Part shown: positions 1 through 64,000 of the stretch, piece after piece
How the letters are laid out: every line of letters starts with the position of its first letter
Numbering within the stretch: position 1 is the first letter of the stretch
Source of the DNA: Bacteroidia bacterium
GTDB taxonomy: Bacteria; Bacteroidota; Bacteroidia; B-17B0; Aurantibacillaceae
Direction of reading: 5' to 3'
NCBI GenBank assembly: GCA_025455485.1
Contig: JALOMJ010000010.1
Location: forward strand, 1-64,000
Length of the DNA stretch: 64,000 nt
Translations under genes and position numbers: made by a program
The notes under the pieces: generated by a model
What the model saw: the letters and a program-made list of their open reading frames with translations, nothing else
What the model was told of the DNA's origin: nothing
Database searches by the model: none

Positions 1-36
1 AAGCCAAAAGTTTGGGTTGTTGTTGCTACAAATGCC

Positions 37-336
37 TTATTTCTGCTCTAATACTTTGGGAGCCTTAAAATAATCACTGTCTTTTTTAGGCGCGTTTTTG
101 AGTGCTTCTTTCTGTGTGATGCTGTTTTGGGATTCATCTGCACGCAATACGTTGGCTTCTTTGGTCATATAAATTAGTGGCTGCACATTTTCAGTATCAA
201 GTTCATTTAGCTTGTCTACAAATTCGAGCATGCGGTTCATGTCGTTCAAAATACCCGGCTTGCTGCTTTCATCAAACTCCAAACGGGCCAGGTGAGCTAT
301 TTGATCTACGGTAGTGATATCTATCTTATTTGCCAT
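37..336 (-). CDS. gatC: Asp-tRNA(Asn)/Glu-tRNA(Gln) amidotransferase subunit C
   Basis: 99 aa; IAHLARLEFDE...MLEFVDKLNELDTENVQPL is typical of GatC. Confidence 0.93.
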   Translation of the reverse strand: MANKIDITTVDQIAHLARLEFDESSKPGILNDMNRMLEFVDKLNELDTENVQPLIYMTKEANVLRADESQNSITQKEALKNAPKKDSDYFKAPKVLEQK

Positions 337-337
337 A

Positions 338-393
338 AAATGCGTGTAATTCTTCAGCGATAAAGAAATGCGTGTAATTCTTCAGCGATAAAG
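338..393. repeat. 28-bp perfect tandem duplication (aaatgcgtgtaattcttcagcgataaag x2) at plsC 3' end / gatC 5' junction
   Basis: Copies at 338-365 and 366-393 read directly from sequence. Confidence 0.95.
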
Positions 394-1160
394 GTATAAA
401 CTTTTGTTTTTAATTCCTCCAGATCTTTCTCGGTAAGGCCTATGGTTGAAATTGGGGCTCCCACCACTATATTGGGCCTTCCGGGTCTACCATTACTTTT
501 AAAAAACCCGCCATTTTGTAAAAACCACCAATTATTTAAGTTGGCTACGGGAACGATGGGTACCTGCCTTTCTATGGCAAGTTTAAATGCGCCGTTTTTA
601 AACGGTTTAAGTTTTCCTTCAGAACTGATGGTGCCTTCTGGGTAAATTACCTGACTGTACCCTTTATCCAGCCAAGTGCCAGCATCTCTGAATGCCCTGT
701 GTGCATCGCTGTTACTTCTGCGGTTGACTGGAATATCAAGGTATTTAAAAAAAATATTGAACAAAGGCAGTTTAAGCAATTCCGATTTGCCCATAAATAT
801 AGCTGTATGTTTAATGTATAAAGGACAATACACAATATCAAGATAAGATGTGTGGTTGGCTGCTATTACACAAGGTTTAGGAAGCTCATGAGGTTTGCCT
901 CTGTATTCAATTTTTGGGAATAGAAAAGAACCATAAGAAATACACCTCGACCAAAGTCGTTTAAGGTGAAACACAAAATCGTACTTACGCATTTTCAGGG
1001 CCAAATAAAACAGAGGAAAAAGCAGCAAAAAAGGAATTACAAAACAAAGCGCAAACCAAAGTTTCCAGATGGGTGAGAATATGGCTTTTATTATGCGCAT
1101 GCGGGGCGTTAAAGGTATTAAATTACAGTGGAAAAATGGGCATAAACAAGGGTTAAACAA
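354..1160 (-). CDS. 1-acyl-sn-glycerol-3-phosphate acyltransferase (PlsC family)
   Basis: NHTSYLD (HX4D) and YPEGTIS motifs; N-terminal hydrophobic segment; the true start may be an internal Met. Confidence 0.88.
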   Translation of the reverse strand: MFNPCLCPFFHCNLIPLTPRMRIIKAIFSPIWKLWFALCFVIPFLLLFPLFYLALKMRKYDFVFHLKRLWSRCISYGSFLFPKIEYRGKPHELPKPCVIAANHTSYLDIVYCPLYIKHTAIFMGKSELLKLPLFNIFFKYLDIPVNRRSNSDAHRAFRDAGTWLDKGYSQVIYPEGTISSEGKLKPFKNGAFKLAIERQVPIVPVANLNNWWFLQNGGFFKSNGRPGRPNIVVGAPISTIGLTEKDLEELKTKVYTFIAEELHAFLYR

Positions 1161-1206
1161 GATTTGAGTTTATTTCTGTAATTTGGCAGCAACCTCTGAA
1201 CGGCAA

Positions 1207-2091
1207 ATGTTTTACCCTATACTATATTACCTGGTATTGGTGCCCCTTTCCTCTCTGCCTTATTTTTTAATTAAAGGCATCAGCAGCGCTTTTTACTACA
1301 TGTTGTATTATGCATTTGCTTACCGAAAAAAAATAGTGCTTCAAAACCTTAGAAATTCTTTTCCTGAAAAATCAGAAAAAGAAATCAGGGCGCTCTGCCG
1401 TCGTTTTTACAGGCACCTTTGTGATACGGTATTTGAAGGGTTGATGTGTTTTACCATTTCGCGTAATCAACTCCTGAGTCACATTCGCTGCGGCAATCCG
1501 GAATTAATTAATACTTACTTTGAAAGAGGCCAATCAGTAATTATTGCTATAGGTCACTATGGGAGCTGGGAGTTTTTTCTTACCGGTTTAAACGCGCTTA
1601 TTAAACACCAATTGGTTATCATTTATACCCCTTTAACCAATCCGTTCATGGAAAAAAAAATGATGCAGGCCCGAGAATCTTTTGGCACCCGCATGATCTC
1701 CAAATCTGAAGTAAAATCTTTTTTTGAGGAAAAACCCGAACAGCCAACCGCTACCTTATTCGCCATCGATCAATGGCCGGCTAAAGCAAAAAAGCCTTAT
1801 TGGATGACTTTTCTTAACCAGGAAACTGCGGTGGCTTTTGGTACTGAAAAGTATGCTAAAGATTCGGGGCAGGCCGTTTTGTATGCTACCATTAACAAAG
1901 AAAAACGAGGAAAGTATGTGATTTCCTTTGTCACAATTTGTGATGAACCTGCTACAAGCCAATATGGTTTTATAACCGAATCCATTACCCGGGCCTTAGA
2001 AAAAGACATTGAAAAGGCTCCTGCTTATTGGCTTTGGAGCCACCGTCGCTGGAAACAAACGCGAGCAGAAGTTGAAGCGAAGAAAAATTAA
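1207..2091 (+). CDS. Lysophospholipid / lipid A acyltransferase (LpxL/HtrB family)
   Basis: GHYGSWEF motif and overall family pattern; ORF opens with TTG at 1183 but ATG at 1207 gives a more typical N-terminus. Confidence 0.85.
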   Translation: MFYPILYYLVLVPLSSLPYFLIKGISSAFYYMLYYAFAYRKKIVLQNLRNSFPEKSEKEIRALCRRFYRHLCDTVFEGLMCFTISRNQLLSHIRCGNPELINTYFERGQSVIIAIGHYGSWEFFLTGLNALIKHQLVIIYTPLTNPFMEKKMMQARESFGTRMISKSEVKSFFEEKPEQPTATLFAIDQWPAKAKKPYWMTFLNQETAVAFGTEKYAKDSGQAVLYATINKEKRGKYVISFVTICDEPATSQYGFITESITRALEKDIEKAPAYWLWSHRRWKQTRAEVEAKKN

Positions 2092-2183
2092 ACCATAAAA
2101 GCCGGAAACCATTCTCAAAGTGTAATTTGAAGGTTTCAGAACCTTCTTTTGAGACGAGTTATAAACACTAAAGGTTCAGAACT

Positions 2184-4538
2184 TTATTTCAATTTTGTAA
2201 TGATAAATTCTGTGCGGCGGTTGATGCTGTGTTCTTCCTCTGTGCAGGTTGAAATCACCCTATCTTCACACGCACATCCGTTCAGTAGTTTGGTTTCACC
2301 ATATCCTTTTCCAACTATTCTTTCTTTCTTAATACCCTTTTTTACAATATACGCCGCGCTTGCTTTAGCTCTGTCGTCGGATAGTTTGAGGTTTGATTTT
2401 GCGCTTGAACGACAATCTGTATGCGACCCCAGCTCAATATACATACCAGGGTATTCATTCATTACCTGAACAATTTTGTCCAGCTCCGTTGCGGCATCTT
2501 TACGAATAACCGATTTACCCAAATCAAAATAGATTGGTTTTAAATCAATCATTTTCGCCAGATCCATTCCCACTTCAATTTTACCAAGAGAAAAATTCAT
2601 GGTTTTGTTCATGTCAACGGCCCCCGGCTCAGTAATGTCTTTTGTGAAAACAATGGTCCTTTGAAGATACCCCGGCTTATCAAGACGAATTAAGTATGCC
2701 AATTTATCCCCAATACGTTTTTCAGGTAGTTGTAAGGTATACAAACCCGAATCGCCGGTTATAAATGACGGGAATTCAAAGCTGGTGTTGATGTCGGAAA
2801 TACGAATGGTAACACTGTCTAAGCGCTCGGCACTTTTCGCATCGGCGATAAACGCTTTAAGGTAAACGCGGGGATCCTTTTCAACATAAATTTCTTTGAC
2901 AAAAGCATCGTCCGGAGACGATTCAGCCGTGAGGCTGTCCTGAACAGGAAAATACTCTGGGTGTGCAAATTGAATTTTATACTGGGTATCATCTTCCGCT
3001 TCGAGCATATAGATGCCGTTGTTGTTGGTTATTACCGTAGTTCCATTAACACTGAACACCAATGAATCTGCTGGTTCACCACTGTTCTTGTCGAGAAAAG
3101 TAACGGTTACCTCTTTGCCGCGTTTAACTTTTCTCAAAATTTCAAGGGTATAAATGTCATCATCCATATCGCCTGCCTTGCGGTTAGATGTTATGTAACC
3201 TGTTTTTAAATCTTCGCTCACGAAATATCCAAAATCATCGTATTGTGAATTCACCGGAATGCCCATGTTGTATATGCGGGCAACTTGCCCGTTTTTTATT
3301 TTGGCTTCGTAAATGTCTAATCCGCCCATTCCACTGTGTCCATTTGAGGCAAAATAAAACAGGCTGTCGGGAGAGAAATAAGGAAACACATCAGCACCTG
3401 CCGTATTTACCTTATCGCCCATATTTTCCACCTTACCCCACACCCCGAGCGAATCTTTCTTAACACGGTAAATGTCCATGCCCCCGTACCCTCCGGGCAT
3501 GTCTGACGCAAAAAACAAGGTGTATCCGTCGGGTGAAATACTAGGGTGAGTAAAATTGTATTGTACATTATCAAACGGCATCATCTCTACCTCGCTAAAA
3601 CCATTCTCATCCATGTATGCCATTAAAATAGCAAGCTTTGATAGTCCTTCCTTGGATTTATCACCTTTACCCACATTGTTTCTGGTAAAATAAAGCATGT
3701 TATAGTCTTTGGTAAATGAAATAGGACCATCATTAAATTTTGAATTCAAATCCCCCATAAATAAAATAGGCTTCAATTCCTTGCCATTACCGTCTTTTCG
3801 GGTAGCATACATTTTAAGATAGGCCGAGTTCGTCCATGCGTGTTCCTTTTTTATCCAGGAAATTTTTGCCCTTGAAGAAGCAAACACAGTGGCATCATAA
3901 AATTTTACCGCACACATGTCACTTTTGTCTGAGTTAAATGTGGCGGGCGTGACGCTATAAGCATCTGCATTTTTTGTGAACTCTTTGTTTTTTTCGAAGG
4001 ACGCTGCTAATTCTTTCCCTCGCGCATCTAAACTGAATCGTTCAAAGAACGCTTTTGCTTTTTCGTTTTCCCCGTTTTGCATCAAAGCTTCTCCATAATA
4101 CAATTCCTGTATGGGTTCGGCGACGCCCATGTTTACCAAAGCACCATAGTTCTCAATTTGACCTTTGAGGTTGTTGGTTAAGCGGTAACATTCTCCTAGA
4201 TTTGAAAGAATTAGTTTGTTAGTGCCATCGGTTTTTTTTGCCTTTTCGTAATACGGTATAGCTTCAGAATAGGCTTGCTGTGTAAAGTACAAATTGGCTT
4301 TTCTAAGCGCAGTGGGCTCTGTCTTCTTGGGGGTAACAGGCTCAGGAGCATCTAAAAGTTCAGAGCCTTCCAGCTGCTGCAATTCGCTGTCGGTAATGGT
4401 GTTTTCTTCGGCTTGGTTTTTGCCGGCCAAAGTATCCAATGGTTTTGGTTTAACCGTAGCGGGCTGGGGTTCTTGCGCAAAAACAGAACTGGAAAAAGAA
4501 AAAATGAAAAAACAAACAAAAACTTTAAGGACTCTCAT
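2184..4538 (-). CDS. OmpA-family protein with TPR, PD40/WD40-like and carboxypeptidase-regulatory-like domains (PorE-like, T9SS-associated)
   Basis: Signal peptide; TPR-like N-terminus; SPDGYTLFFASDMPGGYGGMDIY propeller blades; C-terminal OmpA domain (IELGSHTDCRSSAKSNLKLSDDRAKA). Confidence 0.88.
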   Translation of the reverse strand: MRVLKVFVCFFIFSFSSSVFAQEPQPATVKPKPLDTLAGKNQAEENTITDSELQQLEGSELLDAPEPVTPKKTEPTALRKANLYFTQQAYSEAIPYYEKAKKTDGTNKLILSNLGECYRLTNNLKGQIENYGALVNMGVAEPIQELYYGEALMQNGENEKAKAFFERFSLDARGKELAASFEKNKEFTKNADAYSVTPATFNSDKSDMCAVKFYDATVFASSRAKISWIKKEHAWTNSAYLKMYATRKDGNGKELKPILFMGDLNSKFNDGPISFTKDYNMLYFTRNNVGKGDKSKEGLSKLAILMAYMDENGFSEVEMMPFDNVQYNFTHPSISPDGYTLFFASDMPGGYGGMDIYRVKKDSLGVWGKVENMGDKVNTAGADVFPYFSPDSLFYFASNGHSGMGGLDIYEAKIKNGQVARIYNMGIPVNSQYDDFGYFVSEDLKTGYITSNRKAGDMDDDIYTLEILRKVKRGKEVTVTFLDKNSGEPADSLVFSVNGTTVITNNNGIYMLEAEDDTQYKIQFAHPEYFPVQDSLTAESSPDDAFVKEIYVEKDPRVYLKAFIADAKSAERLDSVTIRISDINTSFEFPSFITGDSGLYTLQLPEKRIGDKLAYLIRLDKPGYLQRTIVFTKDITEPGAVDMNKTMNFSLGKIEVGMDLAKMIDLKPIYFDLGKSVIRKDAATELDKIVQVMNEYPGMYIELGSHTDCRSSAKSNLKLSDDRAKASAAYIVKKGIKKERIVGKGYGETKLLNGCACEDRVISTCTEEEHSINRRTEFIITKLK

Positions 4539-4553
4539 AAATTCATTAAAAAA

Positions 4554-5510
4554 TTAAAAATAACGGGGGGTAACTACCTTTTTGTCTTTGTATGCAAACA
4601 AATAGCTCAATACAAATTCATGAGAACCTTGTGAATACTTTTGAATCTGATTCACGCCATAATCATAGGAATAATTTACTAAAAACTGGCTGTTAACCTG
4701 GTATCCCAGTAACAGAGAAATGGCAGAACCGGTACGGAAAGATAATCCTGTCCAAAACATTTCCCTGATTAAAAGATTAGCCCCTAAATCGAGCTGAATA
4801 GGTGCCGAGGCCACATATTTAATCATGGCATTCGCTCTAAGTTTAAACTCGTCGTTTATCGTAAACATATTTCCTGCCGTAAAATAGTAAGTGAATTTTT
4901 TAAATTCCACTTTCGATGTTTTTACTGCGCCTCCATTATTAAAACTAACCTGATTGTCAATCAAACGCGGAATAGAAAAACCACCGTAGAACGATTTTGT
5001 GTGGTAATACACCCCTGTGCCCATGTTAGGAGCAACAATGTTCGGCGAATTCATGCTTAGTTGAGGATCGGTAATCCCATTATCGTTTACTTTAAGTTCT
5101 GAAAATCGATTCACCTGCATATCAACACCTGCCATTAAACCAAGGGCAAGTGTTCCTTTGTCCTGAACCTTTATCCTATAGGCGTAATCGCCGTAAATAA
5201 GGTTTCTTTGAAGCACCCCAATACGTTCGTTCAATACACTGATGCCAACACCCATTTTATCATTAATAATAGGGCCATGCAGCGAGAAAGAAGTGGTTAC
5301 AGGTCGTCCGCTGAAATTAACCCATTGCTGTCTGTGCAATAGTGTGGCGCTCATGGCACCATTGCTTCCCGCATAGGCCGGATTAATAAACATCTCATTA
5401 AACATGTAATTCGTAAACTGGGCATCGTATTGCGCTTTAAGGAAATTTGCACAAAGCATCAGCACCAAAAGGCCGGTGAGTTTTGTTGTTTTATAAAAAT
5501 TTGTTTTCAT
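4554..5510 (-). CDS. PorP/SprF family type IX secretion system membrane protein
   Basis: QYDAQFTNYMFNEMFINPAYAGSNGAMSATLLHRQQWVNFSGRP is the PorP/SprF N-terminal signature. Confidence 0.93.
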   Translation of the reverse strand: MKTNFYKTTKLTGLLVLMLCANFLKAQYDAQFTNYMFNEMFINPAYAGSNGAMSATLLHRQQWVNFSGRPVTTSFSLHGPIINDKMGVGISVLNERIGVLQRNLIYGDYAYRIKVQDKGTLALGLMAGVDMQVNRFSELKVNDNGITDPQLSMNSPNIVAPNMGTGVYYHTKSFYGGFSIPRLIDNQVSFNNGGAVKTSKVEFKKFTYYFTAGNMFTINDEFKLRANAMIKYVASAPIQLDLGANLLIREMFWTGLSFRTGSAISLLLGYQVNSQFLVNYSYDYGVNQIQKYSQGSHEFVLSYLFAYKDKKVVTPRYF

Positions 5511-5530
5511 AATTAATTTTCCTTTTGCAA

Positions 5531-8500
5531 TTAATACTGTAACACAATAAATCCTGTATAGGTTTTCTGATCAGCGCCTTTCAGGTTAAGTATATAATAG
5601 TAGGTGCCCTGAGGCAATTTGTTGTTGCCGTTGCTGCCCCTGTTGGCTGCACCATCCCAGGTATTATCATAATTAGTGCTCTCGAACACTTTACTGCCCC
5701 ATCGGTTAAAAATAATGAGTTCATTTTCACCATCCGGTAGTCCTTTAATTACAAAGGTTTCGTTGATGCCGTCACCATTAGGACTGAACCCCTGAGGAAT
5801 AAAGAGTGTGGGATTAGACACCACCAAGACTGTAGGTAAATTATCGGCCGGCTCATTCCAAATACCATTGTTGTTCACATCAGGATTTGAGCCGTTTCCG
5901 GATGTGTCAGACACAACTATACTTTGAGAATTCAGAGCTGTTCCAAAGGCACTGTTTTTATAAACGCTAACCGTGTCGGTGATGACATTTATCACAAAAC
6001 TTATGCTGCTCTTCGTGCCAGGAGGCATTTTGCTTAACATGGAATTGGTGATGCGCACATCATTTCTTCCATCAAAGTTCCCGTTGGCTACCAATTGGCC
6101 ATTGCCCGAAACGGATGGACCGCTGCGTATACTGTAACTGGCCGGCAACTTTACTGTAGCATTGTACAAACTATCTTTAACGTTCACATTGTACAAGGTG
6201 TCATTGCCAAGATTGTGAACAGTGATGGTGTATCGGAAATCAAACGTGTTATTGTCGGACTTTATGGCTTCTCCGGTTTTAGTTAAACCAAAGAATAACT
6301 TAGGCGTGAAACTAAACGTGGTTGGCTGATTGTTGTTGGCCGGATTGTTATCCAAATTTGGATCGGGGTTCAAGCCATTTTGAGAAGAATCTGCCAATAC
6401 AATCGTGATGGAAGGTACAGCACTTGAATTAGCGGTTCCTTTTATGGAGTTGGAGAAGGGGCCAAATCGCCCGAACGGAGTTACCCTAACGGTAAACAGG
6501 ATGGTGTCGGTTTTTCCAACGTCTATTTGACTTCCGAGTGTATTGGTCAGGCTGGTTTCAAGCAGTCCGTCGAAACCGGAATTAACCACCAAACTACTGC
6601 CGGCATTGGATATGGAAGGTGTTGTCACCACAGTAAAGGTCATTGGTGAGGCAAAGACAGTATTTAAATCCTCTTCAAGTTTAATTTCTGTAAGGGGAAC
6701 TGTTCCGAAGTTTTTTACTACCGTTTTTACAGTAACATTATAGGTGCCGTCATCGTTAGTAAGGATAGATGGAATGGACTTTGCAATTCCGAACGCATTA
6801 ATCTCACAATTCGTTTGTGTTAAAATCAGAGTGGTGTCTTTAGTGCAGCCTTTGTCATCAAAGAACCGAACGGTGTAAGCCAAGGTTGTTGTAGGATTTG
6901 CAAGCGTGTTGGTGAGTATGCCATTTGCTGGAATTCCTGTTGCAGTGAGGTAAGTGGCTGTACCCGTATAGCTTGAACCCGTTACCAGATCGAATTTATC
7001 GGTGGCACCAAAATTAAATGCATAAATGGTTCCATCATTATTTGTGATGGTGCCGTTGCAAGTAGCTGGTGAAATGGAAGCCGTTATCGCCACATCTGTA
7101 AAGGTGCTGATGCTAATGGTGGCTGTATCAACACAAGAACTGGTAAGGTCGGTCACAACTACTGTAAATACCCCCGATACTGTTGTGGTAATAGCCTGTG
7201 TTGTTCCGCTAACAACTCCGGGCCCTATCCATGCAAAACCAGGATTTGTAGTGGTGTTGGCTGCATTAAGTGTAACCTGAGCAATAGCGCAGGTAATGCT
7301 GCTACTGGTAGAACTCAATGTAACACTTGGTATAGAAAAGTCAGTTGGCACATCCACAGTAATTGTGGTAATACAACCGGTTTGATTATCGGTGACGCTT
7401 AGCGTATAGTTACCCCAGAAATTGACCGCTGTAGGATTTTGAACATTTGAAGTATAATTCAAAGGTCCACTCCAAAAGTAACTCACGTTGGTGTCGGTTG
7501 ACGCGCCAAATAAATCTACGGTTGGTCCTGCGCAGGAAATAATGCCTGCAACGCTGGCCGTAACATTCGCAGGCAAAGGATTCACAACAATTTGTGCGGT
7601 AAATGAGTTAAAGCACAAACCGGCATTATCACCATCCAGTGTGTAGGTGCTGGTTATGGTTGGGCTCTCTACAATGCTGGTTTGCGTACTTAAACCCGGT
7701 GTCCATGTATAATTGGCTGCGCCGCTTGCGGTTAAGGTAACACTGTTGCCCACGCAAATGGTACTACTTTGAGGGCTAATTATCACTGTTGGATTGCTTA
7801 TAACCTGTACGGCTAAAGTTGTTGTTGAATTACAACCGTTAACGTCTACACCAAACACCGTATACGTGGTGTTTGCAAGGGGAGAATCATTTACCAAAGC
7901 TCCGGTTAAATTTCCCGGTGACCATGTGTACGTGTTTGCACCCGTTGCTGAGAGAGAAACCGTTGCTCCTTCACAGATAGCTGTTGGAGAAGCAGATGCC
8001 GTTAGTGTTGGATTTGGATTTACCACTACGCCCACCGTAGCCGTATTAAAACATGTATTTGCATCTTGTCCTGTAACTGTATAAGTAAGCGAAAGTGTAG
8101 GTGTATCGCTAACACTTGAACCTGTAGCGTTAATCGGACTCCAGGTATAGGATAGCGCTCCACCAGAACTTAAACTTACGCTGCTACCCGCACAAACTGC
8201 AGCACTTGAAATGCTGGCTGTTACCGCAGGGAGAGGATTAACCAAAATTTGTATGGTTTGGCTTCCAACACATCCTCCGCTATTTCCAAGAACAGTGTAC
8301 GTGCTCGTAATGCCAGGGGATTCAACTACAGAGGCCGTATTTTGATTGCCCGGCAGCCATGTGTAATTGATGGCGCCACTGGCCGTTAAACTCACAGAAG
8401 CCCCAACACAAAGTACTGTTGAACTTGGCGTAATAGATAGTGTTGGTGGTGATACCAGAATTACTGCAACAGTAGCCGTATTCGAACAGCCTGAAGCTGC

Positions 8501-11500
8501 TAAACCAATAACGGTATAGGTTGCAGGCCCTGTAGGCGTAGTTGTTATCACAGCGCCACTTAAATTCATGGGCAACCACGTGTAACTGGAGGCCCCATTG
8601 GCACTCAAGGTGGTACTATTGCCTGCACACACCGCTGTTGGGTTGGCGGCTGCACTCACAACCGGAAGCGCTAGCACACTGATGCCAATGGTTGAACTGG
8701 ACTGACAAGAAGCACTCTCACCGGTTACAGTGTAAACAGTAATTGCCGAAACTGTTGTGACAAGGTTACTGCCTGTGGTGGCGCCCGGTTGCCAGGTGTA
8801 ATTGTTGGCTCCGGTAGCCGTGAGTGTTAAGGTTGTTCCACTGCACACCAAATTTCCCGATGAGTTTAAAACCACTGTAGGAATTGGTATCACTTGAAGT
8901 GCAAAGGTACTTGAGTTCATACAACCGGTGGCACTCATTGCCTGTAAAGTATAATTTGTAGTTACCGTTGGATTCACAACAAATGTTGTTGCCGTTGATC
9001 CTCCAGGTAACCAGGTGTAACTGTTTGCTCCGAAGGCGGAAAGTGTAGCTGAACTGCCCGCACAAATAGACGGACTGCTTGCAGTTATGGTAGGTACCGG
9101 TAAAGCATTCGCTTGAACAAAAACGCTTGTATTGCCAGTGCAACTTCCTGTAGTGCCGGATAAAGAATATGTTGTTGAAACGGTTGGACATACCACCACG
9201 TTCGTATTGGTTGAACCCGTACTCCAGCTGTAACTAGTTGCTCCGTTGGCTGTTAAAGTAGCGCAATTGCCAACACAAACTGAAGTTGCCGAATTGATAG
9301 TAGTCACTGTAGGGGTTGGACTTACAAATACGGCTTGTGTTTGTTGAGCAACGCATCCTAAAGTGTTGGTTCCTGTTACGGTATAAATTGTGGTGACTGC
9401 TGGGTTTACAACAATAACAATGCCGGTCAAACTTCCGGGATTCCAGCTATAAGTCTGCGCTCCGCTGGCAATAAGTGTGGAGGATTGACCGCTGCATATT
9501 GCAGAACCAACAATAGTAGTGCTTAGCGTAGGTGCCGGGTTAACTGTTAACGTGGTAATTGCACTAGACGTGCACCCTGCTGTGCTGGTACCATTCACTG
9601 AGTAAACTGTGGTGGCTAAAGGACTAACTGTAACCGATGCACCCACCAGGTTGCCGGGATTCCAGGTGTAACTGGCTGCACCACTGGCAGTGAGCGTGCT
9701 ATTAAACCCAGGACAAATAGCAGTTGGACTTGCCACAGCAGTGGGTGTTGGAAGGGCATTAACAATAACCGCCAACGTGGAGGAGTTCGTACATGCGCTG
9801 GCTGAACCAACAACTGTAAACGTAGTAGTGTTCACCGGCGATACCGTTACTGTTGCTCCACTTAAATTGCCCGGAAACCAGGTATAAGAACTTGCCCCTG
9901 TTGCAGTAAGTGTTGCAATGGCGCCCAAGCAAATTGACGTTGGATTATTGCCTGAAGATACTACGGGCAAAGGAATAACCGGCATAGTGAGAGTTGTTTG
10001 GCTGGAACATCCCAAACTGTTGGTGCCGATAACGGTATACGTCGTTGTAACAGTTGGACTAACAACAATCTGAGAAAATGTTGAACCACCCGGAAGCCAA
10101 GTATAAGACTGCGCGCCGAATGCCGATATTCCAACCGCACTTCCTACGCATATAGAAGGTAATGCCGCAGCCAGAGAAACCGTGGGGTTAGGGTTCACCT
10201 GCAGATTTACCGTGGCTGTAGTTATACACCCTAAGGCATTGGCCCCTGTTAGTGTGTAAATGCTATTAGCAACAGGACTCACCGTCACATTAGATCCCGC
10301 TAAGTTCCCCGGATTCCAAGTATAAGAGGCAGCTCCACTGGCACTCAATACAGCACTAGAGCCGGAACAAATGGCTGTTGGTGAAGCAACAGGATTTAAA
10401 ACCGGACCGGATTGAACACTCACAGTAATTACGGAATTGCCTATACAGCCGGAGTTATCGCCGGAAACCAAATAACTGGTGTTTACAGTTGGATTAACAA
10501 CTACGGATGCTGTGGTAATGTTTCCGGGATTCCAGGTATAAGAACCGGCACCCGTTGCACTCAGTGTACTTGAAAAACCAACACAAATAGGGTTTGGAAA
10601 AGCTGTTGGTAAAATATTTGGAATAGGCACAACCAGTATGGTAATCGTCTCCTGATCGGTACAACCAAAGCCGTTAGTGCCCGTTACTGTGTATGTTGTT
10701 GTTACACTTGGGCTCACTGATACACTCAATCCGCCAAGAGCGCCCGGATTCCAAGTATAGAAACCCGCTCCGGCAGCAGTTAACGTTAGCGAAGACCCTG
10801 CACAAATGGAGGCAGTGCTTGCGGTAATACTCACCGTTGGTGCAGGATTTACCAACACCTGCACGGTTCGGGTGCTTAAACACCCAATGGCATTATTACC
10901 GGTAACGGTATAGATTGTTGTAACAGTAGGATTCACACCCACATTTGCGCCACTTAAGTTGCCGGGATTCCAGGTGTAAGTTAAGGCTCCGGAGGAACTA
11001 AGATTACTTAAACCACCCGGACAAACGGCCGTTGGCGAAGCTACAGCGGTTAAGACCGGGCCATTTTGCACATTAATTAAAATAGTAGCCGTGCCAGCAC
11101 AACCGGCACTTTCTCCTGTTACGGTGTAAATGGTTGTAATCGTTGGGCTCACCGAAACCGGCGTGCCAATAAGAGCACCCGGACTCCAGGTATATGCATT
11201 AGCACCCAATGCACTCAGTGACACAGAATTTCCTGAACAGATGCTTGAAGAACCGGCTGAAGGAATTGGTGTAGGATTGGGAACAACAACCACCGCCACG
11301 GTATTTTGACTTGTACAACCAAACGCATTGGCACCATCAACAGTATACGTTGTGTTGGCGGCAGGCGTTAAACTTAAAACAGCTCCAGTTAGTCCGCCGG
11401 GATTCCATGTATACGTTGTAGCTCCGCTCGCAGTATAGGTAACTGCATTGCCCGCACAAACAGATGCGCTTGAAGCAGAAATTGCAATGCTTGGAAGCGG

Positions 11501-14500
11501 GTTAACCGTGATTAATACGGTGTTGGTACTTAAACAACCAATCACATTGTTGCCGGTTACTGAGTACGTTGTGGTAATGGTTGGACTGACATTCACACTA
11601 GCTCCGCTCAAATTACCCGGATTCCAGGTATAACTCAAGGCTCCGCCTGAACTCAAATTACTGGTACCGCCAATACAAATGGCAGTTGGACTGGCCACAG
11701 GATTTAAAGTTGGACTATTCAATACGGCTATAGCAGTTGTTGTTGTTCCCAAACATCCCGATGTTTCACCTGTGAGGGTATATGTTGTGTTAACGGATGG
11801 ACTTACGGTTATCAAACTGCCGCTTAGTGCCCCCGGACTCCAGGTGTATGCATTAGCACCGGATGCACTCAAGGTAGCTGTGTTACCATTACAAATAACA
11901 GTTGGATTAGACAGGGCAAAAACAGTTGGATTTGAAACAATAACAACGGATACAGTTTCTTGCCCAACGCAACCAAAGGCGCTGGTGCCGCTAACCGTAT
12001 AAGTTGTATTACCTGTAGGTGTAAAACTTACCGCAGAGCCTGTCAGCGTTCCAGGATTCCAGGTATAAGAAGCAGCCCCTGAAACAGAATAACTAACACC
12101 TGCTCCTGCACAAACTGTAGAAGAAGAAGCCGTGATACTCAAAACAGGTGTTGAGTTAACCAAAACATCAACTGTGGCTGTGCTGGAACAACCAAACACA
12201 TTTATCGCGCTAACCGTATAATTTGTTGTGATGATTGGCGTAACATTCACCGTGGCACCCGTTAATGTGCCCGGATTCCAGGTGTAGGAAGTTGCACCGG
12301 AAGCAGAAAGGTTACTGCCGCCACCGGGACAAACCGCTGTAGGACTGGCCACCGGGTTTAACGCTGAACCTGAATTTACCGATATAGCCAATGTAGCTGT
12401 GTTTTGACAATCTCCTTGTGAACCAGTTACCGTATAAAATGTACTTACAAGTGGCGACACGGTAACCGATGCGCCGGTTAAACCTCCCGGATTCCAGGTG
12501 TATGATGCAGCACCACCAGCACTCAATGTCAATGAGCTTCCAACACAAATAGCATTGGTAGAAGCCCCGGCGGTAACTGGAGGTAAACTGATTACAGTAA
12601 CTGAAGATGTGGCCGAACTGGTACAGGTGCCATTACTGCCAATGATGGTATACGTGGTGTTTGCGATCGGAGCAACAGAAATACTGGCGCCGGTTGAAGC
12701 ACCGGGGTTCCAGGTATAAGTGGAAGCACCGCTTGCCGTTAAACCCAGCGTTGACCCAAAACAAACTGATGGTGTGCCCGGACTTATTGTAAGGTTAGGA
12801 ACAGGGCTAATGATTGGCTCAACCGTAAAACTCGACACACAACCCAGGGCATTGGTGCCCGAAACCGTATACACCGTAGGCGCTGTGGGTGTAACCACAA
12901 CAAACGAATTGCTGCTCGCCACCGGCGCCCAAGTAAAACTTAAGGCTGTAGGCGAAACTGATGTGAGGGTGGCACTATTGCCTGGACATATAACTGTAGG
13001 ACTGGAAGTGACCGTCATGCTTGGGCCGGGATCGACCGTGACTGTAAATACAGCTGAATTCGTGCAACTTCCCGAGGAACCTATAGCGGTATAGGTGGTT
13101 GTAGCCGTAGGCGTTAACACCGCCGGATTGCCAACAAAACCCGTTGGCTGCCAAGTGAAGGTGCTGGCATTTAAAGCTACGTAGGTTACTGGCGTACCGG
13201 GGCATATGGTTCCTATTGGTCCTGCAATTTGAATGACCGAGGCCGGCAATAAGGTGGTTTGCACAATGGCCGTTGTAGCCGTGCTTACACAGCCATCTGT
13301 AGAAGTCCCTATTGTAGTATAAGTAGTGGTTGCCGTTTGAGTGATTGCCACTTGAGAACCCGTTAAACTCACCGGCGCCCAAGAGTATGTATTGGCTCCA
13401 CTGGCCGAAAGCGTGGCCGTTTGCCCCGGACACAGACTGAGATTGCTGGAAAGTACCACCAAATTTGGATTGGGGGCTACGTTGACTTGAAACGTATAAT
13501 CTCCAACACAAGTGCCGGTGCGGGCGGTAATGGTATATATGGTGGTAACCGTTGGACTTACATTGACTATGTTTAACACCTGATTACCCGGTTGCCAGGT
13601 GTAAGAGGCTGCGCCAAAAGCGGAGAGTGTTACCTGTGTGTTGGTGCCACTTGTGCAAATTGTTGGTGAAGGTGATGCTGTAATTGTGGTTGGAGGTGGA
13701 AAACTTAGTTTTACAACGCGAACAATTGGCAAACAAGATCCAGGAGGATTCATGGAAAGCGTATAGTCACCCGCTACTGATGAGGCAATGGTTTGGTTGG
13801 TATTGCTGGTGATACCGCTTCCGGCAGGGCCATTCCAAAGGTAAGGCCCTAAACCACCCGGAGCAGTTAATGTAGCAGTGGTAGCACATTGGGCAGCCAC
13901 ATTTACGGTTGGACTTGGCGCAGGTATAGTAAGCGAGTTGTTTAAGGTCACTCCCAATTGAGAGCAATTGGAATCAAAATATGCATATCCGTAATGCCCC
14001 GTTTGTGAACAGTCGGAAAGAGTGACTTCAATTGTTACAGTTGAATTAATATAACTCGTGAGGTCAATGGAATACCTTTGCCATGCAGGATTCCTGTATA
14101 TGCCGCCAGCTAAAGTCCATGTAATACCCGGTGAAGAACAACTAGGACCACTGGTTGGCGGCGGCGCAAATGTAAACAAAGGACAGGCCAACAAATTTCC
14201 TACAAAATCCCGCAAACTCACCCTCATGTACGGCTGGTCGCAACAAGTGTGGTTACTTCCCATCACTGCCCTATAGGCGAATTCATAAAGGAAATTTGAG
14301 CTTGTAACAGGAAAGGTCTGACGCACTCTCACCATCGCTCTGTCAAAATTATTCACCTCATCATTTATTTTTAATACTTTGTTACCAGGAAAAGGGGAAG
14401 CAGTAACAGTACCAATTACCGGATCTACAAATGGAGTGGTCAAAACCTGTAAAGACGTAGAAGGAAACGCTACTAATCCGTTGGTTGCAAGGTACTGACA

Positions 14501-14944
14501 AGATGCATTCACACCAATGTTGGTGCCGCTATTGGCTGTCCATCCATTTAAATTGCCATCCTCAAACCCTTCATTTACACAAGGTGCTGCATTCACGGCA
14601 TTTCCACCCCCAATACTTTTTCCATTTTGAGGTATTGGAAATACCGGTGTTTTAGAGTAGTCAATCGTTGATGGGTCGATAGGAATTTCATAGTAACTCT
14701 TAACATTGTATTTTGTATCTATAAAAAACCGCTTTTCTTGCTCAATATAAATTTTAAATGCTTCGCCATAAGTGCCTTCATGTAAAGCGATGGCCTTATA
14801 CTTTTCTTCGTCAAAACCAGCCAAAGAATCGACAGAAGTAGTTTTTAAGAAGAAGTTCTTAAATTTATTTTGTGAAAGCATTTGGCTTTCACAGATAAAA
14901 ACAGAAAATAGAATGATAACGGCAGAAAGTATTGATTTACGCAT
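5531..14944 (-). CDS. Giant repetitive surface adhesin (SprB-like), gliding-motility-associated C-terminal (T9SS type B) sorting domain
   Basis: 3137 aa; ~70-75 aa Ig-like modules (CxGxxxxLxAxGAxxYTWxPG...TTTYTVTG) repeated many times; C-terminus FIPQGFSPNGDGINETFVIKGL...LIIFNRWGSKVFES...GTYYYIL. Confidence 0.92.
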   Translation of the reverse strand: MRKSILSAVIILFSVFICESQMLSQNKFKNFFLKTTSVDSLAGFDEEKYKAIALHEGTYGEAFKIYIEQEKRFFIDTKYNVKSYYEIPIDPSTIDYSKTPVFPIPQNGKSIGGGNAVNAAPCVNEGFEDGNLNGWTANSGTNIGVNASCQYLATNGLVAFPSTSLQVLTTPFVDPVIGTVTASPFPGNKVLKINDEVNNFDRAMVRVRQTFPVTSSNFLYEFAYRAVMGSNHTCCDQPYMRVSLRDFVGNLLACPLFTFAPPPTSGPSCSSPGITWTLAGGIYRNPAWQRYSIDLTSYINSTVTIEVTLSDCSQTGHYGYAYFDSNCSQLGVTLNNSLTIPAPSPTVNVAAQCATTATLTAPGGLGPYLWNGPAGSGITSNTNQTIASSVAGDYTLSMNPPGSCLPIVRVVKLSFPPPTTITASPSPTICTSGTNTQVTLSAFGAASYTWQPGNQVLNIVNVSPTVTTIYTITARTGTCVGDYTFQVNVAPNPNLVVLSSNLSLCPGQTATLSASGANTYSWAPVSLTGSQVAITQTATTTYTTIGTSTDGCVSTATTAIVQTTLLPASVIQIAGPIGTICPGTPVTYVALNASTFTWQPTGFVGNPAVLTPTATTTYTAIGSSGSCTNSAVFTVTVDPGPSMTVTSSPTVICPGNSATLTSVSPTALSFTWAPVASSNSFVVVTPTAPTVYTVSGTNALGCVSSFTVEPIISPVPNLTISPGTPSVCFGSTLGLTASGASTYTWNPGASTGASISVAPIANTTYTIIGSNGTCTSSATSSVTVISLPPVTAGASTNAICVGSSLTLSAGGAASYTWNPGGLTGASVTVSPLVSTFYTVTGSQGDCQNTATLAISVNSGSALNPVASPTAVCPGGGSNLSASGATSYTWNPGTLTGATVNVTPIITTNYTVSAINVFGCSSTATVDVLVNSTPVLSITASSSTVCAGAGVSYSVSGAASYTWNPGTLTGSAVSFTPTGNTTYTVSGTSAFGCVGQETVSVVIVSNPTVFALSNPTVICNGNTATLSASGANAYTWSPGALSGSLITVSPSVNTTYTLTGETSGCLGTTTTAIAVLNSPTLNPVASPTAICIGGTSNLSSGGALSYTWNPGNLSGASVNVSPTITTTYSVTGNNVIGCLSTNTVLITVNPLPSIAISASSASVCAGNAVTYTASGATTYTWNPGGLTGAVLSLTPAANTTYTVDGANAFGCTSQNTVAVVVVPNPTPIPSAGSSSICSGNSVSLSALGANAYTWSPGALIGTPVSVSPTITTIYTVTGESAGCAGTATILINVQNGPVLTAVASPTAVCPGGLSNLSSSGALTYTWNPGNLSGANVGVNPTVTTIYTVTGNNAIGCLSTRTVQVLVNPAPTVSITASTASICAGSSLTLTAAGAGFYTWNPGALGGLSVSVSPSVTTTYTVTGTNGFGCTDQETITILVVPIPNILPTAFPNPICVGFSSTLSATGAGSYTWNPGNITTASVVVNPTVNTSYLVSGDNSGCIGNSVITVSVQSGPVLNPVASPTAICSGSSAVLSASGAASYTWNPGNLAGSNVTVSPVANSIYTLTGANALGCITTATVNLQVNPNPTVSLAAALPSICVGSAVGISAFGAQSYTWLPGGSTFSQIVVSPTVTTTYTVIGTNSLGCSSQTTLTMPVIPLPVVSSGNNPTSICLGAIATLTATGASSYTWFPGNLSGATVTVSPVNTTTFTVVGSASACTNSSTLAVIVNALPTPTAVASPTAICPGFNSTLTASGAASYTWNPGNLVGASVTVSPLATTVYSVNGTSTAGCTSSAITTLTVNPAPTLSTTIVGSAICSGQSSTLIASGAQTYSWNPGSLTGIVIVVNPAVTTIYTVTGTNTLGCVAQQTQAVFVSPTPTVTTINSATSVCVGNCATLTANGATSYSWSTGSTNTNVVVCPTVSTTYSLSGTTGSCTGNTSVFVQANALPVPTITASSPSICAGSSATLSAFGANSYTWLPGGSTATTFVVNPTVTTNYTLQAMSATGCMNSSTFALQVIPIPTVVLNSSGNLVCSGTTLTLTATGANNYTWQPGATTGSNLVTTVSAITVYTVTGESASCQSSSTIGISVLALPVVSAAANPTAVCAGNSTTLSANGASSYTWLPMNLSGAVITTTPTGPATYTVIGLAASGCSNTATVAVILVSPPTLSITPSSTVLCVGASVSLTASGAINYTWLPGNQNTASVVESPGITSTYTVLGNSGGCVGSQTIQILVNPLPAVTASISSAAVCAGSSVSLSSGGALSYTWSPINATGSSVSDTPTLSLTYTVTGQDANTCFNTATVGVVVNPNPTLTASASPTAICEGATVSLSATGANTYTWSPGNLTGALVNDSPLANTTYTVFGVDVNGCNSTTTLAVQVISNPTVIISPQSSTICVGNSVTLTASGAANYTWTPGLSTQTSIVESPTITSTYTLDGDNAGLCFNSFTAQIVVNPLPANVTASVAGIISCAGPTVDLFGASTDTNVSYFWSGPLNYTSNVQNPTAVNFWGNYTLSVTDNQTGCITTITVDVPTDFSIPSVTLSSTSSSITCAIAQVTLNAANTTTNPGFAWIGPGVVSGTTQAITTTVSGVFTVVVTDLTSSCVDTATISISTFTDVAITASISPATCNGTITNNDGTIYAFNFGATDKFDLVTGSSYTGTATYLTATGIPANGILTNTLANPTTTLAYTVRFFDDKGCTKDTTLILTQTNCEINAFGIAKSIPSILTNDDGTYNVTVKTVVKNFGTVPLTEIKLEEDLNTVFASPMTFTVVTTPSISNAGSSLVVNSGFDGLLETSLTNTLGSQIDVGKTDTILFTVRVTPFGRFGPFSNSIKGTANSSAVPSITIVLADSSQNGLNPDPNLDNNPANNNQPTTFSFTPKLFFGLTKTGEAIKSDNNTFDFRYTITVHNLGNDTLYNVNVKDSLYNATVKLPASYSIRSGPSVSGNGQLVANGNFDGRNDVRITNSMLSKMPPGTKSSISFVINVITDTVSVYKNSAFGTALNSQSIVVSDTSGNGSNPDVNNNGIWNEPADNLPTVLVVSNPTLFIPQGFSPNGDGINETFVIKGLPDGENELIIFNRWGSKVFESTNYDNTWDGAANRGSNGNNKLPQGTYYYILNLKGADQKTYTGFIVLQY
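9092..12361 (-). repeat. Higher-order tandem repeat inside adhesin: five three-module units (654,654,654,654,651 bp)
   Basis: Equivalent codons of [L/T]NPVASPTA[I/V]C at 12361, 11707, 11053, 10399, 9745 and 9094. Confidence 0.9.
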
Positions 14945-15133
14945 AAGTACTTGTCTATAAAATAGAAAGCTAAGTTATTAATAATTTTTGTACAAAATTC
15001 GCCAAAATGAGCGAATGGCCTGCTTTTTCGAGGGAATTAACCGATTTGGATTCTTTTAAAGCGTTTAGTCGCTCAAAATTCCACATTTTAATAAATCAAA
15101 ACTTATGGCTTATTGCTTACTTTTGAACTCTTT

Positions 15134-16948
15134 ATGCCGGAAAATACCATAGCCCTTTTACCCGATCATGTGGCCAATCAAATAGCCGCCGGAGAAGTGG
15201 TGCAGCGTCCGGCCAGCGTGGTAAAAGAGTTGCTGGAAAACGCCATTGATGCCGGCGCCACGCAAATACGCCTGCTTTTAAAGGATGCCGGAAAAAGCCT
15301 TATTCAGGTTATCGATAACGGCAAAGGCATGAACCCTTTTGATGCCCGCATGTGTTTCGAACGGCACGCCACGTCTAAAATTTCCAAAACTGAAGATCTG
15401 TTTGAACTGCACACCAAAGGTTTCCGCGGAGAGGCCCTCGCCAGCATTGCCGCCATCGCTCAAGTAGAATTAAAAACCCGGCAGACGTCTGATATTCTGG
15501 CCCAACACCTTACCATTGATGGCGGTAAATTCATTGAACAAACCGAATGTCAGGCCCCTGTTGGCAGCAGTTTTACCGTAAAAAACCTGTTCTTTAATGT
15601 ACCCGCCCGCCGAAATTTTTTAAAAAGCGATACGGTTGAACAAAAACACATTATAGATGAAGTTGAACGTGTGGCCATTCCCCACACCGCCATTCACTTT
15701 ACTGTAATTAGCAACGGCAATGAAATTTTAAATCTACCGCCGGGCAACCTGATGCAAAGGCTAAAATCCTTGCTTGGAAGTTACATACAAAAAGAACTGG
15801 TGCCCATCAGCGAAAACACGTCATTTGTGAAAGTAGACGGCTATGTGTGTTTGCCCAATGCCGCCACCCGTTCCAAACGCGAGCAATTTTTTTTCGTGAA
15901 CAATCGCTTTGTGCGTAACCCTTTTTTAAACCACGCCATTTATGAGGCCTACAAAGAACTGATCTCCTTTCAATCACATCCCAAATATTTTATTTTTCTT
16001 GAGCTCGATCCGAAAGACATCGACATCAACATCCATCCCACTAAAACAGAAGTAAAATTTACCGACGATAAAACAGTTTACATGCTTTTGGTGAGCTCCA
16101 TCAAACGTGCACTTGGTAAAGCCAACGCCGGACCCACACTCGATTTTGAAAATGAAATGAGCATGGACCTGCCCTTAAGCCCTGGTCCGAATGCTTTTCA
16201 AACCCCTTCCGTTCAAGTAAACGCGGCTTACAATCCTTTCCATTCGGCATCAACACCAAATCACCCGCTTCAAAAAGTAAATCGGCAGCACTGGGAAAAC
16301 ATGTTCGAGGGCTTTAAACAAGAGGTGGATGTATTACCTTCTCCTGAACAAAAAGCACTGGAAACTTTAAGGCAGGAAGCTATCGATTTTAAGGTATTTC
16401 AACTCAACTTCAAATACCTTGTTACCTCATACAACGGTCAGGTGCTTATCATCGATCAGCAAAGGGCACACGAACGTATTGTCTACGAACATTTTCTGGC
16501 TTCAAAAACCGAAACGCCCATAGCCACGCAGCAAATGTTGTTTCCTGAACAATTAGAGCTGAGCGCCAACGATTTTCAATTGGTGAAAAGTTTACTCGCC
16601 GAATTTAAACAACTGGGTTTTGATATAGAGTTGTTTGGAAAAAACTCCATAGTCCTGAATGGCACCCCTTCGGATATTGAAGAAACTCAGGTGAAACAAT
16701 TACTGGAAGGCATACTCGAAAATTTTAAACTCAACACCATTGATTCAAAAATTGAAAAACGCGACAATTTATGCAGAGCCATTGCTCGCAATGCCTCCAT
16801 CAAGCAAGGTAAAGCCCTTGATACAGAAGAAATGAAGCTTTTATTAAACCATTTTTTTGCCTGCGAAAACCCACTCTACACGGCCAATGGCAAAGTGATT
16901 ATGATGGAGCTGGAAATAAACGAAATTGAAAAGTTTTTTAAACGTTAA
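15134..16948 (+). CDS. mutL: DNA mismatch repair endonuclease MutL
   Basis: IALLPDHVANQIAAGEVVQRPASVVKELLENAIDAGA; ORF opens at 15113, MPENT start at 15134. Confidence 0.96.
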   Translation: MPENTIALLPDHVANQIAAGEVVQRPASVVKELLENAIDAGATQIRLLLKDAGKSLIQVIDNGKGMNPFDARMCFERHATSKISKTEDLFELHTKGFRGEALASIAAIAQVELKTRQTSDILAQHLTIDGGKFIEQTECQAPVGSSFTVKNLFFNVPARRNFLKSDTVEQKHIIDEVERVAIPHTAIHFTVISNGNEILNLPPGNLMQRLKSLLGSYIQKELVPISENTSFVKVDGYVCLPNAATRSKREQFFFVNNRFVRNPFLNHAIYEAYKELISFQSHPKYFIFLELDPKDIDINIHPTKTEVKFTDDKTVYMLLVSSIKRALGKANAGPTLDFENEMSMDLPLSPGPNAFQTPSVQVNAAYNPFHSASTPNHPLQKVNRQHWENMFEGFKQEVDVLPSPEQKALETLRQEAIDFKVFQLNFKYLVTSYNGQVLIIDQQRAHERIVYEHFLASKTETPIATQQMLFPEQLELSANDFQLVKSLLAEFKQLGFDIELFGKNSIVLNGTPSDIEETQVKQLLEGILENFKLNTIDSKIEKRDNLCRAIARNASIKQGKALDTEEMKLLLNHFFACENPLYTANGKVIMMELEINEIEKFFKR

Positions 16949-17677
16949 ATGAACTTCAACAACCAATACCGTCCCGGCCCCTTTGGTCACCTTCCTGTGG
17001 TTACCAAAAACATAATTCTCATTAACGTGGTGTTGTTTATTGCTACTTTGGCTCTTGAAACACAGGGCATTTCCCTTATCAAGTATCTCGGCTTGCACCA
17101 TCATCTGGCAGCAGATTTCAGGCCGCATCAATTCATTACCTACATTTTTATGCACGGGGGGTTTACCCACATCTTCTTTAACATGTTTGGTGTGTACATT
17201 TTTGGTCAGGTATTGGAACAGGTGTGGGGCCCTAAACGCTACCTCATTTTTTATTTGCTCACCGGCCTCGGTGCTGCTCTTGCCCAATATGCAATCATGC
17301 ACTTTGAAATTATGGATACGCTCGCTGCCATTAACATGGAATTTGACAGAACCGATTTAACTTCCGGCGAACGCGCATACCTCATAGATTACAAATACAA
17401 TTACCTTAACAAAAATGTGGTTATTGGTGCCTCGGGGTCTTTGTTTGGATTGCTAGGGGGCTTTGGTATGTTGTTCCCCAACCGCGAACTCTACCTTTAC
17501 TTTTTTATTCCTATCAAAGCCAAATGGCTGGTGATACTTTATGGTGGTTTAGAAATCATGGCGGGCTTTCAAAACAACCCTAACGACTCCGTTGCCCATT
17601 TTGCACACATCGGTGGATTGCTCGTTGGGGTGTTGCTGGTATTGCTTTGGAGAAAAGACAGACGGCATTTCTATTAA
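16949..17677 (+). CDS. Rhomboid family intramembrane serine protease
   Basis: HGGFTHIFFNMFGVYIFG, GASGSLFGLLGGF, HFAHIGGLLVG. Confidence 0.92.
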   Translation: MNFNNQYRPGPFGHLPVVTKNIILINVVLFIATLALETQGISLIKYLGLHHHLAADFRPHQFITYIFMHGGFTHIFFNMFGVYIFGQVLEQVWGPKRYLIFYLLTGLGAALAQYAIMHFEIMDTLAAINMEFDRTDLTSGERAYLIDYKYNYLNKNVVIGASGSLFGLLGGFGMLFPNRELYLYFFIPIKAKWLVILYGGLEIMAGFQNNPNDSVAHFAHIGGLLVGVLLVLLWRKDRRHFY

Positions 17678-17686
17678 ATCGCTTAC

Positions 17687-18511
17687 ATGCAATTTTTCAA
17701 AAACATAAAACACACGTTTCAGCAATACGGCATTTTAACAAAAATCATTGCTATTAATGCCGCGGTGTTTCTGACGATAAACCTTGTTGGAAACCTTTCA
17801 CACCTGAATTTGTTGCCGTTTTTTGGCCTTCCGGTTGGCGGCTCGGCATTTGTTACTAAATTCTGGACGTTTTTTACTTACATGTTCACCCACATGAATT
17901 TGGGACATTTATTCTGGAACATGCTGTTATTTTATTTTATGTCGCAGGTTTTTTTTACCATTCTCGGTGAAAAAAAATTATTGTATTTGTATGTCATGAG
18001 CGGTTTGTGCGGAGGAGCTTTGGTGCTGATGATGGGATTGTTGTTTCCTGCGTCGTTTGCCGATGCCATTCTCATTGGGGCTTCTGCTGCTGTGCTGGGC
18101 GTTGGGGCGGTAATGGCCGTGTATGCGCCAAACTACCGGGTGTTTCTTTTCGGACTACTTGAAATGCCATACAAATATTTTTACCTGCTCACGTTTGTGC
18201 TCAGTACCATCATCGACCTCTCGGTGAACACCGGCGGAAAAATTTCACACATGGGAGGAGCAGCGTTTGGTATAATTTATGGGCTCTCATTAAAACGGGG
18301 TACCGACCTTTCACGCTTCTCATTTGGTTATAAAAAGAAAAGTCCGCTGAAAATAGTTTCCTACAACAAAGATGAGGAGACCTATTTGGCCCCCGGAAAC
18401 GAGGAACAGCGCATGAACCGTTTGCTCGATAAAATCTCAAAAGGCGGGTACGACAGTCTCACAAAAAAAGAAAAAGACGAATTGTACAAACTTTCGCAAA
18501 AGAAAAATTAA
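17687..18511 (+). CDS. Rhomboid family intramembrane serine protease (GASA variant)
   Basis: THMNLGHLFWNMLLFYFM, IGASAAVLGVG, ISHMGGAAFGIIYG. Confidence 0.88.
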   Translation: MQFFKNIKHTFQQYGILTKIIAINAAVFLTINLVGNLSHLNLLPFFGLPVGGSAFVTKFWTFFTYMFTHMNLGHLFWNMLLFYFMSQVFFTILGEKKLLYLYVMSGLCGGALVLMMGLLFPASFADAILIGASAAVLGVGAVMAVYAPNYRVFLFGLLEMPYKYFYLLTFVLSTIIDLSVNTGGKISHMGGAAFGIIYGLSLKRGTDLSRFSFGYKKKSPLKIVSYNKDEETYLAPGNEEQRMNRLLDKISKGGYDSLTKKEKDELYKLSQKKN

Positions 18512-18596
18512 CACCCTTACCCGTTTCTGTTGAAAACGCAATGCAACTTCTGCACCAAAAAGCAGGGCTTATGCTTATTTTCGGTTTACCATTGCC

Positions 18597-20165
18597 ATGA
18601 AACAGCTTCTATTTTTTTTGTGCTTCCTTACACATGCGGTTGCGGTTGTTTCGCAAACTAAATTCAGCAAAAATCCTCAGCTTGAAACGGCCAATAAAGA
18701 ATTACAAAGAGGGAATTATCTGACTGCACTGCCCATTTATAAATCCGAATTCAAAAAAGACCCCAACAATCTTTACATCAAGTATTCATTGGGCATTTGT
18801 TATCTGCACACCCGCATCAACCATGAGGAAGCGCTTACTTACCTGCAGGAATGCAGTTTAAATCCAAAAATTGACCCGGAAGTACACAAACATTTGGGTA
18901 GAGCATTTATGTTAAACAACCGACTGGATGAAGCCATTGTGTGTTTTACACGCTACGGAGAATTGCTCCCCAAACAAAAACAAGATGCCAATCACTTTAT
19001 CCGACAATGCAGAAATGCACAGGCTCTGATAAGTTTACCGGCCAGTGCCACGTTTCAAAATCTCGGTAATACTATCAACTCCCCGGAGCCGGATTACAAT
19101 CCGCTTGTAAACAAAGACGAGAGTATTCTGGTATTTACCAGCCGTCGAAAAACAAACATTGGCGGAAAAACCATTGAAATGGATGGCTACCGCAACAGCG
19201 ACATTTACTACAGCGAAATAAAAAATGAGAAATGGCTGCCTGCTAAAAACGCCGGACGACTAATAAATACCGGTTTGGATGAAGAGGCTGTAGGCATCAG
19301 TGCAGATGGCAGAGAAATTTTTGTTTACATAGACCACATCAATGAGTACGGCGACTTATACTATGCAAGAAGAAATCCGGGGACCGTTGAATTCACAAAA
19401 ATGACAGCATTTGATAAAACCATCAACAAAAACATCGAAACCAGTTGTTGTATGTCTGAAGATGGCAACGTTTTGTTTTTTGCAAGAAGAGAGTCCATCA
19501 ATTCCGCCAGCGACCTTTTTATCTGCAGAAAGCTGCCAACAGGTAAATGGGCGCAACCCCAGAAATTACCCGATCACATCAATGGTCCTTACAATGAAGA
19601 TTCACCCTTCCTGTCTTATGATGGGGAAACGCTATATTTTTCAAGCGATGGGATTAACTCCATGGGCGGCTACGATTTGTTTAAATGCAAATGGGACCGT
19701 GAGAATAATATTTTTTCTACTCCTGAAAATTTGGGTTGTCCCATCAATTCCACCGACGACGAAAGAAGCATAAGTGTAACCCTCGATAACAGCTTGGGGT
19801 ATATCAGCGCCTTCAGGCTAAATGGTGCGGGCGATCTGGATATTTACAGAATTAAATTCAACGACGATGACCCGGTGAGCAGAGTGTACTCCGGTACAAT
19901 ATTTTTAGGAGATACCATTGCGGAAAATCAACCACAGGATGTAAGCGTGAGTATTTTGGCTTCGAATGTGTTGAGTGGAAAAGAATACAGTTTTACCCCC
20001 TCTTCCAAAACCGGAAAATACGTCATGACGCTACCCGATGGCTTATATAAAATAGAAGTGTTTGCCGAAGGCTACATGCCGTTTGAAGAAGAAATGCAGG
20101 TGTCTGATTCGGGCAAAATGAGCATAGAATACAACAAAAACTTGTTACTGAAGAAGAAAAGTTAG
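18597..20165 (+). CDS. TPR / PD40 beta-propeller protein (OmpA-less relative of PorE-like proteins)
   Basis: Signal peptide; TPR N-terminus; FLSYDGETLYFSSDGINSMGGYDLFKC blades; no C-terminal OmpA domain. Confidence 0.78.
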   Translation: MKQLLFFLCFLTHAVAVVSQTKFSKNPQLETANKELQRGNYLTALPIYKSEFKKDPNNLYIKYSLGICYLHTRINHEEALTYLQECSLNPKIDPEVHKHLGRAFMLNNRLDEAIVCFTRYGELLPKQKQDANHFIRQCRNAQALISLPASATFQNLGNTINSPEPDYNPLVNKDESILVFTSRRKTNIGGKTIEMDGYRNSDIYYSEIKNEKWLPAKNAGRLINTGLDEEAVGISADGREIFVYIDHINEYGDLYYARRNPGTVEFTKMTAFDKTINKNIETSCCMSEDGNVLFFARRESINSASDLFICRKLPTGKWAQPQKLPDHINGPYNEDSPFLSYDGETLYFSSDGINSMGGYDLFKCKWDRENNIFSTPENLGCPINSTDDERSISVTLDNSLGYISAFRLNGAGDLDIYRIKFNDDDPVSRVYSGTIFLGDTIAENQPQDVSVSILASNVLSGKEYSFTPSSKTGKYVMTLPDGLYKIEVFAEGYMPFEEEMQVSDSGKMSIEYNKNLLLKKKS

Positions 20166-20174
20166 GCGCAGTAT

Positions 20175-21788
20175 TTATTGCCGGTTAACACCGCTGTCAA
20201 AGGTTTCCTCGCTACTGTGCATCACGTGCAGTTCCCAACCATTTGGATAGGGCGCTTCCAATAAAGACCCTTTGAGTAAATAAGGAAACAGTTCTGCATA
20301 CGTCTCAATTTGATGGGCGCTTACTCTCCGGTAAATGTGAGAGCGATGCAATTGTGATGGGTGTTTAATGCCTGCAGCACACATCAATTCTACGGCCGCT
20401 TTTACGGTTTCATGTTGGTAATTGGCTACCCGAACTTTTTTATCTGTTACATCCAGGCCTCTGAATAATTCCGGATCTTGCGTAGCCACACCGGTAGGGC
20501 AGGTATTTTTGTTGCACTCCAGCGCCTGAATACAGCCGATAGCAATCAACATGGCCCTTGCACCGTTGCACATATCAGCACCAATGCAAAAATTACGGAT
20601 TAAGTCGAACCCTGTGTGCACCTTGCCTGAGGCAATAATTTTAATGTGTTTTTTAATGCCAAATCCATTCAGGGCATCATAAACAAAAGCTAATCCTTCT
20701 CTGAGCGGCATGCCCACTGAATTACTGAATTCTATAGGTGCTGCTCCGGTTCCACCTTCACCACCGTCTACAGTTATAAAATCAGGCATAATGCCGGTTT
20801 TAATCATGCCTTTGCAAATCGCAATAAACTGACTTTTCTGGCCAATACACAATTTAAAACCAATGGGTTTTCCTCCACTCAGCTCCCTTAATTTTTTTAT
20901 AAAATTGAGTAGTTCAAGAGGGGTTCCAAAGGCGGTGTGGTAAGGTGGGGAAAGTACATCCTTACCTTTCTCAACCAAACGTATCTTGGCAATTTCGTCG
21001 GTTACTTTAGCTGCCGGTAATATGCCGCCATGCCCGGGTTTCGCGCCCTGAGAAAGTTTTATCTCTATCATTTTTACATTGGGCAGTGTAGCTCTTTCCT
21101 GAAAGGCCTCGTAGTTAAAACTGCCATCCTGATTTCGGCATCCAAAATAGCCCGTACCAATTTGCCAAATAATGTCTCCACCCATTTTTAAATGGTAGGG
21201 ACTTAAGCCGCCCTCTCCCGTATTGTGAGCAAAGCCCCCCAATTTAGCGCCGCCATTTAAGGCCATTATTGCGTTTTGGCTGAGAGAACCAAAACTCATG
21301 GCCGAAATATTAAAAATGCTGGCAGAATAAGGTTGTTTGCAATCCGGACCACCTACCGTTACGCGTGGAAATGGGGCGTGATGATCCATGTGCAGAGGTG
21401 CAATGGAATGGTTAAGCCATTCGTAACCGGTTTCATAAACATTCAGTTGCGTTCCAAAGGGTGTGCTGTCGTTCACCTTTTTCGCACGCTGGTAAATCAC
21501 ATTTCGGCTCAAACGATTATATGGAGCGCCATCGGTATCTGATTCCACAAAATATTGGTACACTTTAGGGCGCATCCACTCGGCCCACCAACGCATACGG
21601 CCCACCACGGGAAAATTACGTTTAAGCGTCTGTTTGGTCTGCACCATGTCCATCACACCCAAAACCACCAAGGGAACCACAATGGCATAGAGCCAAAAAA
21701 AATAATTCCACACATACCCGAGCACACCAACCAACACCACAAAGAAAACAGAAAGGAGTATAAAAGCTTTTTTCATACGTTTAACCAA
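20175..21788 (-). CDS. FMN-binding glutamate synthase (GltB-like) family protein
   Basis: SFGSLSQNAIMALNGGAKLGGFAHNTGEGGLSPYH; TVDGGEGGTGAAPIEFSNSVGMP; CNKNTCPTGVATQDP. Confidence 0.93.
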   Translation of the reverse strand: MVKRMKKAFILLSVFFVVLVGVLGYVWNYFFWLYAIVVPLVVLGVMDMVQTKQTLKRNFPVVGRMRWWAEWMRPKVYQYFVESDTDGAPYNRLSRNVIYQRAKKVNDSTPFGTQLNVYETGYEWLNHSIAPLHMDHHAPFPRVTVGGPDCKQPYSASIFNISAMSFGSLSQNAIMALNGGAKLGGFAHNTGEGGLSPYHLKMGGDIIWQIGTGYFGCRNQDGSFNYEAFQERATLPNVKMIEIKLSQGAKPGHGGILPAAKVTDEIAKIRLVEKGKDVLSPPYHTAFGTPLELLNFIKKLRELSGGKPIGFKLCIGQKSQFIAICKGMIKTGIMPDFITVDGGEGGTGAAPIEFSNSVGMPLREGLAFVYDALNGFGIKKHIKIIASGKVHTGFDLIRNFCIGADMCNGARAMLIAIGCIQALECNKNTCPTGVATQDPELFRGLDVTDKKVRVANYQHETVKAAVELMCAAGIKHPSQLHRSHIYRRVSAHQIETYAELFPYLLKGSLLEAPYPNGWELHVMHSSEETFDSGVNRQ

Positions 21789-21845
21789 ATTAGGGTTGTA
21801 CTAATAAAAGTAAATGTAACAAAAAGCAAATGCAAAGAAAAAAAA

Positions 21846-22778
21846 TCAGGAAGCTTGCCTGTGAAAATGTTGTTTTACAAAATCAAGCGTTTCCTGAAAA
21901 CTTGAAGAAATGTCGATCCAATGTATCTTTATTCCTTCTTTTTCCATCTTCCTGAACCAGGTCATTTGTCGCTTGGCAAACTGGCAAATGGCTGTGAATA
22001 ATAAATTTTCTACCTCCAGCCGGGAGATTTTTTTCTGAAGATAAAGAGAAAGGAATTTGTATTCTAAACCGAGTTCCTGCAATCTTTGGTGTGAAATGCC
22101 GCTTTTTAATAAGGCCTCCCCTTCTTCTATTAACCCATTGTCCATTCTTTGGATCAAGCGTCGGTGAATGTTGTTCCTTCGCACTTCAGTATCTGTTTTG
22201 ATGCCTAAATACATTGGATGATAGACCTCTTGAGGAGATGTTAATTTCACCTCGTTTTTTAAGAGATGGTGTGCCACCTCCATGCCGCGGATGATGCGTT
22301 TTTTTGAAGAACGGTCCACATGACTTATGGTGGCTTTCGGCAGAGCATTCAAACGAAGCAGCAAGGCTTCTTTAGACATTACTTCCAACTCTTTTCTCGA
22401 CTCTTGGTCCTCCGGAATTTGTGTAAAGGAAAAATCCTTGCGCAAGGCATCAAGATAAAGTCCTGTGCCTCCACAAAGAATGGGGATTTTTCCTTTCTGA
22501 AGAATTTGCTCAAAACTAATTTTTAGTTCCCGAATAAAATCATGGAGATAAAATTGTTGCGAGGGCTCACACACATCAATGAGGTGATACGGAATCTCTT
22601 TACCCTGTACCGTATACGCCTCGAGGTCCTTTCCTGTTCCAATGTCCAGTCCCTTGTACACCTGCCTTGAATCCATACTGATGATTTCTGCATCTAAAAC
22701 ATAAGCCAAATCACAGGCCAGTCGGGTTTTTCCGCTCGCTGTTGCACCCAATACAACTATACAATTAGCGTTTTGCAA
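21846..22778 (-). CDS. miaA: tRNA dimethylallyltransferase
   Basis: VVLGATASGKTRLACDLA; ISMDSRQVYKGLDIGTGK; Q-rich active site region. Confidence 0.95.
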   Translation of the reverse strand: MQNANCIVVLGATASGKTRLACDLAYVLDAEIISMDSRQVYKGLDIGTGKDLEAYTVQGKEIPYHLIDVCEPSQQFYLHDFIRELKISFEQILQKGKIPILCGGTGLYLDALRKDFSFTQIPEDQESRKELEVMSKEALLLRLNALPKATISHVDRSSKKRIIRGMEVAHHLLKNEVKLTSPQEVYHPMYLGIKTDTEVRRNNIHRRLIQRMDNGLIEEGEALLKSGISHQRLQELGLEYKFLSLYLQKKISRLEVENLLFTAICQFAKRQMTWFRKMEKEGIKIHWIDISSSFQETLDFVKQHFHRQAS

Positions 22779-23499
22779 ATGGAGTATAAATCAGTTTTAA
22801 ATTCCCGGCATCTTTTAACTCAAAGTGCATTTTAGCATTCAGTGTTTCATCCCCTTCTGCCAAAAGTGCTCTCTCAAAGTTTTTGCGATTGATCAGAAAG
22901 CGTTTCGGCTCCGTTTTTTCAAGGCGTTTAAATCCAGCCTTCACAAAGGCGTCGCCTTCACTCCATTGTTGATCCACATAAGTCATGATGTCGCCTGCCT
23001 TTTTTTCCTTTATAAAATGTTTAAGAAGTTTGCTGAGGCCGCCGGTAATGGTATAACCCTTTTTACAACAAAACCGGATGAGTTCAAAGGAGCGTTGGTC
23101 TTCCCGCAAGCGGCGCATTTTTCTTCCCTTGGAAAAACTGGCAACAGCCATCAATTCCCCCTTGTGGTATAAGCCATAATTGGAAGCGCTTTGGGTACTG
23201 TTCATCAGGTGATAGGTTTTCAGGAACTGTTCCGCTTCTGCTTTGTTCACTTTTTTCAGCTCGCAGTTTCTTGCAAAAATTCTTTGGTTCAGTCCCAGTT
23301 TGGATTGAATGATGGCTCCTATTTTTTCAGGTTGTTTAACCAGGTAATCAATGGGCATTGAGAGACTGCCTTTCCCGGGAGTTTTAGCTTGCTCTTCGCT
23401 GATGATGTGAATTCGTATAGCAGACTTCCCTTTAGAAATTTTTAGTTCGCCTGACTTGATTTCAAAAGTAAGATGAAGTGGCGCAAGTACTTCTTTCAA
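22765..23499 (-). CDS. Putative GNAT-like / phage-type uncharacterised protein
   Basis: HLMNSTQSASNYGLYHKGELMAVASFSKGR...ELIRFCCKKGYTITGGLSKLLKHFI...VDQQWSEGDAFVKAGFKRLEKTEPKRFL; overlaps miaA start by 14 bp. Confidence 0.6.
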   Translation of the reverse strand: MKEVLAPLHLTFEIKSGELKISKGKSAIRIHIISEEQAKTPGKGSLSMPIDYLVKQPEKIGAIIQSKLGLNQRIFARNCELKKVNKAEAEQFLKTYHLMNSTQSASNYGLYHKGELMAVASFSKGRKMRRLREDQRSFELIRFCCKKGYTITGGLSKLLKHFIKEKKAGDIMTYVDQQWSEGDAFVKAGFKRLEKTEPKRFLINRKNFERALLAEGDETLNAKMHFELKDAGNLKLIYTPFAKR

Positions 23500-23551
23500 T
23501 GGATGAATATGTGTTGCTAAACAATTCAGGGTACCCGCTTATAAAATATAA

Positions 23552-23581
23552 AATCCACCTTCCGATTTTGAAAGGTGGATT
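23552..23581 (-). terminator. Rho-independent-like terminator downstream of DegT-family gene
   Basis: AATCCACCTT / AAGGTGGATT 10-bp stem followed on the minus strand by a T-rich tract. Confidence 0.75.
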
Positions 23582-23596
23582 CCAAACCAGATTCAA

Positions 23597-24805
23597 TTAG
23601 GCATTTACCGTGCTCATGGCTTTTTTAATGCAGTCACCCACCTGGCTTGCCATTTTACTCATGTCTTCTTCAGTCCAGGTGCAGCGTACGCCAAAGGAAA
23701 TCAAACGCCCTACGACTTCCTGCGATTTTGGAAGATTTAAATTTTTATAGTCCTGTGGCGCACCTAAAACTTCGATAGGCAGTTTAGCGGCTGTTTTTAA
23801 TTCCTTGATGTGTTCCCACTGGTTGATGAAGTGGTACATGTTGGTGTACCAGTAATTAAATCCTGTAACTCCGGCTTTGTTCATCTCGTCTACCACACGT
23901 TGGGCGGAAGCGGTATCCGGCAGCATCAGGTTCAGGAAGGTGCCTGAATCACCGTTGGCATCCCCCAGCTTAGCGAATGAAACCCCTTCAATGTCCGAAA
24001 GTTTGGATTGCAGGAAGGCTTTGTTTTTTAGATTGTTTTTACGGATAAAAGGTACTTTGCGGGTTTGGGCAGCGCCCACAGCGGCGTGCAATTCGCTGAT
24101 GCGAAAATTAAAACCAATCACAGGATGGTTTTCCATGCCGCGGTTATTGCCCACGTGATCATGACCATGGTCGCAAAAATTATCGGCCAGTTTGTAAGTG
24201 GTTTCATCGTTACTTACAAAAATTCCACCTTCGCCGGCAGTGGCGATTTTAAAAAAGTCGAATGAATAGGCGCCTGCTTTTCCGAAAAGGCCGGTGTGTG
24301 TGCCTTTATAAGAGGCCGCAAAGGCCTGCCCGGCATCTTCTACCAGAATAAGTTTGTGCTGGTTAACCACAGCCATAATTTCATCCATGTTGGCATTGCC
24401 TCCGCACATGTGTACTAAACAAACCGCTTTGGTTTTAGGGTTAATGGCCTTTTTGATGCCCTCTGCACTCAAACACAAGGTTTCATCGATTTCAGCAAAT
24501 ACGGGCAAGGCACCTAACATCAAAACGGCTTCAATGGTTGCAATGTAGGTGAAAGGCGGACAGATGACCTCATCGCCGGTGCCGATTCCACTGGCCGCAA
24601 GCGCTGCCATGATGGCCGCTGAACCGCTGGAAACAGCGAGGGCATATTTGGCTCCGGTAATGGTTTTTACTTCCTGTTCAAAATCCCTTGCTTTCCAGAT
24701 GTTTTTACGTTGTGCATCGTGGTTAAAACGGAATAAGATGCCTGTTGAAAGCACATCTTCAATTTCTTTGCGCTCTTCGGCGCCAAATAATTCGGTTCCT
24801 GGCAT
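23597..24805 (-). CDS. DegT/DnrJ/EryC1/StrS family PLP-dependent aminotransferase
   Basis: ALAVSSGSAAIMAALAASGIGTGDEVICPPFTYIATIEAVL; VEDAGQAFAASYKG; FDFFKIATAGEGG. Confidence 0.92.
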   Translation of the reverse strand: MPGTELFGAEERKEIEDVLSTGILFRFNHDAQRKNIWKARDFEQEVKTITGAKYALAVSSGSAAIMAALAASGIGTGDEVICPPFTYIATIEAVLMLGALPVFAEIDETLCLSAEGIKKAINPKTKAVCLVHMCGGNANMDEIMAVVNQHKLILVEDAGQAFAASYKGTHTGLFGKAGAYSFDFFKIATAGEGGIFVSNDETTYKLADNFCDHGHDHVGNNRGMENHPVIGFNFRISELHAAVGAAQTRKVPFIRKNNLKNKAFLQSKLSDIEGVSFAKLGDANGDSGTFLNLMLPDTASAQRVVDEMNKAGVTGFNYWYTNMYHFINQWEHIKELKTAAKLPIEVLGAPQDYKNLNLPKSQEVVGRLISFGVRCTWTEEDMSKMASQVGDCIKKAMSTVNA

Positions 24806-24863
24806 TGCTTTAAAGTTTTAAAGTTTAAAGGTACAATTATTTGTAGGTTTAAAACAACCCTGC

Positions 24864-25307
24864 TCAGGCTGTTGAGGGGCTTTTTTCTGAAATGCTCAGG
24901 GCAATGAGTTTTTTGTTTTCAAAGTAACATTCCAGGCCAGCCTCATCAAAACTGAGGCAGGTTTCGCCCCAGGGTAATAGCTCCCGTTCACTCACAACAT
25001 AGTGCTGTGCTTTTAATAATTCTTGTACCGGTTTTTCAGGCCAACCCACTACTTTTTGTCCAAATAGGAGGGTATCGGGATGTTTGCATTCGGCTGAGCA
25101 GAATTGTTTATTACGTGAAAGATCAAAAAACAAACTCAGTTCCAGTGCATGGTAATGCCACAGTAATTTAGGACGATTGAACACCTCATCTTCCAACACG
25201 GATTCTTCCTCCGGGGAACCAAACATGGCATTTGCCTTTTCAGGGCCGGCACCAAACGGTAGGCCGGCAAAACCTGAAAGCAGAACAATTTCGGGTAGTA
25301 TTGGCAT
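24864..25307 (-). CDS. Hypothetical protein
   Basis: 147-aa ORF with coherent amino-acid composition, no recognised family. Confidence 0.55.
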   Translation of the reverse strand: MPILPEIVLLSGFAGLPFGAGPEKANAMFGSPEEESVLEDEVFNRPKLLWHYHALELSLFFDLSRNKQFCSAECKHPDTLLFGQKVVGWPEKPVQELLKAQHYVVSERELLPWGETCLSFDEAGLECYFENKKLIALSISEKSPSTA

Positions 25308-25515
25308 TGTGCTGAAAATTACGCAAAGGCCCCAAGACTGGGAAAATGACGGGCAGGAAAAATGTCAAAAAAAATTTTGCAGAACATTAAAACTCAGCTA
25401 TATTTGCAGCCCCGATTTAAGAATTTGATTCTTTGATCTGCGCACACGAAATGTTCACCTTAGGGTGGACGATTCCTGCGAAAAAGATGTAATCCCACGC
25501 AAGTGTGGGTAATAC

Positions 25516-25588
25516 GATTCCGTAGCTCAGCCGGTAGAGCATTACACTTTTAATGTAGGGGTCCTGGGTTCGAATCCCAGCGGGATCA
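25516..25588 (+). tRNA. tRNA-Lys (anticodon TTT)
   Basis: Acceptor GATTCCG/CGGGATC; D-arm GCTCAGCCGGTAGAGC; anticodon loop CTTTTAA with stem TTACA/TGTAG; T-arm CTGGGTTCGAATCCCAG. Confidence 0.95.
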
Positions 25589-25612
25589 CTGGAGTAACCT
25601 CCAATCGGAACT

Positions 25613-25648
25613 AAAAGCCTCTGAATCTCACGATTCAGGGGCTTTTTT
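25613..25648 (+). terminator. Rho-independent terminator after tRNA-Lys
   Basis: aaaagcctctgaatc tcac gattcaggggcttttttg hairpin plus T-run. Confidence 0.85.
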
Positions 25649-25709
25649 GCTTTTTGTACCTCCTCGAAAGCAGAAAAAAAACCATCCAAACACATAAAAA
25701 ATTACAGCA

Positions 25710-25835
25710 ATTCGGTTAGCAGCAATTTTCCTTTTATTTGCTAACCGAATGCCCTGCAACTCACATCTGTAAAGGGCTGCAAGCCATTTGGGTTCAAATC
25801 GTATCAAACAATATGAATGGTTTAATCGGTTAGCA
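25710..25835. other. Candidate integrase attachment/arm-site region
   Basis: 12-bp perfect inverted repeat ATTCGGTTAGCA (25710-25721) / TGCTAACCGAAT (25739-25750), plus a third TCGGTTAGCA at 25826-25835, between tRNA-Lys and the integrase gene. Confidence 0.5.
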
Positions 25836-25846
25836 AAACAAAACTC

Positions 25847-27112
25847 ATGATCAACGCTCTTCCTTCCTCATTTTCAATCCTATTTTGGCTTTATCGCCAT
25901 AGGAAAACATCCAATCAAGAATGTCCAGTCTATCTTCGGGTCACCGTCAACGGCAAACGTTCCGAGATCTCAACGCAAAAAGCGGTGAGGGAATCCGATT
26001 GGGACCAACATAGTCAGAGGGTGAAACCAAAAGCACAGGACAGTCATATTATTAATTCATACCTGGATCTTACCCGGGGTAGAATTCAATCTATTTATAA
26101 CCAGCTGTTGGCATCCAATGAAACGTTCACAGCCGCTTTAATTAAGGACCGCTTCCTCGGCCGACAAAACAAACCCGCTTTTAAATCCCTCTGCGATGCC
26201 TTCGATTACAATTACCGTCTTATGGCTGCAGAGGCCAAACAAAATAAAATCTCCTCGAAAACCTTGCTGCGGTATGTAATCACCAAAAATAAAGTCCTCG
26301 CATTTATGAAGGCGACTTACAAATGCGAAGACAAACCTTTGCCTGAAATCCGCCTGGCCTTCATTACCGAATTTCATCACTACCTCATCACCACCGACAA
26401 CCTGCAAAACAATACCGCGCACAAATACCTAAAAAATTTAAAAAAGGTCATGAACCTGGCTGTTGGCCTGGACTGGATCCCCTCAAACCCTTTTGCTCAG
26501 TTCAAATGTTCCTACGCTAATCCGGAACGCGAAATCCTAACTCAAATCGAGCTCAACAACATAATGTCCAAGGAGCTTTTTTCCAAACGTCTCGAGGAGG
26601 TCCGCGATGTGTTTATTTTTTGCTGTTACACGGGTTTCGCGCATGCCGAAATCTATAAATTCAACAGAAACGCCGTAATCAGGGATATTAATGGTGATCT
26701 CTTACTCAGCACCATTCGTGCCAAAACCAAAAAACGGGAATCCGTTCCTCTACTCCCAATTCCTTTATCCATCATTGATAAATACAGCAATCATCCATAT
26801 TGTGTAAATCGTGATAAACTTCTTCCCGTAAAGAGCAACCAGCGCTACAACGAATATCTCAAGGAACTGATGGCCATTTGTGGGATTAATAAATCTATTT
26901 CTTCACACACTGCGAGACACACTTTTGCCACCACAATTACTCTCGCTAACGGGGTGCCTATTGAGTCAGTAAGCTCCATGCTGGGTCACTCGAACATTCG
27001 CACAACTCAGATCTATGCAAAGGTGATACAAAAGAAGGTCTCCGACGACATGAAACTCCTCCGCCAAAAACTGGATGGCAATAAAAACAGTCAATTGGCT
27101 CAGTCAAGCTGA
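25847..27112 (+). CDS. Tyrosine-type site-specific recombinase / integrase
   Basis: HTARHTFATTITLANGVPIESVSSMLGHSNIRTTQIYAKV catalytic block; Bacteroidota-style N-terminal arm-binding and SAM-like domains. Confidence 0.95.
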   Translation: MINALPSSFSILFWLYRHRKTSNQECPVYLRVTVNGKRSEISTQKAVRESDWDQHSQRVKPKAQDSHIINSYLDLTRGRIQSIYNQLLASNETFTAALIKDRFLGRQNKPAFKSLCDAFDYNYRLMAAEAKQNKISSKTLLRYVITKNKVLAFMKATYKCEDKPLPEIRLAFITEFHHYLITTDNLQNNTAHKYLKNLKKVMNLAVGLDWIPSNPFAQFKCSYANPEREILTQIELNNIMSKELFSKRLEEVRDVFIFCCYTGFAHAEIYKFNRNAVIRDINGDLLLSTIRAKTKKRESVPLLPIPLSIIDKYSNHPYCVNRDKLLPVKSNQRYNEYLKELMAICGINKSISSHTARHTFATTITLANGVPIESVSSMLGHSNIRTTQIYAKVIQKKVSDDMKLLRQKLDGNKNSQLAQSS

Positions 27113-27156
27113 CCATTTAAAAAATGGTCCCATTTTATTTGCTTTTACATGATTTA

Positions 27157-27181
27157 TTTTATATACCTTAGGTATGTAAAA
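27157..27181. promoter_or_regulatory. Putative operator of the downstream TetR-family gene
   Basis: TTTTATATACC-TTA-GGTATGTAAAA, 11-bp arms with one mismatch, 8 bp before the ATG. Confidence 0.6.
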
Positions 27182-27189
27182 TAATCGTC

Positions 27190-27795
27190 ATGAAACGCAC
27201 CAAAGAAGAAGCGCTCCTCACTAAGGAAAACATCATGAACAAGGGCCTGTCCCTTTTCGTTAAGCACGGTTTCAATCCCACCACCATGGACGACATCCTT
27301 GGCACCCTCAAACTTACCAAAGGGGCTTTCTATGGGCATTTCCTCAACAAGGAAGATCTCCTAAAACAAATACTCGAACGTGAGTTCCGTTTTATCTCCG
27401 AAATGGTTACGCTAGAATTTGTCAGCCACAAAACTGAGAAGCAACTGTTCCGTGACCTACTTCACAAGGTCATCAACAACTTTTACGACAACAAACGCTT
27501 TCGAAACGTCATTGAGCTCACCTGGTTCAAACTGGGGATTGATGTCTGCACCAAAATCATGGAGGACAAAACCACCTTCAACGAATATTTTATCGAGGAG
27601 GTCCAATCCACTTTAAACCGGGCACAGAAAAACAAACAACTCAAACCAAAGGTGCATCCCTATAACGCTGCCCTACAGATTACGGCCATGATCAATGGCA
27701 TCTACCGCCTGTATTTCGTCACCCACGAACAGTTCCGACACAAGGAAACCGCCATCAACATGATGGATGCCTACATTGAATCCACTTTTTTGTGA
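27190..27795 (+). CDS. TetR/AcrR family transcriptional regulator
   Basis: N-terminal HTH: TKENIMNKGLSLFVKHGFNPTTMDDILGTLKLTKGAFYGHFLNKEDLLKQIL. Confidence 0.92.
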   Translation: MKRTKEEALLTKENIMNKGLSLFVKHGFNPTTMDDILGTLKLTKGAFYGHFLNKEDLLKQILEREFRFISEMVTLEFVSHKTEKQLFRDLLHKVINNFYDNKRFRNVIELTWFKLGIDVCTKIMEDKTTFNEYFIEEVQSTLNRAQKNKQLKPKVHPYNAALQITAMINGIYRLYFVTHEQFRHKETAINMMDAYIESTFL

Positions 27796-27822
27796 AGCAA
27801 GCCATAATCCACTCCTGGCATT

Positions 27823-29373
27823 TTGCAAGAGTCTTCCAACATATCGGCTGCTGCATTTTTAAAGCAATACGAGTTTGCTCTCTTCGATCGTATTATCAGG
27901 GGCGACCTTTCTCCTTCCGTTTTAAGCAGCATTCACACTTCAAACTACCTTCATCTTTTGGGTTTTCAGGAATCCTCCTTCTATTACCTTACCATTGCAG
28001 TATACAAATCCAAAGCTGGTAACATCTCACTAACTCAGTACCGTAAACTGTTTTGTCTACACCCAACTGTGATCTGGCTGCGATTGAAAGAGCCAAGCTT
28101 GTTTGACCATCCCTCAAACTCTGAGCTTAATCAGAACATCATTACTGAACTAAATTTACGTCAGGATGAGATTCTCTCTTATTCATTCAACAAACAGAAC
28201 AACAAAACTACCTTCTACATTAAAACCCCGGCAGAAACGGATGCCCTAACGTCCAATGAGGTGAAGTTCTATTATTACAGCAAAATGCTAAACGATGAGG
28301 TTGCAAGGATTAAACTGGCCATACATCACAATGTGGTGAAATGCGAGTCCCACAGTCAAACCGAACACTACATCCACAACCAACAACAAGCCCTGGCTTC
28401 TTTATTTCTACAAATGCACAAACTCCTTGCTCCATCCAATTTTAAAGATGTGTATACTCAGGCCCTTGACTTCTCCCCAAAAGATATTCTCAACCTCACG
28501 TATGCTCAGCTCGAACACCTCATCCGATTCTTAGAGAAAAATTACTTAAAGTACGTCGACAGCAGTATTGAGATCGCCCACAGAACTGCACTCATTAAAT
28601 ACTATGGTTTAGATTACAAGTTTAAGCGTGTTAAATCCGTACTAATGCAGGCACCGATTTCCGCAAAGTTGGTGGAAGCGCTTTTTAAACCCTTTACTAA
28701 AATCGACGCGCTTTACGGACCTGAAAAGATAACCTATCGCGAACTGAATTATTTCAACACCTACATTTCCTATATTCAGGAATTTCTCAACCATACCGAG
28801 TCCCTCAACGATGCCAAATTGTTTCAGCTCCTAGTGGCTATCAATTACAATTCCCTTCACATATTATCCTTAAGAGTGGATTTCCTTCTAAAACAGATAG
28901 AAAACCATAACTCACCTGAAACGAAAATCGACTTCCTTTACGCTGAATTAAAAAGCCTTAACCAGATCCAGCAATACGCCCATTTGGCCTTCAGCCCAAA
29001 TATGCCTTCTTTAAAAGCTCAAATTACATCCTGGATAGAAGAAGAAATTCAATACCTCAGCCGTAAACTCTTACCAAAGAAACTTCAACAGATAAATTAT
29101 CCAGCTGCACATCCTGATCGGGTAAAAATTAAATCAGGCTTACCTGTATCTCAACTGGCCTATTTTTTTCGTTTGCTTTCCGATACTGGAGTGATTGATC
29201 ATAAAAACCAGCGCGACATCTTCCGCTTCATAGCCGATAATTTTGTCACTACTAAAACCTCTGAAATTTCTCCAGAAAGTATCTCCAGTAAATACTATAC
29301 GCCCGAAGGCTCCACAGTGGATGCCGTTCGTAGCAAGATCATCGAACTGCTCAACCGTGCGAAGGAAGATTGA
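27823..29373 (+). CDS. RteC-domain-like protein (Bacteroidota mobile-element regulator family)
   Basis: C-terminal LPVSQLAYFFRLLSDTGVI...FRFIADNFVTTKTSEISPESISSKYY resembles RteC-family proteins; TTG start. Confidence 0.55.
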   Translation: MQESSNISAAAFLKQYEFALFDRIIRGDLSPSVLSSIHTSNYLHLLGFQESSFYYLTIAVYKSKAGNISLTQYRKLFCLHPTVIWLRLKEPSLFDHPSNSELNQNIITELNLRQDEILSYSFNKQNNKTTFYIKTPAETDALTSNEVKFYYYSKMLNDEVARIKLAIHHNVVKCESHSQTEHYIHNQQQALASLFLQMHKLLAPSNFKDVYTQALDFSPKDILNLTYAQLEHLIRFLEKNYLKYVDSSIEIAHRTALIKYYGLDYKFKRVKSVLMQAPISAKLVEALFKPFTKIDALYGPEKITYRELNYFNTYISYIQEFLNHTESLNDAKLFQLLVAINYNSLHILSLRVDFLLKQIENHNSPETKIDFLYAELKSLNQIQQYAHLAFSPNMPSLKAQITSWIEEEIQYLSRKLLPKKLQQINYPAAHPDRVKIKSGLPVSQLAYFFRLLSDTGVIDHKNQRDIFRFIADNFVTTKTSEISPESISSKYYTPEGSTVDAVRSKIIELLNRAKED

Positions 29374-29585
29374 GCTGCCTCAATCGGTGAACTTCCACCA
29401 TCAGGCGCATACCAAAGCCTTCCATGTCCAATAAGTCCTCGTCTTTCGCGCGTAAAACCTGAACCAAATGCTCTATTTCGTGCAAGGCCATGAACTGCTG
29501 CATTTCCTCTCTTAGTTCCTCACGGACATCTTGTATTTGTAGTTCCCTGTACATATAAAAAATGAGCGTGGGACATTCAGCAATC

Positions 29586-29690
29586 GGTAAACAGGCACCA
29601 CCAAGTGCCCACACTCCCAATAAACTGAAGCCCACGCCGTGGTGGGCGATTTTTTCTGGGAGTGTTTAAAATTGGTGGTTTTGTTTACCC
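29586..29690. repeat. Long imperfect inverted repeat with internal hairpin
   Basis: Left arm 29586-29619 reverse-complements right arm 29657-29690 in three blocks (TGGGAGTGT, TTGGTGGT, GTTTACC); internal GCCCAC-gccgtg-GTGGGC at 29630-29647. Confidence 0.85.
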
Positions 29691-29894
29691 TAAAAAATAG
29701 CTATCGCTATTACTAATATGTCATTGTCTCTTCAACAAATATACCCAAAATTCAGGCTTTGGTTTTTCAGCGCCGAAAAACTTTTTTCACATAGCACATT
29801 GTAAATCAAGTTTCTAAAAGGGGTTGTACAACCCCCTGCAACCCTTGTTTTTTGGCGCTTTGCCTTCTATTTGTACCATAAAAAATGCAGACAA

Positions 29895-30182
29895 ATGGCA
29901 ACAACAATTATTACCCAGGAAGATCTTCAGGTTTTCAAAACCGAGCTCCTCGAAGAAATTGAAAAACTAATCCAGCAAAAACCTGATCCTGTTCCCGAGG
30001 GAAAATGGTTAAAGTCCCATCAGGTCATGCGCATGCTGGGTATTTCTCCGGGCACCTTACAAAACATGCGCATTAACGGCACCATTCCCTATTCCAAGGT
30101 AGGAGGGGTAATCTTTTACAACAACGAGGACATCAATGCCATCATGCGTCACCACAAAAGAAACGGAACCCATGAGCGCTAA
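29895..30182 (+). CDS. Helix-turn-helix (excisionase-like, MerR-type HTH_17) protein
   Basis: KWLKSHQVMRMLGISPGTLQNMRINGTIPYSKVGGVIFYNNEDINAIM. Confidence 0.85.
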   Translation: MATTIITQEDLQVFKTELLEEIEKLIQQKPDPVPEGKWLKSHQVMRMLGISPGTLQNMRINGTIPYSKVGGVIFYNNEDINAIMRHHKRNGTHER

Positions 30183-31074
30183 TTCAAAAGTCAACTTTAT
30201 TCAACACCTTCTGGCGATCTCCCATAAGTTTATCGCCGACAAGCGCCTAAGCCCATGGCACATCAGTCTTTATTACGCCCTGTTTCAGAGTTGGAACCTG
30301 GCCAAATTCAACAACCCGGTTTCCATCAGTCGTTCAGAGTTAATGGGTGCCTCTAAAATTGGTTCTGCCAACACTTACACAAAATGCCTGAGAGAGTTGG
30401 ACGCTTGGGGCTATTTAAAATACAATCCCTCCTATAATCCTCACCTCGGTAGCTTGGTTTACATGTACACTTTCGATAAGGGTAGTGATAAAGGTAGTGA
30501 TAAAGGTACTGGTCATGGTAGTGATAATGGTAGTGATAAAGCTCCTGTAATAGCAGTGATACCTTATATAAACAGTATAAACAATACAAACATTATAAAC
30601 AAGAGAAAGAGAGAAAACAACCACTCGCTCACAAACAAAACATCATATGAAAAATCAAAAAAGAAAATTCCGTCACCAGTTAAAACCAAAATTCAGAGAT
30701 CGGGAAAAAAAACGGACATCTCAGAAAAAAAAGAAAAGTTCCGCGAAAAGAAAAAAAAAGATCCAGCAACGATTGATTGGTCACATCGAGCGAAGTCGAG
30801 ATGCAAACGGCCGCTTCTGCAGCAAGTCCTCAATTACTTCAAAGAAAAAGCCTGGCCGGAAATTGAAGCTCAAAAGTATTTCAATCACTATCAGAGCAAC
30901 GGTTGGTTAGTCGGCGGCAAAACCCCCATGAACGATTGGCAAGCCTCCGCCGAAAAATGGATGCTCAACAGTTCCGCGTTCAAAAAACCAATAGTCACCC
31001 CTCGTCCAACAGAAAAATTGACGCCTGATAATCTCAACACCACAACCAACAAAAATTACAATGAACCTCTATAA
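30172..31074 (+). CDS. Putative mobile-element replication-type protein with GSDK repeats
   Basis: VNFIQHLLAISHKFIADKRLSPWHISLYYALFQSWN...SRSELMGASKIGSANTYTKCLRELDAWGYLKYNPS; overlaps the upstream HTH gene; ATG at 30172. Confidence 0.6.
   Translation: MSANSKVNFIQHLLAISHKFIADKRLSPWHISLYYALFQSWNLAKFNNPVSISRSELMGASKIGSANTYTKCLRELDAWGYLKYNPSYNPHLGSLVYMYTFDKGSDKGSDKGTGHGSDNGSDKAPVIAVIPYINSINNTNIINKRKRENNHSLTNKTSYEKSKKKIPSPVKTKIQRSGKKTDISEKKEKFREKKKKDPATIDWSHRAKSRCKRPLLQQVLNYFKEKAWPEIEAQKYFNHYQSNGWLVGGKTPMNDWQASAEKWMLNSSAFKKPIVTPRPTEKLTPDNLNTTTNKNYNEPL
30481..30540 (+). repeat. 12-bp tandem repeat (ggtagtgataaa), 5 units, coding GSDK-like repeats
   Basis: Units at 30481, 30493, 30505 (divergent), 30517, 30529. 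Confidence 0.9.
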
Positions 31075-31133
31075 TCCCCGAGCACCTTCCTAAGTCTCAA
31101 ATCCTCCGTTAGCCCATCACGCTAGCCGACCTT

Positions 31134-31327
31134 CGAAAAATGCCTTAGCAAGTCAAGGGGCATTTTGAGCGTGGGCTTCGCGCTAAGCAAACGCAGCCTG
31201 CGTAATTCAGCAAATGTATTTAGCAGGTAATGCCGCAGGCCTTGTTTGCGGGGCAAAATGGACCGTAGAGTTGCAAGGCATTTTTCGGAAGTCTTGATTT
31301 TTGGTTCTTTTCATCAAGGAAAAGAAC
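31134..31327. ncRNA. Structured intergenic element (possible ncRNA or REP-like element)
   Basis: 13-bp perfect inverted repeat CGAAAAATGCCTT (31134-31146)/AAGGCATTTTTCG (31275-31287) and hairpin GTTCTTTT-catcaagg-AAAAGAAC (31304-31327). Confidence 0.45.
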
Positions 31328-31403
31328 ATAGAAAATATGACCTGTAGGATACCATTCACCTTTTCATTTCATCCTTCACCAAATCAAACCAAAAAAGAAT
31401 AAA

Positions 31404-32015
31404 ATGACCCATTTCAAATACGAACACGCCATCCAATGGCTCCAAAAAAGAGGACGAGAAACCATCCATCCGGAATACCGGATCCTGGACGAAGAAAAAG
31501 ACCTCCTAAAAAAGCTTTTGTGTTACTTTTTAAAGGACAAAGACACCGCTCCCTACCTTGGAATCAATTTAAACAAAGGAATCCTTCTAAACGGACCTAT
31601 TGGCTGCGGCAAAACCAGCCTCATGAAATTAATGAGGTTCTATGAACCGGCCAACAATCGTTTCATCCTAAAATCCTGCCGCGACATCAGCTTTGAATTC
31701 ATCCAGCAGGGCTACGAAGTCATTTCCAAATACAGTAACCGCAGCTTTAACAATTTCGAGCCCGTCACTTATTGTTTTGACGACCTCGGTGCTGAACGCA
31801 ACATCAAGTACTTCGGTAACGAATGCAACGTCCTGGCTGAGGTCCTTCTAAGCCGATACGATCTTTTCACCTCCCGCAAACTCATCACCCACATCACCAC
31901 CAACCTCTCAGCCACAGAAATTGAAAGTTATTATGGTAATCGCCTCAGGTCTCGCTTGCGGGAAATGTTTAATCTCATTGCGTTTCGGCATGTTTCTGGT
32001 GACAAAAGAAAGTAA
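31404..32015 (+). CDS. ATP-binding protein (DnaC/IstB-like AAA ATPase)
   Basis: GILLNGPIGCGKTSLMKLM Walker A; PVTYCFDDLGAE Walker B-like. Confidence 0.8.
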   Translation: MTHFKYEHAIQWLQKRGRETIHPEYRILDEEKDLLKKLLCYFLKDKDTAPYLGINLNKGILLNGPIGCGKTSLMKLMRFYEPANNRFILKSCRDISFEFIQQGYEVISKYSNRSFNNFEPVTYCFDDLGAERNIKYFGNECNVLAEVLLSRYDLFTSRKLITHITTNLSATEIESYYGNRLRSRLREMFNLIAFRHVSGDKRK

Positions 32016-32100
32016 GAATTTAATACACACTCAACTCAATATTGGATTATATTCGCTCCCCCTTTCAACAAATACCTATCAACCAAATATATTTTCAACA

Positions 32101-32340
32101 ATGAAACTCCTTTGTAAAATAGTTCTTGAAGAATACGGTTTTATAGAACTACCTGAAAACATCGGCCCCGATGTCATAATGGCGAAAGACAATTTTAATC
32201 TTACCCTTAAGCCGGATGGAGCATGCCATTATTTAAATCTCGGGATTAATTACCCGGTTAAAGATCTTGCTGGGCTGAAGAAATTGTACAAGGAGGTGAA
32301 AGGAATGGAACTAAGTGAAATAAAGCTTAACCTAATTTAA
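32101..32340 (+). CDS. Hypothetical small protein
   Basis: ATG at 32101 inside a longer ORF; 79 aa coherent sequence. Confidence 0.4.
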   Translation: MKLLCKIVLEEYGFIELPENIGPDVIMAKDNFNLTLKPDGACHYLNLGINYPVKDLAGLKKLYKEVKGMELSEIKLNLI

Positions 32341-32407
32341 TCAAGCGCAACGTCTTGTTTTGGGATTGTGTTTTACAATTCAAAAAATCTACTTACAAGC
32401 CCTCTAC

Positions 32408-32423
32408 TAAGTATTTATACCTA
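32408..32423. promoter_or_regulatory. 7-2-7 inverted repeat TAAGTATTTATACCTA upstream of two-component operon
   Basis: Same 16-mer as 34605-34620; near-identical at 37444-37459 and 47999-48014. Confidence 0.7.
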
Positions 32424-32517
32424 GTGCGTCTGTTAAAAAACACACATTGCATGCGCAAGTGCAGTTCAGCCATTATATTTGCTTCATTGTGCGCTGTAAT
32501 AAAACCCAATAGCAACC

Positions 32518-33144
32518 TTGTATTATCTCTTTCGCAATATCTCCATCCTTTCTGCTCTGCCTCCGCTCATTGCCCTCTTATTCGTATTTAAAACCAAAAA
32601 CCCCATCAAAATACCACTTCTGGTATTGTGCCTGTCTGCTGCTTTATCTGATGGTATTTGTTACCTGCTAGCGAAACAAGGTATTGGTTCAATAACAGTT
32701 TGGTTCATTTACACAATATTCGAAGGCCTCTCCATTTTTGCCCTGTATGCCTTGGCTATCGAAAGGAAGTCTGCCATGCGGCTTATAACACCAATTACTT
32801 TAACTTTTTTACTCATCGCAGTCCTTACGATACTCAATTCCTGGTCCAACGAATGGCTCTCTTCTTTCGAAGCACTTGCGGTGGTATTTATTAGCACCCG
32901 GTATTTTTTCTATCTACTTAAAAACCCAATGCACATCCACATCACAGGCTATTATTTCTTTTGGATCAACGCCGCCTTCTTCTACTATTTTGCAAGCAGT
33001 TTTTTATTTTTCTATTTTGAAAACACCTTACGTACTATCCCCCCTCCCCACATCCATAAGGTGTATAGCTTACATCTCTTCAATAACCTGCTTTATAACC
33101 TTACCTTAGCTTTTGGTATATGGAAACTGAAAACCAGAGCTTAA
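32518..33144 (+). CDS. Multi-spanning membrane protein (about 7 TM), putative sensor partner of the downstream kinase
   Basis: Repeated hydrophobic segments; overlaps the histidine kinase ORF by 25 bp; TTG start. Confidence 0.65.
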   Translation: MYYLFRNISILSALPPLIALLFVFKTKNPIKIPLLVLCLSAALSDGICYLLAKQGIGSITVWFIYTIFEGLSIFALYALAIERKSAMRLITPITLTFLLIAVLTILNSWSNEWLSSFEALAVVFISTRYFFYLLKNPMHIHITGYYFFWINAAFFYYFASSFLFFYFENTLRTIPPPHIHKVYSLHLFNNLLYNLTLAFGIWKLKTRA

Positions 33145-33938
33145 CTATCCTTCTTGCAGGTGCTTCCGCATCATTGGTGCTTGCACTATTGATTATCATT
33201 TTTGTCGTTGTTTATCAAAACAAATTGTACGCGTTAAATCTGTTCACCAAAAAGCTACAGGAAAATCAACAGAAACAACTCTTTCAAGCCGTAAGCCAGG
33301 CTGAAAACCAGGAAAGAGAACGTGTTGCTGCCAATTTACACGACGACACAGGTATGAATTTATCATTACTGAAACAAAACATACTCCGTCAGCAAACCCA
33401 GCTTCCTCCTGAAACGGCCGCACAAATTCAACAACAAAATATTCAACTCATTGATAAAACAGTGGCCGATCTATCCAATAATATTTTCGAATTAAGCCCG
33501 CGTTACCTTCTAAAACATGGTTTATCAAAATCCATTCAAAACGATCTTGGTCTGCTTCGTGAGGGATTGGCAATTCAATCCACATTCAGCGCCACGTTAT
33601 CAGAAGGACATGAACACTATTTTGAATCCCAGGCTTTAATTAATATCTATCGCCTTTGGAAAGAATTATTGAACAATCTGGTTAAACACAGCAAGTCTAC
33701 CAACATGGATGTAAGTCTGCTCTACTCAAAAACAAAATTACAACTCAACATACGGCACAACGGCATACAACTCGATAACCAAATGGTTGGTAAACTTAAA
33801 GAAGAATCCAAGGGCTTTGGCTTAAAATCAATCGAAGCCCGGCTTTATATACTTAATGCCGTTATAAACTATTCTTCCGCTCAACACAAGGCATTAATTG
33901 AACTTCATATTCCCTTCAAATATGTCCCAAACAATTAA
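33120..33938 (+). CDS. Sensor histidine kinase (NarL/HisKA_3 type)
   Basis: N-terminal TM; ERERVAANLHDDTGMNLSLLKQN (HisKA_3); NLVKHSKSTNMDV and GFGLKSIEARLYIL (HATPase). Confidence 0.9.
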   Translation: METENQSLTILLAGASASLVLALLIIIFVVVYQNKLYALNLFTKKLQENQQKQLFQAVSQAENQERERVAANLHDDTGMNLSLLKQNILRQQTQLPPETAAQIQQQNIQLIDKTVADLSNNIFELSPRYLLKHGLSKSIQNDLGLLREGLAIQSTFSATLSEGHEHYFESQALINIYRLWKELLNNLVKHSKSTNMDVSLLYSKTKLQLNIRHNGIQLDNQMVGKLKEESKGFGLKSIEARLYILNAVINYSSAQHKALIELHIPFKYVPNN

Positions 33939-34575
33939 AATCGGTATCGCCGAAGATCACCTTTTGTTCCGTCAGGGATTTATGGCTTTGCTTAAACCCA
34001 TTAATAACCTGCAAGTTATTTTTGATGTGTCCAACGGTGTAGAACTACTTCTGGCACTTGAAAATGAACAACCCGATATTATTTTTCTTGATATTGAAAT
34101 GCCTGAAATGGGAGGCGAAGAGGCACTATTGCATCTCAAAATACAATATCCACACATTAAAATTGTTATGCTAAGTATGTACTTTCAGCCGGCCTACAAA
34201 ACAGAATACCTCAGCAATGGTGCTCACGCTTTTCTTGAAAAAACCGCGCACATCAATAAGATACTCGAAACCATTTACACGCTTTGCCCCGATAAACAAA
34301 ACATAATATCTGGCTCCGGGCATGGCGCAATTGATGGTGCCTCAACAAGTCCGGTATTCTCCCCACCAATCCTACCAATTAAAAAACAATTGTCCCCAAG
34401 GGAAATAGAGATTATAAAATTAATTTGTGCAGGCCATTCCAGTAAAGAAATTGCCGTTAAAATGGAGCTCAGTAAAAGAACTGTAGACAGCCACCGCTTT
34501 TCAATACTCAAAAAAACCGGTATCAAAAAAAACATAGCGCTTTGTGCTTTTGCACGCAAACACAAGCTTCTTTAA
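33922..34575 (+). CDS. Response regulator, NarL/FixJ family (REC + LuxR-type HTH)
   Basis: KIGIAEDHLLFRQGFMALL; DIIFLDIEMPEMGGEEAL; LSPREIEIIKLICAGHSSKEIAVKMELSKRTVDSHRFSILKKTG. Confidence 0.95.
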   Translation: MSQTIKIGIAEDHLLFRQGFMALLKPINNLQVIFDVSNGVELLLALENEQPDIIFLDIEMPEMGGEEALLHLKIQYPHIKIVMLSMYFQPAYKTEYLSNGAHAFLEKTAHINKILETIYTLCPDKQNIISGSGHGAIDGASTSPVFSPPILPIKKQLSPREIEIIKLICAGHSSKEIAVKMELSKRTVDSHRFSILKKTGIKKNIALCAFARKHKLL

Positions 34576-34604
34576 GCTAGTCTGTTCATTTCTAAGGTAA
34601 TGAA

Positions 34605-34620
34605 TAAGTATTTATACCTA
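34605..34620. promoter_or_regulatory. 7-2-7 inverted repeat TAAGTATTTATACCTA
   Basis: Perfect copy of the 32408 site; 91 bp between site and ATG. Confidence 0.7.
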
Positions 34621-34711
34621 TGTTCTTTAATGTGTGAAGGTGCTCTTTGAATGAGCGAAAGAATGGCATCTTCTTTCAATTACAATTAACTTAGATTTAA
34701 ACTTCTATGTT

Positions 34712-37270
34712 ATGAAACTTCGTGTTTTTTATTCATTTGCAAGTCTTATACTTTTCATAAGCTTTAACTTAACTCTTCCTGCCCAATCCCCTACCTGGCA
34801 ATGGACCAAACGTTGTGGCTCCTCAGGTGACAATATTCCAAGCATAAGTGGTAACGAGTCATTTAACGATGTTAAGATTGACAAGAATGGGAACATCTAT
34901 GCGGTGGGGAACTTTTTCGCTAATACGGTTTTTCATAATGCACAACTCTTCGGTGCAGCCACACCCTTTCAATTTGCGAAAGACGATGCTTATCTTATCA
35001 AGTACAGTTCATGTGGTCAACTGCTGTGGTGGAGGAGGATGGGAGGCACCAATAACGATGGGGCTACATCGCTTGCATTAGATAGTCAGGGAAAAGTGAT
35101 CGTAACAGGATATTGCACAAGTAATCCTTCCTATTATTCTGGTGGAGCAAATTCCACTACAATAAGTGGGGCACAAGCAAACGGATCTCAATTTATCGCA
35201 AAGTTTGATACTTCTGGAAATTTTCTTGCTGTGAACACCTACTCACTTGGTTTAATGAAACTTTTTTTGAACAGCCAGGGGAACTGCTTAGTTACAGATG
35301 GTTATTTCGCCGCGAACATTAATACGCTTGGCGTTGTTTCTTCTACTATAGCTTTTTTTACCCCAACCACAAGTCCATCCTATCCAGGTATAAATGGAAT
35401 TGTCCTTGATAAAAACGACAACATATTTCTTTGTGGTGGTTTTCTGGATACCGTTGTCATTAACGCAAGTACCATACTTTTACCCACGGCATCTACCTTA
35501 TTCCCAAGTCAATTTGCAACCAACTCACTCATAATGAAATTGAATAGCAATGGTGTACTCCAATGGTATCAGCGAGGGTACACACAGGCAATTGACGTCC
35601 TTGCTAAATGTGCTTTGGATACTTCTGGATCAAATATTTTAACAAGCGGAAGGGTTTGGAGCAATCAGGTAGTATTCGGATATACAATCAATACTGGTGG
35701 AATAGGCTCATTTGCAAATCCAATCTACTTATTGGATGCTTCAACTGGTACTCTCATATCTGGCATTACTGGTAGCGCCAATTTGCAACCTATAGTGGAT
35801 GTTTATGCAAATGATAGAGACAACAACTTTTACATCTCAGGTAATACAAATGGGTTCTTTACCTTGGGCAACACAACTCTTACTGTAGCAGGTGCTGCTT
35901 CCAACCGCCAGAACCTACTTGGTAAATTGGATGCTAACGGCAACTTTGTAAGTATGTCACTAATGCCCCAAATGGGCACCCAAGGAGCAAATGAAAAAGT
36001 ATATAGTGTCGCCATCAGTGAACAAGGCAATGTTATCCTCTGCGGCCAGTTTGCAGGTACCCTTGATAGTTTGGGTACAGCAGTTACCCCAATATCAGGT
36101 GAAGATGGTTACATCAATAAATTCGGTTTCCCCTGCGGCAGCACACTCACTACCCTGAGCCCCCTGGCTCCAACAAGCCTAACAGCTGCTTACCAGGGCA
36201 GCTTAAACAATTTAGTCACCTGGGTAGATAACAGCAACTACGAAACAAGCTACGAACTTTGGTACCACGATGCTTCTCCAACCTTCAGCCTCCTCACTAC
36301 CTTGGCCGCAAATACTACAACGTACAACCACACAGGCCTGAGTTACACCACCACCTATTGTTACAAAACAAGAGCCATCAACAACATTGGCCCTAGTGCC
36401 TTTACCAATTCCGATTGTGCCAGTACACCGGCCCCTGCAGCGCCACAAGCCCCTACAAACCTAACTGCGCTCAATACTGGTTCCTTAATAAACAATGTTG
36501 CCTGGGTGGATAACAGTTTCAATGAAACCTCATTTGAACTCTGGTACCACGGCACCAATCCAACATTTAGTTTGCTGGCCACCTTACCCGCAAACACAAC
36601 AACCTATACGCATATGGGCTTAAACCCTTCAACAAACTACTGCTACAAAGCATTAGCAACAAACTCTATTGGCCCAAGCGCATTTACCAATACCGATTGC
36701 GCACTCACACCAGCTTTGCCAAATGCTCCAACAAATCTTTTTGCCACGAATACCGGCACCTTGGTAAACAACCTCAGCTGGGTAGATAATAGCAGTGATG
36801 AAACCAACTTCGAACTTTGGTTCCATGATGCTTCACCTACTTTTAGTTTGCTTATAACCCTTCCTGCAAATACCACTACCTACACCCACACAGGTCTAAC
36901 TCATACAACCACCTACTGCTATAAAGCCTTAGCCACAAACTCCATCGGCCCAAGCGCCTTTACCAACACCGATTGTGCCACCACTCCTGATACCTCAACC
37001 GTTGGTCTGAATGAATTTGCTTTTGCCAGAAACTTTAATTTGTATCCCAACCCAAGCAAGGGCACAGTGTATCTTTCCTTCAACGGCAATGGTGAAACCT
37101 TACATCTAAAAATTACGGACCCTTTAGGTCGTTTAGTTAAAGAAGAAGACATAACCACAAACTCGGGTGAAAATGAAATTAAGATTGCCTTGCCCTCAAC
37201 AAAAGGGCTATACTTCATACAATTGAGCAACAGTAGTTCAACGCTGAACACTAAAGTGTTGCTCGAATAA
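34712..37270 (+). CDS. T9SS type A sorting-domain protein with three FN3-like domains (paralogue A1)
   Basis: Signal peptide MKLRVFYSFASLILFISFNLTLPAQ; FN3-like repeats; C-terminal FNLYPNPSKGTVYLSFNGNGETLHLKITDPLGRLVKEE...GLYFIQL. Confidence 0.88.
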   Translation: MKLRVFYSFASLILFISFNLTLPAQSPTWQWTKRCGSSGDNIPSISGNESFNDVKIDKNGNIYAVGNFFANTVFHNAQLFGAATPFQFAKDDAYLIKYSSCGQLLWWRRMGGTNNDGATSLALDSQGKVIVTGYCTSNPSYYSGGANSTTISGAQANGSQFIAKFDTSGNFLAVNTYSLGLMKLFLNSQGNCLVTDGYFAANINTLGVVSSTIAFFTPTTSPSYPGINGIVLDKNDNIFLCGGFLDTVVINASTILLPTASTLFPSQFATNSLIMKLNSNGVLQWYQRGYTQAIDVLAKCALDTSGSNILTSGRVWSNQVVFGYTINTGGIGSFANPIYLLDASTGTLISGITGSANLQPIVDVYANDRDNNFYISGNTNGFFTLGNTTLTVAGAASNRQNLLGKLDANGNFVSMSLMPQMGTQGANEKVYSVAISEQGNVILCGQFAGTLDSLGTAVTPISGEDGYINKFGFPCGSTLTTLSPLAPTSLTAAYQGSLNNLVTWVDNSNYETSYELWYHDASPTFSLLTTLAANTTTYNHTGLSYTTTYCYKTRAINNIGPSAFTNSDCASTPAPAAPQAPTNLTALNTGSLINNVAWVDNSFNETSFELWYHGTNPTFSLLATLPANTTTYTHMGLNPSTNYCYKALATNSIGPSAFTNTDCALTPALPNAPTNLFATNTGTLVNNLSWVDNSSDETNFELWFHDASPTFSLLITLPANTTTYTHTGLTHTTTYCYKALATNSIGPSAFTNTDCATTPDTSTVGLNEFAFARNFNLYPNPSKGTVYLSFNGNGETLHLKITDPLGRLVKEEDITTNSGENEIKIALPSTKGLYFIQLSNSSSTLNTKVLLE

Positions 37271-37296
37271 AATATTTTGATTGGTTAGTTCGAAAG

Positions 37297-37323
37297 ACCC
37301 GTTTCAATTGGCGGGTTTTTTGT
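37297..37323 (+). terminator. Rho-independent terminator
   Basis: acccgtttcaattggcgggttttttg. Confidence 0.75.
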
Positions 37324-37443
37324 TGTCAAAAACCAACGGCAACACACACAGCAAAAACGACCTATAAATATGCCTTAATGTGTACCCGGGTGGTACTTTG
37401 TTTGTGAAATTCGTAATCCTAACGACTCATAACAGAAGCAATA

Positions 37444-37459
37444 TAGGTATTTATACTTA
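37444..37459. promoter_or_regulatory. 7-2-7 inverted repeat TAGGTATTTATACTTA
   Basis: 91 bp between site and ATG of 37551, the same spacing as at 34605/34712. Confidence 0.7.
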
Positions 37460-37550
37460 TTGCATTGGCTTAGTAAACCACTCCTTTGAATGAGTAAATG
37501 AATATGTCTTTCAGGGTATTACGGTTAAATTTGATATAAACTCCTGAGTT

Positions 37551-40500
37551 ATGAAACTTCGTGTTTTTTATTCATTTGCGAGTCTTATTCTATTCATAAG
37601 TCTTGGACTTCCTGCAAATAACTCGAATTTGGCATGGTCTATTCCTTTTTGCAATAGTAATGACAAAGCAGGGCAAATGAGTGTGAATGAAGCTATGCTT
37701 AATGAAAATCTTAAGGAATTCATATCACCAAAAAATACAACTCGCGCTACGTTTACTCAGAACAATAAATTGGTATGGGATTCTAAAGGAAATTACCATT
37801 CGGAAGTGCGTTACTATATGGATGATATAAATTTTCAGCTCTTTTTATTAGAAACAGGACTAGCTTATCAGTTTACAAACATCTATGAAAATGAAAAGGA
37901 CTGCAAAAACCTAAAATCTGGCGCCTCAAATATTAATCGGACCGAAACATTTAGAATAGATATAGAACTTATTGGTGCTAATCCCAATCCTATCGTGTCT
38001 CATGCAAATGCAGTTCCGGAAAATGACAAATTTGCGTTGCCTTATCATAAGGATATCAACAGCTACCGAAAGGTTACATACCATGAAATTTATCCTGGAA
38101 TAGATTGGGTGATTTATACGAAGGATGAACAAGTTAAATACGACTTTATTGTAAAGCCTGGAGCAGACCCATCGTTAATCAGAATACGATACAATTATCA
38201 AAATTCGCTTATAATAGATAGTGATGGTAGTTTATTGATTCGAAGTCAACTTGGTGATATTAGAGAAAATCCACCTGTTAGCTATCAGAATGAACTAACT
38301 GTTAAAACCAGATTTATTTTGAAGAATGACATCTTAACCTATGAGATTGGGTCATACGACAAGTCCAAAAATCTGGTGATAGATCCTGCTCTATTGTGGT
38401 CTACTTATTATGGTGGAACTGGGTATGATAGGGCTATGAGCTGTGCTTCAGATGTTGCTGGAAATGTTTATTTGGCAGGATTTACAAGTTCAACTATCAA
38501 TATTGCATCGGGCGGATACCAAAATTCATATAACTCCGGTACTTATGATGCGTATTTGGTTAAGTTTAATAGCGCAGGAGTCCGGCTTTGGGCAAGCTAC
38601 CTTGGTGGCAATGGCGATGATCGTGCTTACGGTTGTGCGACTGATATTTTTGGTAACGTTTATATATCAGGATACACAACTTCAACGGCAAATATTGCAT
38701 TTAATGGATTTCAAAATGCGGCAACTGGTTTAGGAAATAATTTTCTGTCCAAATTTAACACAAATGGTACCCTCCTTTGGTCAACTTATTATGGTGGATA
38801 TTATTATGGCGGAGGTATTCCAGATCCTTTAGCGAAATGCGCTACAGACAAATCAGGCAACGTTTACCTTTCTGGTACAACGTTTTACACCGTTGGGATA
38901 GCATCAGGCGGCCACCAAAATACATATAGCTTGAATGGAGATGCCTACCTGGTAAAATTTAATCCAAATGGCTCCAGGATTTGGGCAACCTACTATGGTG
39001 GCAATTCTACGGATTTAGGCCTGGGTGTCGCAACAGACAATTCCCGCAATGTATACATCACAGGCTCTACTGGCTCCGGTAACAATATTTATGCTGCAGG
39101 ATTTCAGAGTATTTACGGTGGTGGTTCATATGACTCATTTTTGGTAAAATTTGATAGTGCCGGTGTTCGGCAGTGGGGTACATATTATGGAGGTACTGGT
39201 ACCGATGGGGCATACGGTTGCACTACCGACCAAAGTGGAAATGTATATATATGTGGTGTAACAAATTCATACTCGAACATTGCTTCTGGTGGCTTTCAAA
39301 ATACCAACATAGGTAATGCTGCAAATTCAGAGGCATTTCTCGTAAAGTTTAATTCAAGCGGTGCAAGACTTTGGGGTACTTATTATGGGGGAACCTCTGT
39401 TGAAATTGCGCACAGTTGCGCGACTGACAGTTTAGGCAATATCTACATGACAGGTGTCGCGGGTTCGGGAGGCCTTGCATACAACGGCTTGCCGCCTTAC
39501 GTTGGCGGTGGCGGTTGTTTTTTGGTGAAGTTTTTCCCCGATGGTTCCAGGCATTGGGGTAGTTATTTTGGCGGCCCAGGCGGCGGGGAGGCTTATGAGT
39601 GTACAACAGGGAAATATGGCAATGTATATATATGCGGAGCAACAACTTCAACTAATCAGATTGCCTACAATGGTCATCAAAACACCAACGGCACAAACAC
39701 AGATGGCTTCCTGCTTAAGATTTGTGATTGGATACCGATATCAGCTATTTCAGGCAACACCCTGCATTGTGTGGGATCCCCTGCCTCATTTTCAATCCCT
39801 CCTGTTCCAGGTGCTGCAAGTTATTCATGGTCATTAGCTCCAGGCTGGACCAGTACTTCCACTGTTACGAACACTCTTTCTGCAATTCCGGGCTTAACAG
39901 GGCTAATCAAAGTTTCTGCTCAAAATGGTTGTCCCGGCTCAGGATACGCACAAACATTAAGTGTTACAGTGTATCCCACCCCAACTATCGTGGCAAGCAG
40001 TGGAACAATCTGCGCTGGTTCTTCTATAACTTTGACGGCGAATGGTGCCAACACCTATTCTATTACAGGCAATTCATTTGCAGTAAGCCCTTCTTCTACG
40101 ACCTCATATACAATTATTGGTACTAGCGCAATGGGGTGTCAATCAACAATTGGAGCAGTGGCCACAGTTACAGTATTCCCTAATCCAACTATCCAGGTAG
40201 TTGCCTCTAATAACGGTACTGTTTGTAGTGGAGGTACAGTTACATTTATACCTACAGGTGCACAAACATATACAATTAGTGGTGGGACTTTCACTGTCAC
40301 ACCTAACAATACAAGTATTTACACAGTAACTGGCACCTCCGGCAATGGCTGTGTATCTCAAGCTTCATCAACAGTTGCGGTAACAGTTTTTAGCCTTCCA
40401 ATAATTCAAATCACTTCAACGGCTGACACCATCTGCGCGGGAAGCGAAGTTACACTTACTGCAACCGGTGCAAGTTCATTTTCTTGGTCTAATGGTTCAC

Positions 40501-40868
40501 AATTGACGACAAACCCGGTAATACCGCTTGTTTCAACCATATATACGGTAACAGGAATAAGTTCCGATGGCTGTTTCGGTTCAGCGCTCTTTAAACAGCA
40601 TGTAATACTTTGCACAAATTTATACTCCATTATCGATCAAGGTGCATTACTGAAGGTGTATCCAAATCCCACCGAAGGAATGATCTTTGTTGAGTCTCAA
40701 TTTGGGCAAGAGGTTCGGATTCTAAGCATAGATGGTCGTTTGCTTGAAAAGCAAATATTGCAACCTGGGAAAAACAGCCTCAATTTGATGACTTATCAGG
40801 CAGGTATTTATTATTTATTATTTGAAAATGGGCAAAATAAGCAACGAATTGAATTAATTAAATTATGA
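37551..40868 (+). CDS. SBBP-repeat beta-propeller protein with Ig-like domains and T9SS type A sorting domain
   Basis: Repeated WSTYYGGTGYDRAMSCASDVAGNVYLAGFT blades; Ig-like CAGSSITLTANGANTYS; LLKVYPNPTEGMIFVES...GIYYLLFENG. Confidence 0.88.
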   Translation: MKLRVFYSFASLILFISLGLPANNSNLAWSIPFCNSNDKAGQMSVNEAMLNENLKEFISPKNTTRATFTQNNKLVWDSKGNYHSEVRYYMDDINFQLFLLETGLAYQFTNIYENEKDCKNLKSGASNINRTETFRIDIELIGANPNPIVSHANAVPENDKFALPYHKDINSYRKVTYHEIYPGIDWVIYTKDEQVKYDFIVKPGADPSLIRIRYNYQNSLIIDSDGSLLIRSQLGDIRENPPVSYQNELTVKTRFILKNDILTYEIGSYDKSKNLVIDPALLWSTYYGGTGYDRAMSCASDVAGNVYLAGFTSSTINIASGGYQNSYNSGTYDAYLVKFNSAGVRLWASYLGGNGDDRAYGCATDIFGNVYISGYTTSTANIAFNGFQNAATGLGNNFLSKFNTNGTLLWSTYYGGYYYGGGIPDPLAKCATDKSGNVYLSGTTFYTVGIASGGHQNTYSLNGDAYLVKFNPNGSRIWATYYGGNSTDLGLGVATDNSRNVYITGSTGSGNNIYAAGFQSIYGGGSYDSFLVKFDSAGVRQWGTYYGGTGTDGAYGCTTDQSGNVYICGVTNSYSNIASGGFQNTNIGNAANSEAFLVKFNSSGARLWGTYYGGTSVEIAHSCATDSLGNIYMTGVAGSGGLAYNGLPPYVGGGGCFLVKFFPDGSRHWGSYFGGPGGGEAYECTTGKYGNVYICGATTSTNQIAYNGHQNTNGTNTDGFLLKICDWIPISAISGNTLHCVGSPASFSIPPVPGAASYSWSLAPGWTSTSTVTNTLSAIPGLTGLIKVSAQNGCPGSGYAQTLSVTVYPTPTIVASSGTICAGSSITLTANGANTYSITGNSFAVSPSSTTSYTIIGTSAMGCQSTIGAVATVTVFPNPTIQVVASNNGTVCSGGTVTFIPTGAQTYTISGGTFTVTPNNTSIYTVTGTSGNGCVSQASSTVAVTVFSLPIIQITSTADTICAGSEVTLTATGASSFSWSNGSQLTTNPVIPLVSTIYTVTGISSDGCFGSALFKQHVILCTNLYSIIDQGALLKVYPNPTEGMIFVESQFGQEVRILSIDGRLLEKQILQPGKNSLNLMTYQAGIYYLLFENGQNKQRIELIKL

Positions 40869-40888
40869 TTGATTGACTCACCTATAGA

Positions 40889-43456
40889 ATGTTTACTGCT
40901 ATGAATGCTTACAGAATGAATCAACTAAAATATCTTTTACGGGTTGTTTACACCATTTGTTTTTTTGGTGTTTTGACGCTTATTGGTTATTCTCAGTCAT
41001 GGCAATGGACCAAACGTTGTGGCAGCACCAGCGGTGGAAACGAATCGTTTAATGACATCAAACTCGACAAAAATGGGAACATTTATGCAGTGGGTAATTT
41101 TTTTGCTAATACAGTTTTCCATAATGCACAACTCTTCGGCGCTGCTACACCTTATCAATTCGCCCAAGATGATGCTTACCTGATAAAATACAGCTCCTGT
41201 GGCGAGCTTTTGTGGTGGAGAAGGATGGGAGGCGCCAACTATGATGGAGCTAATTCGCTTTTGCTGGACAATCAGGGGAAAGTAATAGTACTCGGGTATT
41301 GCACGAGCAATCCAAGCTATTATTCCGGTGGCGCAAATTCCACAACAATAAGCGGTGCACAAGCCAACGGTGCTCAGTTTATTGCAAAGTTCGATACTTC
41401 TGGAAATTTTCTGTCCGTGAACACTTACTCTTTATACCATACCAGAATTTTCTTAACTAATCAAGGTAATTATTTAACCACCGATGGCTTTTTCGCTGCC
41501 ACCATCAATACCCTGGGTGCTGTTACCTCCACGATGGCTTTTTTTCCTGCAGCTACCCCTGGTTATTATCCCGCAATAAATGATATAAAATTCGATAAGA
41601 ATGATAACATATATCTGTGTGGGGCAATTGTGGATACTACTGTGATAAATGCAAATACAGTTTTACTGCCGGTGCTATCAACACTTATACCCGGTTTTGC
41701 CGGCAATTCCCTGCTTATTAAATTAAATAGCGCTGGCGTTCTACAGTGGTATCAAAGAAGTTATAGCAATATTGCTGATGCCTTTGCTAAATGCTCCTTG
41801 GACACTTCTGGCACAAAGATCATGACAAGCGGCAGGGCCTGGAATGGCTCTGTACTTTTCGGGAACACCTATAATACTTGGGTAGGAACATGGGCCAACT
41901 CTTTTTACATTTTTAATACTCAAACTGGCTCCTTCATATCTTCAACTACAGGTACTGCCAACGGGCAGCCAATTGTTGATGTTTATGGAACCGACAGGGA
42001 CAACAATTTCTGGATTTCAGGTAATACAAACGGTTGGTTTACCCTGGGGAATATAACTGCTACCGTTGCTGGTGTGCCCGCCAATCGCCAGAACCTACTC
42101 GGTAAATTGGATGCTAATGGCAACTTTATAGGTATGTCACTGATGCCACAGATGGGCACCCAGGGAGCAAATGAAAGGATTCACGGCCTGGCCATTAGTG
42201 AACAAGGTAATGTTATACTCTGCGGCCGGTTTGCAGGCACCCTGGATAGTTTAGGCACTGCGGTTAATCCAATTGCAGGTGTGGATGGTTTTGTCAATAA
42301 ATTCGGCTTACCTTGTGGTAGCACGGTTTCCGCTCTTAGTTTGCTACCACCAACGAATTTAAATGCCTTATATCAAGGTACTCTAACAAACATAGTCAAT
42401 TGGGTAGACAACAGTAATTTCGAAACAGCTTATGAGTTGTGGTCAAATGGGCCCACACCAACCTTTAGTTTATTGAGCATCTTACCTGCCAACACAACTA
42501 CGTTTACTCACGTCGGCCTGAGTTACAGCACCACTTATTGCTATAAAGCGAGAGCAGTTAATACTGTAGGCCCAAGTAATTTTACAAACGTAGACTGTGC
42601 TATTACTCCCCCCTTAACTACGCCGCAGCCGCCCAGTGGTTTAACTGCAGTTAATACTGGAAGTCTATTCAATAATGTGTCATGGATTGATAATAGTTTT
42701 AATGAAACAGGCTTTGAATTGTGGTACCATGACGCATCACCAACATTTAGTCTATTAGCCACTTTACCTCCCTATTCAACAACTTATCTTCACAGTGGGC
42801 TAAATTACCTTACCACATATTGTTACAAAGCAGTTGCAATAAATTCAGCAGGGCCAAGTGTGTTTACGAATACAGATTGTGCTACCACACCCCAAATTCT
42901 GCCCCCTAATCCTCCATCCACCCTGGCTGCTGTATACAGCGGTTCACTCACAAACAATGTTGTATGGTTGGATAACAGCAATAATGAAACCAGCTTCGAA
43001 TTGTGGTATCATGGTTCTAATCCCACCTTTAGTTTATTAATAACTCTGCCTGCAAATACAACATCCTACAATCATAGCGGATTAAACCAAACTACTACGT
43101 ATTGTTATAAAGCCAATGCTATTAATTCAGGCGGCGCAAGCCCTTTTACCAATAGCGATTGCGCCACCACACCGGATACAAGTACAGTTGGTCTGAACGA
43201 ACTTGCCTTTGCCAAAAACTTTAAGTTATACCCCAACCCAAGCAAAGGCACGGTGTACCTTACGTTCAGCGGCAATGGTGAAAACCTGCATTTAAAAATT
43301 ACAGACCCCTTAGGCCGTTTAGTGAAAGAAGAGGAGATCAACACAAGCGCCGGTGAAAATGAAATTAAGATCACTTTGCCTGCTACAAAAGGCCTCTATT
43401 TCATTCAACTCAGCAACAACACTTCAACACTCAATACAAAAGTGTTGTTGGAATAA
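40889..43456 (+). CDS. T9SS type A sorting-domain protein with FN3-like domains (paralogue A2)
   Basis: Near full-length similarity to 34712..37270 by eye; different N-terminal signal segment. Confidence 0.88.
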   Translation: MFTAMNAYRMNQLKYLLRVVYTICFFGVLTLIGYSQSWQWTKRCGSTSGGNESFNDIKLDKNGNIYAVGNFFANTVFHNAQLFGAATPYQFAQDDAYLIKYSSCGELLWWRRMGGANYDGANSLLLDNQGKVIVLGYCTSNPSYYSGGANSTTISGAQANGAQFIAKFDTSGNFLSVNTYSLYHTRIFLTNQGNYLTTDGFFAATINTLGAVTSTMAFFPAATPGYYPAINDIKFDKNDNIYLCGAIVDTTVINANTVLLPVLSTLIPGFAGNSLLIKLNSAGVLQWYQRSYSNIADAFAKCSLDTSGTKIMTSGRAWNGSVLFGNTYNTWVGTWANSFYIFNTQTGSFISSTTGTANGQPIVDVYGTDRDNNFWISGNTNGWFTLGNITATVAGVPANRQNLLGKLDANGNFIGMSLMPQMGTQGANERIHGLAISEQGNVILCGRFAGTLDSLGTAVNPIAGVDGFVNKFGLPCGSTVSALSLLPPTNLNALYQGTLTNIVNWVDNSNFETAYELWSNGPTPTFSLLSILPANTTTFTHVGLSYSTTYCYKARAVNTVGPSNFTNVDCAITPPLTTPQPPSGLTAVNTGSLFNNVSWIDNSFNETGFELWYHDASPTFSLLATLPPYSTTYLHSGLNYLTTYCYKAVAINSAGPSVFTNTDCATTPQILPPNPPSTLAAVYSGSLTNNVVWLDNSNNETSFELWYHGSNPTFSLLITLPANTTSYNHSGLNQTTTYCYKANAINSGGASPFTNSDCATTPDTSTVGLNELAFAKNFKLYPNPSKGTVYLTFSGNGENLHLKITDPLGRLVKEEEINTSAGENEIKITLPATKGLYFIQLSNNTSTLNTKVLLE

Positions 43457-43538
43457 CAAATATTGTTCTTTGTAAGGAAGTTTATGAATTCCCTGTGCGC
43501 TGGCTAGTCACGGCGCTGAGCCGGCGAGGGAGTGAATT

Positions 43539-43776
43539 GATTTTCAGAAAGAAAGTCGGCAAAGGCCGAGCCTATAGGCGAAGGTTTAATTTCTGCGCTT
43601 ATCGATACACTCACAAGGCGCAGAAATTTGACTTTGCCTGACTTTCAAGGAAAATCAAGAGTGGGTGGAAAGATCGCCGTGCCTTGTCCCCGCCCGAACG
43701 ACCATTCATAATTTTATATGTCTCGTGTTGTTCTGTCGGGCGGGTTTTGGTTACTTTTCGACTAAGGAAAAGTAAC
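43539..43776. ncRNA. Highly structured intergenic element (possible ncRNA/REP-like element)
   Basis: Nested pairings GATTTTC 43539-43545/43150-type partner at 43650-43656, GAAAGTC 43551-43557/43640-43646, GGCAAA 43558-43563/43633-43638, ATTTCTGCGC 43589-43598/43618-43627; CCCGCCCGA 43689-43697/43736-43744; hairpin GTTACTTTT...AAAAGTAAC 43750-43776. Confidence 0.55.
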
Positions 43777-43809
43777 AAAAATAACTGGAAGAAATTTTAA
43801 TACTTGAAT

Positions 43810-46362
43810 ATGATATCTGTGTTTATAAAGTTCTACAAATTCTTAACATATATGTTGATTCTAATCAACTTCTTAGGCATCGCCCAATCCCCCACCTGGC
43901 AGTGGGCCAAGAGATGTGGTTCCACTGGCGACAATATTCCAAGTATAAGTGGTAACGAGTCATTTAATGACATCAAAATTGATAAGAATGGCAACATCTA
44001 TGCTGTAGGGAATTTTTATGCAAATACAGTATTTCATAACGCGCAGCTCTTTGGTGCAGCTACACCTTTTCAATTTGCCAAAGACGATGCTTATCTTATT
44101 AAGTACAGTTCATGTGGACAACTACTGTGGTGGAGGAGGATGGGAGGCACCAATAACGATGGCGCTACGTCACTTGTGCTGGATAACCAGGGAAAAGTAA
44201 TTGTAACAGGCTATTGCACCAGTAACCCTTCTTATTATTCTGGTGGCGCAAATTCCACCACAATAAGTGGAGCTCAAGCCAACGGTGCTCAATTTATTGC
44301 AAAGTTTGATACTTCAGGTAATTTTCTCTCCGTGAATACATACTCACTTTTGCTTATGAAGATGCTACTCAACAGCCAAGGTGATCTTTTTCTAACTAAT
44401 GGTAATTTTGCCGCAACAATTAATTCGCTCGGTGTCGTTACTTCCACTTTGGCTTTTTTTACTCCAACGACTCCTTCATACCCAGCGATAAACGATATTA
44501 AATTGGATAGAAGCGATAATATTTATCTTTGTGGTGCATTAATGGATACTGTCTCCATAAACGGAGGCAATGTTTTACTTCCCGTCACATCTACTATCTT
44601 ACCAGGCTTTGCTGGCAATTCCCTAATAATGAAACTAAATAGCAGTGGCGTGCTTCAATGGTACCAGCGCAGTTACAGCAATGGCTTAGATGGTCTATCA
44701 AAGTGTGCATTGGATACATCAGAAACGAAAATAGTAACAAGTGGCAGGAACCTATTTTATTCAGTCATTTTTGGCTACACAATAAATACGGGTGTTGGCA
44801 CCTATGCCAACCCTATATATATGTTAAACACGTCAAATGGCAGCCTCATTACTGGAATAACAGGTTCTGCCAACCTACAGCCAATTGTTGATGTATATGC
44901 TTCCGATCGGGATAACAATTTTTATTTATCAGGGAATACTAACGGTTGGTTTGCGTTAGGCAACACAACCCTTACTGCAGTAGGTGGAGGTCCAAATCGC
45001 CAGAATTTACTGGGAAAGCTTAACTCTACCGGTAGTTTTTTGAGCATGGCCCTTATGCCTCAAATAGGTAGCTCCGGTGCAAATGAAAAAGTTTACGGCC
45101 TCGCTATCAGCGAACAAGGTAATGTGATCCTATGCGGCCAGTTTGCAGGCACCCTTGATAGTTTGGGTACTGCCGTTACTCCAATATCTGGTGTGGATGG
45201 CTATGTCAACAAATTTGGCTTCCCCTGCGGCAGCACTTTAACTGCGCTCAGCCCATTAGCCCCAACTAGTCTAACCGCTGCTTATCAGGGCAACTTAAGC
45301 AACCTGGTTACCTGGGTTGATAACAGCAATTTCGAAAACGGTTTTGAGCTTTGGTACCACGATGCCTCCCCAACTTTTAGTCTTCTGGCCACCCTGCCGG
45401 CCAATACCACTACATACACTCACACGGGGTTGAGTTACACCACAACCTATTGTTATAAAACAAGAGCCATTAACGGCATTGGCCCAAGTGCTTTTACTAA
45501 TTCCGATTGCGCTGCCACACCAGCTCCAGCTGCGCCACAAGCTCCTACCAACCTTACTGCACTTAATACAGGTTCTCTAATAAACAATGTAGCCTGGGTA
45601 GATAACAGCTTTAATGAAACTTCCTTTGAGCTTTGGTACCACGGCGCCAACCCAAGCTTTAGTTTATTGGCCACCTTAGCCGCCAATACAACAACCTATA
45701 CGCATACCGGCCTCAGCCCCGGCACTAATTATTGTTACAAGGCCTTGGCAACAAACAGCATTGGCTCAAGTGTATTTACCAATACCGATTGTGCCCTTAC
45801 ACCTGCATTGCCCAATGCGCCCTCTAACCTGGTTGCAGCAAATACAGGCAACCTTTTCAATAACGTAAACTGGGTAGATAACAGTAGCGATGAAACCAAC
45901 TTTGAGTTGTGGTACCACGATGCCTCGCCAACTTTCAGTCTGTTGGTTACCTTAGCCGCCAACACCACAACATACACGCATACGGGTTTAACTCATACAA
46001 CCACTTACTGCTACAAGGCTTTAGCAACAAACAGCGTAGGCCCCAGTGCTTTTACCAATAGCGATTGTGCCACTACACCAGATACAAGTACAGTTGGCTT
46101 AAATGAATTTGCTTTTGCAAAAAACATTAAGTTATACCCCAACCCAAGCAAAGGCACGGTGTACCTTTCCTTCATGGGCAATGCTGAAACCCTGCATTTA
46201 AAGATCACAGACCCCTTAGGGCGCTTATTGAAAGAAGAGGAGATCAACACAAGCACCGGTGAAAATGAAATCAAGATTACTTTGCCTCCAACAAAAGGAC
46301 TTTACTTCATACAGCTCAGCAACAACACTTCAACTCTTAGCGCAAAAGTGTTGCTCGAATAA
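43810..46362 (+). CDS. T9SS type A sorting-domain protein with FN3-like domains (paralogue A3)
   Basis: Near full-length similarity to 34712..37270; third distinct signal peptide MISVFIKFYKFLTYMLILINFLGIAQS. Confidence 0.88.
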   Translation: MISVFIKFYKFLTYMLILINFLGIAQSPTWQWAKRCGSTGDNIPSISGNESFNDIKIDKNGNIYAVGNFYANTVFHNAQLFGAATPFQFAKDDAYLIKYSSCGQLLWWRRMGGTNNDGATSLVLDNQGKVIVTGYCTSNPSYYSGGANSTTISGAQANGAQFIAKFDTSGNFLSVNTYSLLLMKMLLNSQGDLFLTNGNFAATINSLGVVTSTLAFFTPTTPSYPAINDIKLDRSDNIYLCGALMDTVSINGGNVLLPVTSTILPGFAGNSLIMKLNSSGVLQWYQRSYSNGLDGLSKCALDTSETKIVTSGRNLFYSVIFGYTINTGVGTYANPIYMLNTSNGSLITGITGSANLQPIVDVYASDRDNNFYLSGNTNGWFALGNTTLTAVGGGPNRQNLLGKLNSTGSFLSMALMPQIGSSGANEKVYGLAISEQGNVILCGQFAGTLDSLGTAVTPISGVDGYVNKFGFPCGSTLTALSPLAPTSLTAAYQGNLSNLVTWVDNSNFENGFELWYHDASPTFSLLATLPANTTTYTHTGLSYTTTYCYKTRAINGIGPSAFTNSDCAATPAPAAPQAPTNLTALNTGSLINNVAWVDNSFNETSFELWYHGANPSFSLLATLAANTTTYTHTGLSPGTNYCYKALATNSIGSSVFTNTDCALTPALPNAPSNLVAANTGNLFNNVNWVDNSSDETNFELWYHDASPTFSLLVTLAANTTTYTHTGLTHTTTYCYKALATNSVGPSAFTNSDCATTPDTSTVGLNEFAFAKNIKLYPNPSKGTVYLSFMGNAETLHLKITDPLGRLLKEEEINTSTGENEIKITLPPTKGLYFIQLSNNTSTLSAKVLLE

Positions 46363-46388
46363 ATTTTTTTGTGTGTGCGATTAGTTCG

Positions 46389-46418
46389 AAAAACCCGCTA
46401 TTTTAGTGGGGTTTTTTG
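46389..46418 (+). terminator. Rho-independent terminator
   Basis: aaaacccgctattttagtggggttttttg; shares the ttagttcgaaa lead-in with the A1 terminator. Confidence 0.75.
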
Positions 46419-46476
46419 TGAACTGTCAGGTCTTAAATCAAAATTCAATTCTCAATTTCGTAAATCGTTAACGTAT

Positions 46477-47940
46477 ATGAATGTACATTTTAGGCAGATA
46501 CTTCTCTTTCTTCTTCAGTTTTTTTCTTTTTCAACTTTCAGCCAGAAACAAGTCCTGGGCGACAGCCTGGTTCCGGCAGGTTCAATAAAACCCTATACTG
46601 TAAACGCGAGTCTCGCAAATTTAGAATGGAAAATAATTCCTGAGACAGCAGGCATCATCCTTTCCCAAAATCAAAATTCTGTTTCTATATCCTGGTCATA
46701 TCACTCCTCTGCTGCTCCTATGCTCTGTAGCCTGGCTGTTTTTATCACCTATCCCAACGCTGATAATAGCTACAATTATTTTTTGCCAATCAAAGTGCAG
46801 CCTTTTATCCCCGACACCAACTTCAACTCCAGAAGATCGAAATTTTCAAGAACTTCAAAAGACAGTCTCCGGTTTTGGTACCGGCATCTTTGCGATACAG
46901 CTCGCTTTGCAAGCATGATTCAATTAAAGGATTCCTCTTTGGCTAAGACACAAAATTATACTTGGCATTGGCATTTCCGGGATATGGAAAATAAAAAGGA
47001 AATTACAGCCCAGGGGCAAACCATAAACATACGACTCAAACCCGGTAAATACTTACTCACTTTATCAAACGATAAAAATCAACGGGTCTCAGATACACTA
47101 ACAATACTCGCGCCACCAATACCTGAGCTCAATGTCTCTACACAAACACCCTGCTCGGGCACAGGTTTCTACTTTAAAACCAGCATTTCAAACACAATGA
47201 ACTGTTCCTATTTACAACTCGATTGTGGTGATGGGCGATACAGCATGGTACCTGCTACAACCGAAAAGTTGTACCAAACGTATGCCCCCTCGCAGGACAT
47301 CATGAATATTTTTATAGCAAACCTATCTGCGATTGACCGCTACGGATGTGCCTATAGCAGCAACACCCTGGCCATTGCGCCTCAAAGAAATCAGTTTACT
47401 GTTTTTAATACCTTAATTGAACCCATGAACCCCATGCTCAATAAACCGGGTGATAAAATAGAGTTAAAATGCAAAACAGGAAATGGCTTTCAAATTGGTA
47501 ATCCGAATACTCCTTTTACTTATTTATGGAATACCGGTCAAACTAGCCCTGCCATAAACGTATCCAACCCGGGTAGCTACAGCCTTTTGGTGTGGGACAA
47601 ACTCGGCTGCAAATCTCAGGAAATTGGTCCGGTGTATGTTAAGCAAAACTTCAAAACTCCGGGCGCTCCAATAGTTTCAGGACCTAAAGAAATTAAAGCC
47701 CGTGAAAAAGCAGAATTCAAAATTACCCCGCTCAAATCCGGATTTTATCAGTTTAAGTTTATCTTCAACGATAATCAATCTTTTGTAACCGAGCCTTCAA
47801 CATCGCCCTCAACAAGCCTTCCCGATTGGGAAAAATCTCAAGCAGGCAACTTAAAAGTCATTGGTATTCATCTCAAGGCTGTTAATGGGTATCATTCTAG
47901 CTTCTTCTCCGACACCCTCAGTGTACAAATCACAGAGTAA
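46477..47940 (+). CDS. Exported hypothetical protein (Ig/PKD-like surface protein)
   Basis: Signal peptide MNVHFRQILLFLLQFFSFSTFSQ; Ig-like pattern TYLWNTGQTSPAINVSNPGSYSLLVWDKLGC; no visible T9SS C-terminal domain. Confidence 0.6.
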   Translation: MNVHFRQILLFLLQFFSFSTFSQKQVLGDSLVPAGSIKPYTVNASLANLEWKIIPETAGIILSQNQNSVSISWSYHSSAAPMLCSLAVFITYPNADNSYNYFLPIKVQPFIPDTNFNSRRSKFSRTSKDSLRFWYRHLCDTARFASMIQLKDSSLAKTQNYTWHWHFRDMENKKEITAQGQTINIRLKPGKYLLTLSNDKNQRVSDTLTILAPPIPELNVSTQTPCSGTGFYFKTSISNTMNCSYLQLDCGDGRYSMVPATTEKLYQTYAPSQDIMNIFIANLSAIDRYGCAYSSNTLAIAPQRNQFTVFNTLIEPMNPMLNKPGDKIELKCKTGNGFQIGNPNTPFTYLWNTGQTSPAINVSNPGSYSLLVWDKLGCKSQEIGPVYVKQNFKTPGAPIVSGPKEIKAREKAEFKITPLKSGFYQFKFIFNDNQSFVTEPSTSPSTSLPDWEKSQAGNLKVIGIHLKAVNGYHSSFFSDTLSVQITE

Positions 47941-47998
47941 TTTCCTATCGCTTCTCTCTTTACCTATCTCACAGAGACAATTTTACGCAGATGTAATT

Positions 47999-48014
47999 TG
48001 AGTATATATACCTA
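47999..48014. promoter_or_regulatory. 7-2-7 inverted repeat TGAGTATATATACCTA
   Basis: Fourth copy of the motif, upstream of the type IIG R-M gene. Confidence 0.55.
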
Positions 48015-48159
48015 TTTACAAGGGCCCATAATGTTTCCGAAACACTCTACTTAACCACCCCGCTTCCCTTTTTAATCAAATCAGTCTTGGAATAACTTCC
48101 AGCCAAAATATTTTCCTATTTTTAGTACCTCAAGAAGCAAAAACGCCTTACAGGTATCT

Positions 48160-51100
48160 ATGACCCTCAAACCCCTTACCCCAAAACTCTCCCTTAACAA
48201 GTCCTTCCTTAAGGTCAAACCGGTAAGGCCATTAATCGATGCCTTTAAATCCAACCTCATTCAGCTCCTCGATAGAACCAACGACTCCGAAAGCGAAGAG
48301 TTCCACAAAAACCTGGTCATCGACTTCCTCAAAAAAACCTATTACGATCCCGCTCACTTTATCAATACCAAAGGCCGTAACGACCTGGTCATTCATACCG
48401 GAAACTCCGCCAAAACCCCTGTTGCTGTAATTCTCGAAGCCAAAAAACCCACCAACAAGGCCGAGATGCTCAGCACCAAGAACCTAAACACCAAAGCATT
48501 TCAAGAACTGGTCCTCTATTACCTCAGAGAACGCATCACCCACAAAAACCTTGAAGTAAAACACCTGGTGGCCACTAACATCAACGAATGGTTCATTTTT
48601 GATGCCACTTTGTTCGACAGACTCTTTGCACAAAACAAAACCCTGGTAAAACAATTTACCGATTTCGAAGAAGGCCGCCTCGCCGAATCCAAAACCGATT
48701 TTTTCTACAAAGAAATTGCAGAACCCTTTGTGGCTTCAATCAATTCTGAAATAGAATTCACCTACTTCAACATTCAGGATTACCAAACCCCTCTTCGCAA
48801 CAACGATAAAAAGGACGACCACACCCTCATTGCCTTGTTCAAACTTCTCTCTCCTGAGCACCTTTTAAAACTGCCCTTCACCAACGACAGCAACAGCCTC
48901 GACAAACGTTTTTACAGCGAGCTCCTGCACATCATTGGCCTAACCGAAACCAAAGAAGGCAGCAAAAAACTCATTGGTCGCAATAAAGAAGGCGAAAGGT
49001 ACACCGGCACCCTTTTGGAGGATACCATTATTCAGCTCGACAGTCTGGATAAATTAAGCCGACTCTCCAACCCAAGTCAATATGGCGCCAACCCCCAGGA
49101 ACGTTTATTTACGGTCGCGCTTGAACTTTCCATTACCTGGATCAACCGCATCCTTTTCCTCAAATTGCTCGAAGCTCAGCTCATCACCTATCACAAAGGC
49201 GATAAATCCTATTCCTTCCTGAATTCCAATAAAATTAAAAATTACGACGACCTCAACAGCCTCTTCTTTCAGGTCCTTGCCCGCAAGTTCAATGACAGAA
49301 ATCCCGACGTAAAACAGGCCTTCGAAAAAGTCCCTTACTTGAACAGCTCCCTTTTCGAACCCACCGACCTCGAGCAGTTAACCCTTTTCATCAGCAATCT
49401 AAAGGACGATAAAACCATCCCCGTTCTTTCTTCAACTGTACTTAAGGACAACCAGGGCAAAAAACTCAGCGGCAGCCTTACTTCACTCAAGTATTTGTTT
49501 GAGTTTCTAAATGCCTACGATTTCAGCAGCGAAGGCTCAGAAGAAATTCAGGAAGACAACAAAACCCTTATCAATGCCTCGGTTCTTGGTTTAATATTTG
49601 AGAAAATCAACGGCTACAAGGACGGCTCCTTTTTTACTCCCGGCTTTATCACCATGTACATGTGCCGCGAAACCATTCGCAGGGCAGTGCTTCAAAAATT
49701 CAACGAAACCAAAAAATGGAACTGTTCCACCTTCGAAGAACTTTACGATAAAATCGAGGACCGTAAAGAGGCCAATAACATTGTCAACTCATTAAAGATT
49801 TGCGACCCCGCTGTGGGCTCCGGCCACTTTTTGGTTTCGGCCCTCAATGAGATGATTGCCATTAAAAACGACCTGAAGATCCTTTCAGATAGAGAAGGTA
49901 AACGTTTAAAAGAATACCACGTTGAGGTTGTAAACGATGAATTAATTGTTACCGACGAAGAAGGAGAACTCTTTGAATACACACCCGGTATTTCCCCCCT
50001 CAAGGGGGGATTAAAGGGGGGTGAAAGCCAACGCATTCAGGAAACCCTCTTCCACGAAAAACAAACCATCATCGAAAACTGTTTGTTTGGAGTTGATATT
50101 AATACCAACTCCGTAAAGATTTGCCGTTTACGCCTTTGGATTGAACTACTCAAAAATGCATATTATGTGGCTCCCTCTAGTTCCGATAAAGCGGGGGGTG
50201 AGGCACTGGAAACCCTCCCCAACATCGACATCAACATCAAATGCGGCAATTCCCTGGTAAGCCGTTTTGCAATAGATGCCGACCTCAAACAAGCCCTTAA
50301 AAAAAGCAAATGGACCATTGACAGTTACAAGCTGGCAGTGGATACCTACCGCAACGCCGATAGCAAAGAGCAAAAGCGTGAAATGGAGAAGTTGATTGCC
50401 GACATCAAATCCGATTTTAAAACCAATATTGACAACCCGTTTAAAAGGAAAATTAGTTCTGCTCGTGGAAAAGTTGATAAGATCGCGACAGAAATAAACA
50501 CTCAAAAGCAGTGGGGCGAGAAATTAAATAAGCAATTATTAAAGGATTTAGAGAAAGCAACTCAACAATTAAAATTACTTGAAAAAGAAAGAGAGACCAT
50601 TGAGTCAAATGTAATGTTTGACAATGCATTTGAATGGCGCTTTGAATTTCCGGAAATATTGAATGATTCTGGCGAATACATAGGATTTGATGTATTGATT
50701 GGAAACCCGCCTTATGGTATTACAATAAAAGGATTGGAAAGAAATTATATTGTCTCTACTATTTCAAAAGTTCCAGATTTTGAAATTTATTATTTATTTA
50801 TAGAAAGGGGTTATCAATTATTAAAGAAAAAAGGTCATTTATCATTAATTATTCCTAATACTATTCTTTTTAATGTATTTGCACAGAATTATCGTTTGGA
50901 GCTTTTCAACAAGTGGGAATTGAACGAAATATTAGACTGTACTGATATAAATATTTTCGATGATGCAACGGTAAGAAATATAATATTTCAATTTACCAAA
51001 GACAACAATCAAAACAGTTTGTATTACAAGAGAACGAATGATGTTAAAACATTTGAAGAGTTGATGGAGAGGCCTGTAGTCTCCATTCCTAAAGAAATTG

Positions 51101-51867
51101 TAGAAAAAAGCAATCAAAATTGGGGATTGCTATTCAAATTAGACAAATCAATTTTAACACTGATTGAAAAGATAAAAACGTCAAACTTACTAGCAAATCA
51201 GTATGACTCTACACAGGGCTATATACCTTACAGGAAAAGTGATTTATTAAAGAATTATGATAAGATCAAAGCAGAATCCATTGTTAAAAACCGTGAATGG
51301 CACTCTGATAGTAAAATAAATCAAGAGTATAAAGAAGAAATATTTGGGGAATCAATAAGCAAATATGGGCATAAAAGAACTGGCAGTTATGTTAAGTACG
51401 GCAAACATTTGGCTACATATGTAGATCTAAAATATTTTAATCAAAAACGAATTTTAATACGTGAAATAACTAACCCATTCATTATTGCATGTTTAATTGA
51501 AGAAGAATTTGTTAATGACCCTCAGATTATTTCAGTACTTCCAAAAAATGAAACCTATTCTCTAGAGTTTCTATGGGCAATTTTAAACTCCAAACTTGCA
51601 ACCTTCTATCACTTCAATTCTTCACCGAAAGCAACTAAGGGGGCATTTCCTAAGATTTTGGTTTATGATGTAAATAACTTCCCGTTACCAGAGACTTTGA
51701 ATGATAAGACGAAATTGGAAATAGAAAAACTTGTCTGTGCCATTTTAGAAACTAAAAAACAGAATCCTAATTCTGTAACAACAAAAATTGAAGACCAAAT
51801 TGACAAGTTGGTTTACCAGCTTTACGATTTAACACCAGAAGAAATTGCCATTATAGAAAACGCATAG
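48160..51867 (+). CDS. Type IIG (Eco57I/TaqI-like) restriction-modification protein: nuclease + adenine-specific methyltransferase
   Basis: PVAVILEAKKPTNKAEM (PD-ExK nuclease-like); KICDPAVGSGHFLVSALNEM (motif I); VLIGNPPYGI (motif IV). Confidence 0.9.
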   Translation: MTLKPLTPKLSLNKSFLKVKPVRPLIDAFKSNLIQLLDRTNDSESEEFHKNLVIDFLKKTYYDPAHFINTKGRNDLVIHTGNSAKTPVAVILEAKKPTNKAEMLSTKNLNTKAFQELVLYYLRERITHKNLEVKHLVATNINEWFIFDATLFDRLFAQNKTLVKQFTDFEEGRLAESKTDFFYKEIAEPFVASINSEIEFTYFNIQDYQTPLRNNDKKDDHTLIALFKLLSPEHLLKLPFTNDSNSLDKRFYSELLHIIGLTETKEGSKKLIGRNKEGERYTGTLLEDTIIQLDSLDKLSRLSNPSQYGANPQERLFTVALELSITWINRILFLKLLEAQLITYHKGDKSYSFLNSNKIKNYDDLNSLFFQVLARKFNDRNPDVKQAFEKVPYLNSSLFEPTDLEQLTLFISNLKDDKTIPVLSSTVLKDNQGKKLSGSLTSLKYLFEFLNAYDFSSEGSEEIQEDNKTLINASVLGLIFEKINGYKDGSFFTPGFITMYMCRETIRRAVLQKFNETKKWNCSTFEELYDKIEDRKEANNIVNSLKICDPAVGSGHFLVSALNEMIAIKNDLKILSDREGKRLKEYHVEVVNDELIVTDEEGELFEYTPGISPLKGGLKGGESQRIQETLFHEKQTIIENCLFGVDINTNSVKICRLRLWIELLKNAYYVAPSSSDKAGGEALETLPNIDINIKCGNSLVSRFAIDADLKQALKKSKWTIDSYKLAVDTYRNADSKEQKREMEKLIADIKSDFKTNIDNPFKRKISSARGKVDKIATEINTQKQWGEKLNKQLLKDLEKATQQLKLLEKERETIESNVMFDNAFEWRFEFPEILNDSGEYIGFDVLIGNPPYGITIKGLERNYIVSTISKVPDFEIYYLFIERGYQLLKKKGHLSLIIPNTILFNVFAQNYRLELFNKWELNEILDCTDINIFDDATVRNIIFQFTKDNNQNSLYYKRTNDVKTFEELMERPVVSIPKEIVEKSNQNWGLLFKLDKSILTLIEKIKTSNLLANQYDSTQGYIPYRKSDLLKNYDKIKAESIVKNREWHSDSKINQEYKEEIFGESISKYGHKRTGSYVKYGKHLATYVDLKYFNQKRILIREITNPFIIACLIEEEFVNDPQIISVLPKNETYSLEFLWAILNSKLATFYHFNSSPKATKGAFPKILVYDVNNFPLPETLNDKTKLEIEKLVCAILETKKQNPNSVTTKIEDQIDKLVYQLYDLTPEEIAIIENA
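49994..50021. repeat. In-frame G/C-homopolymer palindromic insertion inside the R-M gene
   Basis: CCCCCCTCAAGGGGGGATTAAAGGGGGG, translated as SPLKGGLKGG. Confidence 0.75.
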
Positions 51868-51876
51868 TTTATTGCC

Positions 51877-53022
51877 ATGTTAAAATTTCATACAAAAATA
51901 TTAGCCTACCTCTCGCTTCTGCTTTCAATCTCAGGACATCATTCCTTAACTGCCCAGGATAACAACAAAAAATACACCCGCATTGTTAATGCTTGGAACA
52001 AAGCCCACAACGAATGGAAATTCACCGACCTCAGCAAACTCTATGCACCCAAAGTGTTGTTTTATTGCTCATGGGTCAACAAATCAGAGTGTGTAGAAAA
52101 CAAAACCACTCAGATGAGTCCGTCTAGGGTTTTCCGCCAAAAAATTGTGTCCCCAATCAAAATTAGTGCCTTAGCCGAAAACCTCATCCTTTGCAAGTTC
52201 ACCAAGGAAGTCACAACAGACGATGGCAAAGCAAGGTATCCGGCTTATTTAGTTATAACCGAAAAAGACGACCAGCTCCGCATCATCGCCGAAAGCGACG
52301 ACATAACCGATCGCAACATGAACTTTACCCTAACCGGTGACCTTTTCATAAATCCCGGCAAAAACCCTAAAACCCCAAAGCCCGAAGAAAATTCCGATTC
52401 CGGTCTTGGTTTACAATTCTATTCAATCACATCAATTTCAGCGATTGCTATCATCGCTATTGCTGCGAGAAGGAGAAAAAAGAGAAAAGCATTGGCAACG
52501 ATCTCAAAACCGGTTGAAACTATGGTACCAGAACCTCAACCGGAGGTTGTGGAACCATTAAAAGAGGAATTCACTAGTAAAGAAAAAGGAGACCTTTTTG
52601 AGTCTTTTGTGATCAACAAATTTGACACCAACTACTTCCGAATTACAGAAAAACCAGATGATAGAACCTTTAATGGAATGGCCTCAGAGCAGAGGCAGAA
52701 TCCTGACTTAGTTGTTATGTTTGAGCTACGTGGATACCAGGCTAAATTTGCTGTAGAGTGCACTTTCTGTAGCACAGTAAAAGACATAATCGAAGTGAAG
52801 TCTTGGGATAAGTTAAATAGGTACAAAGAATTTGGTCGTAATAGACAGATAGATGTTTACATAATCCTTGGCTTAGGTGGTGTTCCTCAAAATCCCAAGG
52901 AATTATTTATTATTCCCCTTCCAAAAGCCAAAGCCAAAATGTCTTATGATGATCTCAAATTATATAACCGGTCCACTGTGAACCGTTTGTTTTTTGATAG
53001 GGATACAGGAAGGTTAACATAA
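51877..53022 (+). CDS. Membrane-anchored protein: periplasmic NTF2-like domain, one TM, cytoplasmic PD-(D/E)XK nuclease-like domain
   Basis: Signal peptide; TM FYSITSISAIAIIAIAA followed by RRRKKRK; C-terminus GDLFESFVINKF...NPDLVVMFELRGYQAKFAVECTF...YIILGLGGVPQNPKELFIIPLP. Confidence 0.6.
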   Translation: MLKFHTKILAYLSLLLSISGHHSLTAQDNNKKYTRIVNAWNKAHNEWKFTDLSKLYAPKVLFYCSWVNKSECVENKTTQMSPSRVFRQKIVSPIKISALAENLILCKFTKEVTTDDGKARYPAYLVITEKDDQLRIIAESDDITDRNMNFTLTGDLFINPGKNPKTPKPEENSDSGLGLQFYSITSISAIAIIAIAARRRKKRKALATISKPVETMVPEPQPEVVEPLKEEFTSKEKGDLFESFVINKFDTNYFRITEKPDDRTFNGMASEQRQNPDLVVMFELRGYQAKFAVECTFCSTVKDIIEVKSWDKLNRYKEFGRNRQIDVYIILGLGGVPQNPKELFIIPLPKAKAKMSYDDLKLYNRSTVNRLFFDRDTGRLT

Positions 53023-53032
53023 GTGTAAATAA

Positions 53033-53989
53033 ATGATAAGTCACTTAGATAAAATACATTTAAGAAATGAATATTCAAGACTACTTGGGTCAGATAGCTT
53101 TGCTGATATGATCGAGAGTCACAAAATGATTGCTGAAGTTGGTTTTTCAATTTTCTATGCTCATGGCAAGGAGAGTACCAAAACTTCTGTTTACGATCAT
53201 GATGGGAATATTCTATTCCAAATGTCCATCTTAAAATGCCTTTCACTTCAACAGCTCGCACACTCAATAAACTATAAAAATTCCATTGACGGAGTCACGC
53301 TTAAAGATACTTATGACCCATTCGGGATGTATACAATCGTGAGAGCTCAGTATGAGGCTTTTTGCAACTTTAATAACATATTTATTCAATCCAGGTCCGA
53401 GGACGAATTAAAATTAAAATACCACCTATGGGTATTAAGTGGTTTAAACTATCGGCAACGTTTTAAAGCTAAGTCTGAATGGGCGAAAAAGAAAAAGGCC
53501 ACTGAAGCAATAGAAATTGATAATTTAAATAAGTCTGTGCTTGAAAATCCATGTTATTTACAATTGGACGAACAATCTCAACAGAACATTCAAGATTGTA
53601 TCAAGAGAAAGGATTGGCAAATTAAAATTGATGGAAATAGATCCTATAAAATTGCTTGGCATGAAATGATGTCAAATTCTGGCGCTAACGAAAACTTAGA
53701 CGGCCAGTATTCATATCTGTCACTTGCAACTCATCCTTCAAATGTTTCAGTGTTTCAGTTCAGCTCCATGTACATTGAAAATCAACAAGGTTTCAATGCA
53801 AAAATAGCGCTTCAATTATCTAGAGCATCTACAGCTATGTTTGTCAGAGATTATGTGGAATATTTCAAATTAACAGAAAAGCACTTTAACAATTTACCAA
53901 TCATGCCCCAGCTGCTAATCAACGGTTGTAATAGTTTGTTTCGTAGTGAGGATTATGAACTAAATAGTATAAATGATATTTTGAACTGA
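53033..53989 (+). CDS. Hypothetical protein (possibly DUF5677-like)
   Basis: 318 aa; starts 11 bp after the previous gene; YSYLSLATHPSNVSVFQF. Confidence 0.5.
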   Translation: MISHLDKIHLRNEYSRLLGSDSFADMIESHKMIAEVGFSIFYAHGKESTKTSVYDHDGNILFQMSILKCLSLQQLAHSINYKNSIDGVTLKDTYDPFGMYTIVRAQYEAFCNFNNIFIQSRSEDELKLKYHLWVLSGLNYRQRFKAKSEWAKKKKATEAIEIDNLNKSVLENPCYLQLDEQSQQNIQDCIKRKDWQIKIDGNRSYKIAWHEMMSNSGANENLDGQYSYLSLATHPSNVSVFQFSSMYIENQQGFNAKIALQLSRASTAMFVRDYVEYFKLTEKHFNNLPIMPQLLINGCNSLFRSEDYELNSINDILN

Positions 53990-54056
53990 TTATTTAAATC
54001 CCTAAATAAAATAATAAGCAAAATGTATATCCAACATTAAGCCAGAATTTATACCC

Positions 54057-55844
54057 ATGCAAAAATACTCAGTCAACCAACACCTCATCGAAACCATCTT
54101 GTCCTGGGTAAAATCCGGTGAAATTGCCATACCCGAAATTCAACGTCCTTTTGTTTGGGACAGTTCCAAAGTCCGCGATTTAATGGATAGCCTCTATCAG
54201 GGCTTCCCGGTGGGATACGTCATTGCCTGGCGCAATCCCAATGTGCGTTTAAAAGATGGTAGTTTAAGCGAAGGCAAAAAGATCTTAATTGATGGCCAGC
54301 AGAGGGTTACTGCACTCACGGCCGCGATTTTAGGGGAATATGTGATTGACAAAACCTATCAGAGGGTAAAGATCAAAATAGCCTTCAATCCCTTAACCGA
54401 GAAGTTTGAGGTGCAAAATCCGGCCATACTAAAAGACAAAGCTTGGTTACACGACATTTCTGAAGCAATCAATGGTTCAATAAGCATACTGAAATTAGTA
54501 CGTAACTACATCGAACTAAATCCCGGTACCGACGAGGATCTGATTGAAAAATCCTTCACAAATTTGATTAACATTCCTAAAAAGCAGATTGGTCTCATCG
54601 AATTAGCAGCTGACCTTGATATTGAAACGGTGACCGAAATCTTTATCCGTATAAACTCCAAAGGCGTAGTGCTTAGTCAGGCGGATTTTGCCATGAGTAA
54701 AATTGCATCCAACACCGAATACGATGGCAACCTTCTACGAAAAGCCATTGATTATTTTTGCCACCTTACCATTGCGCCTGAATTCTACAAACACATTGTG
54801 GACAATGATAAGGAATTCGCTTCAACGGAGTATTTTCCTAAAATGGCCTGGTTAAAAACAGAGAATGAAGACCTCTACGACCCTGATTACAACGATTTAA
54901 TTCGTGTTGCCTTTACCTCACAATTTAATAGGGGTAGGCTTTCAGATTTAGTGAGTTTACTCTCAGGTCGTAATTTTGAAACACGTACCTACGAAGATTC
55001 CATTGCAGAACAGTCCTTTGCCACACTAAAGAATGGGGTTAATAATTTCATCAATGAAACCAATTTCAAACGGTTTTTGATGATCATTAAATCAGCAGGT
55101 TTTATTTCACCCAAACTTACCCGTTCACAAAACGCCATCAATTTTGCCTATATCCTGTATTTAAAACTCAAAGACCTTGGGGTAAATTCAGTTCAAATGG
55201 AATCCTTTGTACGGCGATGGTTTGTATATTCCATACTCACAGGCAGGTATTCGGGCTCTCCGGAATCCACCTTTGATTTTGACATCAAACAAATAGCCAA
55301 CAAACCATTTGAAGAATACATGAAGGAAAAAGAAGATGGCGAGCTCTCTGAAGCCTTCTGGAATGCTGCCCTGCCTCAAAGCTTGGACACTTCAGTTGCA
55401 AGCAGCCCTTATTTTCATGTATACTTAGCTGCCCAGGTTAAAGCTAACGACAAAGGATTTCTTTCCAGAGATGTCACTATCGGTGATTTAATTTCTCTTA
55501 GAGGCGATATCCACCACTTATTCCCAAAAAACTATCTGAAGAAAAACGGGTACGAACGAGGAAAATACAATCAGATTGCAAACTATGTATATATGCAATC
55601 AGAAATAAACATCAAAGTAGGTGACAAAGCCCCAAAAGACTATTTCGAACTCATAAGCAAACAACTTCAATCCGGTAAACTGGTCACTGGCATTAATTCA
55701 GAAGACCAACTACAGGAAAACCTAAAAGCGAATTGCGTTCCACACTCAATCATTGAAATGACGCATTCAGATTACATGGATTTTCTCCAGCAACGTAGAA
55801 TCCTGATGGCTCAAAAAATGAAGGAGTACTACTTTTCCTTATAA
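54057..55844 (+). CDS. DUF262 (GmrS-like) + C-terminal HNH/DUF1524-like (GmrD-like) protein
   Basis: [62 protein letters not shown]. Confidence 0.85.
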
Positions 55845-55989
55845 TTCTTGAAATACAATTGAAGTCATTCTTGGTTTTTTTATAACCAAAAAATCTTATA
55901 TTTAGTTTATCTTTCTAAGGACATAAGTTCTTGAACCATTTGAGAGCGAATTTGAATTCGCATTGAGTGGTTTTGATTATAATGTAAAT

Positions 55990-56469
55990 ATGAGATATCA
56001 CAAGCTAAGACTCTTTTCAAATTCCGTTGGTAGATTACTTATCATAGTTCTATTCAGCACCTTCTTTATTAGCGCTTTTTTCTTTAAGAAAGATCTCAAA
56101 TTAGTAAGTGCAACCTCAGAAACGTGGAGTGGAGGCACTGCTGGTTCGGGTAGCGGCAAGGAATTCTACTTCAAAATAAAAATACAAACCTCTAAGCCAA
56201 TTATATTTGATTCTGTTTGGATAAACAACAAAATGCTGGCCACTTATTTGGCAAACAATCGTTTATCTATCTCTCAGGAACCAATAAAATTTACTCGAAA
56301 CGACACAATTATTGTTAGGGCATCCGAATCATCCTTAAGACCTTCTGCCCCATCAAACAGGCCAAATAATTTTTCCGGTGAGGCAAGTATTAGATACTAC
56401 CTTGATGGTAAAATGAAATACCTCAACGTTAAGAAAATAACAATTAACAAATCAGTCAATCGACAATGA
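55990..56469 (+). CDS. Membrane-anchored hypothetical protein
   Basis: N-terminal TM; stop overlaps start of 56466 gene; ATG at 55990. Confidence 0.5.
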   Translation: MRYHKLRLFSNSVGRLLIIVLFSTFFISAFFFKKDLKLVSATSETWSGGTAGSGSGKEFYFKIKIQTSKPIIFDSVWINNKMLATYLANNRLSISQEPIKFTRNDTIIVRASESSLRPSAPSNRPNNFSGEASIRYYLDGKMKYLNVKKITINKSVNRQ

Positions 56470-59400
56470 AGAATTTTAAACTAACAGGTTTATACCTGAT
56501 TACTGCTTGTATGCTATTTGTAATTCCGCACGTCCATGCGCAAGTGTGGATGAAAGACATCCAGAACGAAAATCCTAATTTTTATGAAATTCAAAAGGCA
56601 TTTAACGATTACTGGAAAGACAGACCTGTTGAAAAGGGCAAAGGCTACAAACAATTTAAGCGGTGGGAATGGTATTGGCAGCAAAGGGTAGGTCCAAACG
56701 GTGAATTTCCTAAAAACACAGTTTTGCATGATGAACTAGCGAAATACAACGAACTACATTCCAATGAAAAATCAAGCGCCATTTCCTCAGCTACAGTTGC
56801 AAACTGGTCATTTAAAGGTCCTCAATCAAGCTCAGGTGGTTACTCAGGCATAGGTAGAATTAATTGTATAGCATTTCATCCTAGTATTGCCACTACATTT
56901 TGGGTAGGCACACCTGCCGGTGGTCTTTGGAAAACTACCAATGGAGGTTCAACCTGGACCACCAATACGGATAATCTTCCTGTTCTTGGAGTAAGTGATA
57001 TTGCCATCGACCCAACAAACCCGAATATAATGTACATCGCAACAGGTGATGGTGACGCAGCCGTTAGCTTGTCAAATGGCTATGGTGACACCAAAAGCAT
57101 AGGTGTTTTGAAATCAACAAATGGGGGTGCCTCATGGTCTGCTGTTCTAACAGCAAGTGTCTCGCAAAATATTTTGATTAGAAGACTTCTAATTAACCCT
57201 TCAAATCCAAACATTCTACTTGCAGCCACCAGTGTGGGAATCTATCGCACCACAAATGCAGGGGTTTCTTGGGCATTGGTTTCTAGTAACATTTGGTTCA
57301 TTGATATGGAATTCAAACCCACGGATCCCAATTACGTTTACGCAGCAACGTATAGTCCAAACGGCAACTCGCAAATCTTTAGTTCAAGTAACAACGGCCA
57401 AACCTGGTCTCAGGTCACTAATTTCACGGGTTATACAAGAATAAATCTCGCTGTTACAGCCAATTTCCCAGCCTTAGTGGATGCAGTTTGTGTGAATAGC
57501 ACTTCAGGTTTAGGTGGCTTATGGTATTCTGCAAACAGTGGAGCAAGTTTTACACAATATTATTTTGCCAATTGCACAAACAATTTACTACACAATTCAT
57601 TTAACGGCTCAGGCTGTGATGGTCAGGGCACTTATGATTTAGCATATGCAATCAATCCGGCAAATTTCGATGAAATTTGGTTGGGAGGGGTAAATACCTG
57701 GAGAACGACAAATGGTGGTAGTACTTGGTTTCTTAACAATGTGTGGAGCGTCTCACAATCCAGTTTAGTTCCGAATGTGCACGCGGATAAGCATGATATA
57801 GCATTTCATCCTTTGAACAATAATTTTATTTATGAATGCAATGATGGCGGAATATATGTCACCAATAATTCCGGCTCAAGCTGGACCGACCTTTCAAATA
57901 GTTTGGGTATTAGTCAAATTTATAGAATTGGAACAAGTGCCACCAATACTGATAAGGTCATCTGCGGTTTGCAAGACAATGGAACCAAAGAGGTTCAAAC
58001 CAATTCATGGTATGACCGTACAGGTGGCGATGGTATGGAATGTATTATTGACTACACAAACTCTAATGTTCAATATTCCTCCTACGTTAATGGTGAAATT
58101 TACAAAACAACCAACAACTGGTCATCATCAACAACAATTGTTCAGAATAATGGCGTAGGAGTAAACGCTCCAGGTGATTGGGTAACACCTTACCTAATGC
58201 ACCCCACAAACAACAACATTCTTATAATCGGTAAAGCTCAGGTTTTCCAAACCACCAATGGTGGAACAACATGGTCACAGCTCGGGACACTGCCGGGGAG
58301 CACTGGTGATATCATTTCAATGGCTTATGCACCTTCAAACCCCGCGGTCATATACGTTGCAACAGCAACACAAGTGTACAAAACCACAAATTCAGGAACT
58401 ACTTGGTCGATTATTGGTACATCCGCAACACGCATTACCTATTTGGCAGTAGATGCTACAAACCCACAACGCCTATGGGTTACAAAATCTGGTTATACAG
58501 CTGCGGATAAAGTTTGGTACACCGGAGATGGGGGCACAAGCTGGTCAAATTTTTCAGGCACTTTACCAAACATTCCCGTTAATTGTATTGTCTATCAAAA
58601 GAACAACTCGGATGGTCTTTACATAGGAACCGATGTTGGTGTGTATTTTTGGAATTCAACCTTACCTGATTGGATTCCCTTTAATACAGGTTTGCCAAAT
58701 GTTATAGTAAACGAATTAGAAATATCATATAATAACAACAAACTTTGGGCCGCTACCTTCGGTCGCGGATTGTGGAATTCTGATTTATACTGCCCTACAA
58801 TACAGCAGATTTCTCCCATTTCAGGCCCAAATAGCTTATGCTCTGGAACAAGCAATTCCGCTTATAGCATCACTGCGGTTCCAGGTGCTACCCTTTATAC
58901 ATGGACATTACCGGCGGGTTGGTCAGGTTCTGGTAATTCAAACGTAATCTATACAACTCCAATGAATTCAGGTAATATCAGTGTTAGTGCCAGCAACTCT
59001 TGCGGTATAAGTCCAACACAAAATATAAATGTAAATGTGTTTCCCCTGCCAAATATTTCAGTCACAACCTCTCATCCCTTCCTTTGTTCAGGTGAAGCAG
59101 CTTCTCTGAATGCAACAGGAGCTAACACATATACCTGGAGCACAGGCACCACGGGCTCTAACCTTATAGTTGCACCACTTGTAACAACAGTCTACATTGT
59201 CACAGGAACCGACGCCAATAATTGTTCAAACATGTTCACTATTACTCAAAATGTCGACGAATGCCTTTCCATCAATGAAGCGCCTACAGAAGTATTAGAT
59301 TATATTTCTGTATCACCTAATCCATTTGGCAACTCATTCTCAATTACAAACAATTCTCCTTACATAATTGAATACGATATTAGAATTTTTAATGCCTTAG

Positions 59401-59534
59401 GCGCCTTGGTACACAGTTCTCACATACAAGAAAAATCAGTATCAATTGATCTAAGCACAAATAGCTCAGGGATTTATTTTATTCAAGTGTCAGGTCAATC
59501 CTCTTCTAAGATCATAAAACTGATAAAAGAATAG
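56466..59534 (+). CDS. Sortilin/BNR-like beta-propeller surface protein with Ig-like domain and T9SS type A sorting domain
   Basis: Repeated GLWKTTNGGSTWTTNTDNLPVLGVSDIAIDPTNPNIMYIATGDG blades; C-terminal ISVSPNPFGNSFSITNNS...GIYFIQVSGQSSSKIIKLIKE. Confidence 0.9.
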   Translation: MKNFKLTGLYLITACMLFVIPHVHAQVWMKDIQNENPNFYEIQKAFNDYWKDRPVEKGKGYKQFKRWEWYWQQRVGPNGEFPKNTVLHDELAKYNELHSNEKSSAISSATVANWSFKGPQSSSGGYSGIGRINCIAFHPSIATTFWVGTPAGGLWKTTNGGSTWTTNTDNLPVLGVSDIAIDPTNPNIMYIATGDGDAAVSLSNGYGDTKSIGVLKSTNGGASWSAVLTASVSQNILIRRLLINPSNPNILLAATSVGIYRTTNAGVSWALVSSNIWFIDMEFKPTDPNYVYAATYSPNGNSQIFSSSNNGQTWSQVTNFTGYTRINLAVTANFPALVDAVCVNSTSGLGGLWYSANSGASFTQYYFANCTNNLLHNSFNGSGCDGQGTYDLAYAINPANFDEIWLGGVNTWRTTNGGSTWFLNNVWSVSQSSLVPNVHADKHDIAFHPLNNNFIYECNDGGIYVTNNSGSSWTDLSNSLGISQIYRIGTSATNTDKVICGLQDNGTKEVQTNSWYDRTGGDGMECIIDYTNSNVQYSSYVNGEIYKTTNNWSSSTTIVQNNGVGVNAPGDWVTPYLMHPTNNNILIIGKAQVFQTTNGGTTWSQLGTLPGSTGDIISMAYAPSNPAVIYVATATQVYKTTNSGTTWSIIGTSATRITYLAVDATNPQRLWVTKSGYTAADKVWYTGDGGTSWSNFSGTLPNIPVNCIVYQKNNSDGLYIGTDVGVYFWNSTLPDWIPFNTGLPNVIVNELEISYNNNKLWAATFGRGLWNSDLYCPTIQQISPISGPNSLCSGTSNSAYSITAVPGATLYTWTLPAGWSGSGNSNVIYTTPMNSGNISVSASNSCGISPTQNINVNVFPLPNISVTTSHPFLCSGEAASLNATGANTYTWSTGTTGSNLIVAPLVTTVYIVTGTDANNCSNMFTITQNVDECLSINEAPTEVLDYISVSPNPFGNSFSITNNSPYIIEYDIRIFNALGALVHSSHIQEKSVSIDLSTNSSGIYFIQVSGQSSSKIIKLIKE

Positions 59535-59589
59535 CTGACATAAATAATATGAAGTATTCCTTTTCAGAAAAATTTTCAGTTTACTAATA

Positions 59590-60018
59590 TTGGCATTCAT
59601 AGTCGAAATATTCCGAAAAGTCAACAACAAAAACACCGGTATTGATCTTGAGATACACGCCAGCGTCTGGGATAAGTTACTAGAGTTTGCTGAAAAAGAA
59701 GGTTGGCAACCTTTAGGCACTGTTTGTCCCCCAGAAAGCGAATTAAATGGCTTTAAGAACAATTATAGACCCGATTACCCAGATTCGAAAATGGTCACAG
59801 CCCAGGATGCAATAAATTGGGCAGTGGCATTAACAAAAGTCAGACAGAAATTAATAACCAATCCTACTGAATATCAAGTCAAAGGGCCTATTATCATTCG
59901 TGAGGAGGACGCAGAACCTGGTCCTGGCTTATTTTTACCAACATTCAATCTTCAGGTACTTGATCGCTTTATCACTTACATCACTTTAGGCGAATTCTTC
60001 TTTTGGTGGGATGACTAG
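59590..60018 (+). CDS. Hypothetical protein
   Basis: 142 aa ORF, TTG start; coherent composition. Confidence 0.45.
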   Translation: MAFIVEIFRKVNNKNTGIDLEIHASVWDKLLEFAEKEGWQPLGTVCPPESELNGFKNNYRPDYPDSKMVTAQDAINWAVALTKVRQKLITNPTEYQVKGPIIIREEDAEPGPGLFLPTFNLQVLDRFITYITLGEFFFWWDD

Positions 60019-60085
60019 TAAGACAAACTTTAATTTAACCCTTTCTTTCACGTGGCTAACGAATCCTTAAAACTAAATTCTTATT

Positions 60086-61081
60086 ATGAAATATGAATAC
60101 TCAACTAATTCTGGTCCTCATTCAATAGGCAGTATCCTGAATGCAGATTTTAAAAGATGCAAAAACTTTCACATTGCCACAGCCTTTATAAGCGAATCAC
60201 GAGTTGAGCATTTGGAATCACTTATAAAACAAAATAAGAATTTAAAGGAAGGCAAAGTTATTATCAGCCTATACGATTTTATTAATTCCAAAGAAACAAT
60301 CCAGAAACTCAAGGATCTGCGAAGCAAATATTCTGGTAAAATCTTCATTAGGATCTCAAAAAACTTGAAATTCCATTGGAAATATTACAATTTCATTATT
60401 GGAAATACTTCCATACATTATGTGGGTTCAGCAAACTATACAAATAGTGGCCTAAGCACAAATGGCGAATTGGTTATCAAATTTAAAGAACCTGTTGCGA
60501 AGGAATCAGGTTTACTCAGCGCTTTTGAGGTAGAATGGGAGAATTCAATTTCGATTGAGAAGTTACAATTAAAGGATTATCCAGTAATCAATAGAGTTCA
60601 AAAAACAAAAATACCTCATTCTATTAAATTATTATTAGAGAATAAGCCAATCATTCAAAATATTGCTAATGAAAATGCTAATTTGATTCTGATTTATCTC
60701 TCGGGCACATTAACTCAGCAAACTGTGGATTCACTGATAAATGAAGATTCCGCTTGGGACAAATATGATTTCTTTTCATGCGTTTATAAAAGCGAGTTTA
60801 ACAAGTTTAAACTAAACACGAATATGTTGCTTATTTGGAAGGAAAAAGGAAATTACGTCTATCACCTAACAAAAGTTAATCATTTAAGTGGCAATGTCTC
60901 GACTCCTGATGGAAAATATTTTGTGGCTTATATACCACCTGCCCGAAGTCGTCAAATTAATAATTCTGCAGCTCAGGTATTATTATCCAATGGGATCAAA
61001 TTAACTTCACGGAAATGGAAATCAACTTTTAAGGTGTTAGGCGCGCTGCAAACAAAGAAAATTCGTGCTGCATTAAAATAA
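60086..61081 (+). CDS. Phospholipase D-like domain protein (NgoFVII/HKD-family nuclease-like)
   Basis: FHWKYYNFIIGNTSIHYVGSANYTNSGLSTNGELVIKF (HxK...GSxNxTxxG...E). Confidence 0.7.
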   Translation: MKYEYSTNSGPHSIGSILNADFKRCKNFHIATAFISESRVEHLESLIKQNKNLKEGKVIISLYDFINSKETIQKLKDLRSKYSGKIFIRISKNLKFHWKYYNFIIGNTSIHYVGSANYTNSGLSTNGELVIKFKEPVAKESGLLSAFEVEWENSISIEKLQLKDYPVINRVQKTKIPHSIKLLLENKPIIQNIANENANLILIYLSGTLTQQTVDSLINEDSAWDKYDFFSCVYKSEFNKFKLNTNMLLIWKEKGNYVYHLTKVNHLSGNVSTPDGKYFVAYIPPARSRQINNSAAQVLLSNGIKLTSRKWKSTFKVLGALQTKKIRAALK

Positions 61082-61175
61082 CAATCTAATTCTGATTCGC
61101 ATACATTTTGACTTTTACCAAAATTGATCTCATTTTACTAAATTTGTTAAAAGCAATACTTTTAAACACTTTCCC

Positions 61176-61751
61176 ATGTCCTCTCCCAATTTAAATGCAC
61201 TTTGCACAGAATACCTCAATAAGCCATACACCAAGGCCTTTTTTGCTGCTTCTAAATCCTACCTCGGCTTCTGCGAGCAGCTGGTAAAAACCGCCCCCAA
61301 TCCAGATGTACTCAAACAATTCCATCCCCTTCTAATCGAACTATATTACTGCGGCTCCAAACTTGAACCGGTTCCAGGTCAGTACCCTAAAGAATGGCAG
61401 GAATTTCACGAACCTGATATGGTTTACGAATCCTTACTTAAACACCTTGTCCAATGCTTTGGGAATGATTATCGCTTTTTTTACCTGTCTGATCCCCAAT
61501 CAGCCCTCCACGACACCCACTGCCTCTGGCCCGATGAACACCTAGCCGATATTTACCTTTCCCTAAACGACTCCTTCAAACGCATAGAAACTCTTGCCAC
61601 ACCTCACGAAATTCATGTTGGCCTGACCTTCCTAAAAAGAGGTTTCGACACACAATGGGGTCCCGATTGCGCGGTTCTACTCTCTAACCTTCACCACCCA
61701 GAGTTCAGTTTTAAATTACCGCCTTCAAATTTGCCGTTCCTTCAAAACTAA
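61176..61751 (+). CDS. Hypothetical protein (DUF5063-like)
   Basis: LLIELYYCGSKLEPVP...DEHLADIYLSLNDSFK; family recognition by pattern only. Confidence 0.5.
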   Translation: MSSPNLNALCTEYLNKPYTKAFFAASKSYLGFCEQLVKTAPNPDVLKQFHPLLIELYYCGSKLEPVPGQYPKEWQEFHEPDMVYESLLKHLVQCFGNDYRFFYLSDPQSALHDTHCLWPDEHLADIYLSLNDSFKRIETLATPHEIHVGLTFLKRGFDTQWGPDCAVLLSNLHHPEFSFKLPPSNLPFLQN

Positions 61752-61794
61752 TTCCTCGGCATGAAATACTACATTGTAACAGTTCAACTAGCCA

Positions 61795-62394
61795 ATGAAT
61801 CAGAATTACCTTCTTCACCTCAACATCAACTCCATAAAACCAGAAATTTGGCGTAAAATCTTAGTCAAACCCACTACAACCCTATTTGAATTGCACCACA
61901 TCATTCAAATAAGCATGGGCTGGCAAAACTATCACCTATACGAATTCAACGTTAATGGCTACCGTATGGGCAGTGAAGCCCTTAATGGTCCGGAACTCGA
62001 TAAACTCCAGGGCAAACTCATCGATTCCATCGCCGTTGACCTCTCCGACCTCTATCTAGAAAAAGGCTCAAGCTTTTCATACGAATACGATTTCGGCGAC
62101 TCCTGGCGCCATACCATCACAATAGAGGATTTCGTTCCGTCGGTTAAAGGTCAAAAATTACCCCTTTGCCTTGCCGGCGAAAGAGCCTGCCCTCCCGAAG
62201 ATTGCGGAGGTATCCATGGTTTCGAAAACATGATAGAGATCCTCCAAGATAAATCCCACCCTGAATACAAGGAATTCAAGCGCTGGGTAGGTCCCAAATA
62301 CAATCCTGAAACATTTGATCTGGAAAAAACCAACAAATCATTGCGGAGCCTTAACCGATATATACGGGATTGGCTTGACAGTATAGAAGAATAA
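61795..62394 (+). CDS. Plasmid pRiA4b ORF-3 family protein
   Basis: YLLHLNINSIKPEIWRKILVKPTTTLFELHHIIQISMGWQNYHLYEF; FSYEYDFGDSWRHTITIE; CPPEDCGGIHGFENM. Confidence 0.88.
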   Translation: MNQNYLLHLNINSIKPEIWRKILVKPTTTLFELHHIIQISMGWQNYHLYEFNVNGYRMGSEALNGPELDKLQGKLIDSIAVDLSDLYLEKGSSFSYEYDFGDSWRHTITIEDFVPSVKGQKLPLCLAGERACPPEDCGGIHGFENMIEILQDKSHPEYKEFKRWVGPKYNPETFDLEKTNKSLRSLNRYIRDWLDSIEE

Positions 62395-62528
62395 TAAAAC
62401 AACTTAAAAAATTAATTGATGTATTTTTTTATAAAAATAAGGCATGCTTTTTAACGCATCTTTAACACAAAACTTTTTGGTAAGCACCAAGCCTTCCGCC
62501 ACCTTTGCCACAAACATAAACATTAGCC

Positions 62529-63050
62529 ATGCCATCAGAAGAAATCATCAAAGAATTTGTAATTAAAATCGCATTAGAAGTATTACCCTATTCACAAGTA
62601 GCCAATGATTTAAACATCGATAGAAAAACACTATCCGAATTGGAGCGAAACAACAAGTTAGCTCTAAAGGAAATGGCTTTAATCCGTCAGATCTATATTC
62701 GTAAAAAGTTTCAAACCGTTACGCCCCGTGAGTTTTTAGCCTGGTACACCTCAACCCCAAGGAAATGCGTGTACTGCGATTTTACAGAAGAAGACATTCA
62801 ATTACTCGTATCTCACAAACAAATCCACACCAAAAGGCTTTCGACCCGAGGTAAAACATTGGAGATTGAGCGAACATCGCCAAACTTGCCTTATGACCGT
62901 TTGGATAATTTAGTTTACTGCTGTTATTGGTGCAATAATGCCAAAACAGATGAATTTTCAGCAGCTGAATTCCAGCCAATTGGACAAGTCTTAAAAATGA
63001 TCTGGTCACGCCGCATCAAGGCAATTAAGGAGACTAATGATTCTCGATGA
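62529..63050 (+). CDS. HTH + HNH/treble-clef endonuclease-like protein
   Basis: CVYCDFTEED...LEIERTSPNLPYDRLDNLVYCCYWCNNAKTDEF. Confidence 0.6.
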   Translation: MPSEEIIKEFVIKIALEVLPYSQVANDLNIDRKTLSELERNNKLALKEMALIRQIYIRKKFQTVTPREFLAWYTSTPRKCVYCDFTEEDIQLLVSHKQIHTKRLSTRGKTLEIERTSPNLPYDRLDNLVYCCYWCNNAKTDEFSAAEFQPIGQVLKMIWSRRIKAIKETNDSR

Positions 63051-63864
63051 GCAAACCAATTTTATTTGGTTATCAGACCTTTTGCCAAAACACCAGTCAT
63101 TTTTCAAGCACCTTACTTCAATATTGGAGTTGAATAGAATTCCTTGGGCTCTATTACCTGGCACGAAGGACATTTGGTGTGTGGACTTTATGCCTTTACA
63201 AACCGAACCATCAAAATTCGTTCAATTCCAGTACAAGCCCGATTATCTTCAATCCAGAGAATACCTTCCTACCCAATCAGACCCGAACGAAATTTGCGAA
63301 TCAATTTCTATTGTCACACAAAAGTCTCATTTAATTGTTGACGGTGGAAATATCATCAAGGGCGCAACTTGGGCTATTTTAACCGATAAAATATTCAAAG
63401 AAAACCCAAATCACTCCAGGAATGAAATAGTAGATGAATTGACCAAATTGTTGAATGTAACGCCAATAATTATTCCCACACTTCCTTATGATTGGACCGG
63501 GCATGCAGATGGTGTTCTACGATACTATAACAACAAAACAGTTCTGATCAATGACTTCTCCGGTTCCTTTATACAATATCGCAGGAAGGTAGAATCCATT
63601 CTCAGTAAATTGGGCATTAACACCATACCCATCCCATTTGCTCCTGAAGTCGATGGCAACATTTCTGCCTCGGGTTATTACATAAACTATTTGCAGTTAA
63701 AAAACCATATCCTAATTCCTGAATTTGGAATCCCGGAAGATGTCATAGCGCTTGAAAAATTTCAATTACTTTTCCCTGATTACACTGTGATCCCAATTCC
63801 ATCAAAAGCAATCGCCTCTCAGGGTGGTGTCTTGAACTGCATTTCATGGAACATACTGAAGTAA
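63037..63864 (+). CDS. Agmatine deiminase / peptidyl-arginine deiminase-like (amidinotransferase superfamily) protein
   Basis: LIVDGGNII; DWTGHADGVLRYYNNKTVLINDFS; SQGGVLNCISWNI C-terminal Cys motif; overlaps the upstream gene by 14 bp. Confidence 0.8.
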   Translation: MILDEQTNFIWLSDLLPKHQSFFKHLTSILELNRIPWALLPGTKDIWCVDFMPLQTEPSKFVQFQYKPDYLQSREYLPTQSDPNEICESISIVTQKSHLIVDGGNIIKGATWAILTDKIFKENPNHSRNEIVDELTKLLNVTPIIIPTLPYDWTGHADGVLRYYNNKTVLINDFSGSFIQYRRKVESILSKLGINTIPIPFAPEVDGNISASGYYINYLQLKNHILIPEFGIPEDVIALEKFQLLFPDYTVIPIPSKAIASQGGVLNCISWNILK

Positions 63865-64000
63865 TTAACACCCATTAATCCCACTTCCTTCCACTCACTG
63901 TAAAAGGCAAAGGCTCATCATCTTCTTCATCTTCCACCCCAATGAGTTTACAAGAACAAACCTTTACAAAAAAAGGCTTTCGGGAGGGATGCGAAAGCAC

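What the first reader, a model, noticed from the sequence alone, without database searches (positions are those of the whole stretch)
32408..48014. 16-bp 7-2-7 inverted repeat upstream of four separate transcription units: a candidate local regulon of the resident NarL-type response regulator
Seen in sequence: TAAGTATTTATACCTA (32408-32423), TAAGTATTTATACCTA (34605-34620), TAGGTATTTATACTTA (37444-37459), TGAGTATATATACCTA (47999-48014). Consensus TARGTATWTATACYTA is two inverted heptamers separated by 2 bp. The sites precede the 7TM/HK/RR operon itself, the FN3 T9SS gene, the SBBP T9SS gene and the type IIG R-M operon, and lie 94, 91, 91 and 145 bp before the respective starts. Established knowledge: NarL-family regulators can bind 7-2-7 inverted heptamers. 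Inference: the response regulator at 33922 autoregulates and co-controls surface proteins and a putative defence operon.
Basis: partly seen in the sequence, partly recalled or inferred. Interest (0 to 1): 0.85.

Follow-up and report, generated by a model that had tools for sequence, protein, structure and literature searches.

The report
Private operator of a defence-linked regulator
Four copies of a short palindromic DNA site stand in front of a sensor-regulator operon, two surface-protein operons and an anti-phage restriction operon, and relatives show that such sensor cassettes carry their own private DNA address and use it to control groups of genes that are rich in anti-phage defence systems.

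Summary
The four sites are real and far beyond chance: at up to one mismatch the 3.05-Mb genome holds only these four plus one more (exact copies: 3 found, 0.025 expected). The regulator link is supported by comparison. The 7TM/kinase/LuxR-regulator operon belongs to an unnamed cassette family (small ~104-aa protein, 7TM, HisKA_3-type kinase, LuxR regulator) with 134 relatives in GTDB genomes. Many cassettes carry a 16-bp 7-2-7 palindrome upstream whose outer bases differ by lineage; four such palindromes, tested on ten genomes each, occurred only in genomes with the matching cassette. In seven same-genus genomes TAGGTAWWWWTACCTA-type sites occur 8-26 times, almost always between genes, often in pairs ~24 bp apart, with a -7 promoter element at a fixed distance (operator near -43), which indicates an activator. 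Targets there include surface, stress and many known or candidate defence genes (Kiwa, PARIS, PD-Lambda-5, LmuA, GmrSD types). A second lineage with another operator also has sites before defence candidates. The window shows the same wiring locally: own operon, T9SS proteins, type IIG restriction operon. Weak points: no binding data, incomplete genomes, the small gene is missing from the window operon, and the window's own promoters lack the fixed geometry.

The parts
32408..32423 (+). operator site 1, TAAGTATTTATACCTA, 94 bp before the 7TM/kinase/regulator operon
32518..33144 (+). 7TM protein (TTG start), member of the cassette 7TM family
   Evidence: alignment with cassette 7TM proteins, 18-29% identity; AlphaFold2 model pLDDT 94, seven long helices; no Pfam match
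33120..33938 (+). sensor histidine kinase, HisKA_3-like H-box (ERERVAANLHDDTG) and HATPase_c
   Evidence: Pfam HATPase_c 4e-6, NCBIfam UhpB/MctS-like below cut-off; H-box read by eye
33922..34575 (+). LuxR-type (NarL/FixJ) response regulator, the proposed DNA-binding protein
   Evidence: Response_reg 4e-20 and GerE 1e-13; D12, D57, T84/K107-type receiver residues kept in alignment
34605..34620 (+). operator site 2, TAAGTATTTATACCTA, 91 bp before the FN3 T9SS gene
34712..37270 (+). FN3 protein with T9SS type A sorting tail
   Evidence: fn3 1e-10, Por_Secre_tail 1e-10
37444..37459 (+). operator site 3, TAGGTATTTATACTTA, 91 bp before the SBBP T9SS gene
37551..40868 (+). DUF7948/SBBP beta-propeller protein with T9SS sorting tail
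   Evidence: DUF7948 4e-49, SBBP 5e-20, Por_Secre_tail 4e-8
40889..43456 (+). FN3 T9SS protein 20 bp behind the SBBP gene, probably the same transcription unit
   Evidence: unit inferred from spacing
47999..48014 (+). operator site 4, TGAGTATATATACCTA, 145 bp before the type IIG gene (one mismatch to the quoted consensus)
48160..51867 (+). type IIG restriction enzyme-methyltransferase (DUF7149, DUF7814, Eco57I, TaqI_C)
   Evidence: PADLOC REase_MTase_IIG 5e-237; Pfam
51877..55844 (+). three further genes of the restriction unit: 381 aa and 318 aa without family match, 595 aa GmrSD_N / HEC-05-like
   Evidence: GmrSD_N 6e-30, HEC-05 1e-27; membership of the unit inferred from spacing

Best explanation
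The 16-bp palindrome is the private operator of the LuxR-type response regulator at 33922. The 7TM protein and the kinase sense an unknown cue and phosphorylate the regulator; as a dimer it binds the operator and most likely activates its own operon, the T9SS surface-protein units and the type IIG/GmrSD restriction unit. The operon is a member, without the small first gene, of a Bacteroidota cassette family (small protein, 7TM, kinase, LuxR regulator) whose members have lineage-specific palindromic operators and, in several lineages, regulons that contain defence genes. Shown here: the sites, their rarity, their distribution over genomes, the promoter geometry in relatives, the identity of the targets. 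Inferred: binding, phosphorylation, direction of control, signal.
For: Site rarity and placement. Operator kept between diverged flanks in the two T9SS promoters. Co-occurrence of many sites with the cassette in 7 of 7 genomes against 1 of 33 others, that one being the window's own genome, p 4e-7. Palindrome upstream of cassettes: GTAN4TAC in 33/80 at -250..-120 against 0-4/80 elsewhere. Private operators present only in genomes with the matching cassette. Nearest regulator (G060) has the same operator, two sites, both beside its cassette. Sites between genes in the clade, 2 of about 66 clusters inside ORFs, against 9 of 11 stray sites elsewhere. Fixed operator to -7 spacing, 29/62 clusters. 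Defence targets.
Against: No binding or expression data. The window operon lacks the small gene. The window promoters do not show the fixed spacing seen in relatives. The window regulator is only about 39% identical to those of the seven-genome clade. The genome is 82% complete, so another regulator with the same operator could be missing. A palindrome was not found upstream of about half of the 80 cassettes.
Confidence: 0.77

Rival explanations
1. The operator belongs to another regulator, for example a different LuxR-type or one-component protein elsewhere in the genome or missing from the assembly, and the resident two-component system is only one of its targets.
For: The tandem site set on C102 (L117, 13461-13523) resembles those of the seven-genome clade although the genome has no second close regulator homologue. 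In that clade the bound regulator would be a relative of only about 39% identity.
Against: The genome has a single homologue at E below 1e-20, and its second cassette has no palindrome. Operators track the cassette in every lineage tested.
Confidence: 0.14
2. The regulator represses these units instead of activating them.
For: The window sites lie at 91-145 bp from the start codons with no consistent spacing to a -7 element, so direction cannot be read in the window itself.
Against: In the related clade the operator abuts the -33 region at a fixed distance, with tandem copies upstream, which is an activator layout.
Confidence: 0.2
3. The sites are copies of a duplicated promoter or small repeat without regulatory meaning.
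For: Sites 2 and 3 lie before genes that share 5'UTR and signal-peptide sequence, 50/53 identical.
Against: BLAST between the four site regions aligns only the site itself and, between 2 and 3, an 11-bp box and the start region; the flanks of 2 and 3 are unrelated (9/44); the same pattern recurs between genes in relatives.
Confidence: 0.03
4. Chance palindromes in A+T-rich intergenic DNA.
For: The core is A+T-rich, and single sites do occur by chance in genomes without the cassette.
Against: Expected 0.025 exact sites per genome; control patterns 0.
Confidence: 0.01

Closest known systems
NarL/FixJ (LuxR) response regulators with 7-2-7 inverted heptamers, such as NarL
   Same: receiver plus GerE domain; 16-bp inverted-repeat operator with 2-bp centre; cognate HisKA_3-type kinase
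   Different: different operator sequence, a separate 7TM protein instead of a kinase-fused sensor, different targets; NarL itself is not a close homologue (below NCBIfam cut-off)
Gac/Rsm pathway of Pseudomonas (PMC11888443)
   Same: one two-component system with a NarL-family regulator controls many unlinked defence elements, among them PARIS and a Kiwa-type system in that paper
   Different: Gac/Rsm acts after transcription through small RNAs and RsmA; here the defence promoters themselves carry the operator
PorXY-SigP control of T9SS in Porphyromonas gingivalis (PMC4800418)
   Same: two-component control linked to T9SS in Bacteroidota
   Different: PorX has no LuxR-type DNA-binding domain (own knowledge), and the targets reported are T9SS components; here T9SS-type cargo genes and defence genes
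WYL repressors of defence operons such as BrxR (PMC9122589)
   Same: transcriptional control of a phage-restriction operon
   Different: one-component WYL protein of a single system; here a sensor cassette with several targets

Membership tests
NarL/FixJ-type response regulator | receiver domain with conserved phospho-acceptor Asp | tested here: met
   Response_reg 4e-20; D57 invariant in alignment
NarL/FixJ-type response regulator | GerE/LuxR helix-turn-helix | tested here: met
   GerE 1e-13, above cut-off
NarL/FixJ-type response regulator | binds inverted-repeat operator | not testable with these tools
   only genomic association; needs EMSA
small/7TM/kinase/LuxR cassette family (described here) | 7TM, kinase and LuxR regulator in this order | tested here: met
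   window 32518-34575; family order in most of 80 loci
small/7TM/kinase/LuxR cassette family (described here) | small ~104-aa first gene | tested here: not met
   absent from the window; only copy in the genome at C162:18426 in another cassette. The window operon works like the family but is an incomplete member
small/7TM/kinase/LuxR cassette family (described here) | 16-bp palindrome upstream of the operon | tested here: met
   site 1, 94 bp upstream; in relatives
Gac/Rsm pathway | control through RsmA and small RNAs | not tested
   no small RNA search was made; the shared operator in front of the targets argues for direct control
Type IIG restriction-modification (target) | fused restriction-methyltransferase protein | tested here: met
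   PADLOC REase_MTase_IIG 5e-237, Eco57I and TaqI_C; activity not tested

The most novel reading that the evidence does not exclude
A Bacteroidota-wide family of self-contained sensor cassettes, each with a small protein of apparently unseen fold, a 7TM receptor-like protein, a kinase and a LuxR regulator with a lineage-private operator, acts as a plug-in immune regulator that switches on unlinked anti-phage systems and changes the cell surface together in answer to one signal.
Probability: 0.4. Interest if true: 0.87.

Novelty: new variant of a known kind. Interest (0 to 1): 0.74.

Why it matters
How unlinked defence systems are co-regulated is largely open; the best worked case found here, Pseudomonas Gac/Rsm (PMC11888443), acts after transcription. 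The present result points to a family of direct promoter-level regulators in another phylum, with readable operators, so that regulons can be predicted from sequence in each genome and unknown genes behind operators become defence candidates. It also makes the operator code of LuxR-type regulators testable, because many natural regulator-operator pairs differ in a few bases and residues.

Tried and rejected
A looser pattern (TRRGTAWWWWTACYYA with 1 mismatch) is not informative: 25 places against 16 in the control. The small gene was sought in the window and not found. The clade's promoter geometry was sought at the window sites and not found. An operator before the T9SS gene at 43804 was sought and not found. 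Single sites in genomes without a close cassette (G008, G009, G016, G023, G028) all lie inside ORFs and were set aside as chance. Paper searches for the motif or for a similar Bacteroidota regulator found none. Fold search of the small protein gave no match (best E 0.69); that of the 7TM protein only weak matches to seven-helix receptors, best E 0.02, from which no kinship is claimed.

Full report
The observation. Three fit TARGTATWTATACYTA exactly and the fourth has one mismatch. At up to one mismatch the whole 3.05-Mb, 82% complete genome has these four and one more place, C102:46507, and the control pattern has none. From base composition 0.025 exact sites are expected in the genome. Sites 2 and 3 stand before genes that share 5'UTR and signal-peptide sequence, so they are not fully independent; but the operator is kept at exactly the same distance between flanks that no longer resemble each other (9/44 and 8/24 identical, site 14/16, a further box CTTTGAATGAG 11/11). 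That pattern looks like functional constraint.

The genes. Site 1 precedes a 7TM protein, a histidine kinase and a LuxR-type response regulator; site 2 a FN3 protein and site 3 an SBBP/DUF7948 protein, both with T9SS sorting tails; site 4 a type IIG restriction-methyltransferase followed by two genes without PADLOC match and a GmrSD_N gene.

The cassette family. Homologues of the regulator at 38-44% identity exist in the same genus. Around many of them the operon is small ~104-aa protein, 7TM, kinase, regulator. A search with the small protein found 134 relatives in GTDB genomes; the 80 loci kept are nearly all Bacteroidota, and most show the four genes in this order. The window operon lacks the small gene; the genome's only copy heads a second, divergent cassette on C162, near a CBASS-type phospholipase gene and without the palindrome.

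The operator belongs to the cassette. In 80 cassettes GTAN4TAC occurs between -250 and -120 of the small gene in 33, against 0 to 4 in eleven other windows of equal length. The 16-bp palindromes there differ by lineage in their outer bases: TAGGTA, TCCGTA, TTAGTAC, TACGTAG, GGGGTA, TACGTAT and others, several in tandem at 21-24 bp. Tested on ten genomes each, GGGGTAWWWWTACCCC has 12 sites, all in its own genome; TTAGTACNNGTACTAA one; TCCGTAWWWWTACGGA and TACGTAGNNCTACGTA one in each of the two genomes whose cassettes carry them. The pattern TARGTAWWWWTACYTA has 8-26 sites in the seven genus genomes with the syntenic cassette, at most 3 in the others, and 5 in the window's own (Fisher p 4e-7; the genomes are related, so the p value is optimistic). 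In those seven genomes two of about 66 site clusters lie inside ORFs, whereas nine of eleven stray sites elsewhere do. The regulator nearest to the window's in the tree, from G060, has the same operator type, two copies in its genome and both beside its cassette.

Mechanism. In the seven-genome clade the operator is followed directly by TTG or T-rich sequence and, at one fixed distance, by a TAnnnTTG element: 29 of 62 clusters at that offset, 0-11 at all others, mean 3.8. With the published Bacteroidota promoter (-7 TAnnTTTG, -33 TTTG; PMC7366714) the operator centre falls near -43, and a second copy often lies 23-25 bp further up. That is where class II activators of the LuxR type bind (own knowledge). 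One promoter of the GGGGTA genome shows the same spacing (L245). The window promoters do not: perfect -7 elements lie 62 bp (site 1) and 78 bp (site 3) from the site centre, so for the window the direction of control is an inference from relatives.

Targets. In the clade the sites precede the cassette itself, DUF7793/PAS-kinase and receiver operons, Pmp3-like and lipoprotein genes, surface proteins of T9SS type, and defence genes: KwaA-KwaB (L050), a PARIS-like AriA/AriB pair behind a PAS gene (L079), PD-Lambda-5 A and B (L098), LmuA (L101), HEC-05 (L103) and HEC-06 (L039) GmrSD types, and PADLOC candidates PDC-S60, S06, M28C, S54/S50, S33 and HEC-09. At E below 1e-45 at least seven of 108 target genes match PADLOC, none of 119 promoter-bearing control genes from the same genomes (p 0.005). 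The target table was cut at 25 families, and one of the seven (CARF_2OG) was not traced to its gene, so this comparison is rough. In the GGGGTA genome sites precede PDC-S69 and PDC-M36A genes and stand at the head of a co-directional run that includes a DUF4297-HerA pair 3 kb on. So two operator types besides the window's local set lead to defence genes. PDC and HEC names are candidate or recently described systems, not tested here.

Verdict. Some lineages have large regulons with defence genes among the targets; others, by the strict patterns, have one site only, at the cassette itself. Binding, signal and direction remain to be shown. The nearest known functional parallel is Gac/Rsm in Pseudomonas (PMC11888443), which works differently.

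Noticed in passing
window 34645-34655 and 37484-37494: An 11-bp box CTTTGAATGAG is identical in both T9SS promoters, 24 bp after the operator, between diverged sequence; role unknown.
   Followed up: partly
G000:C102:46460-46522 (L117 13461-13523): Three operator-like palindromes in tandem (TAGGTAGAACTACCTG, AGAGTAAAATTACCTA, TAGGTATAATTACCTA; periods 22 and 25 bp) in a 600-bp gap near a contig end; possible further target in the window's genome.
   Followed up: partly
G000:C162:18426 (L204 10421-12832): Second, divergent small/7TM/kinase/LuxR cassette in the same genome, near a patatin-like CBASS-type phospholipase gene (PADLOC 4e-69), with no palindrome upstream.
   Followed up: partly
small cassette protein, for example L037 7608-7922: About 104 aa, invariant Cys and a CPPxC...NPLNS tail; confident model (pLDDT 90) with no PDB fold match (best E 0.69); no Pfam family.
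   Followed up: partly
L169, L170, L175, L177 (Pontibacter): Cassettes of these isolates end in a regulator of about 139 aa that seems to be a receiver without DNA-binding domain.
   Followed up: no
window 29871-32340: Genes that look like those of a mobile element (HTH/excisionase-like, replication-like, DnaC-like ATPase, by eye) lie directly upstream of the operon.
   Followed up: no
L050 (G006:C16), 4686-10698: A different cassette of the same family lies directly beside Kiwa and GmrSD-type genes whose promoter carries the TAGGTA operator of the other cassette: possible cross-wiring.
   Followed up: no
window 5531-14944: Very long ORF of 3137 aa on the minus strand, not examined.
   Followed up: no
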